Positions 1 to 64,000 of a stretch of 64,000 nt of DNA are shown piece by piece (positions within the stretch are counted from its first letter, which is position 1; each line of letters opens with the position of its first letter). The notes beneath the pieces were generated by a model. It was not told the DNA's origin and made no database searches. It saw only the letters and a program-made list of their open reading frames with translations. Location of the stretch: positions 62,001 to 126,000 of the forward strand of contig NZ_PCPT01000004.1 of assembly GCF_002975435.1 (NCBI RefSeq), read 5' to 3'. The stretch comes from Arthrobacter sp. MYb227. GTDB lineage: Bacteria; Actinomycetota; Actinomycetes; Actinomycetales; Micrococcaceae. The position numbers were made by a program, and so were the translations under genes.

Positions 1-99
1 TCCCCACTCAGAATTGCCATCTGCTGGAAATGACCAAAGCGGTCGTTCGGAACCCTGTGGGATACCGGACGAACCGCCTTGGCCTTTGGTAGTGCTCAC
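1..99 (-). CDS. recX: RecX regulatory protein, N-terminal 33 residues only (runs off window)
   Basis: An open frame begins with GTG 5 nt after the recA stop and runs to the window edge without a stop. The visible part is a low-complexity Gly/Ser/Pro-rich leader. RecX N-termini are poorly conserved, so the identity rests on position: in actinobacteria recX lies directly downstream of recA and is co-transcribed with it. RecX binds RecA filaments and limits recombinase and co-protease activity. The RecX repeats would lie outside the window, so they cannot be checked here. Confidence 0.7.
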   Translation of the reverse strand, partial: MSTTKGQGGSSGIPQGSERPLWSFPADGNSEWG

Positions 100-103
100 G
101 AAA

Positions 104-1153
104 TTAGGAACCCTTGACGATCTTCAACTTCTCTTCGCCTTCGTCTTCGACTGGAGCCTGGCCGATGCCGAGCTTCTCGAGGATCTGGCGTTCGAGTTCA
201 TTGGCGAGGTCCGGGTTATCGCGCAGGAACTTACGTGCATTTTCCTTACCCTGCCCCAGCTGGTCACCATCATAGGTGTACCAGGCACCGGACTTCTTCA
301 CGAAGCCCTGATCCACACCGATGTCGATGAGGCTACCTTCGCGTGAAATGCCCTCACCGTAAATGATGTCGAATTCTGCCTGCTTGAACGGTGGTGCCAT
401 CTTGTTCTTGACGATCTTGGCACGGGTGCGGTTACCGACCGGAACCGTACCTTCTTTCAAAGTTTCGATGCGTCGTACGTCGATACGAACCGAAGCATAG
501 AATTTCAGTGCTTTACCACCGGTAGTGGTTTCCGGGCTACCGAACATCACACCGATCTTTTCACGCAGCTGGTTAATGAAGATCGCGGTGGTACGGGTCT
601 GGGACAGACGGCCGGTGATCTTACGCAGTGCCTGGCTCATCAGACGGGCCTGCAGACCAACGTGACTGTCACCCATTTCGCCTTCGATTTCGGCGCGCGG
701 TACCAGAGCCGCAACGGAGTCAATCACGACAATGTCGATAGAGCCGGAGCCCACCAACATGTCCATGATTTCTAGTGCCTGCTCACCGGTATCCGGCTGG
801 GATACCAGTAGTGCATCGGTGTCTACGCCAAGACGCTTAGCGTATTCCGGATCGAGTGCGTGTTCGGCGTCAATGAATGCCGCAATACCACCGGCGCGCT
901 GTGCGCTGGCTACCGCGTGCAGGGCAACGGTTGTCTTACCCGAGGATTCTGGGCCGTAGATCTCTACGACGCGGCCACGTGGAAGCCCGCCTATGCCCAG
1001 TGCAATATCAAGAGCAACCGAACCAGTGGGAATGGTGGCGATTGGCGCGCGTGTATCATCGCCCAAGCGCATGACAGAACCCTTGCCGTATGCCTTGTCA
1101 ATCTGCGCAAGTGCAGCCTCAAGGGCCTTCTCGCGATTCTTATCTACGGCCAT
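104..1153 (-). CDS. recA: RecA recombinase
   Basis: RecA forms ATP-dependent filaments on single-stranded DNA, pairs homologous strands and triggers LexA self-cleavage. The 349-residue product has the family's normal length. Walker A (GPESSGKTT) is at residues 67-75 and the Walker B aspartate is near 145. The L1 region (EIEGEMGD) and the L2 region ([19 protein letters not shown]) are both intact, and the C-terminus is acidic, as in RecA. No intein is present. There are two adjacent ATG codons; the second (1153) is chosen because AGGTGA lies 4-9 nt before it, while the first (1156) would be too close. The gene precedes recX and follows a DUF3046 gene. A probable SOS box lies about 155 bp upstream. 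Confidence 0.98.
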
Positions 1154-1306
1154 CATTCACCTCGGTTGTTAGGGCCCATTGGCCAATACTCTTTGTCTAT
1201 CCACGAGCGTACGACTGCTGGCCGACACTTTGGTATCTGGGCGGTAGGACTGTGGAAAACCCTTCGTCTTCGCCCAACGAACTCACACCATGAACAATAC
1301 ACTCTT

Positions 1307-1322
1307 CCGAACAGATATTCGA
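1307..1322. promoter_or_regulatory. Probable LexA (SOS) box upstream of recA
   Basis: CGAAC, four bases, then ATTCG is one mismatch away from the actinobacterial and Bacillus-type SOS consensus CGAAC-N4-GTTCG, and the flanks extend the symmetry. It lies in the recA-DUF3046 intergenic region, about 155 bp ahead of the recA start, so a long recA leader is implied if the promoter is here. The call is from consensus match and context only. Confidence 0.65.
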
Positions 1323-1351
1323 ACACTATTTGCGGAGTCTTCGAATCTTTT

Positions 1352-1573
1352 CTAATCCTTAGGTGGAATATCGCGACCCAATTGACGCTCGGGAGGCACA
1401 TCTTGCATGGTGCAGATAGCCTGCCACACCGCCTTGGGTGGAGTTCCCTTGCTCAATGCCTCTTCGGCACTTACCCCTCCGACTTCGGCCAAGACCAGGC
1501 TCGAAGCCAGGGATCGGGAATAGCCCTCACCAAATTCGTCATCCATCAGACGCCAGAAATCACTCAATCGCAC
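1352..1573 (-). CDS. DUF3046 family small protein
   Basis: This 73-residue protein begins at a GTG (1573) giving V-R-L-S-D-F-W-R-L-M-D-D-E-F, the characteristic N-terminus of DUF3046. The end has the family's hallmark Q-D-V-P-P-E-R. DUF3046 proteins are short actinobacterial proteins of unknown function, typically encoded just upstream of recA, as here. A longer in-frame extension exists upstream but crosses a strong hairpin and lacks family similarity, so the short start is preferred. The gene sits between clgR and recA on the same strand; the terminator after clgR suggests it has its own promoter. Confidence 0.85.
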   Translation of the reverse strand: MRLSDFWRLMDDEFGEGYSRSLASSLVLAEVGGVSAEEALSKGTPPKAVWQAICTMQDVPPERQLGRDIPPKD

Positions 1574-1643
1574 AAGGCTAATTCTTTCATGGGTTTGTCC
1601 CTTGCGTGCAGTGCACGTGCTCAAGGACACGAGGTTAAAGAGA

Positions 1644-1687
1644 GGAGCCCTTGGTTTCAAGCAGTTTTGCTCGAAACCAAGGGCTCC
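1644..1687 (-). terminator. Intrinsic terminator after clgR
   Basis: A perfect 15-bp inverted repeat has arms GGAGCCCTTGGTTTC and GAAACCAAGGGCTCC and a 14-nt loop. It lies 55 bp past the clgR stop. A short T-containing tract (CTCTTTAACC) follows on the minus strand. The stem is strong enough to end clgR transcripts and separate them from the DUF3046-recA unit. Confidence 0.75.
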
Positions 1688-1741
1688 CCTCATGCCAACT
1701 CGGGGTACACACCGCACCCGAATGGCTCTAAGAGTTTTTGG

Positions 1742-2173
1742 TTAGTGGCTTGGGGCCAAGCGCTTGCCTAGTTCCATCGGGTACTCGCCGGCGAATTCGC
1801 TGGCCAGATCCACTGGAACAGTGTCAGGGATGGTGATGCCTTCGGCGATAGCTACGCGGTCACTGACTTCGCGGAGCATCAACGAGAGCGGCACCTCTAG
1901 TGCGCTGCAGATCGAGGAAAGTAGTTCGGAAGAAGCTTCCTTCTGTCCACGCTCAACCTCGGAAAGATATCCAAGCGATACTCGTGCACTATGGGAAACC
2001 TCGCGCAGGGTACGTCCCTGACGCTGACGAACGTCGCGGAGGACGTCACCGATTTCGTGTCGTAGGACTACCATCTTGCGCTCCTCTTTTTCGCGGCGGA
2101 CCTCGCTCTGTAGGCCCACATCACGCCAACGGACCACACCGTTTACCGATACTGGTTGTTTGACCATGTGCAT
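1742..2173 (-). CDS. clgR: ClgR-type XRE transcriptional regulator
   Basis: ClgR is the actinobacterial activator of clp protease and chaperone genes and of some stress genes. The 143-residue product has a variable N-terminal segment, then a Cro/C1-type helix-turn-helix at about residues 38-95 ([20 protein letters not shown], then [17 protein letters not shown]), and a short C-terminal tail. Position between cinA/pgsA and recA matches clgR in Mycobacterium, Corynebacterium and Arthrobacter. Two possible ATGs lie 6 nt apart (2173 and 2167); GGAG about 10 nt upstream fits the first. The C-terminal residues are hydrophobic/small, as in unstable ClgR degraded by ClpP, but no definite degron is visible. 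Confidence 0.9.
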
Positions 2174-2361
2174 TGCCTTTGTTCTCCGGTCCTATTGCCT
2201 TTGTGGGGCGATCGGTGCGGAACACTTACTGTGTCCGTCATTGGTTACAACTACGGTGACCCGTTATTTGTTCCCACGTCCCCACACTATCTAGTGTTTG
2301 GGTCGTTTTGCCACAACATTTTGGTTTGGGTCACCAACTATGTCATAAACCGCTTCGGGAA

Positions 2362-2886
2362 CTACATTGCCGCATCAACCTGTGGGGTTTCTGAGCGCAG
2401 GGTGGAAAGTAGCAGAGTTAATGCTGCGTCAGTTGACTGATTTCGAATCTCTTCGCGAGTTCCAGCAAAGCAATATTCAACAAATCCGCTGCCAGCCTCA
2501 TGAGCATACCCAAGAAAAACCGTACCAACATCCTTGCCATCATGCGGATCTGGCCCGGCTACGCCGGTTGCAGAGACGGCAACCGAGCTTTGGCATCGTG
2601 CTTGGGCGCCCACGGCCATCGCTCGGGCAACTTCACCATCAACCGAACCATGGGTGGCGAGCAATGTCTCGCTGACCCCGAGCACCTGTGCCTTCACCTC
2701 GTTGCTGTAACTGATAACCCCGCCTTGTAACACTGCGGAGGAACCCGGTATTTGTGCCAGCGTTGCCGCGATCAAACCAGCGGTTAGAGATTCGGCAGTG
2801 GCAACGGTGAGTCCTAATTCTTTACCCAGCGAAACTACTTCACGTGCCAGCTCATTGGTTGCCTTGCCCGTCCGAAAATCATTCAT
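2362..2886 (-). CDS. cinA: CinA C-terminal-domain protein, nicotinamide-nucleotide amidohydrolase PncC type
   Basis: The family deamidates nicotinamide mononucleotide to nicotinate mononucleotide in NAD salvage. The 174-residue product carries only the CinA C-terminal domain, the usual form next to pgsA and clgR in actinobacteria. Family signatures are visible: TVATAESLTAGLIAATLAQIP near residues 27-47, GGVISYSNEVK, and VAVSATGVAGPDPHDGK. It lies 28 nt after pgsA on the same strand and probably belongs to the ftsK-pgsA-cinA unit. The link of cinA to competence or recA expression in other bacteria should not be assumed here. Confidence 0.92.
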   Translation of the reverse strand: MNDFRTGKATNELAREVVSLGKELGLTVATAESLTAGLIAATLAQIPGSSAVLQGGVISYSNEVKAQVLGVSETLLATHGSVDGEVARAMAVGAQARCQSSVAVSATGVAGPDPHDGKDVGTVFLGYAHEAGSGFVEYCFAGTREEIRNQSTDAALTLLLSTLRSETPQVDAAM

Positions 2887-2914
2887 AGTTTCCCCCCTAC
2901 TTCCTCGCTGTCGG

Positions 2915-3535
2915 CTACGCCTTGGTGTTTGTTTCTGGGTTAGCCAAGAAACGGGCCCGCAGTTGGGCCGCCTTGATCAGGTAATCAACGCCCGTCACTA
3001 GGGTGGCGAGCAAGGCCAAGATCATCACGCCGAAGGCAACTACCCCGAACCACGGCACGGTCTGGGACCACGGCAGCAGGTAGAGAAGTATCGCGATTGC
3101 CTGGAGCACCGTTTTGAGCTTGCCACCGCGGGAAGCTGCCATGACACCGTAACGAATCACGACGAAGCGCATCAGGGTGATGCCCCATTCGCGGACCAGG
3201 ATTGCTCCGGTGATCCACCAGCTCAGCTCTCCCAGCACCGAGAACAGCACCAGCGCGGAGCCGGTGAGCAACTTATCGGCAATGGGGTCTGCGATCTTCC
3301 CGAAGTTGGTGATCAGGTTTCGACTGCGTGCCAAATCCCCATCGAGTTTGTCGGTGTAGATGGCAAGTGCGAAGAGTCCGAAAGCCACCCAACGCAACCA
3401 CCCATATTGCTGCTCATCTGCAAGCAAAGCCCAAATGAAGAAGGGAACCATGAAGATCCGCAAGGTGGTGAGCACATTTGCGATATTCAGGTTTGGAACA
3501 GGAGGTTGGGCTTGGCTAGCCGGGGAATCAGTCAC
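2915..3535 (-). CDS. pgsA: CDP-diacylglycerol-glycerol-3-phosphate 3-phosphatidyltransferase
   Basis: This membrane enzyme makes phosphatidylglycerol phosphate, the committed step to phosphatidylglycerol and cardiolipin. The CDP-alcohol phosphotransferase signature D-x2-D-G-x2-A-R-x8-G-x3-D-x3-D is complete at residues 62-87 (D62, D65, G66, A69, R70, G79, D83, D87). The 206-residue protein has about five to six hydrophobic segments starting near residue 20. It begins 9 nt after the ftsK stop, so the two are almost certainly co-transcribed. The position next to ftsK and cinA is the usual actinobacterial location of pgsA-type genes. Confidence 0.93.
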   Translation of the reverse strand: MTDSPASQAQPPVPNLNIANVLTTLRIFMVPFFIWALLADEQQYGWLRWVAFGLFALAIYTDKLDGDLARSRNLITNFGKIADPIADKLLTGSALVLFSVLGELSWWITGAILVREWGITLMRFVVIRYGVMAASRGGKLKTVLQAIAILLYLLPWSQTVPWFGVVAFGVMILALLATLVTGVDYLIKAAQLRARFLANPETNTKA

Positions 3536-3544
3536 GTCTCTAGG

Positions 3545-6442
3545 TTACCTTCCGGTAAGGTTCCAGGCGTCTTCCGACCCCTCGTCATCAGCGCCGTCGT
3601 GGTAGTCAGTTGCTTGTTCGAAGCTATTGAGGTCTTCGGCAACCAGGTCCACACCAAAGTGGTTGGCGTTGGCGTTATCCGCAAGAGCCGCTTCTTGGGC
3701 AGTGGGGACCACGTCCTGCGGGGTGTCGTCTCCACGCATTGCGGCAAGCACCTCTGGTAGGTCATCGGGCTTGACCAACACGTCACGAGCCTTAGAGCCT
3801 TCCGAAGGTCCAACCACGCCACGGGATTCGAGCAGGTCCATGAGGCGGCCGGCCTTGGCGAAGCCAACACGCAGTTTACGCTGCAGCATGGAGGTGGAAC
3901 CGAATTGAGTTGTGACCACAAGCTCGGTGGCCTGCAACAACAATTCAAGATCGTCACCGATATCGTCATCGATCTGCTTCTTGGGTGCTTCAACCGCCAC
4001 GTCGTGACGGTATTCGGCCTTCAATTGGCCCTTGACGTGTTCAACAACGGCTTGGATCTCCGATTCGGTGACCCAGGCACCCTGCACACGCATGGGCTTT
4101 GAGGTACCCATGGGCAGGAAGAGCGCGTCACCCTGACCCAGCAGCTTTTCGGCGCCCGGCTGGTCAAGGACCACGCGGGAGTCGGTGACGGATGAGGTGG
4201 CAAACGCCATGCGAGATGGAACGTTGGCCTTGATCAAACCGGTAACAACGTCAACGGACGGACGCTGGGTGGCAAGGACCAAGTGGATGCCTGCGGCACG
4301 GGCCAGCTGGGTAATACGCACGATCGAATCTTCAACATCGCGCGGGGCAACCATCATCAGGTCGGCGAGCTCATCGACGATGACCAGCAGGTATGGGTAG
4401 GGCTTGACCACGCGCTTGGATCCCTCGGGCGGGATCACCTTGCCGTTTTTGACACCCTTATTGAAATCATCAATGTGCTTGTACCCAAAGTTGGCAAGAT
4501 CGTCATAGCGGGTGTCCATTTCACGGACCACCCATTGCAACGCCTCGGCTGCCTTCTTGGGGTTGGTAATGATCGGGGTAATCAAGTGCGGGACACCCTC
4601 GTAGGCGGTAAGTTCCACACGTTTGGGGTCAACCATGACCATGCGTACCTCATCCGGGGTGGCACGCATCAGGATCGAGGTAATCATCGAGTTCACGAAC
4701 GATGACTTACCGGCACCGGTGGCACCCGCCACCAAAAGGTGGGGCATCTTGGCAAGGTTTGCAACAACAAACCCACCCTCAACGTCCTTGCCAACACCCA
4801 TGACCATGGGGTGTTCTGTCTTGCGCGCATTATGGCTGCGCAGCACATCGCCGAGAACAACAATTTCCTTATCGGCGTTGGGGATCTCAATGCCGATGGC
4901 ACTCTTGCCAGGAATGGGCGAGAGGATTCGCACATCGGAGGAGGCAACCGCGTAGGAGATATTCTTTGCAAGCGCTGTGACACGTTCGACCTTGGTGCCC
5001 GGAGCTAGCTCAATCTCATAGCGGGTAACCGTTGGGCCACGGGAGAACCCGGTGACCTTTGCATCGACCTTGAACTGATCAAGGGTGTCGGTCAGCGAGG
5101 CAACCACCGCGTCGTTTGCCTCGGAGCGTTCCTTGGAGGGCGGACCCGCGGGCAGCAGGTCGGAGCCTGGCAACGTGTAGGTGACATCTCCGGAGAGTTG
5201 GAGCTGTTCGGTACGTGCCGGGATGGGAGGCAGCGGCGCGGCAGGTGGCCGGGAAGGGATCTGTGGGACAACCGTTGTGGTGTCATCGTTCGAGCCAAAG
5301 GAATTCACGTCGATGGCGCTCATGGCCTGGGTGGTGGCCTCGGGTTCGGAGCCCAAGCCGACCTGTTCCATGATGGCTGCCATCTCGAGCTCGGACTTGG
5401 TAGGCCTGCGTACCCCGGGGCGAATCGCCGGTTCCTGATATTCATCGCCCACGAGCTCATCGTATAGATCGACCGAAGGATCGGCGTTCAGGGGTACGCC
5501 ATCGGCATCGGTGATGACTGCCTTGTCGTACGCTCCACCTCCGGTGTAGCTAGCCAAGTCCTCGGTGGGATCGTCGGCCAAGTCCTTGTCCTTGCCAAAG
5601 AGCTTGATCTTTTTCCGAGGTTTTTTGGCCGCCGCGGCTTCTTCATAGAGGTACGACTGATCGTGATCCGAGGATTCGAGGTCAACGCCCTTGCGTGGCT
5701 CGTATCCTTCGGCGTGCTGGCCCATGAGCTTTTCGTAGCCTTCACGGAAGCGCGAAGGAATCTGCCTAAACGGGGTAGCCGTGAGGATCATCAGGCTCAG
5801 GCAGATCAATAGGATCATCAGAATCGTTGTTGCCGGGGCGGTGATGGCACTTGCAAGGGGGACGGTGACAATGGCTCCAAGCACGCCACCGGCTTCCCAA
5901 AGCTTCTCAAAGGGTGCGTTGATTGCCGGAATCCCGCCAACAATATGGGAAATACCGCTTCCGGCAACCGTGAGCATGGCCAGACCGATGCCTACACGGT
6001 TATTGGCTCGGTGTTCTTCGGGCCACCGGAAGAGCCTGATGGCACCAATCAAAAGAATCGGTGGCATCAGGGCTGCCATGAATCCAAAGGTTCCGCCGGC
6101 TACGGAGTGTACAAAGCCTCCGTACCAGCCAACGCCACGCAGCCCCCACCATTCGACCGAGGCAATGATCATGGCCAAGATGACGAGGAAGAGCCCGGTT
6201 CCGTCGCGCCGCACCTCATAGGGCGGGTGGACGTCGCGGCCAATCTTCCTAAAGGCCCCGGCAATCACACGGGCTATGCCCATCCAAGCGGAACGGATCA
6301 TGCGCACCGGCAGCGGAAAGTCGTGCACCGGCGCTGCCGGGGCACTTTTTGCACTCTTGGTGCTCTTGGTCGAGGAGGACGTGGCACGTGGTTTACGCGT
6401 GCTCGTTTTCCCCCCGCCTTGCGAGGAGGTACGTGGAGCCAT
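3545..6442 (-). CDS. ftsK: DNA translocase FtsK/SpoIIIE
   Basis: FtsK is a septum-anchored hexameric motor that pumps chromosomal DNA during division and helps resolve dimers. The 965-residue protein has a basic Ser/Thr/Lys-rich N-terminus and about four membrane segments within residues 75-215. A variable linker follows. The motor domain has Walker A (GATGAGKSS) near residue 572 and Walker B (LLVIVDELADLMM) near 687. The C-terminal gamma winged-helix (about 834-895: QRKLRVGFAKAGRLMDLLES) reads KOPS/SRS sites. All catalytic elements are intact. The upstream 358 bp to the next divergent gene should hold its promoter. Confidence 0.97.
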   Translation of the reverse strand: MAPRTSSQGGGKTSTRKPRATSSSTKSTKSAKSAPAAPVHDFPLPVRMIRSAWMGIARVIAGAFRKIGRDVHPPYEVRRDGTGLFLVILAMIIASVEWWGLRGVGWYGGFVHSVAGGTFGFMAALMPPILLIGAIRLFRWPEEHRANNRVGIGLAMLTVAGSGISHIVGGIPAINAPFEKLWEAGGVLGAIVTVPLASAITAPATTILMILLICLSLMILTATPFRQIPSRFREGYEKLMGQHAEGYEPRKGVDLESSDHDQSYLYEEAAAAKKPRKKIKLFGKDKDLADDPTEDLASYTGGGAYDKAVITDADGVPLNADPSVDLYDELVGDEYQEPAIRPGVRRPTKSELEMAAIMEQVGLGSEPEATTQAMSAIDVNSFGSNDDTTTVVPQIPSRPPAAPLPPIPARTEQLQLSGDVTYTLPGSDLLPAGPPSKERSEANDAVVASLTDTLDQFKVDAKVTGFSRGPTVTRYEIELAPGTKVERVTALAKNISYAVASSDVRILSPIPGKSAIGIEIPNADKEIVVLGDVLRSHNARKTEHPMVMGVGKDVEGGFVVANLAKMPHLLVAGATGAGKSSFVNSMITSILMRATPDEVRMVMVDPKRVELTAYEGVPHLITPIITNPKKAAEALQWVVREMDTRYDDLANFGYKHIDDFNKGVKNGKVIPPEGSKRVVKPYPYLLVIVDELADLMMVAPRDVEDSIVRITQLARAAGIHLVLATQRPSVDVVTGLIKANVPSRMAFATSSVTDSRVVLDQPGAEKLLGQGDALFLPMGTSKPMRVQGAWVTESEIQAVVEHVKGQLKAEYRHDVAVEAPKKQIDDDIGDDLELLLQATELVVTTQFGSTSMLQRKLRVGFAKAGRLMDLLESRGVVGPSEGSKARDVLVKPDDLPEVLAAMRGDDTPQDVVPTAQEAALADNANANHFGVDLVAEDLNSFEQATDYHDGADDEGSEDAWNLTGR

Positions 6443-6747
6443 GGCTCTAGGGTATCGCCCCGCGGTGACAGGTGCCTGAATTTACACGGTTCCCCGGGGA
6501 AGAAGCGCCTTGGATAAGCGTCACAACCTATGCCATTTTCGAGCTTCCGTGGTCACTTGTTCTGCTAGCAAACCTGTCCCGTGTGCCAGTGCTTTGGTGC
6601 CGAAGCGTCAGCTGGATTGCATTCTTATCTCGAGTGCATGAGCTCCTGGATTTTTGTTTGAGTAGACATCGGGTACCCAGATTTCGTGGCTCACAAGCCT
6701 TTTAATAGTTTTCTCAATTGGGGCTTCTCTTCACCACAAACCCTGAT

Positions 6748-6781
6748 GTACAGTTCACTTGACAGGTAAAGTTCACTTTAC
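6748..6781. promoter_or_regulatory. Tandem operator: two copies of a 16-bp imperfect palindrome
   Basis: GTACAGTTCACTTGAC (6748-6763) and GTAAAGTTCACTTTAC (6766-6781) are two copies of one dyad, GTAAAG-N4-CTTTAC, with an 18-bp repeat interval. The second copy is a perfect dyad and the first has two changes. A TTGACA -35-like hexamer overlaps the first copy, so protein bound here would block transcription of the membrane protein/XRE pair. The XRE protein encoded by the second gene is the obvious candidate binder (inference). Confidence 0.65.
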
Positions 6782-6800
6782 AATTCATGAGGAGATCGAG

Positions 6801-7268
6801 ATGAGTGAAGTCAAAACGCGTACCAAATGGGGACGCGCAAAATTCGGTAATCGCCAGATCCCTGCAATGCGGATTGCCATCCCGTGCGGTCTAGTTTTGG
6901 GAACCATCTTAAGCTTGGTCGCGGTTTGGAACGGTATCGCGGGACCGAATAAATCGCTCGGCGGAACCGTCTTTGCCGTTTGCTTAACTATTCCAGCAAC
7001 CATGCTCGTATGGGCTCTAGTCGTTGACAGGTCATCCCTGCAGGGAGCAGTCGATCTGCCCGAGCAGAGCATTGAGTCACAGTGGTACCAGCAAGCCGCG
7101 GCAGGTACACAGATCGACGTCATCTTGGCAGCAATCCTTGGAGTCCTCGCACTCTCTATTTTTCCGTCGGGAAACAACGCGGACCCTAAACTGATACTCG
7201 GCGGTGTCATTGCGATTTCTATTGCAAGCGTTGCCATCAGATACCAACTGCTACGCAGGAAAACCTGA
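6801..7268 (+). CDS. Small multi-pass membrane protein paired with an XRE regulator
   Basis: The product has 155 residues and about four hydrophobic segments: around residues 24-45, 52-73, 104-120 and 127-146. The architecture matches the small DUF2178/DUF2975-like membrane proteins often encoded beside YozG-type XRE regulators, but no family signature is decisive. The ATG at 6801 is preceded by AGGAG 7 nt upstream; an upstream in-frame start would sit inside the operator. The stop codon is followed after one base by the start of the regulator, so the two are translationally linked. Function is unknown; the pair may sense membrane or envelope conditions (inference). Confidence 0.75.
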   Translation: MSEVKTRTKWGRAKFGNRQIPAMRIAIPCGLVLGTILSLVAVWNGIAGPNKSLGGTVFAVCLTIPATMLVWALVVDRSSLQGAVDLPEQSIESQWYQQAAAGTQIDVILAAILGVLALSIFPSGNNADPKLILGGVIAISIASVAIRYQLLRRKT

Positions 7269-7269
7269 C

Positions 7270-7467
7270 GTGGAAAACCTCCTGTCGGAGCACCGAAAAT
7301 CAATGGAGTGGTCCCAACAACGGCTTGCCGATGAACTGGGAGTGACTCGGCAAACGATTATCTCTATTGAACGGGGAAGATTTGACCCGTCATTGCCGTT
7401 GGCTTTCCGTATCGCTGCACTCTTCAACAAACGCATTGAAGAGCTGTTCTTTCCCGAAAAAGACTAA
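7270..7467 (+). CDS. YozG-like XRE family transcriptional regulator
   Basis: This 65-residue single-domain regulator has a Cro/C1 helix-turn-helix covering nearly its full length (SQQRLADELGVTRQTIISIE, then RGRFDPSLPLAFRIAALF) and ends F-F-P-E-K-D, as is common for the short YozG/YgzD group. The GTG at 7270 starts the conserved protein one base after the stop of the membrane gene. An upstream ATG at 7204 would add a non-homologous extension overlapping that gene. It probably represses its own operon through the two dyads at 6748-6781. Confidence 0.85.
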   Translation: MENLLSEHRKSMEWSQQRLADELGVTRQTIISIERGRFDPSLPLAFRIAALFNKRIEELFFPEKD

Positions 7468-7520
7468 GCACGAGACTTTGCACCAACAGGGCAAAGCTCA
7501 TCGAAGCAATACCTATATGC

Positions 7521-7573
7521 CTAAGGCCCAGGGTTGACCTTTCCGAAAGGGAGTACGCAACCCTCGGCCTTAG
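7521..7573. terminator. Terminator between the XRE gene and ribA, possibly bidirectional
   Basis: Arms CTAAGGCCCAGGGTTG (7521-7536) and CAACCCTCGGCCTTAG (7558-7573) pair over 16 bp with one mismatch. The enclosed bases contain a second small hairpin (CCTTTC/GAAAGG). The two genes are convergent here, and T-rich sequence lies on the plus side (ATTTTTAT), so it may serve both. Confidence 0.7.
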
Positions 7574-7585
7574 TAGTATCGATTT

Positions 7586-8218
7586 TTATGCCTCGATCAG
7601 GTGACCCATGCGTGCGCGCTTGACCTCGAGGTACCCGGAATTTTCCGGATTTGCCCCAACAATCAATGGCACCCGGTCAACAATCTTGATTCCTAATGCA
7701 CCTAGTTGCTTGATCTTTTCCGGGTTGTTGGTCAGCAGCTTCACCGAGTCGACGCCAAGATCCTTGAGGATTTCGGCCGCGGCGGTGTAATCGCGACTGT
7801 CATCCGGCAGGCCCAGTTGGCGATTGGCATCCACGGTGTCCACACCGTCCTCCTGTAAACGGTAAGCGCGTAGTTTATTGGCCAGTCCAATGCCGCGTCC
7901 TTCGTGGCCACGCATGTAAATGACGACTCCCTCATGCTGCTTGATCAGGTCCAATGCCGCATCAAGTTGGGGTCCGCATTCGCATTTTAGCGAACCAAAG
8001 ATTTCTCCGGTGGCGCATTCGGAGTGCACGCGTACCAGCGCTTGTGCACCGGGAACACCAGAGATGATTGCCAGATGCTCATCCCCCGTCCATTCATCAA
8101 GGTAGGAGCGGAAGACAAAGCTTCCATGCGAGGTAGGAACCGTGGTTTCGGCTTCCATGATGATATGTCGCTTGGGTTGGTGTTCGTGGGTAACCGCATT
8201 GTTATCGACGAGCGTCAT
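7586..8218 (-). CDS. ribA: GTP cyclohydrolase II
   Basis: GTP cyclohydrolase II opens GTP to the pyrimidine precursor of riboflavin. The 210-residue standalone enzyme has the three zinc-binding cysteines (SECATGEIFGSLKCECG), the catalytic loop RGHEGRGIGL and the nucleotide-binding TNNPEK motif. The ATG at 8218 has AGGA about 9 nt upstream and matches family length; the open frame extends further but without similarity. It lacks a fused RibB (DHBP synthase) domain, which most actinobacterial riboflavin operons carry, and no other rib gene is nearby. It may therefore be a second copy for flavin supply to the flavoprotein encoded just upstream (inference). Confidence 0.93.
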   Translation of the reverse strand: MTLVDNNAVTHEHQPKRHIIMEAETTVPTSHGSFVFRSYLDEWTGDEHLAIISGVPGAQALVRVHSECATGEIFGSLKCECGPQLDAALDLIKQHEGVVIYMRGHEGRGIGLANKLRAYRLQEDGVDTVDANRQLGLPDDSRDYTAAAEILKDLGVDSVKLLTNNPEKIKQLGALGIKIVDRVPLIVGANPENSGYLEVKRARMGHLIEA

Positions 8219-8285
8219 GAGTGTTTCCTTTTCTGGGTGCCGCAGATGGCGTGATGTCATGAGGGAAAGCAGAGATATTTTTGAG

Positions 8286-9512
8286 TCAGAGTGTCTCAAG
8301 TGCCACGCTGGGGTCCGCCAGCTTCTTGAGGTCAACTTGTTTTTGGCTTCGAATGAGCTTTTGGATGCTTTCACTGACGTCCCAAATGTTCACGTTCATG
8401 CCCGCGATGACGACCCCCTGGGATAACCAGAAGGCCAGGAACTCGCGCTTGGCCAGATCCCCACGGAGTACCACTTGGTCATAGCTTCCTGGTTGCGCAT
8501 TTCCGATGTATTCCATGCCCAGGTCATATTGGTCGGTGAAGAAGTATGGAAGATCCGTGTAGCTTGCCGGTTCGCCCATGATCGCTGCTGCCACGGTCTT
8601 GGGCTGGTTCAGCGCGGTGGCCCAGTGCTCAACACGCAGACGACGACCCAGAAATGGATGCTGCTGATTAGCGATATCGCCCACGGCAAAGATACTGGGG
8701 TCACTGCTGCGCAAAGATTCGTCAACCAGCACGCCATTTTCGACCTCAAGCCCGGCTTCCTGGGCCAGTTCTACCGATGGAATGGCGCCCACGGCAATAA
8801 CCACCGCGTCAGCCGGGAACACTTCGCCGGTGCCCAGCTCCACCCCGGTCACGACTCCGTCCTGGGTTTGAATGCTTTTAACATCAACAGCGGTGTGCAG
8901 ATCTACGCCGTGAGAGCGATGAAGATCGGCAAATACTTGCGCCACTTCTTCACCAAGAATTGGAAGCAGCGGAAGGGACAGTCGCTCGAGGATCGTGACG
9001 GTACATCCGGCGGCTCTGGCTGCTGCAGCAACCTCCAGCCCAATCCAACCCCCGCCAACAAACACCACCCGTTTGCCTTCTCCGAAGACTGAGCGCAGCG
9101 CGTCTGCATTGTTTTTGGTTCTAAGGTAGTGAACCCCTTGGGCCTCCGCACCAAGCAACGGGATCCTGCGCGGACGAGAACCGGTGGCTAAGACCAGAGT
9201 GTCGTAGTGGAGTCTGGTTCCGTCGGAGAGTTCTACTCGCTTCGCGATCCTGTCAATGGCGGTGACCCGGGTTTTCCGGCGCAACTCGACAGCGTTTTCG
9301 GTGAACCATTCTTCGGGGTGGACGACCTGGGCCGAGAACTCGGTTTTGCCCATCAGGTAGCCCTTGGAAAGTGGTGGGCGCTCATAGGGAAGCTGATCTT
9401 CTGCCGCCACAATGCAGATGCTGCCCTTGAACCCGGAAGTTCGTAGGGCCTCTGCGGTTTTGACACCAGCAAGTCCCCCACCGACAACGACAACCCTCTG
9501 TGTCTGGCTCAT
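8286..9512 (-). CDS. FAD-dependent pyridine nucleotide-disulfide/ferredoxin reductase family protein
   Basis: The 408-residue flavoprotein has an N-terminal FAD Rossmann motif (VVVGGGLAGVKTAEALR), the ATGSRPRR strand, an internal NAD(P)H Rossmann motif (VVFVGGGWIGLEVAAAA) and the second FAD motif IFAVGDIA. A C-terminal reductase domain contains W-A-T-A-L-N-Q. This is the layout of ferredoxin/rubredoxin/putidaredoxin reductases that serve P450s or ring dioxygenases. No ferredoxin or oxygenase gene is adjacent. The ATG at 9512 has GGGAGAG just upstream. It is divergent from the COG2345 regulator gene, which likely controls it, and is followed by ribA 67 bp on. Confidence 0.88.
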   Translation of the reverse strand: MSQTQRVVVVGGGLAGVKTAEALRTSGFKGSICIVAAEDQLPYERPPLSKGYLMGKTEFSAQVVHPEEWFTENAVELRRKTRVTAIDRIAKRVELSDGTRLHYDTLVLATGSRPRRIPLLGAEAQGVHYLRTKNNADALRSVFGEGKRVVFVGGGWIGLEVAAAARAAGCTVTILERLSLPLLPILGEEVAQVFADLHRSHGVDLHTAVDVKSIQTQDGVVTGVELGTGEVFPADAVVIAVGAIPSVELAQEAGLEVENGVLVDESLRSSDPSIFAVGDIANQQHPFLGRRLRVEHWATALNQPKTVAAAIMGEPASYTDLPYFFTDQYDLGMEYIGNAQPGSYDQVVLRGDLAKREFLAFWLSQGVVIAGMNVNIWDVSESIQKLIRSQKQVDLKKLADPSVALETL

Positions 9513-9563
9513 GGTGCTCTCCCTTGCCCGGCCGGATATACCCTTCCGGCTATTGGTGCTCAA

Positions 9564-9581
9564 AGTAGCGTTTTCGCTACT
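9564..9581. promoter_or_regulatory. Hairpin/operator in the flavoprotein leader
   Basis: AGTAGCG-TTTT-CGCTACT is a perfect 7-bp inverted repeat with a 4-nt spacer, about 50 bp upstream of the flavoprotein start. It could be a protein-binding dyad or an RNA hairpin in the leader. Nearby, GTGTTAGAA occurs on the plus strand at 9677-9685 just before the divergent regulator gene and on the minus strand at 9610-9618, suggesting a shared promoter or operator element. Confidence 0.5.
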
Positions 9582-9691
9582 CATGGCGGCATTAGAGGCT
9601 TTCCAACGCTTCTAACACTAATCAATCCTTGTTTTAGATTTTTGCCCTCTCCGCTCGTTTTGTCAACTCTGGTTGGTGTTAGAATTTGGGA

Positions 9692-10363
9692 ATGGCTTTA
9701 CCAACGTCTTCTGGCCAATTAGCCACCCTCGAATCACTTTCAGACCCGGTTCGCCGAGGCCTGTACGAGTTTGTGGTGTCACAAAATGGGCCAGTTACCC
9801 GTGAAAGCGCGGCAAAGGCCGTTGGAATTAGCCGCAGCCTTGCCGCCTACCATCTAGATAAGTTGGTAGCTGCAGAGCTTCTGGGCTTTAGTTACGAGCG
9901 TCCCGCAGGTCGCAGTGGTCCGGGAGCCGGTCGTCCGGCCAAATGCTATGCACGTACCGAACAAGAAGTTTCAATTACCGTTCCACCGCGTAGCTACGAC
10001 ATGCTGGCACGCATGCTGGCCCAGGCAGCAGCGGCGGATCAGACAGGCATTGTCAGGTCCACGCTGGAAGCCACAGCGCGCGAGGAAGGTCAACAGGCAG
10101 CCGACGAATATCCGGACACCATGGATGCACTCAACGCTCATGGTTTTGAACCGGTGGTTGCCGAAGACGGCGATATCCTCATGAAAAATTGCCCGTTCCA
10201 CCAGGTTGCCCAGCAACAGCCGGAACTCGTATGTGGACTCAACCATGCATTGATCTGTGGATACCTTGATGCCAAGGGCGAGGACAGCACCCGTGCCGAA
10301 TTAGCCCCGCGCCCAGGTCACTGCTGTGTGGCAATCCATCCGGTACCCGGTGAAACTCCGTGA
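9692..10363 (+). CDS. COG2345-type (ArsR/SufR-like) transcriptional regulator with C-terminal cysteines
   Basis: The 223-residue protein has an N-terminal winged helix (LESLSDPVRRGLYEFV, ESAAKAVGISRSLAAYHLDK) and a wing rich in Gly/Arg/Pro. The C-terminal half carries C-P-F-H, then C after 13 residues, another C after 7, and a final P-G-H-C-C. This cysteine layout recalls the SufR group of COG2345, which bind Fe-S clusters, though spacing differs from classical SufR. There is no clear ribosome-binding site, and a TAGAAT hexamer ends 7 nt before the ATG (9692), so the mRNA may be leaderless. Divergent orientation implies control of the flavoprotein gene. Confidence 0.8.
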   Translation: MALPTSSGQLATLESLSDPVRRGLYEFVVSQNGPVTRESAAKAVGISRSLAAYHLDKLVAAELLGFSYERPAGRSGPGAGRPAKCYARTEQEVSITVPPRSYDMLARMLAQAAAADQTGIVRSTLEATAREEGQQAADEYPDTMDALNAHGFEPVVAEDGDILMKNCPFHQVAQQQPELVCGLNHALICGYLDAKGEDSTRAELAPRPGHCCVAIHPVPGETP

Positions 10364-10390
10364 GCAACCACCGCGCCGTAAGTTTTCGAC

Positions 10391-10918
10391 TCAGCCGAAG
10401 CGCAGGTCAGAAAGTTCTTCAAGCTGCACGCGGTCACTAATTGCGTCGCTGAGTAGGCCCCGCATGACAAACATCAGTAATACCAGCGCAAGGCCGCCAA
10501 CCCCGGTCGCTGCGAAGGCCATGAGAATGCTGGGACCGCCGAGGTCCACGATGAATAACAGATGGAATAGCGCCGCGCTTGGAAGCAGCGTGGCTACGGC
10601 AAGGCAGATGATTACCACGTTGACCCACTTCAAAGCGGCTTGGCTGAAAATCATTCCGGTAGATACCAGTGATAAGAGTTTCCAGATCATCAATAGGCCC
10701 AGCTGTAGCGCTGCAAGAGTGAGGATTCCGAGCACGGAATACGGGATTACCAGGTGCGTCACTTCGTAGTATTCGTTGCCAAAGTCGGTGGCAATCACAG
10801 GAATCATGAATTGGCCCGCCAAAAGGCCCAGCACCATGACTACCAAAACAATTCTCAAAAGACCCGTCGATGGTTTGTCCATGGTTCGAGTCTGCGATGA
10901 AACGGCGTTAGAAGCCAT
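10391..10918 (-). CDS. DUF2975-like membrane protein
   Basis: The product is 175 residues from the ATG at 10918, with about four hydrophobic segments (near residues 18-40, 55-80, 90-118 and 125-150). The arrangement and the D-F-G-N-E-Y/Y-E-V segment between the first two helices resemble DUF2975 proteins, which are usually encoded with a YozG-type XRE regulator. No such regulator is adjacent here. The start is uncertain: there is no strong ribosome-binding site before 10918 or the alternative ATG at 10882. It converges on the COG2345 regulator gene with a 27-bp gap. Function is unknown. Confidence 0.7.
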   Translation of the reverse strand: MASNAVSSQTRTMDKPSTGLLRIVLVVMVLGLLAGQFMIPVIATDFGNEYYEVTHLVIPYSVLGILTLAALQLGLLMIWKLLSLVSTGMIFSQAALKWVNVVIICLAVATLLPSAALFHLLFIVDLGGPSILMAFAATGVGGLALVLLMFVMRGLLSDAISDRVQLEELSDLRFG

Positions 10919-11614
10919 AGGCCTGAGGTACTGTCTAGGGTTAGCAATGCACCACGTTCTCCAAATGGTGAAGTTAGCAATACAGTTCTCGACGGGAACC
11001 AGCACTCGAGAACGGCATATCGAAGGAGCTAATGAATATACCGCGATGCATCGCGTTGAAGGCAACCTCGCACTAGCCGCTTAAACCCACAGAGATTTTT
11101 TCTTTGTCCAAGGCTCCGAGCAGGTCACCAGCCAAAATCTAAACAGCTACGGATACCTGTGCCGCATCTCCCACGCATTCTTCCGCCCGACCAGTTATTT
11201 CTGCACTTTTGCTTCAGGACCACGGGCAAAGAGTTCAACGAGTTAAGCCAAAGCTTCCCGTGTTACCTCACTACTCAATTCGTCAGTCAATAGCCCAGCC
11301 ATATGCGCATGGATTCCAGAGTTGGCATCCCTGAGTTCCGAACAGAGTGCTGCTTTCCCAAGATCGTCGACTTCGGACGCATAAAGCACGAATCGCACGG
11401 ACGCGGTCTTCAGCTACTTCGACGAATCATTAAAACACCACAAACCGAAGCGCTGAGACGGCAGCTGAGCAGCTGTCCGAGTATCCCGCAGCAATTTTAA
11501 GGTCATACGATTTGATCCAGTGCGCACGACTTCCTTAAAAGTCGTAAAATTAATATCCTGATTTTTCCTTCCAAATCGGCTTTGACCAATCGACGCCAAC
11601 GCACAGGAATGAGA
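10919..11614. other. About 700 bp without a convincing gene
   Basis: No open frame here shows a recognisable protein pattern or good start site. Composition is more AT-rich than the flanking core genes. A hairpin (ACGACTT, 6 nt, AAGTCGT) at 11526-11545 lies just past the end of the orphan membrane protein gene and could end its transcript. The promoter for the DUF2975-like gene should lie in the first 150 bp. Confidence 0.5.
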
Positions 11615-12298
11615 TCAACTTCGAAGTTCAGAGGCTTGATCTCCTACTTCCGCTATATTAGCTGTTTCCCTAAGAATCGCTGTGGCTTCAGAACGTATTC
11701 TGTCAATAGTCACATCCACCTCAAATTCTATGGACTTCCTAATACCTTCAAAATTGATACGCGTGCAGGCAAGACCTGCTGCATAACTCTGAGCCAAGCG
11801 CTTGTGCTTATTAACATCCTCATCCATCTTGGTCGAGTTATAGACCATCTTCGAAATCTTCGTTTCGTCCAGCAGACTCTCCGCAACTGATGAAGCGAAT
11901 ATCAAGAGTTGTGGATGCAGGGAAATCGAAGTAACGAGAACCGCTTGCTCCACAATTCGTTCCGCGCGCTCAAGCTCTCTCAACCAGTGAGAAAGCCTTA
12001 GCAAACGTGGTTGAACATGAGTAGCAGTAATCAAAAGCGCTAAAATCGACACACCAAAGAAGATTAGCGAAACGTTTCGAACGATTAAATCGCTACCCCA
12101 AGTCAATAGGACGGATAGTGCGGCACCCGCGGTGACCGAACTCCATAGAGTTACTCCGTTTAGATGCTTTGAGAGCTTGGTACTCATGTCAGCTAGTTTG
12201 GTCCAAGCTTCTTGAACGCCTTCATCTTCGGACGACACAATTGACTCAATACTTCGGTTCCAGTCGTTGTACAACTGCATTTTATTAAGACCTTTCAT
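11615..12298 (-). CDS. Hypothetical two-TM membrane protein, AT-rich
   Basis: The 227-residue protein has a helical N-terminal segment, a pair of membrane helices at about residues 48-93 and a long charged, probably helical cytoplasmic remainder. No catalytic motif is seen. The layout (two adjacent helices plus coiled region) recalls SLATT-type two-TM effector domains, but similarity is too weak to assign. Start is ambiguous between 12298 and the ATG at 12280. Codon use is more AT-rich than rnj next door and the gene stands alone between non-coding stretches, both signs of recent acquisition. Confidence 0.65.
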   Translation of the reverse strand: MKGLNKMQLYNDWNRSIESIVSSEDEGVQEAWTKLADMSTKLSKHLNGVTLWSSVTAGAALSVLLTWGSDLIVRNVSLIFFGVSILALLITATHVQPRLLRLSHWLRELERAERIVEQAVLVTSISLHPQLLIFASSVAESLLDETKISKMVYNSTKMDEDVNKHKRLAQSYAAGLACTRINFEGIRKSIEFEVDVTIDRIRSEATAILRETANIAEVGDQASELRS

Positions 12299-12404
12299 TG
12301 GTCAATTCCACCAAATCAATTCCGCATAGCTTCGCTTTGCCGCGGCTAACTTTCGGAAATATAAGATGCAGCCGCACCAGGAATCTACTGCCGTACGCCA
12401 AAAA

Positions 12405-12448
12405 GGGGCGTTTTGCAAAGCTTTTTTAAAAGCTTTGCAAAACGCCCC
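12405..12448 (-). terminator. Strong intrinsic terminator of rnj
   Basis: A perfect 21-bp inverted repeat (first arm 12405-12425, GGGGCGTTTTGCAAAGC plus four T; second arm 12428-12448) is separated by two bases and followed on the minus strand by TTTTT. It lies 12 bp past the RNase J stop. Confidence 0.9.
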
Positions 12449-12459
12449 TTGGCGAAACC

Positions 12460-14166
12460 TTAGGCTTCCAAAACCACCGGAACGATCATTGGGCGGCGGC
12501 GCAGCTTGCGCGAAACCCATGAACCGATGACACGGCGAACAACCTGCTGCAACTGATGAGTGGTGTGCGTTGGGTTATTGCGTACAGCCTCTTCGATTGC
12601 TGCTGCAATCTTTGGCTTAATGTCATCAAATACCGAATCATCTTCTGCCACGCCGCGGGCGTGGATATCCGGTCCGGAAATCAGCTTTCCGCTCTGACGG
12701 TTGATCACCGAAATAACGGAGATGAAACCTTCCTCGGCAAGCGTGACGCGGTCCTTGAGGTCCTGATCGGTAATGGTGCCAACCTTGGAACCATCAACGT
12801 AGACAAAGCCACAGTCAACCTGGCCCACGAGCTCGGCCACGCCATCCTTGAGGTCAACCACCGAACCATCCTCGGTGAGCAGGATGTTCTCCGCGGGGAC
12901 ACCCGACTGCGCAGCAAGGCGGCCGTTGGCGATCAGGTGGCGGGTCTCGCCGTGTACCGGCATGACGTTCTTGGGCTGGACGATGTTGTAGCAGTACAAC
13001 AGCTCGCCGGCCGAGGCGTGTCCGGAAACGTGTACCTTGGCCATGCCCTTGTGAATGACATCCGCGCCAAGACGCATCAGGCCATTGATCACCCGGAAGA
13101 CCGAGTTCTCATTGCCCGGGATCAGCGAGGATGCAAGGATGACTGTATCGCCCGGGCCAACCTGAATCTTGTGATCGCCATTAGCCATACGCGAAAGCGC
13201 TGCCATCGGTTCGCCCTGCGAACCGGTAGACATCAGCACCACCTTGTGATCCGGCAGGTTATCCACGTTCTTCATGTCAACCAGGATGCCGGCAGGGACA
13301 TGTAGGTAGCCAAGCTTTTCCGCGATGGTCATATTACGGACCATGGAGCGGCCAATGAAGGCAACCTTGCGCCCGTGCATTGCCGCAGCATCGATGACCT
13401 GCTGCACACGGTGAATGTGCGAGGAGAACGAGGCAACGATAATGCGCTTGCGTGCCTGACCGAAGAGTCCCTCAAGAACCGGGCCAATTTCCTTTTCCGC
13501 GGTGGTGAAACCGGGGACGTCGGCATTTGTCGAGTCGGTCATGAACAGATCTACGCCCTCTTCACCCAAACGGGCAAAGTGACGCAGGTCGGTGATGCGA
13601 CCATCGAGCGGCAGCTGATCCATCTTGAAGTCACCGGTGTGCAGCACTGAACCCGCGGAGGTGCGAATAAAGACGGCAAGGGCGTCCGGGATCGAGTGGT
13701 TGACCGCAACGAATTCACATTCGAAGGGACCGAGGTTCTCAACATCGCCCTCTTCAACCTGCAAGGTGATCGGACGAATCCGGTGTTCCTGCAGCTTTGC
13801 TTCAATCAGCGCCAGGGTCAGACGGGAGCCGATCAGCGGGATATCGCCACGCAGACGCAACAGGTACGGTACGGCACCGATGTGGTCCTCGTGGCCGTGT
13901 GTGAGCACAACACCGACGATGTCATCGAGGCGATCCTTGATGTAGCTGAAATCGGGCAGGATCAAGTCCACGCCCGGCTGGTGCTCCTCGGGGAAGAGCA
14001 CACCACAGTCGACGATCAGCAGCTTGCCATCGATTTCGAAGACGGCCATGTTGCGGCCGACCTCGCCCAGACCACCGAGCGGGACGATTCGCAAGGTGCC
14101 ATTCTCAAGCTTCGGCGGCAGGCTATGGAGCACCATATCTGCTGCCGCTAGTGAGGATTCGGTCAT
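12460..14166 (-). CDS. rnj: Ribonuclease J
   Basis: RNase J is a metallo-beta-lactamase/beta-CASP enzyme with 5'-exonuclease and endonuclease activity, central to mRNA decay and rRNA maturation. The 568-residue product has the zinc motif H-G-H-E-D-H at residues 90-95, the downstream H-S-I-P-D and H-T-G-D-F motifs, a beta-CASP domain (SSHIHRVQQVIDAA; GSQGEPMAALSRMANG) and the late H-V-S-G-H-A motif. The C-terminal domain is present. It follows dapA by 15 bp on the same strand; dapA-rnj is a common actinobacterial pair. A strong terminator lies directly downstream. Confidence 0.97.
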   Translation of the reverse strand: MTESSLAAADMVLHSLPPKLENGTLRIVPLGGLGEVGRNMAVFEIDGKLLIVDCGVLFPEEHQPGVDLILPDFSYIKDRLDDIVGVVLTHGHEDHIGAVPYLLRLRGDIPLIGSRLTLALIEAKLQEHRIRPITLQVEEGDVENLGPFECEFVAVNHSIPDALAVFIRTSAGSVLHTGDFKMDQLPLDGRITDLRHFARLGEEGVDLFMTDSTNADVPGFTTAEKEIGPVLEGLFGQARKRIIVASFSSHIHRVQQVIDAAAMHGRKVAFIGRSMVRNMTIAEKLGYLHVPAGILVDMKNVDNLPDHKVVLMSTGSQGEPMAALSRMANGDHKIQVGPGDTVILASSLIPGNENSVFRVINGLMRLGADVIHKGMAKVHVSGHASAGELLYCYNIVQPKNVMPVHGETRHLIANGRLAAQSGVPAENILLTEDGSVVDLKDGVAELVGQVDCGFVYVDGSKVGTITDQDLKDRVTLAEEGFISVISVINRQSGKLISGPDIHARGVAEDDSVFDDIKPKIAAAIEEAVRNNPTHTTHQLQQVVRRVIGSWVSRKLRRRPMIVPVVLEA

Positions 14167-14181
14167 GAATTTCTTACCTTT

Positions 14182-15099
14182 CTAGAGCTCCCATCCGCCC
14201 TCGCGCAAATCGGTGCGGATGGTTTCGAGTTCCGCTTCCGACGGAGCCAAAAGAGGCAGTCGGACCACGGTGTTCGGCAGGACACCCTGCCAGTGAAGTA
14301 CATATTTTGCTGCAACGGCGCCCTGGATGTGACTCATCACGGCGCGCTGGATTGGATCAAGTTCAAAGTGGGTGGCGCGAGCGGTTGCCAGATCCCCGGC
14401 GTGCATGGCATCTACCAGGGTGCGGTACTTGGCGGTTGCCACGTGTGCGGTTACCGAGACAACGCCTGCTGCGCCGGCTGCCATCAGTGGCAGGGTCAGT
14501 CCGTCATCACCCGAGTAAACATCAAGGTCGGTCTTGGCCAGGACAATGGTTGTCGACTGGTAGTCGGCCTTGGCATCCTTCAACGCAACAACCAGTGGGT
14601 TCTTGGCAAGTTCGATAATGGTTTCCGGTGCCAGGGCGATACCCGCGCGGCCCGGAATGTCATAAAGCATCACCGGCAGGCCGGTGGCATTGATAATTGC
14701 CTCAACGTGGGCCATGACGCCGGCCTGTGAGGGCTTGTTGTAGTAAGGGGTGGTGACAAGAATGCCGTGTACTCCGGCTTCCTTGGCTCCCAATGACAGG
14801 CGAATCGAGTGTGCTGTGTCATTGGTTGTGGAACCGGCCAAGACCTTGGCACGGTCACCAACTGCACGCACGACCGTGGCAAACATTTCAATGTTTTCAG
14901 CATCGGTCAACGTTGAGGTTTCACCGGTGGTGCCGGTGACGACCAGGCCATCGCAGCCATCATCAACAAGTTTATTGGCTAGCTTTGCAGCTGCATCGTA
15001 GTCAACCTCCCCATTATCCTTGAAGGGGGTCACCATGGCGGTGAGCACCGTTCCGAAGGTGTAATTCTTACCAGGGGTATTCAACGCAATATCAGCCAT
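14182..15099 (-). CDS. dapA: 4-hydroxy-tetrahydrodipicolinate synthase
   Basis: DapA condenses pyruvate with aspartate semialdehyde in lysine and diaminopimelate synthesis. The 305-residue protein shows the catalytic T-T-G-E-T at residues 57-61, Tyr146 in YDIPGRAG and the Schiff-base Lys174 in VVALKDAKADY. The ATG at 15099 is preceded by GGAG, and a longer frame upstream is unrelated. dapB lies 6 kb away in the same orientation; in many relatives the two are nearer, so the gluconate and accessory genes in between may be later additions (inference). Confidence 0.97.
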   Translation of the reverse strand: MADIALNTPGKNYTFGTVLTAMVTPFKDNGEVDYDAAAKLANKLVDDGCDGLVVTGTTGETSTLTDAENIEMFATVVRAVGDRAKVLAGSTTNDTAHSIRLSLGAKEAGVHGILVTTPYYNKPSQAGVMAHVEAIINATGLPVMLYDIPGRAGIALAPETIIELAKNPLVVALKDAKADYQSTTIVLAKTDLDVYSGDDGLTLPLMAAGAAGVVSVTAHVATAKYRTLVDAMHAGDLATARATHFELDPIQRAVMSHIQGAVAAKYVLHWQGVLPNTVVRLPLLAPSEAELETIRTDLREGGWEL

Positions 15100-15163
15100 G
15101 ACTCCTACGTTACACTTTGCGCGCCCTAAGGGTTGATTCGGCACAAGGCAATAGGCTGAAGAT

Positions 15164-16408
15164 ATGACCGAAACCTCTTCGCGAAAGAACCCCGGGGGCA
15201 AGCGAGTATCTCGCGCGGGCGGTACCTCGCAACGGATTCTTGGCGTCGATCTTGCCAGGTGTGTGGCGCTGATCGGCATGATAGCCGTGCACATTCTGCC
15301 GTTGCGGATGGCCCTGTCCAATGGAACCTTTGAGCCAACGGCCGCGGCAGCTGTATTTTCCGGGCGGGCCTCCGCGCTATTCGTGCTACTTGCAGGTGTT
15401 GGCCTAGCCTTGCTCAGTGGTGGGCCAAACGGTCCGGCGCCTAGTAAATTGCGTTCACTCAGGCTGAACATCTTAATCCGGGCCTGGCTCATTGCCCTGC
15501 TGGGTTTTGGGCTTGGCATGCTCGATACGAATGTTGCTGTCATCCTTGTCCACTACGGACTGCTATTCCTGGCTGCCATTCCATTTATCAACATGCGCAG
15601 GCGCGCGCTAGGCTGGTGGGCCGCCGGCTGGCTACTGCTGACCCCCTTACTTTATTACGTGGCCCGTCCCTGGGTTGAAAATGCCATTGATCCCTACCGA
15701 CTTGGTGCTTCCCCGGTTCTTAGCGATCTTGCAACGCCCCTAGCATTCATCGCCGATCTATTGTTGACCGGTTACTACCCGCTACTTATCTGGTTTGGTT
15801 TCCTGCTCACCGGTCTTTTTGTTGGCCGTCTGGCCTTGGCGCGCCCACCGGTTGCCTTTGGACTATTCATCTCTGGATCGCTCATTGCCGTTGGCTCAAA
15901 GCTTGCCTCGGCGTGGCTGCTCGATCAGCCAGGAGCCCTCAAGGTGCTACGTACCGCAACCGAACTCCATGCCAATGGTCTTGAGGTGGCGTTGGTGACG
16001 GGTCAACGCCTCGATGGTGCCATCAATACCCCGTGGTTCTTGGCGATCTCGGCACCGCACAGCGGAGCTCCACTAGATATCCTGCACGTGACGGGTTGCG
16101 CACTGGCAGTGTTAGGTGCCGCGCAGTTGCTTTGCCTTGCACTCACCGCGGTGCTTGGCAACGTAGGCGAAATGATCCTATGGCCACTGACCGGGGCCGG
16201 GGCCGCAACGCTGACCGTTTATGCCGGCCATTTAGTCGCACTAGATCTGTTCAGCGATGTTTCGGCCAGCCTCCCCCGACCGGTGCTATTCATTATTTTT
16301 GTTGTGGCGACGCTCTTGCTCGGCTTGCTGCTGAAATTCATTAATCGTCGTGGGCCGCTCGAGGCGCTGGTGCACAGCGTCGCCAGAACTCTTTCCGGAA
16401 GCAAATAG
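15164..16408 (+). CDS. DUF1624/DUF418-type heparan-alpha-glucosaminide N-acetyltransferase-like membrane protein
   Basis: The 414-residue polytopic protein has about ten hydrophobic segments. The start of the first helix (R-I-L-G-V-D-L-A-R-C-V-A-L-I-G-M) is the signature of this acyltransferase-like superfamily. Related proteins transfer acyl groups to sugars at the membrane, but the substrate here is unknown. The gene is divergent from dapA with only 64 bp between starts. It has no partner gene, so a specific pathway cannot be inferred. Confidence 0.8.
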   Translation: MTETSSRKNPGGKRVSRAGGTSQRILGVDLARCVALIGMIAVHILPLRMALSNGTFEPTAAAAVFSGRASALFVLLAGVGLALLSGGPNGPAPSKLRSLRLNILIRAWLIALLGFGLGMLDTNVAVILVHYGLLFLAAIPFINMRRRALGWWAAGWLLLTPLLYYVARPWVENAIDPYRLGASPVLSDLATPLAFIADLLLTGYYPLLIWFGFLLTGLFVGRLALARPPVAFGLFISGSLIAVGSKLASAWLLDQPGALKVLRTATELHANGLEVALVTGQRLDGAINTPWFLAISAPHSGAPLDILHVTGCALAVLGAAQLLCLALTAVLGNVGEMILWPLTGAGAATLTVYAGHLVALDLFSDVSASLPRPVLFIIFVVATLLLGLLLKFINRRGPLEALVHSVARTLSGSK

Positions 16409-16489
16409 CTGAAACCAGCTAGGCATCCGTCGTTCGTCCGCCCAAACGAAGAATCACGACGACCTACCTCAACCCAAGGAACTTCATCA

Positions 16490-16882
16490 ATGGCTACTGG
16501 TCTCATCGTCCGAGAACCCGGCGATCCGCTCACTTCACTTGAGAAGGCGTTGCTCGCTCGCTTGTGCGCAGGAGATTGGAAAGGTTCATCGGAAGCCCGT
16601 GAGCAACTGGTTCATGCCCGCTGGGGTGGCTACAGCGTTGAAGGCTGCGAATGTTTCTTGATTCAGATTCCACCCGAGAGGGCGCTACCACTGGTTCCCA
16701 AATTCTCCGGCGGCCCCTTCGCATTCTTGGACGTCTCCGGTGCGGAATTGGGCTTCGGACTCTTAGAACTCTGGCTTGAGGGTGGAGTCCTGCATTCGGT
16801 TGATTACATACCGCTGGATGGAAGTGATGGAGACAAGCTACCGGGGCTTGAGCATGTGAGTGGTACACCATTTAAGGGCTAA
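16490..16882 (+). CDS. Hypothetical protein, 130 residues
   Basis: A good start context (AAGGAA 8 nt ahead of the ATG) and typical high-GC codon use support a real gene. The protein is soluble, with a helical N-terminal third and a beta-rich remainder ending in a short Gly-rich tail. No family is recognised. It follows the membrane acyltransferase-like gene by 81 bp and may share its promoter. Confidence 0.6.
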   Translation: MATGLIVREPGDPLTSLEKALLARLCAGDWKGSSEAREQLVHARWGGYSVEGCECFLIQIPPERALPLVPKFSGGPFAFLDVSGAELGFGLLELWLEGGVLHSVDYIPLDGSDGDKLPGLEHVSGTPFKG

Positions 16883-16962
16883 ATCGGGCGCTCAATCATT
16901 CCGCCTAAATCCTGAAGCGGCGACGGGGAGAACTTCCGGTGGCGCGGCGCTCGGCGGCACCG

Positions 16963-17244
16963 TTATGGGCCACTAATCAAGGTAATGGCAAAGATCAACG
17001 CCGGAATCAAGGCGATGCCCCACACACCGGAGGCGATCATCCACCCCGGGCTGTCATTGCGTGCGGCGAACCATGCACCGAGCAGACCTAGCGCAGCTGG
17101 TGCCGCCAGGAACCACGAGAAAGCCGGATTACCATTGCTGCCAATCAGCAGCATGTACAAGGTGATCAACAGTCCCGCCAGCATCAGCACCCACGTTGTC
17201 ACGGGCTTATCATGTCTGCCGATCCGCGCATTTGTTGAGGTCAT
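16963..17244 (-). CDS. Small hypothetical membrane protein
   Basis: The 93-residue protein has three hydrophobic segments (about residues 16-35, 42-60 and 68-90) linked by short polar loops, and a positively charged N-terminus. It resembles the many uncharacterised actinobacterial three-TM proteins but carries no signature. It lies 35 bp upstream of the phosphatase gene on the same strand in transcription order reversed, that is, the phosphatase gene is upstream of it. Confidence 0.65.
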   Translation of the reverse strand: MTSTNARIGRHDKPVTTWVLMLAGLLITLYMLLIGSNGNPAFSWFLAAPAALGLLGAWFAARNDSPGWMIASGVWGIALIPALIFAITLISGP

Positions 17245-17279
17245 CTGATGATTATTCCACGCGTTTCGGGCGAATTCAG

Positions 17280-18008
17280 CTAAACGTCGGTGAGCATTGA
17301 GCGCAATGATTCACGCGTGCTCCCCGATACCTTGAGGCTACTGAGAATATCTGTGGCCTCAGCGGCAACATCCCGCACGATTGCCAGCTTATCTACGAGC
17401 CAACCCTCGACTTCTTCAGAGGACCATCCTGCCTGTTGATCAACGGTCGGCGAGTGGTTTGCGGTCCCTGCCATGGCCCGCACAGATGCGGCGTAGTCGG
17501 CCGCGACGATTTCAGCAGGCACCCCGGCATGGCCCAAGAGCAACGTACAAATCATTCCCGTGCGATCACGTCCGGCACTGCAGTGGATGAGTGTTCCTGG
17601 ACGGGCGCCTGCGATTGCTTCTAGGGCTGCGCGTACTAAATCCGGCTGGAGTCGCCAGTTGTGGCTCCAGTATTCCGGTGAGTCAAGGATCGGAAAGCAG
17701 ACCCGTTGGAACTCGGTGTCCAGATGGTCCTCTGTTGGCACATTAAAGATCTCCAGATCATTGAATACGGTTTCAGGGACCTGCGGATCAGTATCTTGCG
17801 CTCCCACCTCATAGGAACAACGAAGATCGATCACCGAGGAAAGACCCCAGTCGCGCGCTGCGTCCCATCCGGCGATAGTGAGTCGTTCGCGGCGCGGTCC
17901 ACGAGCGATTCTTCCCGGAACTGTCACTCCCCCAGTGGCATATGGTGTCGGTAAACCGCCCAGATCCCTCGCGTTAATGTACCCATCCCACGTCAAATCA
18001 GCACTCAT
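17280..18008 (-). CDS. Tyrosine-protein phosphatase (Y_phosphatase3/DSP-like)
   Basis: The 242-residue protein has the cysteine phosphatase loop H-C-S-A-G-R-D-R-T-G with catalytic C143 and R149. The N-terminal motif N-A-R-D-L-G-G-L-P is typical of the actinobacterial PtpB-like/Y_phosphatase3 group. Members act on phosphotyrosine or phosphoinositides; the substrate here is unknown. The ATG at 18008 follows a TTG in frame; the ATG is preferred. It is divergent from gntK with 88 bp between them. Confidence 0.88.
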   Translation of the reverse strand: MSADLTWDGYINARDLGGLPTPYATGGVTVPGRIARGPRRERLTIAGWDAARDWGLSSVIDLRCSYEVGAQDTDPQVPETVFNDLEIFNVPTEDHLDTEFQRVCFPILDSPEYWSHNWRLQPDLVRAALEAIAGARPGTLIHCSAGRDRTGMICTLLLGHAGVPAEIVAADYAASVRAMAGTANHSPTVDQQAGWSSEEVEGWLVDKLAIVRDVAAEATDILSSLKVSGSTRESLRSMLTDV

Positions 18009-18096
18009 CAAACCAGCGTAGAACAGTTAGTTGGTTCCACCAGCAAAGAACCTGACTACTACTGACTTTGGATCATTGCGGTGCCATTATGAGCAT

Positions 18097-18648
18097 ATGA
18101 GCGGCACAAGCAATGCAGCTGGGCACGATCCACGGGTATTGGTTCTCATGGGTGTCTCGGGGTGTGGGAAAACAACCGTTGCAGCATTACTTGCGGGCCG
18201 TTTCGGCTGGGAGTTCGAAGAGGGCGACTCGCTCCACCCAGCATCAAACGTTGAGAAGATGCATGCCGGACACCCGCTGACCGACGAAGACCGTTGGCCG
18301 TGGCTGGCCGAGGTTGCAGATTGGATCGAAGCGGAACTCGACTCAGGCAAACACGGAGTGATTACCTGTTCGGCGTTGAAACGTTCCTACCGCGAGGTAC
18401 TGAACAGACGCGGAACCGGCGTTGAATTCGTCTACCTGGCAGGAACGCAACAACAGATCGCCGCACGCCTTGCAGCACGACAGGGCCACTTTATGCCAGC
18501 CAGCCTGTTGCAGAGCCAGTTCACCGACCTCGAAGAACCACAGGATGACGAGCCCGCCATCCGAGTCGATATCGGTCCGGCCCCGCGAAAAATCGTCCAA
18601 TCCATCATCGATGCCTTGGGACTTGGAACTTCTAACCCTTTGGACTAA
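18097..18648 (+). CDS. gntK: Gluconokinase
   Basis: Gluconokinase phosphorylates gluconate to 6-phosphogluconate for the pentose phosphate pathway. The 183-residue P-loop enzyme has Walker A (GVSGCGKTT) at residues 19-27, the family motif E-G-D-S-L-H-P-A-S-N-V-E-K-M and the lid region R-Q-G-H-F-M-P. The ATG at 18097 fits the family; a longer frame adds non-homologous residues. There is no strong ribosome-binding site and a CATTAT hexamer ends 6-7 nt before the ATG, so translation may be leaderless. gntP begins 2 nt after its stop. Confidence 0.95.
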   Translation: MSGTSNAAGHDPRVLVLMGVSGCGKTTVAALLAGRFGWEFEEGDSLHPASNVEKMHAGHPLTDEDRWPWLAEVADWIEAELDSGKHGVITCSALKRSYREVLNRRGTGVEFVYLAGTQQQIAARLAARQGHFMPASLLQSQFTDLEEPQDDEPAIRVDIGPAPRKIVQSIIDALGLGTSNPLD

Positions 18649-18650
18649 AA

Positions 18651-20171
18651 ATGAATGCCTTCAGCCTGGGCGTCAGCATCCTTGCCGACGCAGCGTCCGA
18701 CAAAATGCACGAACCTTGGGCCGCCCACGATACCCAAGTACTTATTGTTGCAGTCCTGGGTATCGCACTGGTGGTGGTACTCATCATCTGGGCCAAGATG
18801 CATGCATTCCTTGCCCTGACGATTGCCTCCCTACTCGTAGGAATTTTCTCTGGCATCCCGCTGGCGAATGTCACCAAGTCCTTTGAGACTGGTGTGGGCG
18901 GGGTGCTTGGATATGTTGGCGTGCTGATTGCCTTGGGTGCCATGCTGGGCAAATTGCTGGGGGATTCCGGTGGCGCGGATAAGATCGTTGACACGCTGCT
19001 GCATGGAAGCAAGGCCTCGTTACCGTGGAAGATGGCGTTGATCGCCGGCATCATTGGTATTCCCATGTTCTTCGAGGTCGGTCTGGTGCTGCTGGTTCCG
19101 GTCGTCATGCTTGCAGTCCACAGATCCAAGGGTCCGGCCATGTTGCTGGCGATCCCGGCATTAGCTGGTCTATCGGTGCTTCACGGCTTTATCCCACCGC
19201 ATCCCGGCCCGGTCGCGGCTGTTGGCATCCTCAACGCAGATATTGGCATTACCTTGGCATTCGGCCTGATCGTTGCGGTGCCCACCGTGGCAATTTGTGG
19301 TCCGCTCTTCAGTCACTTGGCAGCGCATTGGGTTCCGATCGGCCCTGCCGGTGCTGGCCTGGCCTTCGTGGGTGGCGGAGCCACCGAAACCTCCAACGCG
19401 TCGACCGGCACCGGTACCGCAGCGCTCAAACCGGGTAAACATCTGGCCGGGGATGTAGTCGCACCGAAGTCTCCGGCCGGTGAGACTTCGGCCGACGCCA
19501 AGCGTGTGCCATCATTCGGTTGGACCCTTGTCACAGTGCTATCCCCGGTGTTCTTGATGTTGCTGCGCGCAGCAGCAGATTTGTGGGTTGAGCCAACCAG
19601 CCCGTCGTACAAGGTCCTGAACATCATCGGCGACCCGGTGGTTGCGTTGCTCATTGCAGTGCTACTAGCAATGGTTACCTTTGGCACCTCGGTGGGCTTC
19701 ACGGCAAAGATGCTGGGCAAGAAAATCGGTGAGAGCCTGCTTCCCATTGTTGGAGTCATGCTCATTGTGGGTGCCGGAGGCGGCTTCAAGCAGGTTTTGG
19801 TTGATGGCGGCACCAGCACCGCAATCGGCAAGGTAGCCGTGGCGATGAGCCTTTCGGCGCTTGTCCTGGGTTGGATTGTGGCGGTGCTGATTCGTGTGGC
19901 AACCGGTTCGGCAACAGTAGCTACGGTTACCGCAGCGGGAATCGTTGCACCGCTTGCGGCGGGACTGCCTGCAACACAACTGGCCCTGGTGGTCTTGGCG
20001 GTGGGAGCTGGCTCGCTCTTCTTCTCCCACGTCAACGACGCGGGGTTCTGGCTGGTGAAGGAATACTTTGGTTTGACTATTTGGGAAACCATCAAGACAT
20101 GGTCTGTCATGGAAACCCTCATTTCAGTCGTTGGGCTCCTGTGTGTGCTCTTGCTTTCGGTATTTGTCTGA
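18651..20171 (+). CDS. gntP: Gluconate:H+ symporter GntP family
   Basis: The 506-residue permease has about 12-14 hydrophobic segments. Family signatures include G-F-I-P-P-H-P-G-P-V-A near residue 182 and the C-terminal F-F-S-H-V-N-D-A-G-F-W-L-V-K-E-Y-F. It supplies gluconate to the kinase encoded immediately upstream, and the 2-nt spacing implies one transcript. A polar insert near residues 255-290 between helices is longer than in the Escherichia coli protein. No GntR-type repressor is present in the neighbourhood. Confidence 0.95.
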   Translation: MNAFSLGVSILADAASDKMHEPWAAHDTQVLIVAVLGIALVVVLIIWAKMHAFLALTIASLLVGIFSGIPLANVTKSFETGVGGVLGYVGVLIALGAMLGKLLGDSGGADKIVDTLLHGSKASLPWKMALIAGIIGIPMFFEVGLVLLVPVVMLAVHRSKGPAMLLAIPALAGLSVLHGFIPPHPGPVAAVGILNADIGITLAFGLIVAVPTVAICGPLFSHLAAHWVPIGPAGAGLAFVGGGATETSNASTGTGTAALKPGKHLAGDVVAPKSPAGETSADAKRVPSFGWTLVTVLSPVFLMLLRAAADLWVEPTSPSYKVLNIIGDPVVALLIAVLLAMVTFGTSVGFTAKMLGKKIGESLLPIVGVMLIVGAGGGFKQVLVDGGTSTAIGKVAVAMSLSALVLGWIVAVLIRVATGSATVATVTAAGIVAPLAAGLPATQLALVVLAVGAGSLFFSHVNDAGFWLVKEYFGLTIWETIKTWSVMETLISVVGLLCVLLLSVFV

Positions 20172-20403
20172 CCACATCAGGGACCTCGTTAGTGCACACG
20201 AGGCAGGGCCATCTTCGCCGAATAGCATGTTTCTTGTACTACGCGGTGCTCCGATTGATCCTTAAGCTTCGGGTCCAAGAAATACGGTGGTCGGCGTCAA
20301 CAATGCGGGCACCGGGGCAAGCAACATCAAGATCGCTGTAGCTACCGGAAACCGAGCATCAGCTTTTTGTTCTTGATTTGGGCAGTTGTAAAAGTCAATG
20401 AAA

Positions 20404-20775
20404 TCATCTTGGTTCGCTGTGGAGCGTCGGTGCAATCAATACGCCGTCAGCCATCTCTGCGGGGTAGGTTTTGCTGATCCATTCAGTGTGCAATGATCCG
20501 TAGAGATGTGGGTACGGCTCCCCGTTCCCGCCATCTTCCATCCGAATCTCAACACCTGCATTCGCAATCGCAGCGGCGTCCAGCTCTAAGACCACCAATC
20601 CATTGGTGAAATCCGCATAGATAAAGGCGGCAACCAGCGGAAGCTGCTCGGGCGACGAACAATGGATGAACCCAACATTTTCAAGCACGGCTCCGCGCGT
20701 TGACTGCGTGTATTCGCCGCTGGCTTGGGCACACTGCCAATGCTCGAGCTCGGCTAGGTGCAAGATTCGTGTCAT
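20404..20775 (-). CDS. DUF952 family protein
   Basis: The 123-residue protein matches DUF952: an N-terminal R-I-L-H-L-A, the conserved G-F-I-H-C-S, then V-V-L-E-L-D and P-H-L-Y-G-S-L. The family is widespread but functionally uncharacterised, with a fold related to ADP-ribosyl-binding or glutathione-transferase-linked proteins in some reports. The ATG at 20775 begins the conserved domain. It lies just beyond the terminator of the dapB unit and so probably has its own promoter. Confidence 0.85.
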   Translation of the reverse strand: MTRILHLAELEHWQCAQASGEYTQSTRGAVLENVGFIHCSSPEQLPLVAAFIYADFTNGLVVLELDAAAIANAGVEIRMEDGGNGEPYPHLYGSLHTEWISKTYPAEMADGVLIAPTLHSEPR

Positions 20776-20792
20776 TGATTCAGCATATAACT

Positions 20793-20830
20793 GTGGCCCC
20801 GAACGATCTGCACAGACGATTCGGGGCCAC
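20793..20830 (-). terminator. Hairpin terminator after the dapB/TPR unit
   Basis: GTGGCCCCGAA and TTCGGGGCCAC form a perfect 11-bp stem with a 16-nt loop, 40 bp past the stop of the TPR-like gene. Only a weak T-rich tract (AGTTATATG) follows on the minus strand, so efficiency is uncertain. Confidence 0.6.
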
Positions 20831-20870
20831 GGCCACAACAAACTGGTTCACACCTACCAGCAAATAATAT

Positions 20871-21320
20871 TTACTTCTTGGTACTCGCTACGTAGAAACC
20901 AATGGCAGTTTTCATGGAATCGCGCGCTCGGCGGCGGTCCCCGGCAGCGTCATAGGCAAGAGCCAGTCGGTGCCAAGACTTCCAAGACTCGGGGTTGGCC
21001 TCAACCTCTTCCTTGTACTGCACGAAGTCCTCATCGGCGGCGGCCTTCACGATGCGGCCGGAGGGGGTACGCGGAAGGTTATCTTCCGGAAGCAAGCCCT
21101 CCGATTCCAGGATTCCTGCCATGGTTTGGGTGCGTGAGCCAAAGAGCACTTCACGGATCAGTATCCATACGCCAACCAAGGGGATGACCAACGCGGCAAC
21201 GCCAATCACCTTGGCCAGCGGTTCGGCAGCGGTAATGAACCGCACAGCGGAGCCAAATGCCGCAACAAGATAGAAGACAAAAAGCAGCAGAATAGCGCCG
21301 ACCCAGATTTTGGTTTTCAT
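20871..21320 (-). CDS. Membrane-anchored TPR-like protein
   Basis: The 149-residue protein has two N-terminal membrane helices (about residues 5-27 and 33-58). A cytoplasmic domain follows, ending with a single helical repeat (SWKSWHRLALAYDAAGDRRR) that has the W/LA..Y/G/A pattern of a tetratricopeptide unit. Proteins of this type are commonly encoded just downstream of dapB in Micrococcaceae. It starts 6 nt after the dapB stop, so the two are co-transcribed. Function is unknown. Confidence 0.75.
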   Translation of the reverse strand: MKTKIWVGAILLLFVFYLVAAFGSAVRFITAAEPLAKVIGVAALVIPLVGVWILIREVLFGSRTQTMAGILESEGLLPEDNLPRTPSGRIVKAAADEDFVQYKEEVEANPESWKSWHRLALAYDAAGDRRRARDSMKTAIGFYVASTKK

Positions 21321-21326
21321 GCGGTT

Positions 21327-22085
21327 CTAGCGTCCCAACTCAAGGTATCCATCAAGGCCATAGGTAAGTCCCGGACGTGCCGCTACTTCGCGCAGACCCA
21401 ACAGAACACCTGGCATGAAGGAGGCCCGGTCATAGGAGTCATGCCGTAGCGTCAGCTGCTCCCCTGCGCCGCCGAGCAATACTTCCTGGTGGGCTACTAG
21501 TCCGCGCAGACGTACCGAGTGCACGTGGATACCATCGACGTTTGCGCCGCGTGCGCCATCAATCTGCGTCTCGGTGGCATCTGGGCTTGGAGCCACACCT
21601 GCGGCCGCGCGTTCGGCGGCAATCAGTTCGGCGGTGCGTACCGCGGTACCCGAGGGTGCATCAACCTTGTTCGGGTGGTGCAGCTCGATGATCTCCACCG
21701 ATTCAAAGTAGCGTGATGCAGTTGCCGCGAAGGCCGAGGCCAATACCGATCCCAACGCGAAGTTCGGGGCAATAAGCACACCAGTTTCCGGGTGTTCGGC
21801 AAGCAACGCGGTTAGCGATGCGCGCTTTTCATCATCCCAGCCGGTAGTGCCAACTACCGCATGAAGGCCGTTGGCTACCGCAAAGCGCACGTTTTCTTCG
21901 GTGCTTCCCGGAACCGAAAGGTCAACCACGTGGGTTGCCCCCGCCTCAAGAATGGTTTCTAGCTTGTCACCGCGGCCCAGCGCTGCAACAAGTTCCATAT
22001 CGGTGGCGGCGCCAACTGCCTTGACAGCCTCGGCTCCCATACGTCCTGACGCGCCAATGACGGCGACTTTTAGTGGTGCACTCAT
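21327..22085 (-). CDS. dapB: 4-hydroxy-tetrahydrodipicolinate reductase
   Basis: DapB reduces the DapA product with NAD(P)H in the diaminopimelate pathway. The 252-residue protein has the N-terminal dinucleotide motif V-A-V-I-G-A-S-G-R-M-G, the catalytic E-L-H-H-P-N-K-V-D-A-P-S-G-T-A segment and the C-terminal R-H-D-S-Y-D-R-A-S-F-M-P-G. Length and motifs fit actinobacterial DapB. The following TPR-like gene is coupled to it. Confidence 0.97.
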   Translation of the reverse strand: MSAPLKVAVIGASGRMGAEAVKAVGAATDMELVAALGRGDKLETILEAGATHVVDLSVPGSTEENVRFAVANGLHAVVGTTGWDDEKRASLTALLAEHPETGVLIAPNFALGSVLASAFAATASRYFESVEIIELHHPNKVDAPSGTAVRTAELIAAERAAAGVAPSPDATETQIDGARGANVDGIHVHSVRLRGLVAHQEVLLGGAGEQLTLRHDSYDRASFMPGVLLGLREVAARPGLTYGLDGYLELGR

Positions 22086-22241
22086 GACTTCCAGCTTATC
22101 GGCTACTAGGACCAGTCATCGATTCGGTGACGGTTTTGGCTGGGGCTTGCCGCACAGCGTGACTTCTATAGCGAACAGAATACTCACCACACGCGTCCAA
22201 GGATGTGCACGTTGAGCCCGCTGGAGGCAAAAAATTACGGG

Positions 22242-22634
22242 TTATTTGGCGTGAAGTTCTTCAATGAACTTCTCGGCCCGCTGTAGATTCAACGCGAGTT
22301 TATCGCGTTTTTCGCCGGCTCTGGCGATAAATTCACCGAGCTTTGCCCGGGCTTCCGGGTTGCTCTTATTCAGGGCTAGGGTGTCGACGGTGTCCAGTAA
22401 CTCGCCCATTTCTTCCAGACTGAAGCCCAGTGGTTTCATGGATCGAATCACCAGCATGCGCTGCAGATCGGTGGGGGTATAAACGCGAAAGCCTCCCTCG
22501 CTACGTGTACTAGCAGGAAGCAGGCCCACCTCATCGTAGTGACGGATGGTGCGCTGGGAAAGACCGGTGGCCTCGGATAGCTCGCCAATGTGCATTCTTG
22601 GCCCGGCAGTCATTGGCGGCGTGGACTTGGTCAT
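22242..22634 (-). CDS. MerR family transcriptional regulator
   Basis: The 130-residue protein has a 13-residue leader, then a MerR winged helix beginning M-H-I-G-E-L-S-E-A-T-G-L-S and continuing with R-T-I-R-H-Y-D-E-V-G-L-L and G-G-F-R-V-Y. A dimerisation coiled coil follows. No effector-binding cysteine pair is present, so it is not a classical metal sensor. GGAG lies 10-11 nt ahead of the ATG at 22634. It is divergent from the SulP gene across a 32-bp dyad, the expected arrangement for regulator and target. Confidence 0.92.
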   Translation of the reverse strand: MTKSTPPMTAGPRMHIGELSEATGLSQRTIRHYDEVGLLPASTRSEGGFRVYTPTDLQRMLVIRSMKPLGFSLEEMGELLDTVDTLALNKSNPEARAKLGEFIARAGEKRDKLALNLQRAEKFIEELHAK

Positions 22635-22656
22635 GGTGTTGAATTCTCCTAGACTC

Positions 22657-22688
22657 CCAACTCTACCCTTACGTTAGGGTAGAGTTGG
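22657..22688. promoter_or_regulatory. MerR-type operator between merR-like gene and sulP
   Basis: CCAACTCTACCCT and AGGGTAGAGTTGG form a perfect 13-bp dyad around the 6-nt centre TACGTT. MerR proteins bind such dyads within stretched promoter spacers. The dyad lies 22 bp before the regulator start, and each arm contains a TAGAGT hexamer usable as a -10 element in either direction. Confidence 0.85.
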
Positions 22689-22824
22689 AATTGTTCAGTG
22701 CATCGCTGCGGCCATTCCTCGTCGCAGTCACAACTTGTACAGCGCAATACTGCGCGGACTCCAGCTGATTCTATGTACTTTAGCGCTCGAACGCCTCCTA
22801 CCCAGATTCAGAACGGAGCCTTCA

Positions 22825-24348
22825 ATGGCTACGAAAACCGCAGAAGGACACCTCATTCCCTCACCGGAGCAACGCCAGTCGGTCATTAACACCCTTAAAT
22901 CCCCTAGGCTGCTCAAGATCGAGGTCCTCGCCGGGTTGGTGGTGGCGTTGGCCCTCATCCCCGAGGCAATCGCTTTTTCCATCATTGCCGGGGTCGATCC
23001 CCACATCGGACTGTTCGCCTCGTTCACCATGGCGGTGTCCATCGCTTTTCTCGGCGGCCGCCGGGCAATGGTTTCCGCCGCGACGGGCGCCATCGCGCTG
23101 GTCATTGCCCCGCTGGTGAAAAGCCATGGCGTTGACTACTTCATCGCAGCGGTGATCCTCGCTGGAATCTTCCAGGTTCTCCTCGCGCTGCTGGGCGTGG
23201 CTAAGCTCATGCGCTTCATTCCCCGGCAAGTCATGGTCGGGTTCGTCAATGCCTTGGCGATCTTGATCTTCATGTCCCAGGTACCCGAACTGATTGGCGT
23301 CCCCTGGCTTGTCTACCCATTGACCGCGCTGGGGCTGCTCATAGTCTTCGGGCTACCCAAAATCACCACGGCGGTTCCGGCCCCGTTGGTCGCCATCGTG
23401 GTGCTGACACTGATTGCTGTATTTGCGTCCCTGACCATTCCCACGGTCGGAGACAAGGGAGATTTGCCAGAAAGCCTGCCACACCTGTTTCTACCCAATG
23501 TTCCGCTGAACCTCGAGACCTTGCAAGTTCTCTTCCCCTACGCGTTGGCCATGGCCTTCGTCGGGTTGCTCGAGTCCCTGATGACCGCAAAACTCGTCGA
23601 TGATGTCACCGACACCCACTCGAATAAGACCCGCGAATCTTGGGGGCAGGGCGTTGCAAACATCATTACCGGTTGCTTCGGCGGTATGGGCGGTTGCGCG
23701 ATGATCGGCCAGACAATGATCAATGTCAAGGCCTCCGGTGCCCGCACCCGTATCTCAACGTTCCTGGCCGGGATATTCTTACTGATCTTGGTCGTCGCCT
23801 TGGGCGATATTGTGGCGCTGATCCCGATGGCAGCACTGGTATCCGTGATGATCTTTGTTTCCGTGGCAACCTTTGACTGGCACAGTATCAGGCCTTCCAC
23901 CCTTCGCATGATGCCCAAGAGCGAAACCACTGTCATGCTCTTTACCGTCATCGTCACGGTCTGGACACACAATTTGGCACTCGGCGTTGGGGTCGGGGTA
24001 CTCACAGCAATGGTCCTGTTCGCCAATCGAGTAGCCCATTTGGTCACCGTGGATCGATGCATCGAGGAACGCCTCGGTCAGAGAATTGCCACGTATGAAG
24101 TCAATGGTGAGCTCTTTTTCGCTTCCTCCAACGATCTTTTCATCCAATTCGATTATGCGAACGATCCAGATCGCATTGTGATCGATATGTACAACTCCCA
24201 TCTCTGGGATGCCTCAACTATCGCGGCACTTGATGCAATCACAGCAAAATATCAGAAACACGGAAAAGTCGTTGAAATCCAAGGGTTAAATGCCGCAAGC
24301 CAGAAGATGCACGAACGAATGCGCGGAAAATTTGGGACCGAACACTAA
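22825..24348 (+). CDS. SulP family inorganic anion transporter with STAS domain
   Basis: The 507-residue protein has about ten to twelve membrane segments from residue 30 on and a C-terminal STAS domain (about residues 415-500). The transport-domain motifs [10 protein letters not shown] and [12 protein letters not shown] are characteristic of SulP. SulP proteins carry sulfate, bicarbonate or other anions; the substrate cannot be told here. GGAG lies 8 nt before the ATG at 22825. It is the presumed target of the divergent MerR regulator. nhaA follows on the same strand, so pH or bicarbonate/sodium balance is a plausible theme (inference). Confidence 0.93.
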
Positions 24349-24436
24349 CTCGGTGCCGTAGGGTTAAACCTCTAGGTGCGCCGGGAAGTCTGGTCGGCAA
24401 TGAAAATTGTCGAGCCCACCGTAAGGAGCCCACCTC

Positions 24437-25768
24437 ATGGGCAGTTCTCCACCAACCAAACGTCCCCTGCTTGGCCTCGGTAGCCATGCCGAAGCACTGC
24501 GCATTGGTGAAATCCTCCGCAAAGAAACCATCGGCGGAGCCCTGCTGGTCATCAGCGCCGTGGTTGCGCTGATCTGGGCCAACTCACCGGCTTCCGAAAG
24601 CTACTTCGCCCTACGCGATTTCAAGATCGGCTACGAGCCATGGCAGTTGGAACTGAGCCTTGGCGCTTGGGCAGCCGACGGCCTGCTGGCGATCTTCTTC
24701 TTCCTCGTGGGCCTCGAACTCAAACGTGAAATTGTTGCAGGAGATCTCCGCCAGTTCAGCAAGGCAATCGTTCCTGTTGCAGCTGCCGTGGGTGGAGTCC
24801 TTGTCCCAGCACTGATTTATGCCACCATCAACTGGTCAAATCCGCAGACCATCTCCGGCTGGGCCATTCCCACGGCAACTGACATCGCCTTCGCCGTGGC
24901 GGTGCTGGCAGTGATCGGCTCGCACCTGCCCACGGCACTGCGAATCTTCCTGCTGACCCTTGCAGTTGTCGACGATCTGATGGCGATCACCATCATCGCG
25001 ATCTTCTACACCAGCGAGATCAACACGACCGCCCTATTACTCACCGCTATCCCCTTTGCCCTCTATGCATTCCTTGCTCAGCGGTACCGGGCCTTCTTTA
25101 GTCTTAAACCAGCGGCGGCCTGGCTCATCTTGCTGCCACTGGGCTTCGCTACCTGGGCATTGCTGCATGCCTCAGGTATTCATGCGACGGTCGCCGGTGT
25201 GGCACTGGCCTTCACCATCCCGGTTCTGCACGGCACCAAGGGTGGGGCAACACCTCAGGGACCGGGTCTCGCCGAGCTCTTCGAACACCGTTTCCGCCCG
25301 CTCTCGGCCGGATTCGCGGTGCCGGTCTTTGCCTTCTTCTCCGCCGGCGTGGCGGTCGGCGGATTCCAGGGCTTAGTTGCTGCCCTGAGCGACCCGGTGG
25401 CCATTGGCATTATCCTGGCCTTAGTCCTTGGCAAGCCGGTCGGGATTCTTGCCGCAACCTGGCTGACCGCAAGGTTCACCAAGGCAACTTTGGATCCGAC
25501 GCTGAAGTGGGTGGATCTGTTGGGTGTCAGCCTGCTGGCGGGCATTGGTTTCACCGTCTCGCTGCTGGTGGGTGAGCTCAGCTTTGGCTTGGGAAGCGCC
25601 GCAAATGACCACGCGAAGGTGGCCATCCTTGCAGCCTCCGTAATAGCGGCAGTTCTAGCAGCCATCCTGTTGGGCAGCCGAAACCGCAGGTACCGGACAT
25701 TGAGCGCCGAGGAGGCCATCGATGCGGACTCCGATGGCATTCCGGATGTTTACCAGCAGGAACGCTAG
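24437..25768 (+). CDS. nhaA: Na+/H+ antiporter NhaA
   Basis: NhaA exchanges two protons for one sodium ion and supports pH and salt homeostasis. The 443-residue protein has the T-A-T-D-I-A-F-A segment and the ion-binding Asp pair in [10 protein letters not shown], plus the R-E-I-V-A-G-D-L loop. An AAGGAG ribosome-binding site precedes the ATG by 8-9 nt. The C-terminal tail after the last helix is acidic. It lies 88 bp downstream of sulP and may be part of the same regulon. Confidence 0.96.
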
Positions 25769-25794
25769 TCGCATGCATTCAGTAGGTGTAGGAC

Positions 25795-25829
25795 ATTTGT
25801 AGGCTTCGGTGTTGCCGAAGTCAACAAAT
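25795..25829 (+). terminator. Possible hairpin terminator after nhaA
   Basis: CTTCGG/CCGAAG with a 5-nt loop is extended by outer pairing ATTTGT/ACAAAT. It lies 27 bp past the nhaA stop. No T-run follows, so this is tentative. Confidence 0.4.
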
Positions 25830-26009
25830 ACAGCACCCATTCCTTCAGGCCTCAAGTGCTACCGCGCACTGCCCTACGCCCATGATTCGGCAGAATCCAA
25901 CGCTCATGCTGCTAAGTCGCATCGCGCGGGTGTGTCCAAGCAAGTACGTAACTTCTCTGGTTCGTGACGATGTTTACGTGCTCTCTGTTGATCCGTAGGA
26001 TTTAGCGTT

Positions 26010-26456
26010 CTAGGCGCTACCCACCCATTCGACCTCACCATCGGCGAAGAATTGTTCTTTCCACACGGGTACGTGAGCCTTCACGGTTTCCACGAGATCC
26101 CGGCAGGCATCAAAGGCTTGGCCACGGTGTGCGGCAGCGGCTGCGGCAATCAGTGCCGCGTCCCCGATCGCTAGGTCTCCCACCCGGTGGGCGGCCCAGA
26201 GTCGGGTTCCGGGATGGCGGCTTGCTACCTCGGCGACGAGTTCGCCGATACGTTCATTGGCACTGGGGTGTGCGCTGTAGCTGAGTTTGAGCACTTCGCG
26301 GCCGCCGTCGTGGTTGCGCACGATTCCGCCAAAGGTCACCACGGCACCGGTGTGATCCGATTCAACCGCATCCCAGGCGGTATTCGCATCGATGGGTGTT
26401 TCGCTCACCGCGGCAAAAACTATCTCACCGGGGGTGGTGCTTGGACTAGTGGCCAT
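26010..26456 (-). CDS. moaE: Molybdopterin synthase large (catalytic) subunit
   Basis: MoaE with thiocarboxylated MoaD converts cyclic pyranopterin monophosphate to molybdopterin. The 148-residue protein shows G-A-V-V-T-F-G-G-I-V-R-N-H, the H-R-V-G-D-L segment and the catalytic lysine region V-P-V-W-K-E-Q-F. The ATG at 26456 has GAAGG 6 nt upstream and overlaps the end of the mogA/moaB gene by 11 nt; a TTG 12 nt further upstream is less likely. moaD is encoded 5.5 kb away beside moaA. Confidence 0.95.
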   Translation of the reverse strand: MATSPSTTPGEIVFAAVSETPIDANTAWDAVESDHTGAVVTFGGIVRNHDGGREVLKLSYSAHPSANERIGELVAEVASRHPGTRLWAAHRVGDLAIGDAALIAAAAAAHRGQAFDACRDLVETVKAHVPVWKEQFFADGEVEWVGSA

Positions 26457-26946
26457 GGCGGCCTTCAATTTGATCGCAGATGTGCTCGATCAACGGGTCA
26501 AGAACGTTGAGTCCATCCATCACACCGGAAGGTGAGCCCGGAAGGTTCACAATGAAGGTTTCTCCAGCGACCCCGGCATGTCCGCGGCTCAGCGCGGCCA
26601 AGGGAGTGCTCACCCGTCCGGCGGCCCGCAGGGCTTCCATGATGCCCGGGATGGTGCGGTTCAGCAGTGGTTCGGTTTCTTCCGGGGTTGTATCATCCGG
26701 GTTCAGTCCGGTGCCGCCACTGGTAATGATGACTCGTGGTCCGGCAAGTAGCAGACCCTGTAGGGCCGCACCGACGCTGGGCCCGTCCGGAACGATGATG
26801 GGGTCTATGACATCAAAGTTGTGTTCTTGGAGCCAGTCCCCGATCACCGGTGCGCTTAGATCTTCATAGATACCTAGGGCAGCGCGGGTGGACGAGATGA
26901 GGATGGCCGCCTTGCGAGGGGCTCCGAGTGGTTCACAGGCGCTCAT
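26446..26946 (-). CDS. moaB: MogA/MoaB molybdenum cofactor protein
   Basis: This family adenylates molybdopterin so that MoeA can insert molybdenum. The 166-residue protein has the MoCF-biosynthesis signature [15 protein letters not shown]. Length fits MogA/MoaB. It overlaps moaC by 4 nt upstream and moaE by 11 nt downstream, so translation of the three is coupled. MogA and MoaB cannot be separated by eye. Confidence 0.92.
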
Positions 26947-27473
26947 GCGCGAATTTCTCCTTGGGGCTTTTCAAGTTGTTGTGGGGCAATATTCCAAGAC
27001 CCGGATTTTCCTCCGGACTTGGCCAAGACCCGCATGCCACCGATGCTTGCATGCTTATCAACGGCCTTGATCATGTCATATAAGGCAAGGGCAGCAGTGC
27101 TCACCGCGGTCAGTGCCTCCATTTCAACACCCGTCACGCCACGGGTTTTGACCGTTGCCAGGATACGCACCGATCCTGTGGGGTCTAATTCAAAGTCAAT
27201 GACGACCTTGGAAATAGGCAGCGGATGGCAGAGCGGGATCAAGTCCGAGGTTTTCTTGGCTCCCATGATTCCGGCAATGCGGGCTACCGCCAGGGCATCT
27301 CCCTTGGGCATTCCCGCGGTGGAGATCAGCGAAAGGACCTCGGCGGTGCTGTGAAGTGTTGCTTCTGCCGTTGCCTCGCGGTTGGTTTCAATTTTGGCGC
27401 TGACATCCACCATGTGGGCGCTGCCGTCTTGACGCACGTGTGAGAGTGCACCGGGGGTATTTTCCTGGCTCAT
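26943..27473 (-). CDS. moaC: Cyclic pyranopterin monophosphate synthase MoaC
   Basis: MoaC acts with MoaA to form cyclic pyranopterin monophosphate from GTP. The 176-residue protein shows M-V-D-V-S-A-K near the N-terminus, [14 protein letters not shown] and [10 protein letters not shown]. All are family signatures. It has 4-nt overlaps with moeA and with mogA/moaB. A Ser/Gly/Lys-rich tail follows the core. Confidence 0.96.
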
Positions 27474-28726
27474 GAGCCATCTCCGATCACTAGTGTTTGA
27501 ACAATTTGGCCTGCGGTGAGGCTTGTGGCTTGCTCATCAATGAGGATCACTGAATTGCTGGCCGCTAGGGCCGCAAGCAGGTGGGATGAGGCACCACCCA
27601 GCGGGGTGAAAGTCCCATCCTTATAGGTTCCGCGGCGCACCTGTAGTTTACCGGGCATAGATTCCATCGGCTCGGATAGGACAGCTTCAACCAGCACTCG
27701 GGGCGCCAAGCCGACGTGTTCGGCGAGCGCCGGGCGCAGGAAGATTTCGTAGCTGACATAGGCGCTAACCGGGTTGCCGGGGAAAGCAACGAAGGCAACA
27801 GGGTCGCAGCCGGGCAGGGCGAGGGTTCCGCTTCCTTGGGGGCCGCCTGGTTGCATGGCAACAGATCCAAAGCTGATGCCGTAGGTGGTGAGGACTTCTT
27901 TGACGACGTCGAAGGCTCCCTTGGAGATTCCTCCGCTGCTGATGACCAGGTCGTAGCGTAGCCAGCCGGTGGAGAGCGCTTCGATCAGGGATGTCGTGAA
28001 CTGTTCCGGGGAGTCATCGAGTACCCCGACGTTAGTGACCGTGCATCCGGCTGCTTGCAGTGCGCTGGAAAGTAGCGTGGTGTTGGCGTCGTGTATTTGT
28101 CCGGGTTTCAGCTCTTGCCCGGGTGCCACTAGTTCGTCCCCAGTGGAGAGCAACAGTACGGAGGGCCGCTGGGTGACAGTGACCTCGTTGATTCCTAGTC
28201 CGGCGAGGATACCGAGGCTTGTGGGTCCTAAGCGGGCTCCTGCGGCTAAGACCGTCTCACCCTCGGCGATGTCACTTCCCTTGTACCGGATGAAGGAACC
28301 CGGGATGCCACCAAAGGGCAGCTGCACGGTGATGCCTGCTGCTATTTGGGTTGCTGTGGGGAAAGCATCTGGTGTTGCCGATTCGATGGGAATGACGGCG
28401 TTGGCTCCACACGGGATGGGGGCACCTGTCATGATGGGTGCCGCGTACCCTAATTTTAGATTTGGGGGTTCTTCACCGGCCGCGATGGCATCAGCGACCA
28501 TCAGTGGGTCGTCATCTAGATCTTCGGTGTTTACCGCGTACCCGTCCATTTGGGAGTTATCCCAGGGTGGCAGTGAGCGTGGGGCTTTCACCGCTGCAGC
28601 GAGTTGTCGCCCGCGGGCGTTGCGTAGTTCTACTTTTTCGCTTCGTGGCTGTCCGAGTGCCTGATCAACTAGTTCTTTGATGATTTCTTGGTGCTCGGTG
28701 ACGCTGCGGCGAAATGGTGAGGTCAT
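27470..28726 (-). CDS. moeA: Molybdopterin molybdenumtransferase MoeA
   Basis: MoeA inserts molybdate into adenylylated molybdopterin. The 418-residue protein has the S-Q-M-D-G-Y-A segment near residue 38, the M-T-G-A-P-I-P motif, the MoCF fold motif I-S-S-G-G-I-S-K-G and the C-terminal domain IV. The stop overlaps moaC by 4 nt. It starts 39 bp after modB, exactly where modC would be expected in a modABC operon. Confidence 0.95.
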
Positions 28727-28765
28727 GGCACCTATCCTAGGCTTGTTCGGCTGCCAGTTGCAGGA

Positions 28766-29587
28766 TCATTTGTGGAAGATCCGGTTAACTCCTCCGCCGG
28801 CTGCGATCAAGACCAGTAAGTAGATGGCAATGAGCATGAGTGCTATGCCTAGTGCTGCTTGTGGGTCGTTGGAGTTCAGTGCCAGTTCGATCTGTAGTGG
28901 CATGGTGCGGGTTCGTCCCTCAACGGAGCCGGCAAAGGTGATGGTTGCCCCGTACTCCCCCAAAGCTCGCGCGAAAGCCAACAGAGTTCCAACAATGATT
29001 CCCGGTGCTGCCAAGGGAAGGGTGATGTGGCGCAGGATTTGTCCGGAGTTCGCTCCGGCGTTGGCTGCCGAGAGTTCAAGATCTGCGCTCACCGATTCAA
29101 TACTGCTCAGCGCCGCCACAACAAAGAATGGCAGTGAGACGAAGACCTGTACGAGCACCACGGCGCTGGGGGTAAAGCCAATGCCCATGCCCACGTTCTC
29201 TAGCAGGCTGCCAATCATCCCACGGCGTCCCCAGAAGTAAATCAGCGCGAGGCCGGAGACCACCGGCGAGAGCACCAACGGGATCACCAGGATGGCCCGC
29301 ATGATCTGCAATAACGGTCCATTGATCCGTGAGAGCAGTACAGCAAGGGGTAACCCGAGGACTAAGCAGATCAGGGTCGAGATTCCGGCCGTGCCTAGTG
29401 ATAACCACAGGGAGGTAAAGATTTCTGGTTGTGAAAAGACACTACCTAGCTCACTCCAGGGCATGGCAATCATCAGGGCGATCAGCGGACCACCCAGAAT
29501 GAACAACGCTAAAAGCCCCGGGAACCACAACCAACTAGGTGTGGTGGCGGTGCGCAGCCGGGGCGAGTAATGCCTTCGATCACTCAC
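28766..29587 (-). CDS. modB: Molybdate ABC transporter permease ModB
   Basis: The 273-residue permease has six hydrophobic segments and the EAA loop near S-A-A-N-A-G-A-N-S-G-Q-I-L-R that contacts the ATPase. The start is the GTG at 29587, which overlaps the modA stop as GTGA; the longer frame reads into modA in another phase and is unlikely. An ATPase gene (modC) does not follow and the C-terminus is not fused to one. Either another ATPase serves this permease or modC lies elsewhere. Confidence 0.93.
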   Translation of the reverse strand: MSDRRHYSPRLRTATTPSWLWFPGLLALFILGGPLIALMIAMPWSELGSVFSQPEIFTSLWLSLGTAGISTLICLVLGLPLAVLLSRINGPLLQIMRAILVIPLVLSPVVSGLALIYFWGRRGMIGSLLENVGMGIGFTPSAVVLVQVFVSLPFFVVAALSSIESVSADLELSAANAGANSGQILRHITLPLAAPGIIVGTLLAFARALGEYGATITFAGSVEGRTRTMPLQIELALNSNDPQAALGIALMLIAIYLLVLIAAGGGVNRIFHK

Positions 29588-30354
29588 GGAGTATCGAAAC
29601 CAGCCTTCTTCAAGATGGCTTTCGCATCTTCTGTGTGCAGCCACTGCGCGAAGTCACTAGCCGCGCCGCTGGCGTCCTTGTTCACCAATAAGGGATACGT
29701 ATTAGGTTCTACGCCTTCTAGCGCAAAACCTTGAACTTTCCCGTTAGTGCTTGCCACATCGGTTGCATAGACAAAACCGGTGTCGGCCTGGTGACTGGTG
29801 ATCTTTGTGAGTACCGAACGCACATCAACTTCTTCGGTAAATACCCCGGTGAAGTCTGGATGAGCCGCAAGATACGTTGCAGCTGCTCGCCCACAGGGAA
29901 CCGCGGGAGCACACAGTGCAACCGTCTTGTCACCGGGGATACCAGCAATATCCTTGATTTCCGACTCTGTGGTGACCGCCAAGACTAGATGGTTAACGGC
30001 AATATCTTGTGGAGTCTCGTACTCTTCGGGACGCTCCAAGGCCTTGATCGATTGCGTATCGGCGGTCACCAAAAGTGCGGGCTTCTCCCCACCATTGATT
30101 TGAGCCACCAATTTCGATGAAGCCCCAAAGTTCAAAGAGACCTGAAAGTCGGGATCATGGGTGGCGTTATAAGCCTGCACAAGTTCCGGAGCCACATCCG
30201 TTAGGGACGCCGCGGCAAAGAAATCAAAACTAGTCTCTACTGGCTCGGATGAGCCGCCGACCGGAGACTCCACCCCCACGGAACATCCTGCCAAGGCAAG
30301 CCCTACAATCAAACCCATAGTGCCTGTTACTACACGAAATCGAACCTTGCTCAT
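29584..30354 (-). CDS. modA: Molybdate-binding lipoprotein ModA
   Basis: The 256-residue substrate-binding protein has a basic N-terminus, hydrophobic signal segment and lipobox L-A-G-C (Cys near residue 24), so it is anchored to the outer face of the membrane. The mature domain starts with F-F-A-A-A-S-L-T-D-V-A-P-E-L, the ModA signature, and contains N-F-G-A-S-S-K-L and C-A-P-A-V-P-C-G. It overlaps the regulator gene upstream by 4 nt and modB downstream by 4 nt. Confidence 0.95.
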   Translation of the reverse strand: MSKVRFRVVTGTMGLIVGLALAGCSVGVESPVGGSSEPVETSFDFFAAASLTDVAPELVQAYNATHDPDFQVSLNFGASSKLVAQINGGEKPALLVTADTQSIKALERPEEYETPQDIAVNHLVLAVTTESEIKDIAGIPGDKTVALCAPAVPCGRAAATYLAAHPDFTGVFTEEVDVRSVLTKITSHQADTGFVYATDVASTNGKVQGFALEGVEPNTYPLLVNKDASGAASDFAQWLHTEDAKAILKKAGFDTP

Positions 30355-30749
30355 GATTGCCTCGTCTCGATAACAACGTTTGTTGATTTGATAACAGCGG
30401 TAGCCAGCACCCCAGGTTTGAGTCCCAGCTCCTCGACGGCCTCGGTACTCATGAGAGAGACCACCCGAAAAGGACCGGCCTGCATCTCAACCTGAGACAT
30501 CACCGGATCACTACGAACCTCGGTTACCAACCCCACGAACTTATTCCGCGCGGAGCTAGCAACGCTTCCCTCCGGTTGTGGAGCCTTGGCCCGCTCACGC
30601 AGCCACAAGGCAAGTTCGGCACCATCAATCCGTAACGGACCATGCCCCGGATCCACTGCCGAAAGCTGCCCATCGGCAACCAGACGCCGTACGGTGTCGT
30701 CACTGACACCAATCAATGCCGCAGCCTCAGAAATACGCAAAACCGTCAT
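30351..30749 (-). CDS. HTH-TOBE molybdate-responsive regulator (Mop/ModE-like)
   Basis: The 132-residue protein has a MerR-like/excisionase-like helix-turn-helix (RISEAAALIGVSDDTVRRLV) in its first 55 residues. A single TOBE (Mop) domain follows at about 67-130 (NKFVGLVTEV, then VMSQVEMQAG). Such proteins bind molybdate and DNA and control mod and moa genes in actinobacteria. The ATG at 30749 is chosen over an alternative six codons earlier. It is the first gene of the mod-moe-moa operon and is divergent from moaA with 137 bp between, so it likely regulates both directions. Confidence 0.9.
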   Translation of the reverse strand: MTVLRISEAAALIGVSDDTVRRLVADGQLSAVDPGHGPLRIDGAELALWLRERAKAPQPEGSVASSARNKFVGLVTEVRSDPVMSQVEMQAGPFRVVSLMSTEAVEELGLKPGVLATAVIKSTNVVIETRQS

Positions 30750-30820
30750 TACATGACCATAAAGCATTGCATCTGCGAATATCCACTAAATTTTCTACCG
30801 CAAACACAAAACCCAAAATA

Positions 30821-30842
30821 CGGCCGGTAATTCGTCCGGCCG
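30821..30842. promoter_or_regulatory. GC-rich dyad between the HTH-TOBE gene and moaA
   Basis: CGGCCGG and CCGGCCG are separated by 8 nt in an otherwise AT-rich divergent promoter region. The dyad lies 44 bp before the moaA start. It may be the operator of the HTH-TOBE regulator or an RNA hairpin; neither can be shown from sequence alone. Confidence 0.5.
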
Positions 30843-30886
30843 CATAGCACCACCCAAAGCCCAGCAGACTGGTCTACGCTCAATAT

Positions 30887-31993
30887 ATGGCGACGAACAC
30901 AACACCCCCAGTCACAACGACCGTCAGCCTCCCCATGCCCACGATCTTGCAACCAGCGCCCAAAGACGCACCAGGACTCAGCGACAAGTTCGGGCGGCAA
31001 GCAACAGATCTACGCATCTCGCTGATCGACAAATGCAACCTTCGCTGCACCTATTGCATGCCAGCAGACGGCCTCGCGTGGCTCCCCAAGGATCGATTGC
31101 TCACTCTGGAAGAAATCACCAGAATTGTTCGCATCGGTGTTCGAGACTTAGGCATCCGCGAACTACGCCTCACCGGCGGAGAACCGCTGGTACGCGTGGA
31201 CCTGGCCCAAATCATCGCTTCGGTTCGCAACGAATTCCCCGAACTACCCATCTCCTTGACCACCAACGGTGTGGGACTGGCGAAAAAAGCCCAAGCGCTC
31301 GCCGATGCCGGTTTGAGCCGCATCAACGTTTCCTTGGATACCTTGCATTCGGATACCTACGCAACACTGACTCGTAGGAACCAGATTGATTCTGTTTTCG
31401 CCGGTATTGATGCTGCCTTGGCCGCCAAGCTGACCCCGGTGAAAATCAACGCTGTACTGATGCGTGGGATCAATGATGAGCAAGCACCCGAGCTCTTGGC
31501 CTGGGCTCTGGAACGTGGGCTTGAATTACGTTTCATTGAACAGATGCCCCTGGATGCCGACCACACGTGGCGCAAGGACAATATGGTCACCGCGGCCCAG
31601 CTGCGTGAATATCTTGGACAGCGTTTCGTCCTGAGTCCAGACACCCGTCCACGCGCTGGTGCACCGGCCGAACGTTTCCTCGTTTCGAACCTTGGGGAAC
31701 CAGAGAAGATTCTTGGAACCGTTGGCATTATTGCTTCGGTCTCCGAACCTTTCTGTGCCGATTGCCTACGCACCCGTATCACCGCGGAAGGTAAGGTCAT
31801 GAGTTGTCTCTTCTCGCGTGAGGAGACGGATCTTTCGGCGTTGCTGCGCGATGGTAGCGATGATGCGGCGATTGCAGAACGCTGGCGTGCAGCCATGTGG
31901 GGTAAGCCTCGGGCACACGGGATGGATCATGTGGGGCTGGGCTCCAAAGACTTTGTACAATCGGATCGCTCCATGAGCGCCATCGGAGGATAA
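30887..31993 (+). CDS. moaA: GTP 3',8-cyclase MoaA
   Basis: MoaA is the radical-SAM enzyme that starts molybdenum cofactor synthesis from GTP. The 368-residue protein has the radical SAM cysteines C50-x3-C54-x2-C57 (K-C-N-L-R-C-T-Y-C), T-G-G-E-P-L near residue 96, and a second cluster with F-C-A-D-C followed after 13 residues by C. It ends in Gly-Gly, as required. The N-terminus carries a 30-residue Pro/Thr extension before the core. The ATG lacks a clear ribosome-binding site and may be leaderless. moaD overlaps by one base. Confidence 0.97.
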   Translation: MATNTTPPVTTTVSLPMPTILQPAPKDAPGLSDKFGRQATDLRISLIDKCNLRCTYCMPADGLAWLPKDRLLTLEEITRIVRIGVRDLGIRELRLTGGEPLVRVDLAQIIASVRNEFPELPISLTTNGVGLAKKAQALADAGLSRINVSLDTLHSDTYATLTRRNQIDSVFAGIDAALAAKLTPVKINAVLMRGINDEQAPELLAWALERGLELRFIEQMPLDADHTWRKDNMVTAAQLREYLGQRFVLSPDTRPRAGAPAERFLVSNLGEPEKILGTVGIIASVSEPFCADCLRTRITAEGKVMSCLFSREETDLSALLRDGSDDAAIAERWRAAMWGKPRAHGMDHVGLGSKDFVQSDRSMSAIGG

Positions 31994-32298
31994 TGCGCAT
32001 TCGCTACTTTGCGGCGGCGGCAGCTGCCGCAGGCACCAAAGAAGAACAGTTCGATCTTGCCGACCTTGCCGGCACCCAGGGGCCTGTGACACTAGGACAG
32101 GTCCTTGAAGCACTCTCTGCTCGTGAACCGGCTGCGGAACCAGTTTCAAGCGGTGTGCTGGTGCGTCGTGCTACTTCTTTGGCAACGGTTCTTAGCCGCT
32201 GCAGCTTCCTGATCAACGGAACTAGCGTGCAGGACCACGAACACATTCTTGCAGCAACCGATGAACTCGATATCCTTCCGCCGTTCGCTGGCGGATAG
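31993..32298 (+). CDS. moaD: Molybdopterin synthase sulfur carrier subunit MoaD
   Basis: The 101-residue ubiquitin-like protein starts M-R-I-R-Y-F-A-A-A-A and ends L-P-P-F-A-G-G, the C-terminal diglycine that is thiocarboxylated. The start ATG shares its A with the moaA stop. It partners with MoaE. The adenylyltransferase (MoeB/MoeZ) that activates it is not in this window. Confidence 0.94.
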   Translation: MRIRYFAAAAAAAGTKEEQFDLADLAGTQGPVTLGQVLEALSAREPAAEPVSSGVLVRRATSLATVLSRCSFLINGTSVQDHEHILAATDELDILPPFAGG

Positions 32299-32458
32299 GA
32301 AGTCGGGTCCTGCCAAGACAATAGAACGGGGATGCCGAGAAGTCTTCTTTGCCAATCACGGTCCGTAGGCTGAGGATGATTTGCGTGCTTTCCAACGATG
32401 CTTTTTGGCACTTAAAATTCGGTCAGCTGAATACTAGCGGCCCTTTCTAAAACACCCT

Positions 32459-33109
32459 CTAGGATGACTCAGATATTTCATAGTCAACGAGAAAGAGTTC
32501 GTGCTGCATAAAGCCATGCTTGTTGCGCTGACCGGTTTCTTGTGTCTCGAAAGCAGCAAAAGCGTTGTTCCAAATCTGCTTCCTTCGAGCTGCCGTGATT
32601 CTCTTCTTACCAGTTTGTCCTACTGCAGCAAGTAGAAAATTGCTAAAAAGGCGAACGAAATCAGAAGTGCTCACAGGCATTTTAGATAGAACGATGTCGC
32701 AGTCTGTCCCCACAATTTTTCGCCAGTCTTCGAGCCCAAGATAAGAGTCGCAAGCTGCAACTATCAGCACGTCAGTTTTAAACTTAACGCTGTCTGCAAT
32801 CTCACTCAGATATGTTCTCCCAAGTCCGCTAGGAGTCCGAGCAATCCGCCATTCACCGTCTTCGTTATAACCACCATGACCATCAACAATTGTCATGAAC
32901 GGACGATCAGCCGTTGAATTCATTGTCCGAAACGATTCGAGTAGCTGTTCGGAAGATTCAGGCAGTAGCGTTTCTGAAATTTCCAGAAGAATCCGACCAT
33001 TTCCGGGCGAATGCAAGCCCCTCACAAATCCTTCAATTGCCGTTACAGCATTCCTCGTCAGCGTATCCGCTCCATAATTAATAACTGCAATCTGATGTCG
33101 TTGGCTCAC
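32459..33109 (-). CDS. Standalone caspase/CHAT-like putative protease
   Basis: This 216-residue protein has no recognised close family, but it carries two motifs with the spacing of caspase-like (CHAT, metacaspase) catalytic dyads. They are D-G-H-G-G at residues 76-80 after a hydrophobic strand, and V-L-I-V-A-A-C-D-S at 114-122, where C120 would be the nucleophile and H78 the base. No prodomain, TPR or effector domain is attached. Composition is more AT-rich than moaD or agcS, and the gene sits alone between them. Caspase-like folds without the full set of flanking secondary structure are easy to over-call, so this is a hypothesis. Confidence 0.6.
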   Translation of the reverse strand: MSQRHQIAVINYGADTLTRNAVTAIEGFVRGLHSPGNGRILLEISETLLPESSEQLLESFRTMNSTADRPFMTIVDGHGGYNEDGEWRIARTPSGLGRTYLSEIADSVKFKTDVLIVAACDSYLGLEDWRKIVGTDCDIVLSKMPVSTSDFVRLFSNFLLAAVGQTGKKRITAARRKQIWNNAFAAFETQETGQRNKHGFMQHELFLVDYEISESS

Positions 33110-33290
33110 ACAAGTACGCTACCTCACCTATTCAACATATTTTGATTTCAAGAAGCCCTTGTTGAGACATGCTGACAGATCACCGCAAAGAAGATAAACC
33201 ATAGCCTGACAGGGACTTCTATAATCAGAACAGCCAACTTTGTCCATAATTCGAGTTGTTGCCCGGTCATGGGTCGCGATGAAATCGCAA

Positions 33291-33337
33291 AAGCGGCTTG
33301 GATTCCAAAAGTTGATTCTTTGGAATCCAAGCCGCTT
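33291..33337 (-). terminator. Strong intrinsic terminator of agcS
   Basis: A perfect 19-bp stem (arms 33291-33309 and 33319-33337, core GCGGCTTGGATTCC) encloses a 9-nt loop, about 77 bp past the agcS stop. A TTTTGCGATTTC tract ends the minus-strand side. Confidence 0.85.
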
Positions 33338-33413
33338 CTGATTTGGAACGGTCATACTCGTTTTGTTGGGTGCCACCAACGGGTAGTGGCAATCCAACAA
33401 ACGTTTCTAATAC

Positions 33414-34931
33414 TTAGACGCGATCTGTTTCTTTTTCCATGGCAAGGCGCGACTTGCGGGACATGTGGCTGGTGCCGCGAACGTCGCCGGCCTTCCACTC
33501 TTCCCAACCGTCCTGATCCTTCATGAATGCCTCAATCTCGTCCTTGGTGGCTTCGAGCTTCGGGTCATGCTTCAGGTACCAGCGGGTTTCGCGAACGATC
33601 AGACCCGAGAGGATCAACAGACCCACAAGGTTCGGCAATGCCATCAGGCCGTTCATCATGTCCGAGAAGTTCCATACAGCGGTCAGTTCGGTGGTGCAGC
33701 CTACGTATACAACCAAGGCGAAGACAACACGGAACGGCATAACTGCCTTGCGTCCAATCAGACGCTCAATGTTGCGCTCACCGTAGTAGCACCAGCCCAG
33801 GATGGTGGAGAAGGCGAACATAACCAAACCAATGGTCACGATCCAGTGTCCCCATTCACCCGGCAGGCCGAAGGTGAAGGCGTGGCCGGTCATCAGCGAA
33901 GCCTTGATCTGCTCACCGGTGTCCGGGTCAATGTAGTTCCAAGCGCCGGTGGTGATGATGACCAGGCCGGTGAAGGAAACCACGATGATGGTGTCAATGA
34001 AGGTCTGGGTCATGGAGACCAAGCCCTGGCGTACCGGGTGGGAGGTCTGTGCTGCGGCGGCTGCGATAGCTGCCGAGCCCATGCCCGATTCGTTGGAGAA
34101 GATACCGCGAGCAACACCGAACTGAACGGCGATGATAATGGCCGAGCCGGCGAAACCGCCAACTGCCGAGGTGCCGGTGAAGGCTTCGGAGAAGATCTGA
34201 CCGAAGGCTGCAGGAACCTGACCGATGTTGGCGAGCAGGATGTAGAGAGCTGCACCGACGTAGAAGATGATCATGACCGGAACGAAAGCTGCGGTGACCT
34301 TACCGATTGACTTGATGCCACCAACCAGAACAATCATCGACAGCACGGTGAGAACCAGACCGGTGGTCCAGGTCGGAACGCTGAAGGAGTTTTCCAGGTT
34401 GGCTGCAATCGAGTTGCCCTGGGTCATGTTGCCGATACCGAAGCAGGCGATGGTTGCAGCAACCGCGAAGAAGAGAGCAAGGAACTTGCCCAGTGGGCCC
34501 TTGATGCCGCGTTCCAGGTAGTACTGCGGACCACCTGACTTTTCACCGGCGGTATCGGTACCGCGGTAGCGCACACCCAAGAATGCCTCGGAGTACTTGG
34601 CTGCCATACCTACCAGGCCGGTAACCCACATCCAGAACAGTGCGCCCGGTCCACCGATGCCGATGGCCGTTGCCACGCCGACGATGTTACCGGTACCGAC
34701 AGTTGCCGCGAGGGCCGTGGTCAGTGCCTGGAACTGGGAAATGTCGCCTTCGGAGCCGGCGTCCTTACGCTTGAGGATACCTAGGCGCAGTGAGACGCCA
34801 AGCTTGATGAACTGAATGCCACCAAGACGGATGGTCAGGTAGAGGCCGGTGCCAAGCAGCAACGGAATCAGGATGAATGGTCCCCAGATGACGCTACTGA
34901 TGTCCCCGAAGAGTGTTGCGAGATTATCCAT
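33414..34931 (-). CDS. Alanine/glycine:cation symporter family protein (AgcS)
   Basis: The 505-residue transporter has 10-11 membrane segments and the family signatures G-G-I-Q-F and A-A-T-V-G-T-G-N-I-V-G-V-A-T-A-I near residues 75-95, plus N-E-S-G-M-G-S-A-A-I-A-A-A-A near 280. It imports alanine or glycine with sodium. The ATG at 34931 with GGGA upstream is preferred to a TTG 15 nt earlier. The gene stands alone between a terminator and the M16 peptidase gene. Confidence 0.95.
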   Translation of the reverse strand: MDNLATLFGDISSVIWGPFILIPLLLGTGLYLTIRLGGIQFIKLGVSLRLGILKRKDAGSEGDISQFQALTTALAATVGTGNIVGVATAIGIGGPGALFWMWVTGLVGMAAKYSEAFLGVRYRGTDTAGEKSGGPQYYLERGIKGPLGKFLALFFAVAATIACFGIGNMTQGNSIAANLENSFSVPTWTTGLVLTVLSMIVLVGGIKSIGKVTAAFVPVMIIFYVGAALYILLANIGQVPAAFGQIFSEAFTGTSAVGGFAGSAIIIAVQFGVARGIFSNESGMGSAAIAAAAAQTSHPVRQGLVSMTQTFIDTIIVVSFTGLVIITTGAWNYIDPDTGEQIKASLMTGHAFTFGLPGEWGHWIVTIGLVMFAFSTILGWCYYGERNIERLIGRKAVMPFRVVFALVVYVGCTTELTAVWNFSDMMNGLMALPNLVGLLILSGLIVRETRWYLKHDPKLEATKDEIEAFMKDQDGWEEWKAGDVRGTSHMSRKSRLAMEKETDRV

Positions 34932-35116
34932 AGTTATGGTTCCCAAATCTTCTCGTGCGGTGCGAATAAACTGCGACGGTGATCGACGTCACAAGATAAA
35001 CATACTATGCGACGATCCGGCCCCATGTGAGCCCACGCACAAGATCCGAAAGTCGCCGAAAGGATGAACGGAGTCATTTTCGCGATTAACGGTTAAAAAC
35101 GTCTCGATTATGACGC

Positions 35117-35162
35117 AAAAGGCCGCTAGCGCTCCCCTAGTGGGGAAAGTTAGCGGCCTTTT
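35117..35162 (-). terminator. Terminator of the M16 peptidase gene
   Basis: AAAAGGCCGCTA and TAGCGGCCTTTT form a 12-bp stem around a 22-nt loop that itself holds a small hairpin (CCCCTAGTGGGG). It lies 23 bp past the stop, with T-runs at both ends. Confidence 0.85.
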
Positions 35163-35184
35163 GAAGACGAACTATTTTGGGGAT

Positions 35185-36588
35185 TTACATGCCAAACTCT
35201 GCGGCCGAATCAAACGGACCCACCACGGTGATCGTGCGCGGACGCGAAACCAGCAGAGCTGCAAGCTCCTTGACCTGATCGGCGGTGACAGCCTTGACGC
35301 GCTCGAGCGACTCATCGATGTCGTGGAAGACACCGGTGACCAGCTCGGCACGGCCCAGACGCGACATGCGTGATCCCGGATCTTCAAGCGCAAGCACCAT
35401 TCCGCCGGAAAGCTGACCAACTGCTTTGCACAGCTCTTCATCGGTGATGCCGTGCTCGGCAAGCTTCTCAAGCTCGGAGGCAAGCAGCTTGATGACCCGT
35501 TCGGTCTTGGCAGGTGCACACCCTGCGTACATGCCAAAGTAACCGGCATCCGAGTAGGCTGCGGAGAACGAGTAGGTGGAGTAGACAAGTCCGCGCTTCT
35601 CGCGAATCTCCTGGAAGAGGCGTGAGGACATGCCGCCACCCAGGATGGCGTTCAGCACGCTCATTACATGGCGGCGCTCATCGGTGGCCACGATGCCGGG
35701 GCAGCCCATGATGATGTTGACCTGCTCTACGGGGCGGCGAATAACCTCAATGCGCTCCGAGCCGGTGATCTCTACAGGAACAGTGGAGCGACGCTCAACC
35801 GGGCTTGCGCCTTCCTTCAGTTCCCAACCGGCCTCGGTGAGTGCCTTCAGGACCAGCTCGCAGACCACGTCATGGTCAAGGGAGCCTGCTGCGGTGATGA
35901 CAATTTCATCCGGGGTGTAGAAACGCTGGTAGTGCTCCCAAACCGATTCACGGCTAATGCCGGTAATTGCTTCCGGGGTGCCACCGATCGGACGGCCCAG
36001 TGCGTGCTCGCCAAGAACAGCTTCAACAAAGCGCTCGTGCGCAACGTCCCCCGGATCATCCGCATCCATGGCGATCTCTTCGAGGATCACGTCGCGTTCT
36101 TGCTCGAGCTCATTTGGATCAATCACTGCAGAGGTGATCATGTCCGCAATGACGTCAATGGCCATCGGCAGATCGGTGTCCAGCACGCGAGCGAAGTAGC
36201 AGGTGCTTTCCTTGGCGGTTGCCGCGTTGGATTCGCCGCCTACCTCGTCAAAGGCGGAGGCGATTTCCATGGCGGTGCGGCGCTTGGTGCCCTTGAACAA
36301 TAGGTGTTCAAGGAAGTGGGTGGAGCCGTGCTGGCCATCCTGCTCATCACGTGAACCCACACCCACCCAGAAGCCAATGGTTGCCGAACGCTGACCGGGC
36401 ATGGCCTCGGTCAGTACACGAACACCACCGGGGAGTACCGAACGGCGCACGAGTGCGCCACCAGCCTCACCATGGATGATGGTCGGGTCTCCCGCCTCGA
36501 TGGGGGCGGCGGTACCGGTAGCACCGCGCTCCCCTGCCTTAGCAGGGGTTACTCCAACACCGTTGAGCGGCAGGGGAATCATAACCAC
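35185..36588 (-). CDS. M16 family zinc metallopeptidase (pitrilysin/processing-peptidase-like)
   Basis: The 467-residue protein has the inverted zinc motif H-F-L-E-H at residues 91-95 and the downstream glutamate in the segment E-L-E-Q-E-R-D-V-I-L-E-E. The inactive second half-domain, with R-E-K-R-G-L-V-Y, follows. M16 peptidases of this size are encoded directly after pnp in most actinobacteria. Here pnp is 5.7 kb away, separated by accessory genes. A GTG start (36588) is chosen because AGGA lies 8 nt upstream; an internal ATG two codons later is the alternative. Confidence 0.94.
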   Translation of the reverse strand: MVMIPLPLNGVGVTPAKAGERGATGTAAPIEAGDPTIIHGEAGGALVRRSVLPGGVRVLTEAMPGQRSATIGFWVGVGSRDEQDGQHGSTHFLEHLLFKGTKRRTAMEIASAFDEVGGESNAATAKESTCYFARVLDTDLPMAIDVIADMITSAVIDPNELEQERDVILEEIAMDADDPGDVAHERFVEAVLGEHALGRPIGGTPEAITGISRESVWEHYQRFYTPDEIVITAAGSLDHDVVCELVLKALTEAGWELKEGASPVERRSTVPVEITGSERIEVIRRPVEQVNIIMGCPGIVATDERRHVMSVLNAILGGGMSSRLFQEIREKRGLVYSTYSFSAAYSDAGYFGMYAGCAPAKTERVIKLLASELEKLAEHGITDEELCKAVGQLSGGMVLALEDPGSRMSRLGRAELVTGVFHDIDESLERVKAVTADQVKELAALLVSRPRTITVVGPFDSAAEFGM

Positions 36589-36858
36589 AGAAAATGTCCT
36601 TTACAGTCCATTGAAAATTTGGGGAATTTCGCGCGAACGAGTGCGCGAAACGCATTAATCTATTCTTCCACAGTGGTGGTGAAACCCTAGCGGGCTATGA
36701 GAGGTCTCTCATTCAGGTTTCCAACGAATTCGAGGAACCAAACGCATGTATCAGACGACCTCCTTGGCAATAAGGCAGCCAGCGTGGTGGTCATCCCTGT
36801 TGATCCGATGACCAGCACGCTGGCGTGTTCCCCATTTCAAGCTATTCCGCCATGCGAC

Positions 36859-38304
36859 TCAGCTTCTCGTTGTCATCTCCACGCCCTTCTTATCTCGGCG
36901 TTGAACATGCCTCGAACGGAGCATCCCCAGGACGAATACAAGGAATGGGATGGTACCTAACAGGATGCTCAGAGTCAGGCTGCTACCGGTGACGAGCGTG
37001 AAATTTGCCAGCACCAATACTAGGCTCATGCTCAATCCTGCCAATGCCAGTATTGGCACGATAAGCGTTTTCGCTGTGTTCCCGCCCTGTTTTCCAGGTC
37101 CACGCCGGAAGAAGACAATGACTGCCAATGTTGTGGTCCATAAGAGAATGACCATTCCAACCGTTGCGACTCCAGCCATGGATCCAAACACACCAACCAG
37201 TGGATCAACGTTAAAAATGGCGAATACCGCAAGAAGAATCAAGGCCGTGCCAGTCTGAACGATCGAAGAGCGCGCCGGAGATTTGTGGTGTGGATGGATC
37301 GAGTCCAGCCATGCCGGCAAATGCCCTTTTCTAGATAGAGCCAATTGGTAACGGGTGATGACGTTATGGAAAGACAGAACACATGCAAATAGACTTGTCA
37401 GCAACAAGATATTGACGATATCTCGCCCCATGGTCCCAAGGTACGCAGCAGTCGTATCAAGGAGCATGTTTGCTTCTCCATCAAGTGTTTGTCTCGCTAC
37501 ATCACCAACCTGCGCTGGACCGATGGCCACGACAAACATCCAGCAAGTGAACGCATAGAACGCACCAATCAGGAACACAGCAATATAGGTGGCACGTGGA
37601 ATCGTCCGACTTGGGTCCCTCGCTTCATCACGGAATATTGCTGCGGCTTCAAAACCAATGAACCCTGTCAGCGCAAACAACACTGCCACACCCAGCGAAC
37701 CAGAGGTAAAAGTGGACGGCTCGAATGAAGCAAGTGACAGGCCTTCCGGGCCAGGGTTTGCAAGGATGGACAGGTTCAGAATCAACACAACGCCGATTTC
37801 AAGTACTAGCGCGACACCTAAGACTTTCGCGCTCAAATCAATGTGCCGATACCCCAGCGCTGCAACTATCAATAGCGTCAAAAGCGAATACAGAGGCCAA
37901 GGAATCTCCGGCCCGCCGTAAAAACGAACAGTATCGTCAACCGCCCACCCAATGTATCCATAAATCCCGGCCTGAATGGCGGTGTAGGAAACCAGCGCCA
38001 CAAACGCGATGCCCAGGCCTGCCCGACGCCCAAGTCCTTCGGTCACGTATGAATAGAATGCGCCAGCTTCTCGGACGTGAGGCGTCATAGCAACGAAACC
38101 TACGCTAAAAAGCAAGAGAACAAGCGCAGCAATGAGGAATCCGACCGGTGCCCCGGCTCCGTTGCCCAAGCCCATCCCTAAAGGCATATTGCCACCGATG
38201 ACGGTCAGCGGTGCCGCTGCGGCGACAACCATAAAGACAATAGCGGTGGGTCCCAATTTTCCGGCAAGCCGTGCCGCGGGCTTGGCGTCAGTACTTTCCA
38301 ACAT
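36859..38304 (-). CDS. APC family amino-acid permease
   Basis: The 481-residue transporter has 12 predicted membrane segments and the APC opening motif (G-P-T-A-I-V-F-M-V-V-A-A-A-A-P) in helix 1, with G-F-E-A-A-A-I-F-R-D-E-A-R-D-P in the helix 6-7 region. The substrate is unknown, most likely an amino acid or amine. The ATG at 38304 has GGAG 5 nt upstream. It follows the DmpA-type peptidase by 31 bp on the same strand, so the pair probably hydrolyses and moves peptides or amides. Confidence 0.9.
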   Translation of the reverse strand: MLESTDAKPAARLAGKLGPTAIVFMVVAAAAPLTVIGGNMPLGMGLGNGAGAPVGFLIAALVLLLFSVGFVAMTPHVREAGAFYSYVTEGLGRRAGLGIAFVALVSYTAIQAGIYGYIGWAVDDTVRFYGGPEIPWPLYSLLTLLIVAALGYRHIDLSAKVLGVALVLEIGVVLILNLSILANPGPEGLSLASFEPSTFTSGSLGVAVLFALTGFIGFEAAAIFRDEARDPSRTIPRATYIAVFLIGAFYAFTCWMFVVAIGPAQVGDVARQTLDGEANMLLDTTAAYLGTMGRDIVNILLLTSLFACVLSFHNVITRYQLALSRKGHLPAWLDSIHPHHKSPARSSIVQTGTALILLAVFAIFNVDPLVGVFGSMAGVATVGMVILLWTTTLAVIVFFRRGPGKQGGNTAKTLIVPILALAGLSMSLVLVLANFTLVTGSSLTLSILLGTIPFLVFVLGMLRSRHVQRRDKKGVEMTTRS

Positions 38305-38335
38305 GTTCACTCCGTTGTGTTGTGCGGATGACGAT

Positions 38336-39463
38336 TTAGGTATCTACGTTCATTGCCTTGCGTAAAAGTGCGTGGTCAATTGCGTGTGCGGTGACTCCAT
38401 GAGGACCGACAGTGGTTTCTGCAGCCACAAGACAATTGACAATTGCTTCCTCCGTCGCTTCCACCGTCAGGTCAAAGAGCCTTGTCATAAGCTGCGGAGC
38501 GACCATTCGCACCGGGATTTCGGGTTCGTCGACTCGATGATTCTCGTCCCATGCATAGGGTGGGATGTTTCGGTTTCCGGTTGAGAATGCGATGATCAAA
38601 TCTCCGCTATATTGCTCCCCAGTTCCGCCCATGCGGCCAATGGCCAAGGCCGCACGCTGGGCGAGCCTCGTACATTGGTGTGGCAGCAAAGGTGCATCGG
38701 TTGCTACCACGACAACAATTGAGCCAGACCCTCTCTCAAAGCGTTGAGAGTGCTCAGGGACTGGTATTATTTCTGCGCCAATCCGCTCACCAACGGGTAC
38801 TCCGTTAATCCGCAGCCGTTCTCGACGACCGTAATTCGACTGGACTAGAATCCCGACCGTATAACTCCCCTGAGTGGTATCCATGGTGCGGGAAGAAGTG
38901 CCAATACCGCCTTTGAAGTCGTGGCAGATCATTCCGGTACCGCCACCAACCGCACCCTCTTGGACTGGTCCGGTTGTGGCGCCGGCCAGAGCTTCGGCAA
39001 CGTGTTTTGCCGTCACGTGATGACCATTGATGTCGCTGAGCAAACCATCATAGGTTTCGGCCACCACCGGCAAACTCCAGTAGAGCCCCTCTCCCCGTGC
39101 TTCGACTTGAGCTCTCACCATCGCGTCTCGTACAACGCCTACACTGTGTGTATTTGTCAGGGCTATGGCCGAGGTCAGTTCGCCGGATTCACGGATCCAC
39201 TCCAACCCTGTCATTTCGCCGCTGCCGTTGAGGCGATGAGCGCCAGCGAAGACGGGCTCGTTCCATATTTGATCGTACGGAACAATCACTGTCACGCCGG
39301 TATTAACCGGGGAGGCACCAGGCTCGTCGCGTTGGATGGTTACCTGCCCAACTTTGAGCCCTGGTACGTCGGTAATTGAGTTGTGCTCCCCCGTGGGATG
39401 TTCACCAATCACGATGCCCAGTTCACGAGCTCGTATGGGTTTGACTGCAATTCTTTTCAACAT
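38336..39463 (-). CDS. DmpA/BapA-type P1 family aminopeptidase
   Basis: P1 (S58) peptidases are N-terminal nucleophile enzymes that self-cleave before a serine. The 375-residue protein has the family segments N-S-I-T-D-V-P-G-L-K-V-G, G-G-G-T-G-M-I-C-H-D-F-K-G-G-I-G-T-S-S-R, and the likely cleavage site in R-G-S-G-S-I-V-V-V-V-A-T-D-A-P, where Gly-Ser is cut. Members release N-terminal D- or beta-amino acids. The start at 39463 gives the family length. It is followed by an APC permease and divergent from a TetR gene. Confidence 0.92.
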   Translation of the reverse strand: MLKRIAVKPIRARELGIVIGEHPTGEHNSITDVPGLKVGQVTIQRDEPGASPVNTGVTVIVPYDQIWNEPVFAGAHRLNGSGEMTGLEWIRESGELTSAIALTNTHSVGVVRDAMVRAQVEARGEGLYWSLPVVAETYDGLLSDINGHHVTAKHVAEALAGATTGPVQEGAVGGGTGMICHDFKGGIGTSSRTMDTTQGSYTVGILVQSNYGRRERLRINGVPVGERIGAEIIPVPEHSQRFERGSGSIVVVVATDAPLLPHQCTRLAQRAALAIGRMGGTGEQYSGDLIIAFSTGNRNIPPYAWDENHRVDEPEIPVRMVAPQLMTRLFDLTVEATEEAIVNCLVAAETTVGPHGVTAHAIDHALLRKAMNVDT

Positions 39464-39473
39464 GTTAAAAGAA
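39451..39473. promoter_or_regulatory. Near-palindrome over the DmpA start, possible TetR operator
   Basis: A 23-bp sequence centred on AACATGTT (TTCTTTTC-AACATGTT-AAAAGAA) reads the same on both strands except for one base per arm. It overlaps the ATG of the peptidase gene. Two further inverted repeats lie between it and the TetR gene (GGTCTC/GAGACC, 39501-39528; AATGGT/ACCATT, 39538-39567). A repressor bound in this region could control both divergent units. Confidence 0.5.
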
Positions 39474-39579
39474 TGGCCTACGTCACACATTTGCGCAAGA
39501 GGTCTCCGGGTGACTACTTGCTTGAGACCCAAGGCATAATGGTTCTTACTAGTGCATCAATACCATTGGAAGGCCAAAA

Positions 39580-40191
39580 TTGGCGCGAAAGAGTACTCGA
39601 ATACAGCGTGCTGACGAGATCCTTGACGTAGCAATCCACGTCATTGAAGACAAAGGCATGGACACTTTCCATTTACGCGACGTCGCCAAGGAAATGCGCC
39701 TGACGGAAAACGCAATCAGGTATTACTTCAAAAGCACACCGGATATGATCCAAGCTTTGGCAGCGCGATCGGACCCGCGATTCCTCGAGGAACGCAGCGA
39801 AATATCGAGAGATCTAGATACCCACGAAGAAAAGTTAGCCACACTCATCAGCCTCGGTGTTCCACGCGGAAGCGAAGACACTGAATGGAGAGTCATCTGG
39901 TCGGCGGTACTGACGGCCGGCTTTCAGCTGGACAAACAACAATCCATTCAAGGAATCTTTCACCGGCAGGTTGATCTGTACAAGCAGGTGCTCCAAGCAG
40001 GGGCCGACTCAGGTGCTTTTAAACTAACCCACGAGGCACACGATATTGCGATAACCCTCATGTCCCTCGAAGACAACTTGGGCTACCGGATCGTTGCCCA
40101 CGATCCACAGATCGCACGAAGCGACGCGATTCGAATTATGCGTCAGTATGCCGAACTTGCCACGGGAAGCACATTACCGATTCTGGATTAG
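39580..40191 (+). CDS. TetR family transcriptional regulator
   Basis: The 203-residue protein has an N-terminal TetR helix-turn-helix (I-Q-R-A-D-E-I-L-D-V-A, then F-H-L-R-D-V-A-K-E-M-R-L-T-E-N-A-I-R-Y-Y-F) and an all-helical ligand-binding remainder. The start is a TTG at 39580 with GGAAGG 6 nt upstream; no ATG is available before the HTH. It is divergent from the DmpA-type peptidase and permease genes and is their likely regulator. Confidence 0.9.
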   Translation: MARKSTRIQRADEILDVAIHVIEDKGMDTFHLRDVAKEMRLTENAIRYYFKSTPDMIQALAARSDPRFLEERSEISRDLDTHEEKLATLISLGVPRGSEDTEWRVIWSAVLTAGFQLDKQQSIQGIFHRQVDLYKQVLQAGADSGAFKLTHEAHDIAITLMSLEDNLGYRIVAHDPQIARSDAIRIMRQYAELATGSTLPILD

Positions 40192-40298
40192 TTTCCAAGA
40201 ATAACGACATCATTCGCCTGACTACGCGATAGAAGAAGCTTTCCCGCGCCCAAAGCCAAACCTTGGACCGCAACTCTCCGCAAGGATCAGCCGAATAA

Positions 40299-40338
40299 AA
40301 AAGTCCCGACCCACCATTCAAGGTGGGCCGGGACTTTT
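40299..40338 (-). terminator. Duplicated pnp terminator (distal copy)
   Basis: AAAAGTCCCGACCCACC and GGTGGGCCGGGACTTTT form a 17-bp stem with one mismatch and a 6-nt loop. It is a copy of the terminator after intact pnp at 42272-42312. Confidence 0.85.
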
Positions 40339-40590
40339 TAGCCTAGAAGACTAGGAATTACTTACTCAGCAGCTGCTTCGGCGTTCTCATCCTCAGCAAC
40401 GACCGGGGCAAGCGAAAGCTTTCCACGGTCGTCAACCTTGGTGATTTCAACCTGGAGCTTCTGGCCAACGGAGACAACGTCTTCAACGTCATCAACGCGC
40501 TTGCCACCGGCGAGCTTGCGCAGCTCGGAGATGTGCAGCAGGCCGTCCTTGCCCGGGGTCAGCGAAACGAACGCACCGAAGGTGGTCAGC
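40299..40590. repeat. Displaced copy of the pnp 3' end and terminator (attR-like direct repeat)
   Basis: This segment matches 42272-42563 almost base for base. From the stop codon (40362) into the gene there is one difference in about 229 bp, and the terminator hairpin and the sequence between it and the stop are also duplicated with a few changes. The identity ends abruptly at about 40590: the next 29 bp differ at about a fifth of positions and then similarity is lost. The pattern fits integration of an element into the 3' end of pnp. Confidence 0.9.
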
Positions 40591-40619
40591 ATCACGACGA
40601 TACCCAGGTAGCAATCGCC
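40362..40619 (-). pseudogene. pnp 3'-end fragment (S1 domain and tail, 85 residues)
   Basis: The frame encodes the last 85 residues of polynucleotide phosphorylase, covering most of the S1 RNA-binding domain and the acidic tail, with no start or upstream catalytic domains. It differs from intact pnp by Ala for Thr in the tail and by several changes at its upstream edge (Y-L-G-I-V-V-M against Y-L-G-T-V-V-K). The same frame runs open to 40769 but the added part is unrelated sequence. It is best read as a displaced target end, not a functional gene. Confidence 0.9.
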
Positions 40620-40697
40620 GTACAGTCCGCCAAAACGTTCCAATAAAAAGGGCAACCCTCCATCCCGATCAAGCGCTTGGCAACAGAGATCACTATT

Positions 40698-40733
40698 TTG
40701 CGCAAGGCAGTTTGCGCAAACAGCCTTGCGCAA
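40698..40733. repeat. Three TTGCGCAA palindromes at 14-bp intervals
   Basis: The 8-bp palindrome TTGCGCAA occurs at 40698-40705, 40712-40719 and 40726-40733, exactly 14 bp apart. The array lies 108 bp from the edge of the pnp duplication and 66 bp before the start of the 154-residue protein gene. It could be operator sites for that gene, recombinase or excisionase arm sites, or iteron-like repeats. Confidence 0.8.
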
Positions 40734-40798
40734 ACTACTCTTACGGGAGTGAACTAACCCGAATGACACCGAAACTTCAATAATAAGGAAATCAAACT

Positions 40799-41263
40799 AT
40801 GTTCAGTTCGACCACAGACGGCGTAGCTCTTGCCCGCAATGCACGAAAGGAACTACCCGGGATCCTCACTGATACGCGGCAATTCAACAATGTGCAGATA
40901 GATCGCGGCCGAGTTACCGCCACTCGTCCTGATGGCAAGCAAGAAGTGCTGGTCATAGGTGCCCGGCGATATTCCCTCGACGAAGAATTGCATTCGGATA
41001 TGACGCACATTGCAGCCACACGCCTCACTACAGCCTTTGAGCAAACTGGCATCTCCCCTGGCGCAGTATTCCTTGTACTTAATGCATCCGGAACAAGTCT
41101 AAGAATCACGGTGCTTCCCAAGGATGTAATCGATCGAATGCTAGCTATAGGAACAGTTTTGACTATGAATGACACGCTATTAATGAGGTACCCGAACGGC
41201 TTTGAAAAAATTGTCAAAGAGAACGGTGGACATGTCATTACCTTCCAAAGTAGCCACGCTTAG
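40799..41263 (+). CDS. Hypothetical protein of the pnp-end module (154 residues)
   Basis: A ribosome-binding site (AAGGA 9-10 nt ahead of the ATG) and an uninterrupted frame support a gene. The soluble protein alternates short strands and helices, with no motif I can assign. It is preceded by the three phased TTGCGCAA palindromes and followed, after about 150 bp, by the membrane protein gene of the same module. Composition is more AT-rich than pnp, consistent with foreign origin. No integrase or transposase similarity is seen. Confidence 0.7.
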   Translation: MFSSTTDGVALARNARKELPGILTDTRQFNNVQIDRGRVTATRPDGKQEVLVIGARRYSLDEELHSDMTHIAATRLTTAFEQTGISPGAVFLVLNASGTSLRITVLPKDVIDRMLAIGTVLTMNDTLLMRYPNGFEKIVKENGGHVITFQSSHA

Positions 41264-41415
41264 GTCTCTCACTCGTTACAAATATTCGAGGAACCTTGCG
41301 GGGGTCTCGTGTGTCCCTTCAGCTCAGCAGCTTTTAGACATACACCGCAGCAATGTCGATTCTTCTTCCCAGATTGCCAACCGCACACCCTCACCAATTC
41401 AGAAATGAGTCTAGA

Positions 41416-42003
41416 ATGCTCAGTGGATTAACGGAAAAAACTTTGAATTCCCTATTGGGAAAACGCGTGTTACTGTCTCTCTGGCAGTGGATCGGAGGGC
41501 TTTCCGTATGCCTGTTTATAGCGGCGCAGTTCGAAGAAACATCCGCTGCCCTGCTAATAGCAAAAATCGGTGACTTCTTGGGAATGCCATCAGGGTTCAT
41601 GAAGACATTTCATCAAACCAATTCATGGCTTCTAGAACGTCAAGGGTTCTTTACAACGATAACCGCGGTAACTATATCGCTTGCAGTAGCGTTCACAGTC
41701 TTCGCAAACCACATACCAAAAAATGATGGTGCCCTTGAACTCGGCCCAGCACCCGCCACCTTATGCGTAGCATTACTTCTATGGCAGAGCATAGGTTTCC
41801 CCGCTCCTCTGGGCGTCTTGTTTGGAACACTAATGTGCCTAGCCGGTATCGGCTATCTAGCCCGTCAGGGGTTAGCCGGCGAAAGACAGTCCATTGGACA
41901 ATCGTTTGTTCTCGGATTCATATCTCTCACTATGCAAGTCTTATGGGTACCGATCCTACTTTTTGTAGCCTTCTTTATCCGCAAAGACTCTCAAGATGTC
42001 TAG
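41416..42003 (+). CDS. Hypothetical membrane protein of the pnp-end module (195 residues)
   Basis: The protein has four or five hydrophobic segments (about residues 18-38, 70-95, 108-125, 127-145 and 160-190) and ends with a short charged tail. No family is recognised. The start is unsure: the ATG at 41416 begins just before the first helix, while an in-frame ATG at 41353 would add 21 residues; neither has a good ribosome-binding site. It is the last gene before the second pnp repeat, with about 265 bp of AT-rich non-coding DNA between. Confidence 0.65.
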   Translation: MLSGLTEKTLNSLLGKRVLLSLWQWIGGLSVCLFIAAQFEETSAALLIAKIGDFLGMPSGFMKTFHQTNSWLLERQGFFTTITAVTISLAVAFTVFANHIPKNDGALELGPAPATLCVALLLWQSIGFPAPLGVLFGTLMCLAGIGYLARQGLAGERQSIGQSFVLGFISLTMQVLWVPILLFVAFFIRKDSQDV

Positions 42004-42271
42004 TTAAATAAAAAGGTCAACTTCAACAACCAACTCGCATCCATCCGATGGGCCGTTACGCAACATACCCGATACCTAAATAGCTGGAAGATCCTCCTGG
42101 AAAGATACGGCAGCACGGTTCTTTGAACTACATGCCGTCACCCGAAATGTGTCGGTGTCCCGAGTTCTTAAACCTCGTAGAATCCTATACCCGATCAAGA
42201 TTCATCTTAGTAGCTGCAGCCATCAACATACAGAAAGCTATAACACGCAAGAGTGTTCTACCTGAAAAAGA

Positions 42272-42312
42272 AAAAAATCCCGGCCCACCAATCAAGGTGG
42301 GCCGGGACTTTT
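42272..42312 (-). terminator. pnp terminator
   Basis: A stem formed by TCCCGGCCCACC and GGTGGGCCGGGA around a 5-6 nt loop, bordered by an A-run on one side and TTTT on the other, sits 23 bp past the pnp stop. Confidence 0.85.
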
Positions 42313-42563
42313 AGCCTAGAAGACTAGGAATTACTTACTCAGCAGCTGCTTCGGTGTTCTCATCCTCAGCAACGACCGGGGCAAGCGAAAGCTTTCCACG
42401 GTCGTCAACCTTGGTGATTTCAACCTGGAGCTTCTGGCCAACGGAGACAACGTCTTCAACGTCATCAACGCGCTTGCCACCGGCGAGCTTGCGCAGCTCG
42501 GAGATGTGCAGCAGGCCGTCCTTGCCCGGGGTCAGCGAAACGAACGCACCGAAGGTGGTCAGC
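42272..42563. repeat. pnp 3' end and terminator, proximal copy (attL-like direct repeat)
   Basis: This is the counterpart of 40299-40590 and includes the actual 3' end of the intact pnp gene. Its offset from the other copy is 1,973 bp, which sets the size of the inserted module. Confidence 0.9.
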
Positions 42564-44566
42564 TTCACGACGGTGCCGAGGTAGCGCTCGCCAATCTCAG
42601 GAACCTGAGGGTTGGCAATGGCGTTCACTGCGGAGCGTGCGGCTTCTGCCGACTCTCCGTTGGTGGCGCCGATGAGGACGGTTCCGTCGTCCTCGATGGA
42701 GATATCCGCACCGGTATCTTCCTGGATCTGGTTGATCATCTTGCCCTTCGGGCCGATGACCTCGCCGATCTTATCAACCGGGATCTTCACCGAGATGATG
42801 CGCGGAGCGTAGGTGGAGAGCTCATCCGGGGTATCAATGGCCTGGTTCAAGACATTGAGGATGTGCAGACGTGCCTCGCGTGCCTGGGTCAGCGCAGCTG
42901 CCAGGACCGATGCCGGAAGACCATCAAGCTTGGTATCAAGCTGGATAGCGGTGATGAACTCCGAGGTACCTGCAACCTTGAAGTCCATATCGCCCATGGC
43001 ATCTTCGGCGCCGAGGATGTCGGTCAGTGCCGCGTAGCGGGTCTGGCCGTCAACTTCATCCGAAACCAAGCCCATGGCGATGCCGGCAACGGCAGCGCGC
43101 AGTGGGACACCGGCGTTGAGCAGCGACAGGGTCGATGCACAGACCGAGCCCATCGAGGTCGAGCCGTTGGAGCTCAAAGCCTCGGAGACCTGGCGGATTG
43201 CGTATGGGAATTCTTCACGCGACGGCAATACCGGAGTGATTGCGCGTTCTGCCAGGGCACCGTGACCGATTTCGCGGCGCTTAGGCGAGCCCACACGGCC
43301 GGTTTCACCGGTCGAGTATGGCGGGAAGTTGTAGTTGTGCATGTAACGCTTGCGGGTTACCGGGTTCAGCGAGTCAATCTGCTGTTCCATCTTCAGCATG
43401 TTCAAGGTGGTGACGCCCATGATCTGGGTTTCGCCACGCTCGAAGATAGCCGAACCGTGCACGCGAGGCAGAACCTCAACCTCGGCGGTGAGCTTACGGA
43501 TATCCGAAAGACCACGGCCATCCATACGGACCTGATCCGTCAGGATGCGCTGGCGCACAACGTGCTTGGTCAGCGAGCCGAAGGCCTTGGAGATTTCGGA
43601 CGCGCGGGTCTCGAATGCTGCACCCTCTGCGGAAAGAGTTGCAACAACTTCGTCCTTGTAGGCTGATGCTGCGTTGTCGCGCTCCTGCTTGCCGGCGATC
43701 TGGTAGATCTCGGTGAGCTTGACGGTAGCTGCAGCCTCAACTGCGGCGTATGCGTCATCCTCGTAGTCGCGGAAGACCGGGAACTCAACCAGTGGCTTGG
43801 CTGCGCGAGCTGCCAAGTCTGCCTGAGCCTCGCACAGCGCCTTGATGAACGGCTTTGCAGCCTCAAGACCCTGGGCAACAACCTCTTCGGTCGGGGCGGT
43901 GTGGCCCTGTTCCTTGATGAGGTTCCATGAGTTGTCGGTGGCTTCTGCTTCAACCATCATGATGGCAACGTCGTCGCCAGCGATGCGGCCGGCTACGACC
44001 ATGTTGAAGACAGCGTTTTCCAGCTGGCTGTGCTTCGGGAAGGCAACCCACTGGGCACCGTTTCCGTCATCAACCAAGGCAACGCGAACGCCACCGATCG
44101 GGCCGGAGAACGGCAGGCCGGAAAGCTGGGTCGACATCGAGGATGCGTTGATGGCAACCACGTCGTAGAGCTCGTCCGGGTTGATTGCCAGGACGGTGAC
44201 AACGATCTGTACTTCGTTGCGCAGGCCCTTGACGAATGCCGGGCGCAGCGGGCGGTCCATCAGACGGCAAGCCAAGATGGCTTCGGTCGACGGACGGCCT
44301 TCGCGGCGGAAGAAGCTGCCCGGGATACGGCCGGCAGCGTACATGCGCTCCTCGACGTCCACGGTCAGCGGGAAGAAGTCAAAGCCTTCACGCGGGTGCT
44401 TGCCGGCAGTGGTTGCCGAGAGCAGTGCGGTATCTTCGTCGATGTAGACCATGGCTGCACCTGCAGCCTGCTGGGCCAAACGACCGGTTTCGAAGCGGAT
44501 AACTCGCTTACCGTATCGACCGTTGTCGATCACGGCCTCTGCGAATTGAATTTCTGGACCCTCCAT
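42335..44566 (-). CDS. pnp: Polynucleotide phosphorylase
   Basis: PNPase degrades RNA 3' to 5' with phosphate and can add tails. The 743-residue protein has two RNase PH domains, with F-F-R-R-E-G-R-P-S and the [16 protein letters not shown] region near residues 455-470. They are followed by a KH domain ([11 protein letters not shown]) and an S1 domain. It is complete. The ribosome-binding site AAAGGA is far (about 12 nt) from the ATG. rpsO, which normally precedes pnp, is absent from the upstream sequence. The 3' end is duplicated 2 kb downstream. Confidence 0.97.
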
Positions 44567-45752
44567 GTGGGGGCATTCCTTTCGATCGCTCCCAGGACAC
44601 TAAAGTGCGTACCTCAGTGTTCCGTACCCGGATCTGGTCTTCGATCGAGACTCGCGCTGTTATAGAGGTAGATACCCGTAAGCGAAAGCCACTACCGAGG
44701 ACCGCGATCTGCGCGGCGTGGACCCTGCTGTACACGGCCCGGGGAGTAATTGTTTGTTGTGGTTTTCCGTAATACACGGAGAACCACGTATAAGCCTACC
44801 GGGAAACGGGGAAAGGTGCAGTTCTGTGGGGCACACCGCGAACCGTTTTTGGATATGGGTCATTTTCTAGGGGTTGCTCCGTCCCCTTCTCAGATAATAG
44901 GCGCGGTTTGGGTCCACTATCTGCCTGGATCCTCAGTGAAGAACCATCCTAGTGATGGTATCCGCCGAGCTTTGTCATGGAAACCGCCGAAAGGTGCGAC
45001 CTGCGTGTAGTGGAACCCATCAAGCAACCGCAACAGTTCAGTTTGCGGGAAGAGACGTGCAGTCGCACATTCATTGAGGCTCCCACGTCAAAAACAAGGA
45101 ACTCTCGAACAAAGATGAGCCATTCACGCTGCCGATTTGAAGCGAGGTCGGTATCTATCGTGCTGCCCGTTTAGAGCGAATTTCTCGAAGGATTCAGATC
45201 ACCAATTCTGCGAAACGAAACGAGCTACCATACCTACCAGAGACCAGATCATTTCCGTTGGCGAACGTCATCCGCGAAACATTGAGGCTCCAATATTCGA
45301 CGCCGGGCCAGTTCTGTAATGAAAGAATGAATTCCGCTGGATCTCATTAGGGTCACAACCATCGGTCAAAGCCACAAAAAACGAGCCAATCTTGTGCCCT
45401 GGTTTTATCGAAGCATTCTACCGAAATCACCAGATTAATCGGCTAAATACCATTTTGGCTCAGCTGGCTGCCGCATCAGCGTATTTCCGACCGCCTGATT
45501 GGAGAATCGATCCCGATTATCTAGGACACTCCCTTCACGTTCAAACTCACAGGGCATTCAAATATGCGCCGAAATGCAGCAACTCTACTTGTTTCCTACT
45601 GCGGTCCCGGATCAAAATGCCGCGCTCCTATTGAAAGAATGAATGTCCAGATGGCGTCGCCACGCAGGCTCCATCTCGCGAAAGCGATTGGCAAGAACTC
45701 TGGGCTAGAATCTCGATAACCACTAAGTAAGTGGATAAAGCTTGGAGAATAA
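44567..45752. other. 1.19 kb without a recognisable gene
   Basis: The pnp promoter and leader should occupy the first 200 bp; a hairpin (ACACTGAGG/CTTTAGTGT) lies about 20-50 bp upstream of pnp, a place where PNPase autocontrol hairpins occur in other bacteria. The rest, to the gajA ribosome-binding site, holds only short unconvincing frames on both strands. The 13-mer TGAAAGAATGAAT occurs twice, at about 45323 and 45633. The expected rpsO gene is not found. Confidence 0.6.
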
Positions 45753-47807
45753 ATGAAAATTTCAAAAGTAGAAATCAAAGGCTTCCGATTACTACGAGAC
45801 GTACCGCTCCGATTGGACAAGAATGCAACCATAATTGTTGGGCGCAACAATAGCGGAAAGACGTCCCTCGGAGAAGTGTCAAGGCGATTTCTCGGCGGTG
45901 GCACTGGTCTGTTTAGCATCGAAGATTTCTCCGCTAATGCGTGGCAGTCGTTTCAAAGTGCTTGCCGAGACTACGTTTCACGCAAGAACAACACAACAAT
46001 CCTGTCACAAATCCCTCGAATCGAACTACGATTCCACATTGACTACTCAGAGAATCTTGATGATTTTGGGACGCTCGCTCCTTTTATCATCGATCTCGAT
46101 GATTCACGCTCAGATGCACTAATCGTTATCAGCTATGAGTTGGATCCTCGTAAACTGGGCGTTTTCTTTGAAGGGTTGATCTCGCCATCAAATGAATCCC
46201 AGCGAAATGAATTCTTTCAAAACCTCAATGAGCGCATCAAACAGTACTACCGTCGAAGTGTTCGCGCCGAAGATGCTCGTGACGCAACGAACGTTCGCCA
46301 GCTAGATTTCACTGATGTCGAAAAAGTGATTCAGGTTGGACATGTCGGAGCACAACGCGGATTGGACGACGTAACTACAAAGGACAGTGATGTTCTTGCC
46401 AAAGTCATGGAGCGCCTTTTCAATACATCGATTTCGGCAAATGGCGAAACTGCAGAAAATATAACAAGCGACCAAGTTGATAAAGCATTGGCTGATGTTC
46501 ACAAAAAGATTGACAAAAATTTCAATCAAAATCTGAAATCTCTGGAGCCGATATTTGAGCTCTTCGGTTTTCCTGGCGATGCCGGAACCAGAATTGCTAC
46601 CCAAACTACTCTAAACGTTCGGAGCATGCTCTCGAATTATACGAAAGTCAGATACCCGAACGAAACGGGGCCTTCACTTCCGGAGACTTACAATGGCCTC
46701 GGAACCAGAAACCTGCTTCATATTCTTCTCCAGATCGTCGGCCTTCACCGAAAATGGCAACAAGAAGACCAAGGATCTAGCGTCCACCTTGTATTCATCG
46801 AGGAGCCCGAAGCCCACTTGCACCCACAAATGCAGGCAACTTTCATTCGGCAACTGGGTGAGATCGTCAGGAAGCTTTCGGAGGAGTCATCAACTCCATG
46901 GAATGTCCAATTTGTCGTCTCGACACACTCATCTCACATAGCAAATACCGTCCCTTTCAAAGCTATTCGTTACTTCCTCGATAAACGCGGAAACGACTCT
47001 TCAAGAGAAACTGTAATCAAAGATCTTCAATTGGCTGCGGAGAACAATAAAGAAATCGATACAGCGTTTCTCCATCAGTATCTGACCCTCACGAGTTCTG
47101 AACTCTTTTTTGCCGACAAGGCGATCCTTATCGAAGGAACGAGCGAGCGTTTGATAGTTCCAAAAATTATAGGTGGAATGACGGCACAAGCGCGAAGCAA
47201 TTACGTCACCATACTTGAAGTAGGAGGGGCATACGCTCAAAAATTCTTACCATTGCTTGATTTCCTTGAACTCAAGAGCCTCATAATCACAGATCTAGAT
47301 TCTGTAGCCAAGAACGACAACAACCGTCTAGCTGCGTGCGCCGTCCACAAAGCGGGTGCAACGAGTAATGAAGCGTTAAAGCACTGGTTTGCGTCAGATC
47401 CGTCGGATCCCCTGAAACCTGCAACTCTCATCGGTCTCACGTCTGAGGAGAAAATTGTTCAACAGCGCCGCATCGCTTTCCAAATCCCGGAGTCCAAGAA
47501 AGGGCCATGCGGCCGCACTTTTGAAGACGCTTTCATTCTTGCAAACCCCACGCTATTTGAACTCCCGAAAGTATCATCAGATGAGCTAGAGACCGCCGCC
47601 CGTGAAGTGGCCGCGAGTTACAAAAAAACAGACTTTGCACTCAAATTTGCTGTCGAAAGTGTTGTATGGAACACCCCTCGTTATCTCCAAGAAGGACTGG
47701 ACTGGCTGCTCGCTGAAAGTACAGAACTTCCGGAGGGAAGAAACTCCGTTGCCACTGATATCGCTGTCATTCCATTAAACGAACTGGAGACTGTCGATGG
47801 GCTCTAA
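45753..47807 (+). CDS. gajA: Gabija defence protein GajA (OLD-family ATPase-TOPRIM nuclease)
   Basis: GajA is the DNA-nicking subunit of the Gabija anti-phage complex. The 684-residue protein has an ABC-type ATPase with Walker A (VGRNNSGKTSLGE) at residues 29-41, a Walker B/signature region V-F-I-E-E-P-E-A-H-L-H-P-Q-M near 347-360 and the H-loop S-T-H-S-S-H. A TOPRIM domain follows, with I-L-I-E-G-T-S-E-R near 456 and I-I-T-D-L-D near 508. The ATG has GGAG 5 nt upstream. It overlaps gajB by 11 nt. The pairing with a UvrD-like helicase distinguishes it from lone OLD nucleases. Confidence 0.93.
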   Translation: MKISKVEIKGFRLLRDVPLRLDKNATIIVGRNNSGKTSLGEVSRRFLGGGTGLFSIEDFSANAWQSFQSACRDYVSRKNNTTILSQIPRIELRFHIDYSENLDDFGTLAPFIIDLDDSRSDALIVISYELDPRKLGVFFEGLISPSNESQRNEFFQNLNERIKQYYRRSVRAEDARDATNVRQLDFTDVEKVIQVGHVGAQRGLDDVTTKDSDVLAKVMERLFNTSISANGETAENITSDQVDKALADVHKKIDKNFNQNLKSLEPIFELFGFPGDAGTRIATQTTLNVRSMLSNYTKVRYPNETGPSLPETYNGLGTRNLLHILLQIVGLHRKWQQEDQGSSVHLVFIEEPEAHLHPQMQATFIRQLGEIVRKLSEESSTPWNVQFVVSTHSSHIANTVPFKAIRYFLDKRGNDSSRETVIKDLQLAAENNKEIDTAFLHQYLTLTSSELFFADKAILIEGTSERLIVPKIIGGMTAQARSNYVTILEVGGAYAQKFLPLLDFLELKSLIITDLDSVAKNDNNRLAACAVHKAGATSNEALKHWFASDPSDPLKPATLIGLTSEEKIVQQRRIAFQIPESKKGPCGRTFEDAFILANPTLFELPKVSSDELETAAREVAASYKKTDFALKFAVESVVWNTPRYLQEGLDWLLAESTELPEGRNSVATDIAVIPLNELETVDGL

Positions 47808-49542
47808 TATAGTCGCAACCAACGCCGACGAAGTTGCGTTAGCTACTCAATCTAAAATATCCAATTGTTTGTCGGTACCTAAAAGCTTTTTGGTCGAGGC
47901 GGGTGCTGGTGCCGGAAAAACGACTTCGCTTATTGACGCGCTGCGCTTTCTACAGAATTCTTCATCGCATGCTCTGCAAAGCGGAAGGCGAGTTGCCTGC
48001 ATTACTTATACAAACGTAGCCAAAGACGAGATCCTCGATCGAATCGATGCAGATCCTCGGTTCTTCGTAGCAACTATCCACGAATTCTTCTGGTCGGTCA
48101 TGAAGCCGTTTCAAAGTCAGCTTCGCTCGCTTCTCGAACCTGAAAAGTGGGCGAAAGTACTAGAGAGGTCTGACATAGATAGCATCACGGACCAGCACAT
48201 CGAATATTCTCGTGGATATCGACGTGTGACTGAGTCCGAAGTTTCTCTTCATCATGACGATGTTCCTGCTTTAGCCGCGCTACTCATGAGAAAACAAAAA
48301 TTTGTAACTCGGCTAAAAAGTCAATACCCGATTGTTCTAATCGACGAATATCAGGACACAGATGACACGCTTGCTCATGCAATCCTGGAGCACTGTGTAA
48401 AATCCAACAAAGGCCCCGCTTTCGGCTTCTTCGGCGACGACTGGCAACAGATTCATTCAGGATCCGTGGGGAAAATTAGCCAAACAGAACTAGAAGTAAT
48501 CCAGAAAGGAACAAACTTTCGCTCCAGTGCTCCCATTGTGCGTGCATTGAATGCGATGCGCCCCACACTCACCCAGGCTATGCCGAGCCTCAAAGAGAAA
48601 GGCCAAGCATTTGTTTTTCACACTGACAAATGGCTAGACGGCAGAGTGCCCGGCACACACACTCAGAACGACCTAGATCATGAACTGGTTGATAGCGCAC
48701 TAGCTCTGGTTCGAGAAACTCTGGAAACCAATGGATGGGATTTGGCGCCAGCGAAGACAAAAACTCTTATCTTAACCCATAAGTCGATCGCTGCTCGTCA
48801 GGGCTATCCAACTATTGAGGGAATCTTTGGCAACAAGGACGATTTTGTCAAGCTTGAGAATCATCTTGTCAAGTTCCTTATTGCAATGGTCGAGCCTGCC
48901 CGAGCTCACTTCAAATCCGGACGAACCGGGATGTTCTTTGATGCCCTAGGCATTACGCAACCCATGCTGAGATGCAACTCAGACAAGTCTCATCTTCACG
49001 CTGCGCTGACCAATATTGTGAATGAAACGGAGTGCGGAACCGTCAGAAGCGTACTAGCGCACTTTCGAAAGCCGCCATTCTCAATCCCGGCAGACGTCGA
49101 GCAGCAACTCAATGAGCTTGGTGACTTGACCAGCGATAAGGAACGCACAAGACGTCAGCTGGAGCTGGAGAAACTCCTCGATGTCGACTACCGAGAGATC
49201 GTTGCCCTAAATGACTTCATAGGCCATCATTCACCTTATGAAACAGAACACGGGGTGAAAGGCGCACAATTTGAAAACGTCATCGTTCTTCTGGGTGGCG
49301 GATGGAACCACTACAATTTTCCTCGTTTCCTTTCCTATGCAGCTGACCCTTCCAAGGTGCCGCAGAAGGATTGGAAAGGATTTGTTCGGGCTCGAAACTT
49401 GTTCTATGTCTGTGCATCACGCCCCACCACCAATGTAGCGTTACTCTTCACACAGCAGCTTGAGGCCGCAGCACATGATGTTCTCGAATCATGGTTTGGT
49501 AGCAGCAACGTGCATGCACTTCCCGTTCCAACATCATCGTAG
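47797..49542 (+). CDS. gajB: Gabija defence protein GajB (UvrD-like helicase)
   Basis: GajB is the UvrD/Rep-like partner that senses DNA ends and activates the complex. The 581-residue protein has Walker A (EAGAGAGKTTSLID) at residues 34-47, motif II (V-L-I-D-E-Y-Q-D-T-D) near 180, motif III (G-D-D-W-Q-Q-I), motif IV (N-F-R-S-S) near 245, motif V (G-V-K-G-A-Q-F-E-N-V-I-V) near 490 and a late R-N-L-F-Y-V-C-A-S-R motif VI. It overlaps gajA and is followed by a hairpin. Confidence 0.93.
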   Translation: MGSNIVATNADEVALATQSKISNCLSVPKSFLVEAGAGAGKTTSLIDALRFLQNSSSHALQSGRRVACITYTNVAKDEILDRIDADPRFFVATIHEFFWSVMKPFQSQLRSLLEPEKWAKVLERSDIDSITDQHIEYSRGYRRVTESEVSLHHDDVPALAALLMRKQKFVTRLKSQYPIVLIDEYQDTDDTLAHAILEHCVKSNKGPAFGFFGDDWQQIHSGSVGKISQTELEVIQKGTNFRSSAPIVRALNAMRPTLTQAMPSLKEKGQAFVFHTDKWLDGRVPGTHTQNDLDHELVDSALALVRETLETNGWDLAPAKTKTLILTHKSIAARQGYPTIEGIFGNKDDFVKLENHLVKFLIAMVEPARAHFKSGRTGMFFDALGITQPMLRCNSDKSHLHAALTNIVNETECGTVRSVLAHFRKPPFSIPADVEQQLNELGDLTSDKERTRRQLELEKLLDVDYREIVALNDFIGHHSPYETEHGVKGAQFENVIVLLGGGWNHYNFPRFLSYAADPSKVPQKDWKGFVRARNLFYVCASRPTTNVALLFTQQLEAAAHDVLESWFGSSNVHALPVPTSS

Positions 49543-49664
49543 AAACAACGCCTTGTAGGCTTCGAGCAAGCTTCCAGCGCTGGCAATGGGCCGGAGCTTT
49601 ATTCCGATGACTATAGGGAAGCTGGTATTCTTGAAACTTATAGAAACTCTTGTCAATAGACGTG

Positions 49665-49711
49665 GAAGACCGACCTCGAACCATTTTCAGAAGTGTTCGG
49701 GGTCGGCCTTC
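49665..49711 (+). terminator. Hairpin after gajB
   Basis: GAAGACCGACCTCGAAC and GTTCGGGGTCGGCCTTC pair over 17 positions with one mismatch and one G-T pair, around a 13-nt loop. It lies 122 bp past the gajB stop. There is no strong T-run. The rest of the 384 bp between gajB and the transposase relic shows nothing recognisable. Confidence 0.55.
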
Positions 49712-49926
49712 TGACATCATCATGAGTTCTGTGAAATACAGGTGTGTCTTTATGACGGCAAGATCAGATATTCGCGGGTTTGATGACCGCATAACGATTG
49801 TTCGACGGGAGTAACCAAGGTCTAGAATAGAGCGTCATCAGTAGATGTTGGTGTCTCCTAGCCCGGGTTTTTATGAGGGTATGCGCATTGAGCGGCTCTT
49901 TGACTTTGGGCGTGGTGCCCGGATGT

Positions 49927-50624
49927 TCAGCACGGTCTGAGGTCGCGTGTTGCGAACGAAAATATTCGTAACCGGTAGTTTTCGTGGTTGATGTATCCGC
50001 GTCCCATTCGTTTGAAGTTCTTGGCTGTCAGGTTCGCTGCTTCACTGCAGGCGTTGGTGAGCCTGATGAGGCAATAGGTTTCGAGTTCTTTCTTCCGCGC
50101 AGTAAAGGTGCGTAGCAAGGATTTGGCTCCGTCAATGTCAGAGGCTTTCAGCGAGGTTTGTAGTTTGTCCACCTGACGGCAAAGCTTTCTAAGGTGCTGG
50201 TTTTTAGTAGGTCTCGTACGTGTTCTTTGATGGCGTAGATGACCGCGAGCTCAGAGTCCGATTCAAGGATTTCTTTGCGACGCTCAGTCTGTTTCTGTGA
50301 GAGATTCTCGATTTTGCGGGTCAAGAGCTTGCGGCATTCGTAGGCGGGGCCAATGTTCCGTCCGCGGTGTCCGAGCAGGTCGTGGGCATGGCATTGGACT
50401 ATATGAAAAGCGTCCACAGAGAACTTGACCTCGGGCAGAGACTTGTGGATGGCTTTACGGAATTCGCTCGACATTTCGATGGAAACATACTCGATGTTTC
50501 GCGTCCATGCTTCGGGTCGTTGAGTCTTCCGTACGGTGGCAGCGGATCCGCAGTGTTCGTCAATAAGGGTGATCTTCACGTTCGAGTCTGCTCCGCAGAT
50601 ATTTGTTCGCGAGGATTCTTCCAA
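49927..50624 (-). pseudogene. ISL3-family transposase relic
   Basis: Two frames together cover the middle and C-terminal parts of an ISL3 DDE transposase. The first (50624 down to about 50170) contains V-K-F-S-V-D-A-F-H-I-V-Q and the helical region. The second (to 49927) contains L-T-N-A-C-S-E-A-A-N-L-T-A-K and the closing H-E-N-Y-R-L-R-I-F. A frameshift near 50175 separates them. The N-terminal zinc-ribbon and HTH part is missing, so the element is dead. Sequence GGCTCTTTGAC near 49890 resembles an ISL3 end. Confidence 0.85.
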
Positions 50625-50686
50625 GAACGTTTAGGTTATGGCAGAATCACAGGTCTGAACAAGTTGCTCAAACGAAGTGGGGCGGT

Positions 50687-50896
50687 ATGAGTTTCAAGGT
50701 AGTCATGACGTACTCGGATGGGGACCGCGAGGAGCTCGATGAGGAATTTGAGACAGAGAGCGAAGCCGAGGCGTTTGGGTTAGAACAAGTTAGCAACTTC
50801 GCCGCTGGCAGTGAAGTTCTCCATTTATCCAATCCAGGTGATTACCCGGCACCCAGTGAAGAAGCGGAGGCAGACTATGAGGTTTTCGAATTCTAA
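50687..50896 (+). CDS. Small acidic hypothetical protein (69 residues)
   Basis: The protein begins M-S-F-K-V-V-M-T-Y-S-D-G-D and is strongly acidic (many Glu/Asp), with short beta strands predicted by eye. It starts about 60 bp from the truncated end of the ISL3 relic. A G-rich stretch precedes the ATG. No family is recognised. Small acidic proteins in such islands can be DNA mimics or antitoxins, but nothing here shows that. Confidence 0.5.
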   Translation: MSFKVVMTYSDGDREELDEEFETESEAEAFGLEQVSNFAAGSEVLHLSNPGDYPAPSEEAEADYEVFEF

Positions 50897-51093
50897 GACC
50901 AGCTTTGTCACCGTCATGCCCGCACCTCACCACAAGAACCTAGCGGCTGGCTTGACCGCATTTCAGCGTGTCCTTCAATTTCTATTGCAAACTATTCGAC
51001 ACCAATGCCGTACGCTAATATGACATTTTGCGGTGCTGTGCTGAAACGTACGAAGCCCTTCGCAAACAAATAGCTTTAATGGAGGTTTATTTC

Positions 51094-51276
51094 GTGGTGA
51101 AGAACAAGCTGGATGGTGTCACATTCAACAAGCTGATGGACGAGTTTGGTGAGGAAGCCGCAGCGGAGACCCTCAAGGATGTCAACGAGGGAAAAATCCG
51201 TGCTGAGACGGTCGAGAAGTACCTCTACACAGACGAGACAAAAGAAGAATACGCTGATCATCTACACAAAAAATAG
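51094..51276 (+). CDS. Small hypothetical protein (60 residues), GTG start
   Basis: GGAGG lies 8 nt before a GTG at 51094, a near-ideal ribosome-binding site; an in-frame ATG at 51079 would overlap the site itself. The protein (K-N-K-L-D-G-V-T-F-N-K-L-M-D-E-F and so on) is helical and acidic with a Lys-Lys end. No known family. The 290 bp after it contain no supported gene. Confidence 0.55.
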   Translation: MVKNKLDGVTFNKLMDEFGEEAAAETLKDVNEGKIRAETVEKYLYTDETKEEYADHLHKK

Positions 51277-51566
51277 CGACTAATCGCACGATTGTCCGTG
51301 TGCCGATATAGCTAAATGTCGCACTACCCGCCCTAGATGCGGGCGTAACGATGAAGGCGTCGGTCTTGAGGGCAGTGACCAAACGCCCCGCCGTATACTT
51401 TAGTGCAGTTACATCGGGCCAAGTAAACGTGCTTCCTGCCAACGACACGCGCGCGGAAGCACGACTGGAGATAAGGTGCCAGAAAGTCGATCGTCGATCG
51501 TGTCCCTTCGTCGCCCGTACACGTTACGGATAATTGTGTCGCGAGCTTCGCGCTGGCGTGCCGGAC

Positions 51567-52745
51567 TCAGCCTCGCCTCCGGCTCAGATTCTTGTCCACA
51601 TCCAAAAGGTAGACGAAGTCATGCTGCCTCACGGCAGAACGAGCCTTGAACGCTTCGGCCGCAGCTGCAACGATTACACGGCCCGTTGCTCCTGCCGCGG
51701 CAGCTGCGGAGGGGAGAACAGACGCAAGATCAGGGATATTCGCGATCGCTACAGCGATTGTTGGAACGCCGTATCCCTCCGTCACGAGGCGCTTGCCCGA
51801 TTCGACGGCAACCCGCGTCATCGACGCAGACTTCCGCAAATCCTCCAAGGCGGGACGCACTTCGTCATTCCACAGTTCATCAATCTCGCTTGAGAGCGTC
51901 TCGTCCAACGCCGAGGACTGAAGCTTGTCGGCCAGATTTTTAGCCGATGTTCTGTACCGGGCACGGCCCGCAGCAGGCTCATCCCGTGCTTCTAGGATTT
52001 GGCTCATCGGTGCATCGGGAAATGTCGGTAATCTCTCCACCAGACCTGTACCCACAGCTACTCGTCGGCTTCGCAACTCAGTGACGGTGGGGAGCCCGTC
52101 TGGATAGTACCCAGAATCGTGTAGGAACGCTGTGGTCATATCGTCCAACAACATGTGAGACCCAGGATCGGACAACGCGTTCACCAGACGGTCACGGAAC
52201 CATGCAATCTGTTGATCGGAATCGTCCTCGAGGCGAGTTCCTTCACTGATCATCCGGACAGAATCAGCTTCTAGCGCCATATCGATCTCCACAGATACAT
52301 AACTGTCGAAGACCTCGTCCGCTTGTCTCTTCAATTGCGGTAGCGCTTCACGCCATTGTCTCTCACACTCAATACGGTCCGGGTCGTGGGCCTGCCTCGC
52401 CTCCAGCTCCCGCATCGCTCTCCGGAAGTCTTGAGAAGTTATGCGTTCTACCCCGAGCCTCCTCAAAGTTTCGGAGGGCAACGCAGTCACGGTTCTCCAC
52501 GGATCGTCAACAACAACGTCACGCAGGGGCCGGAAGTCGTTCATCCATGCCGCGCTCGGAGCGACTACGTCAACATGATCCGCATACAGCAACGGACTGC
52601 GCAGGAGTCGCAGTTCTTCTTTGAGCGATGGCTGTCCGCTGGGCTTCATCCGAGGCATGACCCCAACGGTGATCGTCAGGCCGTCTCTGCCCTTGTTGAT
52701 CTCGTGGCGTCGGCGCCTTGATGCTCTACGTGATTGTTTCCCCAT
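51567..52745 (-). CDS. Hypothetical protein, 392 residues
   Basis: GGAGG lies 8-9 nt before the ATG at 52745, supporting this start. The N-terminus is Arg/Lys-rich (S-R-R-A-S-R-R-R-R), followed by a beta-alpha region (L-T-I-T-V-G-V-M-P, then L-R-L-L-R-S-P-L-L-Y-A-D-H-V) that recurs in uncharacterised actinobacterial proteins. A helical, acidic middle follows. The C-terminal third has a hydrophobic Ala-rich stretch (about residues 335-370) that could insert in a membrane, then F-V-Y-L-L-D-V-D. GC is higher than in neighbouring island genes. No catalytic motif is recognised. Confidence 0.65.
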   Translation of the reverse strand: MGKQSRRASRRRRHEINKGRDGLTITVGVMPRMKPSGQPSLKEELRLLRSPLLYADHVDVVAPSAAWMNDFRPLRDVVVDDPWRTVTALPSETLRRLGVERITSQDFRRAMRELEARQAHDPDRIECERQWREALPQLKRQADEVFDSYVSVEIDMALEADSVRMISEGTRLEDDSDQQIAWFRDRLVNALSDPGSHMLLDDMTTAFLHDSGYYPDGLPTVTELRSRRVAVGTGLVERLPTFPDAPMSQILEARDEPAAGRARYRTSAKNLADKLQSSALDETLSSEIDELWNDEVRPALEDLRKSASMTRVAVESGKRLVTEGYGVPTIAVAIANIPDLASVLPSAAAAAGATGRVIVAAAAEAFKARSAVRQHDFVYLLDVDKNLSRRRG

Positions 52746-53368
52746 GTATCGATCCTCCCTTATCAAGTGAAGAGCTGCGTGCGAGTCTCATTAAGCGTGT
52801 CTCATTTTGGCTCCCAACGAGACAGATTTTAAGGAGCGAGAGCCCATTCAGATGCCAGCTTGCGTTATCATTATCGGAAGTGTCGTGCACTGAATAGCTG
52901 AAGAGGTCTGGTCTGCGATTTCGTGTCCGGAAACGGACGGCTCATTGGAATAGCTGATACATTCCAGCCAACGGATATCGCTCCCTTACCAGCTCCGCCA
53001 AGAGACGGACCAGACGCGGTCGTAAAAGAGAACACACACGCCCGAGTAGCATAATATTTCTTCAACCGGCAGAAACATATGGGACTAGTTTGTGCCTTTG
53101 AAGAGCGGGATTCCAGATCCTATGAAGTACCGGTTCCGGTTGAGTACGTATCGGTCGAATTCTGCCAGCACCACATTGTCAGAACAACAGTTCCAACTAG
53201 CGCCTTTCAGCACCTTGCGGAGCTGATCACCGCGTGATTGCCGAAATCGCTCTTTCGGTCGATTCCTGTCCTTCTAAAGGGTATCGATGCGAAATGTTCA
53301 ACGAGATCCAGCAACACTACCTAGGCAGTTCACCGCAATATGTCGGTGGTAAATCTTAGAATGAGCAG
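52746..53368. other. About 620 bp without a supported gene
   Basis: This divergent interval lies between the 392-residue protein gene and the putative nuclease gene and should hold both promoters. Short open stretches exist but none has a start site or recognisable product. No clear repeat or hairpin stands out. Confidence 0.5.
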
Positions 53369-55594
53369 ATGATAGAGGAAAGCTACCCGCAGGCAGTCGT
53401 CCATCTTCGTTCCGCTCAAAAATGCAAGTCCCAAATGGCGGCTATTTGGAGCGCTGCCCTAAACGCGCAGTTCATGGGCTCAACCGTAAAATTAAACGAA
53501 GACGGCACAGGAGCCATTACTGCTTCAGTTGAATGGCCCAGCGATCTGCAGAACGATTTGACGCAACAATTCGCGAATTGCGTCACAGAAATATGGTCAG
53601 CGCTGGACTCTCTAATCGTTGAAACGGTACAGCTCTTTTCGTCGTCGCGTACGCCGCGTGCATCCGATACGGATAAATACTGGCCGATCGCAGATTCCAA
53701 GGAAAACCTCGAGCTCCTACTGGAGCAAGCTTGCCTCAACGGGGTCCTGCGTATCCATGCGGATATCGTCCGAACTACGCAGCCATTCCTTCCCGACTCA
53801 GAAGTCGAGTACATAAATCGAATTCGTTCGGGCCTGCGGCAGCTTCTGGCTTGGACCGAAGCACTAGATTCGGGCGAGAGAATTACTGTTTGGGCGACAC
53901 CCATTGACCCAACCATCGAAACTAGTCCCCCTAGTACGGCAATCGAGTGCATCACTTGCCCTGCATTTGATCTTGGTGACAACCCAGACGGCATCGTTGC
54001 AACATTTCGCGTGCCCGCATACGAGCCAAGTATGCAGGTGGCAGGGCGTCCTGGCACGATGCTAGATCTAGGATTCGCGGCAGGCTTCATTCCAGCCGGG
54101 ACGAATGACACGTTTCACGCGCGTTTAACAGAAGTCCTTAGGGTGGTATCTCTGCTACATGCTCATTTCGCTACAGGTACAAACAATGTAAACGGTACAC
54201 GTGCTCTCCCAATCAGGTCGCAAGACCGTGAGAACTTATGGAGAAGTGCCGCTGAGTCGCCACGGGGTTGGTATCAATCGGAACTTTCAAAGTTGGCGAA
54301 AACTGGTGCACGCGTAGCTGTCGTCGTTGATCCTGATCCTACTGAACTGGTTCTGCTCGTATCCACCGCTAATGAAATCTTCGAACGTAGAATACCCAAT
54401 GCCACGAAGCTTCGTGCATCCGATACCGTCGGAATTGCAGCAGAACGGGCAGTACATGAGGCCGTCGCTACCTGGGGGCTCCCCGATTTTGTAATGAAGC
54501 CCCAAGTTGAACGCAAGGGATCTGGTGTGCGAGAAGTAGGCGATGGTCTTCTCATCGCCGGTGATGTCGGAGCGATCGTTCAGGTGAAAGGTCGTAGCGT
54601 TGAGGCTTCAAATCCAGAAAAGGAAGCACGTTGGATCAACAAGAATGTCGAGAAAGCCATAAAGCAAGTTCAAGGGACATACCGGAGGCTCCAACAGTCG
54701 CCGATTGACCTCGAAAATGGGCGCGGACGCCTAATACAGGTCGATGGCAGTGCAGTGACATGGGTTGGAGTTGTCATCATCGACCATCCGCAAATCCCAG
54801 AGCAACATCCTCTCTCTTCAGTTGGAGTTCCAGTTCCCGCTATTGTCCTGACAAGGCGAGATTGGGAGTTTCTTTTCGAGCAGCTCAAGTCCACCAGCGC
54901 CGTTATCCAGTACTTAATTCGAGTTGGATCTTCAAGTAAGTATCTGGGTGAAGAGCCACATCGATATTTCGATCTTGCGTCACTTGACGCGGACGCCGTA
55001 CCAAAAAATTCCGATTCGTCTGTCAAAGTTCTCGGCACAGTGTTTAGTCACCCAATGCTACCCATGGAACCAGCAGGAGCGGGGCATCCAGTCGAATTTG
55101 GACTCACCCGAATTATCTGTGAGGACATTGCGGGCATTGATAGTGATCAAAGTACGGTGGAGAGACAGGCTCAAATATTTGCCGCCATTGATGCGCTCCC
55201 CGTAACTGCGCGTGTGGAACTTGGCACCCTTCTACATGACGAACTAAAGAGAGAACCAGAGTCAGAAGGATTTCGATGGCGAGCCCGGACCTTCTTGCCT
55301 CCCGCGCCGGGTGGTCGCCAAGTATCCTTCATCGTCTGTTCCGCATACAACGAGCTAACGACAGACGCACTTAAAGCATGGCTCATGCTTCGCCACTCGG
55401 AACGCAAACAGACCGAAGACATTGCAACGGCACAATCAATTGCAGTCCTTCTTACCCCTCGTGCAGATTATGTTCGACCATGGGATACGACTTTGCTCGT
55501 CGTCGAGGGCGATCTTCAACTATCTGGGGAAGAAATGGCAAGTTACCTCGCTATATGGGGAAAGCGGGGAGAACATGGAAATACGATCATATAG
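53369..55594 (+). CDS. Large hypothetical protein with a PD-(D/E)XK nuclease-like core (741 residues)
   Basis: I do not recognise the family. Near residues 360-408 the sequence reads E-R-A-V-H-E-A-V-A-T-W-G, then E-V-G-D-G-L-L-I-A-G-D-V-G-A-I-V-Q-V-K-G-R. This has the shape of a restriction-endonuclease fold: N-terminal helix with Glu, an Asp in the hairpin and the strand ending Q-x-K. The first 300 residues look like a globular alpha/beta domain unrelated to known helicases, and the last 300 are mixed. No ATPase motif is present. The gene is alone on its strand, within a cluster of defence genes. The start ATG has only a weak ribosome-binding site. Confidence 0.7.
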   Translation: MIEESYPQAVVHLRSAQKCKSQMAAIWSAALNAQFMGSTVKLNEDGTGAITASVEWPSDLQNDLTQQFANCVTEIWSALDSLIVETVQLFSSSRTPRASDTDKYWPIADSKENLELLLEQACLNGVLRIHADIVRTTQPFLPDSEVEYINRIRSGLRQLLAWTEALDSGERITVWATPIDPTIETSPPSTAIECITCPAFDLGDNPDGIVATFRVPAYEPSMQVAGRPGTMLDLGFAAGFIPAGTNDTFHARLTEVLRVVSLLHAHFATGTNNVNGTRALPIRSQDRENLWRSAAESPRGWYQSELSKLAKTGARVAVVVDPDPTELVLLVSTANEIFERRIPNATKLRASDTVGIAAERAVHEAVATWGLPDFVMKPQVERKGSGVREVGDGLLIAGDVGAIVQVKGRSVEASNPEKEARWINKNVEKAIKQVQGTYRRLQQSPIDLENGRGRLIQVDGSAVTWVGVVIIDHPQIPEQHPLSSVGVPVPAIVLTRRDWEFLFEQLKSTSAVIQYLIRVGSSSKYLGEEPHRYFDLASLDADAVPKNSDSSVKVLGTVFSHPMLPMEPAGAGHPVEFGLTRIICEDIAGIDSDQSTVERQAQIFAAIDALPVTARVELGTLLHDELKREPESEGFRWRARTFLPPAPGGRQVSFIVCSAYNELTTDALKAWLMLRHSERKQTEDIATAQSIAVLLTPRADYVRPWDTTLLVVEGDLQLSGEEMASYLAIWGKRGEHGNTII

Positions 55595-55692
55595 AAGCTT
55601 CAAGAAGCAATCAGGAAGTACAGTTTACAAGCCGTCCTTGCAGGAGCGGGCAAACAATAGTCAGATTTTATTTGAAGGAGTCAAGGCTTCAT

Positions 55693-57579
55693 TCACAGTG
55701 CGTTGTTGGCATATTCTTGCTTTACTGGCCACACTTCACATATTGCGGTGATCAATTCAGCCGAGCGAGCACTGATATTGTCATCGGTCCATTCCGATAA
55801 GTGGTTAGCTAGAATTTCTTTGTTCAAGACAAGCAAACTGAACTGGTCGAGCAAAGTACGTTTTCCAAGTCCAGGCGAGCCACCTGCACGAAGAGTCTTT
55901 GCTTGTTCGTCAGTCCACGGTCTGTTCGATAAAGAACCATTCAAGGATTTCGTAACCAACGTCAGATTCCCGATGGTGTTTACAATGGAATCCCTCTCAG
56001 CGGCAGCTTCAACATCTAGTCTGGGTTCGGTGTCCCAATAGTTACGCCAGCCACGTGGCATGACATGTTCTACCTCAAGCTTGCTCGGTAATCCGATTAC
56101 TTCGTATTTAGAACTCTTGGTTCGTAAATGCTGTTCAACAGCACCTAGGACTACGCGAAGGCGATCTTGACGAATGTTGCCGTACAGCCGCTTCGTAAGT
56201 AGTTGGTTCTGCATGTCAGCGTCTCGGGGCCAGATCCGCGTTTCTGCTTTTTGCTCAGCCAAGTACGCAACTAATCTGTCACCTGCAGTTTCTGGCGAGC
56301 CTGACACCAGCATCTTCAAGATCGCGATCGCAAACTTATTCATATCCTTGGTAGGCAGACGAAGCAGCATACGTCGGATGGCCCAGCTTTCGAATGCCTG
56401 AAGCCCGATCTTCCGTTGCTCTGCCGAGTTGGTGTGATTTCGCGATAGGAACCACAAGAACACGGGCGTTGTAACGGCAAGTTCCAGACGTTCTATGACT
56501 CGTGAGTAAAATTGTCCTTCCGGCTTCGAAATATCTAGCTGAGAGAACGCCCGATAGGAATCGGCGTCTCTTCTTAAATCATTCAAGAACTTGTCTGCGT
56601 TCTCGACAGTAGTCATGAGTGGCTCCGCATGTTCGGTGAATACGCGGAACGAATTTTCGGCCTTTACTTCTTCAAACAATCGCATGGTTAGCCAATACTG
56701 CAAGAAAATATCAATGCGCGAACGGCTAAGCCTGCCTTGACTAATCTCTTCTCGCCACCAGCTCCCGTCAAATTCTGCCCAAATCTCATCCGCCCATTGG
56801 CCAACATCTGCCTTGAGGTTCTCCCCTTTCCGAAAAATCCAATTTTTGATCAGGTCAGCCTTCAAAAGAGGCGTTCCACGATCATTGAGAGTTTCGAAGA
56901 TTAACTGTGCATCATCATGACCAGTAAGGTCGATAGCAACGAGGACAAGACGATCTTGCAGAGTTGAGCTTAGTGCCTCTACCCGGAGCAATTCGTCCCC
57001 CTGCGGCAGCTGTCGATCCTCATCGAGGATTCCAGAAACCCAATTTAGTGCTTCGTTATTGAAGAAGCGATGTGCCTCGATAATTCGATGATCGCCAGAC
57101 AACTCTCCATTTGAATCCATCGCATGTTCGAACGCTTTGCGATCTGCTTGTGAAGGCCATAATTTGAAGCGCTCGCGTTTTCCTTTGAACCGAGACGACG
57201 GATTGACAATCAGCTCTTCAAGAGATTCTGCAAGATCATGGTGCCCTCGTTCCAGCACAACCTCGTGGACAGCATCTATTAGGATCTGGATAGTTGTCAT
57301 ACGTTGTTGACCATCGATGACATCGTGCCTTGTCACATCACCAGCCACGGGTTTCTTCGATTCGTACACTACCGCACCAAGAAAGTGCTGTACTTCCGGT
57401 TCAGCTTCGGAGTCTTTCAGCTTAGCTTCTACGAAACTCTCTGCAACGTGACGTACGTCGTCCCATAGAGGAGCCCATTGGTCTTCTTCGTTCCAAACAT
57501 AAGGTCTCTGAAACGCTGGGATTTCGTAGTGCTCTTTACCTTCGAAAAGCTCTCGAGGGCTTCGGGTGTGTGCTTCCAT
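55693..57579 (-). CDS. DUF262/DUF1524 GmrSD-type restriction protein
   Basis: The 628-residue protein has an N-terminal DUF262 ParB/Srx-like domain with P-A-F-Q-R-P-Y-V-W near residues 21-29, H-F-L-G-A-V-V-Y, and V-I-D-G-Q-Q-R-M-T-T near 87-96. Near 505-570 is a DUF1524 HNH nuclease domain with E-V-E-H-V-M-P and N-T-I-G-N-L-T-L-V. This single-chain layout is that of GmrSD-like type IV enzymes that cut modified phage DNA. Single DUF262/DUF1524 proteins also occur in other defence systems. GGAG lies 7 nt before the ATG. Confidence 0.92.
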   Translation of the reverse strand: MEAHTRSPRELFEGKEHYEIPAFQRPYVWNEEDQWAPLWDDVRHVAESFVEAKLKDSEAEPEVQHFLGAVVYESKKPVAGDVTRHDVIDGQQRMTTIQILIDAVHEVVLERGHHDLAESLEELIVNPSSRFKGKRERFKLWPSQADRKAFEHAMDSNGELSGDHRIIEAHRFFNNEALNWVSGILDEDRQLPQGDELLRVEALSSTLQDRLVLVAIDLTGHDDAQLIFETLNDRGTPLLKADLIKNWIFRKGENLKADVGQWADEIWAEFDGSWWREEISQGRLSRSRIDIFLQYWLTMRLFEEVKAENSFRVFTEHAEPLMTTVENADKFLNDLRRDADSYRAFSQLDISKPEGQFYSRVIERLELAVTTPVFLWFLSRNHTNSAEQRKIGLQAFESWAIRRMLLRLPTKDMNKFAIAILKMLVSGSPETAGDRLVAYLAEQKAETRIWPRDADMQNQLLTKRLYGNIRQDRLRVVLGAVEQHLRTKSSKYEVIGLPSKLEVEHVMPRGWRNYWDTEPRLDVEAAAERDSIVNTIGNLTLVTKSLNGSLSNRPWTDEQAKTLRAGGSPGLGKRTLLDQFSLLVLNKEILANHLSEWTDDNISARSAELITAICEVWPVKQEYANNAL

Positions 57580-57689
57580 TATGAGGCTCCATTCAGATGT
57601 TCATATAGATAGGGTTTAGCTGCTCATTTGCACCCGACTGCAATAGCTAGAGCACATTGAAGCCAATAGTCTTGCTATAGTGTGCGTAC

Positions 57690-59411
57690 TTAGTTGCCAG
57701 AGAAATAGTTCCGAAGGTATTCACGAAGCGGCCCATCACATACGTAGACATACGTACCCAAGATCCCTCTCGTCAAAAGTACCGCATACACATTCGTGAT
57801 ATATCGGAGAAGGTCATCGTCCGAATAGGTGATCCCTAGCTTGGGGTTGTTCTCTTTCCCCTTCTTATCAAAATAACTTGAGCGCTGAATGTAGATACGC
57901 TGCGCCACCGGGTCGTATCTGAGATCCGGACCGATAATTACCCCTGCATAGTTTAAGTCGTAACCTTGAACCGTGTGGATAGAGCCGACTTCGCCGATAG
58001 ATCCTGCAGTGTTGATCCAGTCCTTTTGAGTTTGGTTCCATCGAAACTCAAGACCGTCGATTTCGATATCGAATGCTTCTTTATCGCTACGAGATTTCCA
58101 CTCCCATGCATAGCCAGCGACGAGTCGTGAGAGTTGAACTTCAGACTCGCGTTTCAAAATCTCCTGTTGCATCAAGGCAACGTCATCGAAGAATCGTAAA
58201 TCGTAGTCGCCAAAACGAGCTGGTTTCGGTGGCCGAGAGGAAAATATCGCACGAATGTAGGCAACATAATCGTTACCTCCTCTAACCCTCATCTGGGAGA
58301 ACAATGGGTAGAAGCTTGCTTCACGCTTTGAAGTTTCAATCAGTTCTCTGAGCGTTTCTTCTGGGAGATCCGCTGGTCTCACACTTTGTGCGGAATCAAC
58401 CAACAGGATTTGGTGCGTACTCTTCGCACGAATCCAATCAAGCTGCGTATAGGCGTTGTCATCAGCGCCGAATAGCGCTTCATTAATCTCTCGAAATTTC
58501 TTGTTCTGCGGACCTGAGGGCTGGTTGGCTCGTTGATTCAGACGATGTGATTCGTCAACGATAAGCAGATCAAAGTGTTCGGCGCTAGACCCTAAATCGA
58601 AAGGACTCAAAACCATACTGGGTGAGAGCAGCGGCGTCTTTCTGAACACCTTGCGAATCGAGTCGCGTAGTGACTGCTGCGGTACCACTAAACCGATACG
58701 GAGTCCTTGCAACAACTCACTATGGCCTTCTAAGAAGAAATCAGAAAACAGTGAATCGCTATCGAAGTCTTCTCCAGGCATCGATTCCTGAATATCTCGC
58801 AAAAGCTTCATCATGTAGATGGCTACGATAGTTTTGCCAGTGCCGGGGTCTCCCTGGACAACGATTGTGCCTGTTTTACCCTTTTCGATATCGGTGAAGA
58901 GACCTGCAAGTATGTCTTCGACAGCAGTAGCTTGGTCATGGTTGAGTGCTTTGAACGGCGAGAATTTGAAGAGGTCACTATTCTCAATCTGCGGTATGGT
59001 CCGCTGGAACAACCCTTCAGTTCGCAGCTCCTCAAAAATCTCATGGAATGTTTTTCTATACTCTTCACGATCGTAATAATCACGATCGGTTACACCCTCA
59101 TTGCGGTTGATAACTTGATATTTTCCTTCACCCGCAAAAAGCCTGATTAGGAACGATTCAAGATCTAGACAAGCCGATTTATTGAAAGTTTCATTAACTA
59201 CAACTCTCAGATTCTTCAGATCGGTCTTTTCTTCAGACCCCTGATGCTGACGCATTCGCGCCGAGACGTTAAGAGTCTCTCCGACATAGACCTTCGTTGC
59301 ATTATTTAGCGTGTACACGACAGGCCAGTTCGTAAAGCTTTCACCGAGTTCCCGCATTTCTCGGACAGATGTCGGATCAAAGCGAAGCTGTTCAATACTA
59401 AAGCTGGTCAT
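57690..59411 (-). CDS. GIY-YIG nuclease fused to DUF2075 helicase-like ATPase
   Basis: The 573-residue protein has an N-terminal GIY-YIG domain (V-V-Y-T-L at residues 31-35, V-Y-V-G-E-T at 41-46, and a later L-D-L-E-S-F-L-I-R with the Glu). A DUF2075 superfamily 1-like ATPase follows, with Walker A (GDPGTGKTIVA) near 187, motif II (L-L-I-V-D-E-S-H-R-L) near 279, and a late G-S-I-H-T-V-Q-G-Y-D-L motif. GGAG lies 9 nt before the ATG at 59411. It overlaps the MazG-like gene by 14 nt, so the two are made together. This fusion recurs in defence islands but its action is not well described. Confidence 0.9.
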   Translation of the reverse strand: MTSFSIEQLRFDPTSVREMRELGESFTNWPVVYTLNNATKVYVGETLNVSARMRQHQGSEEKTDLKNLRVVVNETFNKSACLDLESFLIRLFAGEGKYQVINRNEGVTDRDYYDREEYRKTFHEIFEELRTEGLFQRTIPQIENSDLFKFSPFKALNHDQATAVEDILAGLFTDIEKGKTGTIVVQGDPGTGKTIVAIYMMKLLRDIQESMPGEDFDSDSLFSDFFLEGHSELLQGLRIGLVVPQQSLRDSIRKVFRKTPLLSPSMVLSPFDLGSSAEHFDLLIVDESHRLNQRANQPSGPQNKKFREINEALFGADDNAYTQLDWIRAKSTHQILLVDSAQSVRPADLPEETLRELIETSKREASFYPLFSQMRVRGGNDYVAYIRAIFSSRPPKPARFGDYDLRFFDDVALMQQEILKRESEVQLSRLVAGYAWEWKSRSDKEAFDIEIDGLEFRWNQTQKDWINTAGSIGEVGSIHTVQGYDLNYAGVIIGPDLRYDPVAQRIYIQRSSYFDKKGKENNPKLGITYSDDDLLRYITNVYAVLLTRGILGTYVYVCDGPLREYLRNYFSGN

Positions 59412-59718
59412 ATTTGGTGCTCCGACCCCGAGCTTTTTCAACCGGGTATTTGGTGCGAGTCTTCTGGAGCTTTTCAAGAATGATCTCCGCCGGATCAAGC
59501 CCGATTTTGTCTGCAAGCAAGTAGGCGTATGTCAGTACATCAGCCAGTTCCTCTTTGACTCGATCAATATTCGCTTGATCATCCCATTGAAAGCACTCGA
59601 GGAGTTCACCTGACTCAATCGAAATAGATTTGGCCAAGTTAGCTGCACTATGGAATTGGCCCCATTCGCGTTCTATAACAAATTCTCGCAAAGTGGGCAT
59701 GACAGATTCAGTCGACAT
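59398..59718 (-). CDS. MazG-like nucleotide pyrophosphohydrolase
   Basis: The 106-residue protein has the all-alpha NTP-PPase pattern E-S-G-E-L-L-E-C-F-Q-W, then V-K-E-E-L-A-D-V-L-T-Y-A-Y-L, which supplies the E-x-x-E and E-x-x-D metal ligands. Such enzymes hydrolyse nucleoside triphosphates. The overlap with the GIY-YIG-DUF2075 gene suggests a joint function. A further 180 bp to pnkp contains no supported gene. Confidence 0.9.
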   Translation of the reverse strand: MSTESVMPTLREFVIEREWGQFHSAANLAKSISIESGELLECFQWDDQANIDRVKEELADVLTYAYLLADKIGLDPAEIILEKLQKTRTKYPVEKARGRSTKYDQL

Positions 59719-59898
59719 TATTTCACCGTAGCATGCGACAAGATCTACACGCTGATCAGAGAAAATCTATGTCAACTACTAACTTTGGAGCATACGTCAG
59801 GAATTCCTGAGGAGCTTTTCGAAACATTTCAACTCTGGTTCCACGCTTTGCTGAATAGTCTCTAGAACAAATGGCTTGAAATTATCTCTATAGTTCCC

Positions 59899-62421
59899 CT
59901 ACAACCGCGGATCTAACGGTTCCGATTCCAAAGCCAGCACCCCGAAGACCATCTGATGTACCTTCCATAGCGGTTCCCCGGCAGCAGTTAGTCGCAGCGC
60001 CTCAATCCCTAGGAAGTACTCCTGCAACGCACGGTTTCGTTTTCGATCCGTGGCACGCTGGCGTAGCCGTTCGAGGTTGATCTCTTCAAGGTAGTCCGGC
60101 CCGTAGATCAACCGCAGATATTCCTTGCCACGCACCTTGATTCCGGGCTGCACCCAACCACGCTTTGCCTTCGTCAGATTTACCCATGGCTTGACGACCA
60201 TTCCTTCGGAACCAGCTGCGGTGAGGTCTTCCCACCACTGAATTGCAGCTTCAACATCCGAATCTTGGCTCAGATCCACACGCAGGTTCCGAGTATTACT
60301 GAATAGCTCTGGTCCAGCTGCGGCAAGTCGATCACTAATCGCTAGATGCCATCCATGATCCTTAGTTTCAAAGCTCGCGCCTTCGGCAGCCAGTACCTGG
60401 AATGCGGCAAACCGAAGTTCATCGGGCGAGCCGACGTAGCGGCGGTACGATTCTCTAAATGCACGAGTACTGCTCTGCTGAGATTTTGTCCGCGGCAACA
60501 ACGCACTGACATCGATGCCACTGCTTGCTGCACGTTCTAGTACAACAACCGAAGCATCTGTCGCTGCAATCGCAGAGGCTGCAACAGAAGCATAGGTATC
60601 TTGAATCAGCGATTCGGCCTTCAAGGACCATGGCATCAGCTCACCGTCAAGCATTAGCCAGTCGGTGTTAAGTTCATCCCAGAGTCCGGCTTTCTCCACG
60701 GCATCATGAGCCTGCTGTAGAACAACGCGTTCGTGCTCGGTTTCAAGGAACTGCCGTCCGGTGCGGGTGTGTAGTGTACCGAGCCAACCCTCGGGTGCAT
60801 CAAAGCGTTTGGGATCACGAGCTAGCAGCATGGCTGCGCGTGAACCCATATGCTTCTCTTCGCAAACAACCTCGGTAATACCCTGACGTTTGTAGTACTC
60901 GAAGGCTTCTTGCGGGTGTTCCAGATATCCGGGCACAGTTGAAGATTCGGAAGGAGACATGGTTGGCGGCAGGTAACGCAACCAGCGCGGATCAATGGCA
61001 AAGCGGCTCATGGTTTCAAGAGCACCGGCGGCTTGGGCCTCGTTGATCTTCACGGTACCCATGCCCTTGGCCTTCAGCCACAAGGTACCAGAGACATCTT
61101 CCATGCTCAGCACGCCGGGTTCGCGTTCCGGGCCCAGTGGGGATTCTAGCGGCCGGCTTGGTTCGCAGTACTTTTCCTTGGCAGGGATCTGGACCAGTTC
61201 GCGTTCCGGGTAGCGCATGGCACTGAGCGCTCCCCCAAAGACACATCCGGTATCAAGGCACGCGGTGTTGTTGATCCATTCAACATCTCTGAATGCCATG
61301 TGCCCATAAAGCACCATGGCTTCTCCACGGTATTCATTGGCCCACATCTGACGAACAGGTAAACCAAATTCATCAACTTCGCCAGTCACCTGACCGTACA
61401 AGGCAAAGGCACGCACTCGTTTAGAAGCACGCCCATGGTATTTCTCAATCAGGCCGGCGTGCGCAACTACGAGCTTTCCATCATCAAGGACTAGGTGAGA
61501 AACCAAAGAATCGCAGAAGTCTAGAACCTTCCGGGCAAAGCCTTCTTCCTGATTCTTGAGTTCTTCCATGGTCTTATCCAAACCATGATTCAAGACAACG
61601 TTGTGGCCACGCAAGGCACGAACCATTTTTGCCTCGTGGTTTCCGGGAACACATAGTGCATGCCCGTTGCCCACCATGCCCATGGCAAGCCTGAGGACTC
61701 CGGCTGAGTCCTGCCCACGATCTACCAGGTCGCCCACGAAGATGACTCGTCGTCCCTCGGGGTGCTCGGCATCAATGGCTCTACCTTGTTCATCGTAGGT
61801 GAGCTGGTAACCCAATGAATCAAGCAATAGCAAGAGTTCATCAAGGCAGCCGTGGACATCCCCAATGACGTCAAACGGTCCATGATCTTCACGGAAATCA
61901 TTGAGTAGCTTGTGGCGTTCAATGACCGCGTTTTCGATCTCTTCCTCGGTGGAAAGAATCTGAACCCTTGCGTATCCTTCCTTGCGCATGGAACGCAAGG
62001 ATTTCTTGAGCTGTTTGTGCTGGCGATCAATCACAGCAGGCGCTACGGCACGCTCGCCCCGTAGCTCGTTACGGTCCTTTGCCGTACGTGCAGAAACATC
62101 CAACACGATGGCCGAAACCAGTGAATCCTGCGAGCGCGCTACCTCGATGAGGTTTTCGCGGGCACTCTGCTGCACGTTTGTTGCATCCACGACGGTGAGT
62201 AGGCCTGCTTCGAGGCGTTTGCTTGCCACGAAGTTGAGGGCTTCGAAGGCTGCCGCGGTGACGGTTTGGTCGTTGGGGTCGTTTCCTACCAGTCCGCGGA
62301 AGGTGTCGGATGAGAGTACTTCGTATTGGCCAAAGTGTTTTGCCGCGAATGTTGATTTTCCGGAGCCTGACACTCCGACGAGCAGGACGAGTCCTGCTTC
62401 GGGGATTCTGATCTGGCTCAT
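59899..62421 (-). CDS. pnkp: Bacterial polynucleotide kinase-phosphatase Pnkp
   Basis: Pnkp repairs broken RNA ends with Hen1. The 840-residue protein has an N-terminal 5'-kinase (Walker A GVSGSGKST at residues 16-24). Next is a metallophosphatase (D-V-I-G-D-V-H-G near 185, G-D-L-V-D-R-G near 225, P-G-N-H-E near 260). The C-terminal part is an adenylyltransferase ligase-like domain with the nucleotidyl motif K-H-M-G-S-R near 518. All three domains are complete. The start overlaps the hen1 stop by 4 nt (ATGA). Confidence 0.96.
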   Translation of the reverse strand: MSQIRIPEAGLVLLVGVSGSGKSTFAAKHFGQYEVLSSDTFRGLVGNDPNDQTVTAAAFEALNFVASKRLEAGLLTVVDATNVQQSARENLIEVARSQDSLVSAIVLDVSARTAKDRNELRGERAVAPAVIDRQHKQLKKSLRSMRKEGYARVQILSTEEEIENAVIERHKLLNDFREDHGPFDVIGDVHGCLDELLLLLDSLGYQLTYDEQGRAIDAEHPEGRRVIFVGDLVDRGQDSAGVLRLAMGMVGNGHALCVPGNHEAKMVRALRGHNVVLNHGLDKTMEELKNQEEGFARKVLDFCDSLVSHLVLDDGKLVVAHAGLIEKYHGRASKRVRAFALYGQVTGEVDEFGLPVRQMWANEYRGEAMVLYGHMAFRDVEWINNTACLDTGCVFGGALSAMRYPERELVQIPAKEKYCEPSRPLESPLGPEREPGVLSMEDVSGTLWLKAKGMGTVKINEAQAAGALETMSRFAIDPRWLRYLPPTMSPSESSTVPGYLEHPQEAFEYYKRQGITEVVCEEKHMGSRAAMLLARDPKRFDAPEGWLGTLHTRTGRQFLETEHERVVLQQAHDAVEKAGLWDELNTDWLMLDGELMPWSLKAESLIQDTYASVAASAIAATDASVVVLERAASSGIDVSALLPRTKSQQSSTRAFRESYRRYVGSPDELRFAAFQVLAAEGASFETKDHGWHLAISDRLAAAGPELFSNTRNLRVDLSQDSDVEAAIQWWEDLTAAGSEGMVVKPWVNLTKAKRGWVQPGIKVRGKEYLRLIYGPDYLEEINLERLRQRATDRKRNRALQEYFLGIEALRLTAAGEPLWKVHQMVFGVLALESEPLDPRL

Positions 62422-63845
62422 GCTGTGGCCTTTCGGAAGATTGCCATCTGGGTGGGGGAACCTGCAGTTGGGTGTTCTTCTCCCACGGGACGGTATTCGA
62501 CGGTGTAGCTGTGGTCTGTGGCTACGTTTTCAGCCCAAGTGGAGAACTGTGGGCGGGTCCATTCGAAGCGGTGGTCATCGTGTCGCATGGTTCCGTGGGC
62601 GAGGTCTGGGTAGAGCCTGTTGTATTCGGAGTTTGGTGTGGTGACTATGACGTTGCGTGGTTTGGTTCCGGCGAAGATTGAATCTTCGAGGGCGCCGAGG
62701 CGTTCGGGGTCAATGTGTTCAATGACTTCCATCAGCACTACCGCGTCATGGCCGGCAATGCGGTCATCCCGATATACGGCCGAGGAGTGTAGGAGCTTGA
62801 TGCGTTGTTTATCGGCATCGGCCAGCTCGTCGAGGAATAGGGCTTTGGCTGCTTGTTCCAGCGAACGTGCCGATACGTCTGTGCCGAGGATTTTGGTGAA
62901 GAAGCCGTCCTTGAGCAATCTGCGTAGTAGCGCGCCTGGTCCGCAGCCAACATCAACTACGGTGTGAGCGCCACAGTCCTTGAGTGCCTTGATGACTGCT
63001 TCTGCGCGCAGTATGCGTAGCGGCGTTTGGGCATTGCCATGGTCCAGTTCTGGTGGTTGTTCGGTGTTGGCAACGCTTGCCAGCGTCGAATCGTCGATCA
63101 GTGTGTCTACCGTCTGGACCAGTTCCTTCTGGTGTGCCAGATATCTGCTGGAGATCAGTGCACGTTCCGGGTGTTCGGGGAGCCAGCCATCTCCCTGGCG
63201 TACTAGCTTCTCAGCCTCATCATCGCTGACCCAGTAATGTTTGGAATCATCAAGCACCGGCAGCAAGACATAGAGCTGGCGCAGCGCCTGGTGCAGGCGG
63301 ACATTGCCGGTCAGTGTCAGTGAGCTATAGCGGGAGTCTCCCCATTTTGGGTACGCCTCGTCCAAGGCAATAGGGTGTTGTTCAACGTTCCAGCCCAAGG
63401 GTTCGAATAGACGTCGAACCAGGTTATCGCCTCCTCTACCCCGGGTGGAGACCACGGGGATTTCCAGACGCAACGGCAAGGGAGCATCTGCAAGTTCGGG
63501 GTAGGTTTCGCTGACCGGAGTCATGGCGCTGCGCATGACGTTGCCCAGTGCCACAGTCATCAGGCTGGATGCGGTGTAGGGACGATCGTTGATGTAATAG
63601 TCGAGGACTCCGTTATCTCCACGGAATCTCTTGCTACGAACCAGCCCAATGGAATCCACTTCCAGCAAAAGTGCTGCGGTGGTGCGCTGCGGCGAGTATT
63701 CCGGGTAGAACACGTGAGCCTTGCCCACCGAAAGCTCAAAGGTCTGTAGCTTCTCGGGGCGTTTACGTAAAAGATGCGAAAGTGCGGTGGCGTCGAGTTG
63801 GGAGTCGGACTCCGGCTCAAGCGTGATGGTAATCAGCAACTGCAC
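62418..63845 (-). CDS. hen1: 3'-terminal RNA ribose 2'-O-methyltransferase Hen1
   Basis: Hen1 methylates the 2'-OH at the repair site before Pnkp seals the ends, which protects the RNA from being cut again. The C-terminal half has the SAM motif V-V-D-V-G-C-G-P-G near residue 297 and the metal-binding E-V-I-E-H near 368, both diagnostic of Hen1. The N-terminal half is the bacterial Hen1 activator/ligase-like domain (begins L-L-I-T-I-T-L). The start is uncertain among GTG 63845, TTG 63839 (with GGAG 5 nt upstream) and TTG 63860. It forms an operon with pnkp. Confidence 0.95.
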   Translation of the reverse strand: MQLLITITLEPESDSQLDATALSHLLRKRPEKLQTFELSVGKAHVFYPEYSPQRTTAALLLEVDSIGLVRSKRFRGDNGVLDYYINDRPYTASSLMTVALGNVMRSAMTPVSETYPELADAPLPLRLEIPVVSTRGRGGDNLVRRLFEPLGWNVEQHPIALDEAYPKWGDSRYSSLTLTGNVRLHQALRQLYVLLPVLDDSKHYWVSDDEAEKLVRQGDGWLPEHPERALISSRYLAHQKELVQTVDTLIDDSTLASVANTEQPPELDHGNAQTPLRILRAEAVIKALKDCGAHTVVDVGCGPGALLRRLLKDGFFTKILGTDVSARSLEQAAKALFLDELADADKQRIKLLHSSAVYRDDRIAGHDAVVLMEVIEHIDPERLGALEDSIFAGTKPRNVIVTTPNSEYNRLYPDLAHGTMRHDDHRFEWTRPQFSTWAENVATDHSYTVEYRPVGEEHPTAGSPTQMAIFRKATA

Positions 63846-63861
63846 TCCGTCCGTGATCAAC

Positions 63862-63877
63862 GTAAATGATCATTTAC
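63862..63877. promoter_or_regulatory. 16-bp palindrome upstream of hen1-pnkp
   Basis: GTAAATGATCATTTAC is a perfect palindrome just upstream of hen1. It is a plausible operator overlapping the promoter or leader of the hen1-pnkp operon. No regulator gene is adjacent within the window. Confidence 0.6.
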
Positions 63878-63953
63878 TAGGCTCTTTGTCTTGAGAAGAC
63901 TTGTATAGAGACTACGCCAGCGCACAATTCATTGAGCTCAACGAAACAGCAAA

Positions 63954-64000
63954 TGGTTACGGGTCTTTTCCGTAGAAACGGAAGAACAGACCCATAACCA
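63954..64000. terminator. Imperfect hairpin at the window edge, possible terminator
   Basis: TGGTTA-GGGTCT-TTCCGT and ACGGAA-AGACCC-TAACCA pair in nested order around a short loop, with small bulges. It could end a gene lying beyond the right edge and oriented toward the window. Cut off by the edge, so tentative. Confidence 0.4.

Follow-up and report, generated by a model that had tools for sequence, protein, structure and literature searches.

Genomic islands of the Islander/TIGER type regenerate their target gene and leave a displaced fragment of it (PMC4383910; PMC12884075), and protein-coding genes are among the known island targets (PMC12884075). As far as these accounts go, the locus described here is alike in that an element-borne end would keep the target whole and a displaced fragment would mark the far boundary. 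It is unlike them in that no integrase was found, the insertion is 2 kb, and the target is pnp, not a tRNA or tmRNA gene. The other close system is the cis-mobilizable element (CIME), as defined in PMC5704250. Within the terms of that definition, the flanking repeats here are attL/attR-like and no integration or transfer genes were recognised between them. A CIME would derive from a decayed ICE or IME; nothing recognised at the locus points to such an origin (neither of its two interior ORFs, orf154 and orf216, has a mobile-element match), and no partner element was seen at pnp in the genome. Based on these comparisons, the inserted segment, module A, fits the description of a CIME and would function like a displaced-fragment island.

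At icd of E. coli, e14 and phage 21 supply a long replacement 3' end of this metabolic gene. A long 3' end of the target would be supplied by the element here as well. The prophage e14 encodes an integrase, whereas none was found in module A. The kind of insertion, integrase-less and CIME-like, is known; for its target, the open-licence PMC literature that was searched gave no account of insertion at pnp. If the reading is true, a conserved RNA-decay gene joins the list of insertion addresses, and the locus is an example of an element reduced to cargo. It offers two exact junctions and two proteins without assigned function. Seen only once and with no recombinase found, it leaves the understanding of island integration unchanged.

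The locus lies in a stretch of 64,000 nucleotides from Arthrobacter sp. MYb227 (the window), and its features are collected in Table 1. The final 229 bp of pnp (42335–42563, coding sequence with the stop codon) reappear at 40362–40590 with a single difference, at 40382. With the 26 bp 3' of the stop codon, up to the terminator, the block with this one difference is 255 bp long (40336–40590). The terminators at 40294–40338 and 42268–42312 are 91% identical over 45 nt; the displaced copy is missing from the output of the terminator scan that listed the one of intact pnp. The initial annotation had described this repeat, its distance of 1,973 bp and the accompanying terminator, and the figures were reproduced. 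Near 40590, where it had noted a sharp stop of identity next to partly similar sequence, the match tapers off: the 29 bp at 40591–40619 are 79% identical, and past 40619 the similarity is gone. Taken as one direct repeat, 40336–40619 and 42309–42592 are 98% identical over 284 nt. Twelve sites in 40294–40619 differ between the copies: 40296, 40303, 40309, 40317, 40335, 40382, 40591, 40600, 40602, 40605, 40613, and 40614.

Table 1. Features of the pnp 3' end, the inserted module and the neighbouring segment (positions in the window)
Feature	Position	Strand	Remarks
Segment B, approximate limits	36745–40280		Permease, S58 peptidase, TetR; foreign to the pnp-M16 gap
AA permease (segment B)	36859–38310	-	
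S58 peptidase (segment B)	38336–39532	-	
Fourth TTGCGCAA site	39491–39498		In the 118 bp gap before TetR
TetR regulator (segment B)	39580–40191	+	
Displaced pnp terminator copy	about 40294–40339	-	Repeat D2 and inverted repeat I5
Candidate attR identity block: displaced 3' end of pnp	40336–40590	-	Open frame kept, 40362–40769
Partly similar extension, candidate element-side half of a recombination site	40591–40619	-	23/29 identical
Module A, interior between the pnp ends	about 40620–42267		Low G+C
AATAAAAAGGGCAAC (40642–40656) and CCCGATCAAG (40664–40673), inner left end	40642–40673	+	Repeated in direct orientation at the inner right end
Three TTGCGCAA palindromes 14 bp apart (40698, 40712, 40726)	40697–40734		Upstream of orf154; operator-like array
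orf154, protein without assigned function	40799–41263	+	One clear relative (53%) in 395 family genomes
orf216, hydrophobic, likely membrane protein	41353–42003	+	Hydropathy peaks; no convincing relative
Partners at the inner right end (42007–42021 and 42190–42199)	42007–42199	+	Direct repeats with the inner left end
Terminator of intact pnp	42268–42312	-	17-pair stem, T-rich tail; repeat D2
pnp-proximal repeat copy, candidate attL identity block	42309–42563	-	255 bp, 1 difference from 40336–40590
Intact pnp (polynucleotide phosphorylase), whole target gene	42335–44566	-	743 aa ORF; compared stretch 86–91% in 14/14 congeners

A direct repeat of the 3' end of the target thus stands beside an intact gene, and the displaced copy retains an open frame with the rest of pnp absent. 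When 85 kb (C22:62001–147000 of the contig that holds the window) were compared with themselves with the low-complexity filter on, this was the sole repeat at E ≤ 1e-6, which places it far beyond chance. Only 40294–40619 recurs in this comparison. A simple tandem duplication, named earlier as the alternative to insertion, would hold the whole repeated unit twice and therefore fails.

The empty site is seen in relatives. In 13 of 14 congeners, all of other species, the blastn matches of the M16 gene and of the pnp end are 99–234 bp apart, and a related terminator stands between the two genes in 11 of these 13. The target is thus uninterrupted, as proposed at the outset for relatives of an insertion, and neither the duplication nor the arrangement pnp-A-M16 occurs in any of the 14. 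The fourteenth congener (G001) contains a different insert, so that its gap measures 1,311 bp; by eye, an ORF in it resembles a membrane protein. At this locus (L010, G001:C10:14237–17560), a full terminator follows pnp, and an apparent degenerate terminator start (TAAGTGAAAATCCC) can be seen by eye on the M16 side; the short TAAGTGAAAATCCC repeat is absent from the self-comparison output.

The last 88 residues of PNPase were used as the query for second copies in 395 family genomes at E ≤ 1e-12, a search that short att repeats would escape. One genome, that of the window itself, has two copies of the pnp end; 392 genomes have one copy and two have none. No other element was thus found at this site in the 394 other genomes at that threshold. 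With a DNA query of 341 bp and 59 genomes, including its own, a second long match is present in its own genome only, and the second matches in other genomes are short, with E-values of 5.8e-8 or weaker.

The G+C content of module A is 47.8%, compared with 60.4% in pnp, 60.7% in M16 and 53.4% in segment B. At third codon positions it is 48.1% and 46.3% in the two ORFs of module A and 71.9% in pnp. The low G+C, the unique occurrence and the direct junction in congeners indicate that module A is foreign to the lineage, as sampled.

The clear relative of orf154 among the family genomes is found in another genus (G225), with 53% identity over 152 residues. It is placed away from pnp, and its neighbours resemble, by eye, genes of a type I restriction system, a sugar hydrolase gene, and a piece of a transposase. 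The two genes differ by codon position at 53, 43, and 103 of 154 codons. Because the differences are mostly at third positions, orf154 probably encodes a genuine protein on which selection acts. A match in G248 (30%, E 2.6e-4) in the same 395 genomes was judged to be chance. A search with a two-row alignment of orf154 found it in one of 327 genomes of the order (its own) and in one of 18 genomes of the genus of G225 (G225 itself), and the same alignment has no match in PDB at E ≤ 1. For orf216, hydrophobic with several hydropathy peaks and on that ground likely a membrane protein, the two matches besides its own in the family genomes (28–29%, within large frames) were also judged to be chance.

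The initial annotation had described the interior as two genes without assigned function and no integrase, and the profile searches agree with this. Neither ORF matches an integrase or any other family above the curated cut-offs of Pfam and NCBIfam, both are without a match in PHROGs (E ≤ 0.1) and PADLOC (E ≤ 0.01), and no function in recombination, replication or transfer was recognised in either. HTH_58 for orf154 (E 0.083) and SLATT_3 for orf216 (E 0.078) are well below their cut-offs, and a PHROG without known function for the G225 relative of orf154 (E 0.075) was set aside. There was no match for orf154 in genome_contigs, viral_contigs, plasmids or phages, nor for orf216 in viral_contigs or plasmids, where the contig scans used exact peptide patterns and are insensitive. 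The AlphaFold2 models were too poor for use (mean pLDDT 35.2 for orf154 and 53.7 for orf216). Of the features of a transposon or IS, no transposase match was seen in the two ORFs and no terminal inverted repeat was listed. The window contains no tRNA or tmRNA gene, and Rfam gave no match at 36500–46500.

No tyrosine recombinase was found in module A, in segment B or between M16 and rpsO on C22. The tyrosine-integrase family has 13 matches genome-wide, the nearest at C22:172–174 kb, about 66 kb from pnp. Clusters among these matches lie at G000:C22:172100–174468 (five pieces, possibly broken genes) and at C5:26290–28720 (three in a row). Other elements carrying the last 230 bp of pnp, which the initial annotation had suggested looking for, did not appear as close copies: no phage or plasmid record has a pnp end above 84.1% identity. 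Two phage records match (76.7% over 64% of the query and 79.7% over 20%), both unannotated. Seven plasmid records match with identity of at most 84.1% and coverage of at most 70%, the best being an Arthrobacter record; four of the seven exceed 1.3 Mb, and one of 1.35 Mb is unannotated. All of these are presumably ordinary pnp genes and not att copies.

There is good support for the insertion of module A through recombination of two pnp ends, and site-specific integration is the likeliest route. Tentatively, with a confidence a little short of even, the following can be proposed. Module A would have arrived as a small circular DNA with its own last ~230 bp of pnp and a terminator. One conservative crossover between this end and the chromosomal one would have inserted 1,973 bp, most likely catalysed by a tyrosine-type integrase that acted in trans or was later lost. 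The intact gene would then be host-derived upstream of the crossover and element-derived downstream, so that pnp stays complete, and the original pnp end of the host would have been displaced to 40294–40590. The element would be cargo without integration genes of its own, similar to a CIME. The duplication, the foreign interior, the uninterrupted junction in congeners and the single occurrence in the family sample are established; the circular intermediate, the site-specific enzyme and the direction of the exchange are steps we infer. Of the site-specific insertion sparing pnp that had first been proposed, the insertion and the intact gene stood, given the 13 of 14 direct junctions and the second end in 1 of 395 genomes; the site-specificity is a likely reading with less support, as the searches described gave no tyrosine recombinase at the locus, no reuse of the target and no close pnp end in phage and plasmid records.

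A reciprocal crossover predicts that the intact gene is native upstream and element-derived downstream, and that the displaced copy is the reverse. The states of the differing sites were compared in 12 of the 14 congeners, leaving out the most divergent loci (L019 and L020). Within the identity block, the copies differ at a single coding site, 40382; here the displaced copy shares the state of 12 of 12 congeners, and the intact gene is derived. The displaced copy is also favoured as the native one at the indel 40335 (10 to 2) and at 40296 (3 to 2), while 40309 (0 to 12), 40303 (2 to 9) and 40317 (4 to 7) favour the copy of the intact gene. The six sites left of the crossover are thus divided 3 to 3, with the coding site for the prediction and the terminator on balance against it. 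From 40591 on, the intact gene mostly matches the congeners and the displaced copy does not. The states at 40382 and from 40591 on are as predicted for a reciprocal crossover between these points.

The graded edge of 29 bp could be a half-shared recombinase site, which a blunt join would not leave. The direct repeats at the inner ends of module A (AATAAAAAGGKCAAC and CCCGATCAAG) could be arm-type sites; of 300 shuffles, 2 and 1 gave scores as high as theirs, a post hoc figure for repeats first spotted by eye. The placement of the orf154 relative away from pnp in another genus also counts for integration. Against it stand the negative search for a tyrosine integrase at the locus and the lack of a second insertion at pnp in the 394 other family genomes, and it offers no explanation for segment B or for the TTGCGCAA sites that A and B share.

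Integration of a circle by RecA would yield the same product with no site-specific enzyme. In this alternative, a non-replicating circle that chanced to carry a pnp end was integrated by a single crossover. The 255 bp with one difference are ample homology for it, and they are long for an att identity block, which counts against site-specific integration. It also agrees with the negative searches for a tyrosine recombinase at the locus and for recurrence at pnp, and the site-by-site states need no fixed crossover point. However, natural circles carrying just the end of a gene and its terminator are rare, except as attP, and a graded extension of 29 bp is unexpected from a fragment of a near-identical strain. 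This route is considered rather unlikely, though the most serious competitor of site-specific integration.

The 2 kb between the pnp ends had been taken as the whole insertion. This is too small: segment B, ~3.5 kb between the displaced terminator and M16, has no room in the pnp-M16 gap of relatives, so that module A makes up only a share of what is foreign at this end of pnp. The TetR of segment B was matched in 2 of 58 other relatives at 29–30% identity (E ≤ 1e-20). On the M16 side of segment B (36600–36870), the search for a remnant pnp end gave only chance-length matches of 7–11 bases. The 85 kb contain four TTGCGCAA sites, which fall in one stretch of 1.3 kb and precede TetR and orf154. 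Their total is unremarkable (2.3 expected) but their clustering is remarkable, with 0.0075 expected in the TetR gap from shuffles of segment B. Pairs of TTGCGCAA 3–12 bases apart occur in the whole genome at this locus and at one other, C27:2625. The array upstream of orf154 hints at an operator, and the placement of the sites hints that modules A and B are linked. TetR may control orf154. Such control would make A and B one unit, with the pnp fragment inside that unit.

It can therefore be speculated that A and B arrived as one unit beside pnp, and that 325 bp, the pnp end and its terminator, were copied afterwards into the space separating TetR from orf154, perhaps through template switching. 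TetR, orf154 and orf216 are all on the plus strand, TetR is as foreign here as module A, and the shared TTGCGCAA sites would be accounted for. The graded edge of 29 bp is unexplained in this case, however, the G+C contents of A and B are unequal, and no exact TTGCGCAA is present in 19 kb around the G225 relative of orf154. These facts make a common arrival unlikely. A bolder speculation, to which still less weight is given, is that the pnp 3' end might be a dedicated address of integrase-less mini-elements of two genes (orf154 and a membrane protein, with a TTGCGCAA operator) that use a recombinase in trans. Segment B would then be an older tandem element at this same address, and its TetR would control the newcomer.

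rpsO is usually adjacent to pnp. Here they are 39.7 kb apart, the region extending from 44709 through 64000 on to rpsO at C22:146263. Eight congeners have both genes on a single contig; the gap is about 20–99 kb in seven of them and about 0.25 kb in the eighth, G012. The six other congeners have the genes on separate contigs, and the 5' end of pnp was taken from its length. pnp thus marks the edge of a large variable region, which is widespread in the genus and splits the rpsO/pnp pair. These gaps would suit an exchange of the region, in which homologous recombination on one side and an illegitimate join within pnp on the other brought in donor DNA with module A, pnp and the island genes; the locus would be the left edge of this exchange. 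Yet no congener has pnp-A-M16, and 23 matches in 29 at the join are long for microhomology; such an exchange is very improbable. Least credible of all is a misjoin at the 255 bp repeat, which is about the length of short reads in a draft of 27 contigs, because the 12 differing sites mean that both copies exist and A, B and pnp are all on one contig of 326,966 bases.

Several genes were recognised in the variable region. A Gabija pair is located at 45753–49542 (GajA, E 7.3e-248; GajB, E 2.4e-196) and is followed by a fragment of an ISL3 transposase at 50148–50624. At 55693–59516, a GmrSD restriction enzyme stands beside a Schlafen group 3 helicase with a GIY-YIG match.
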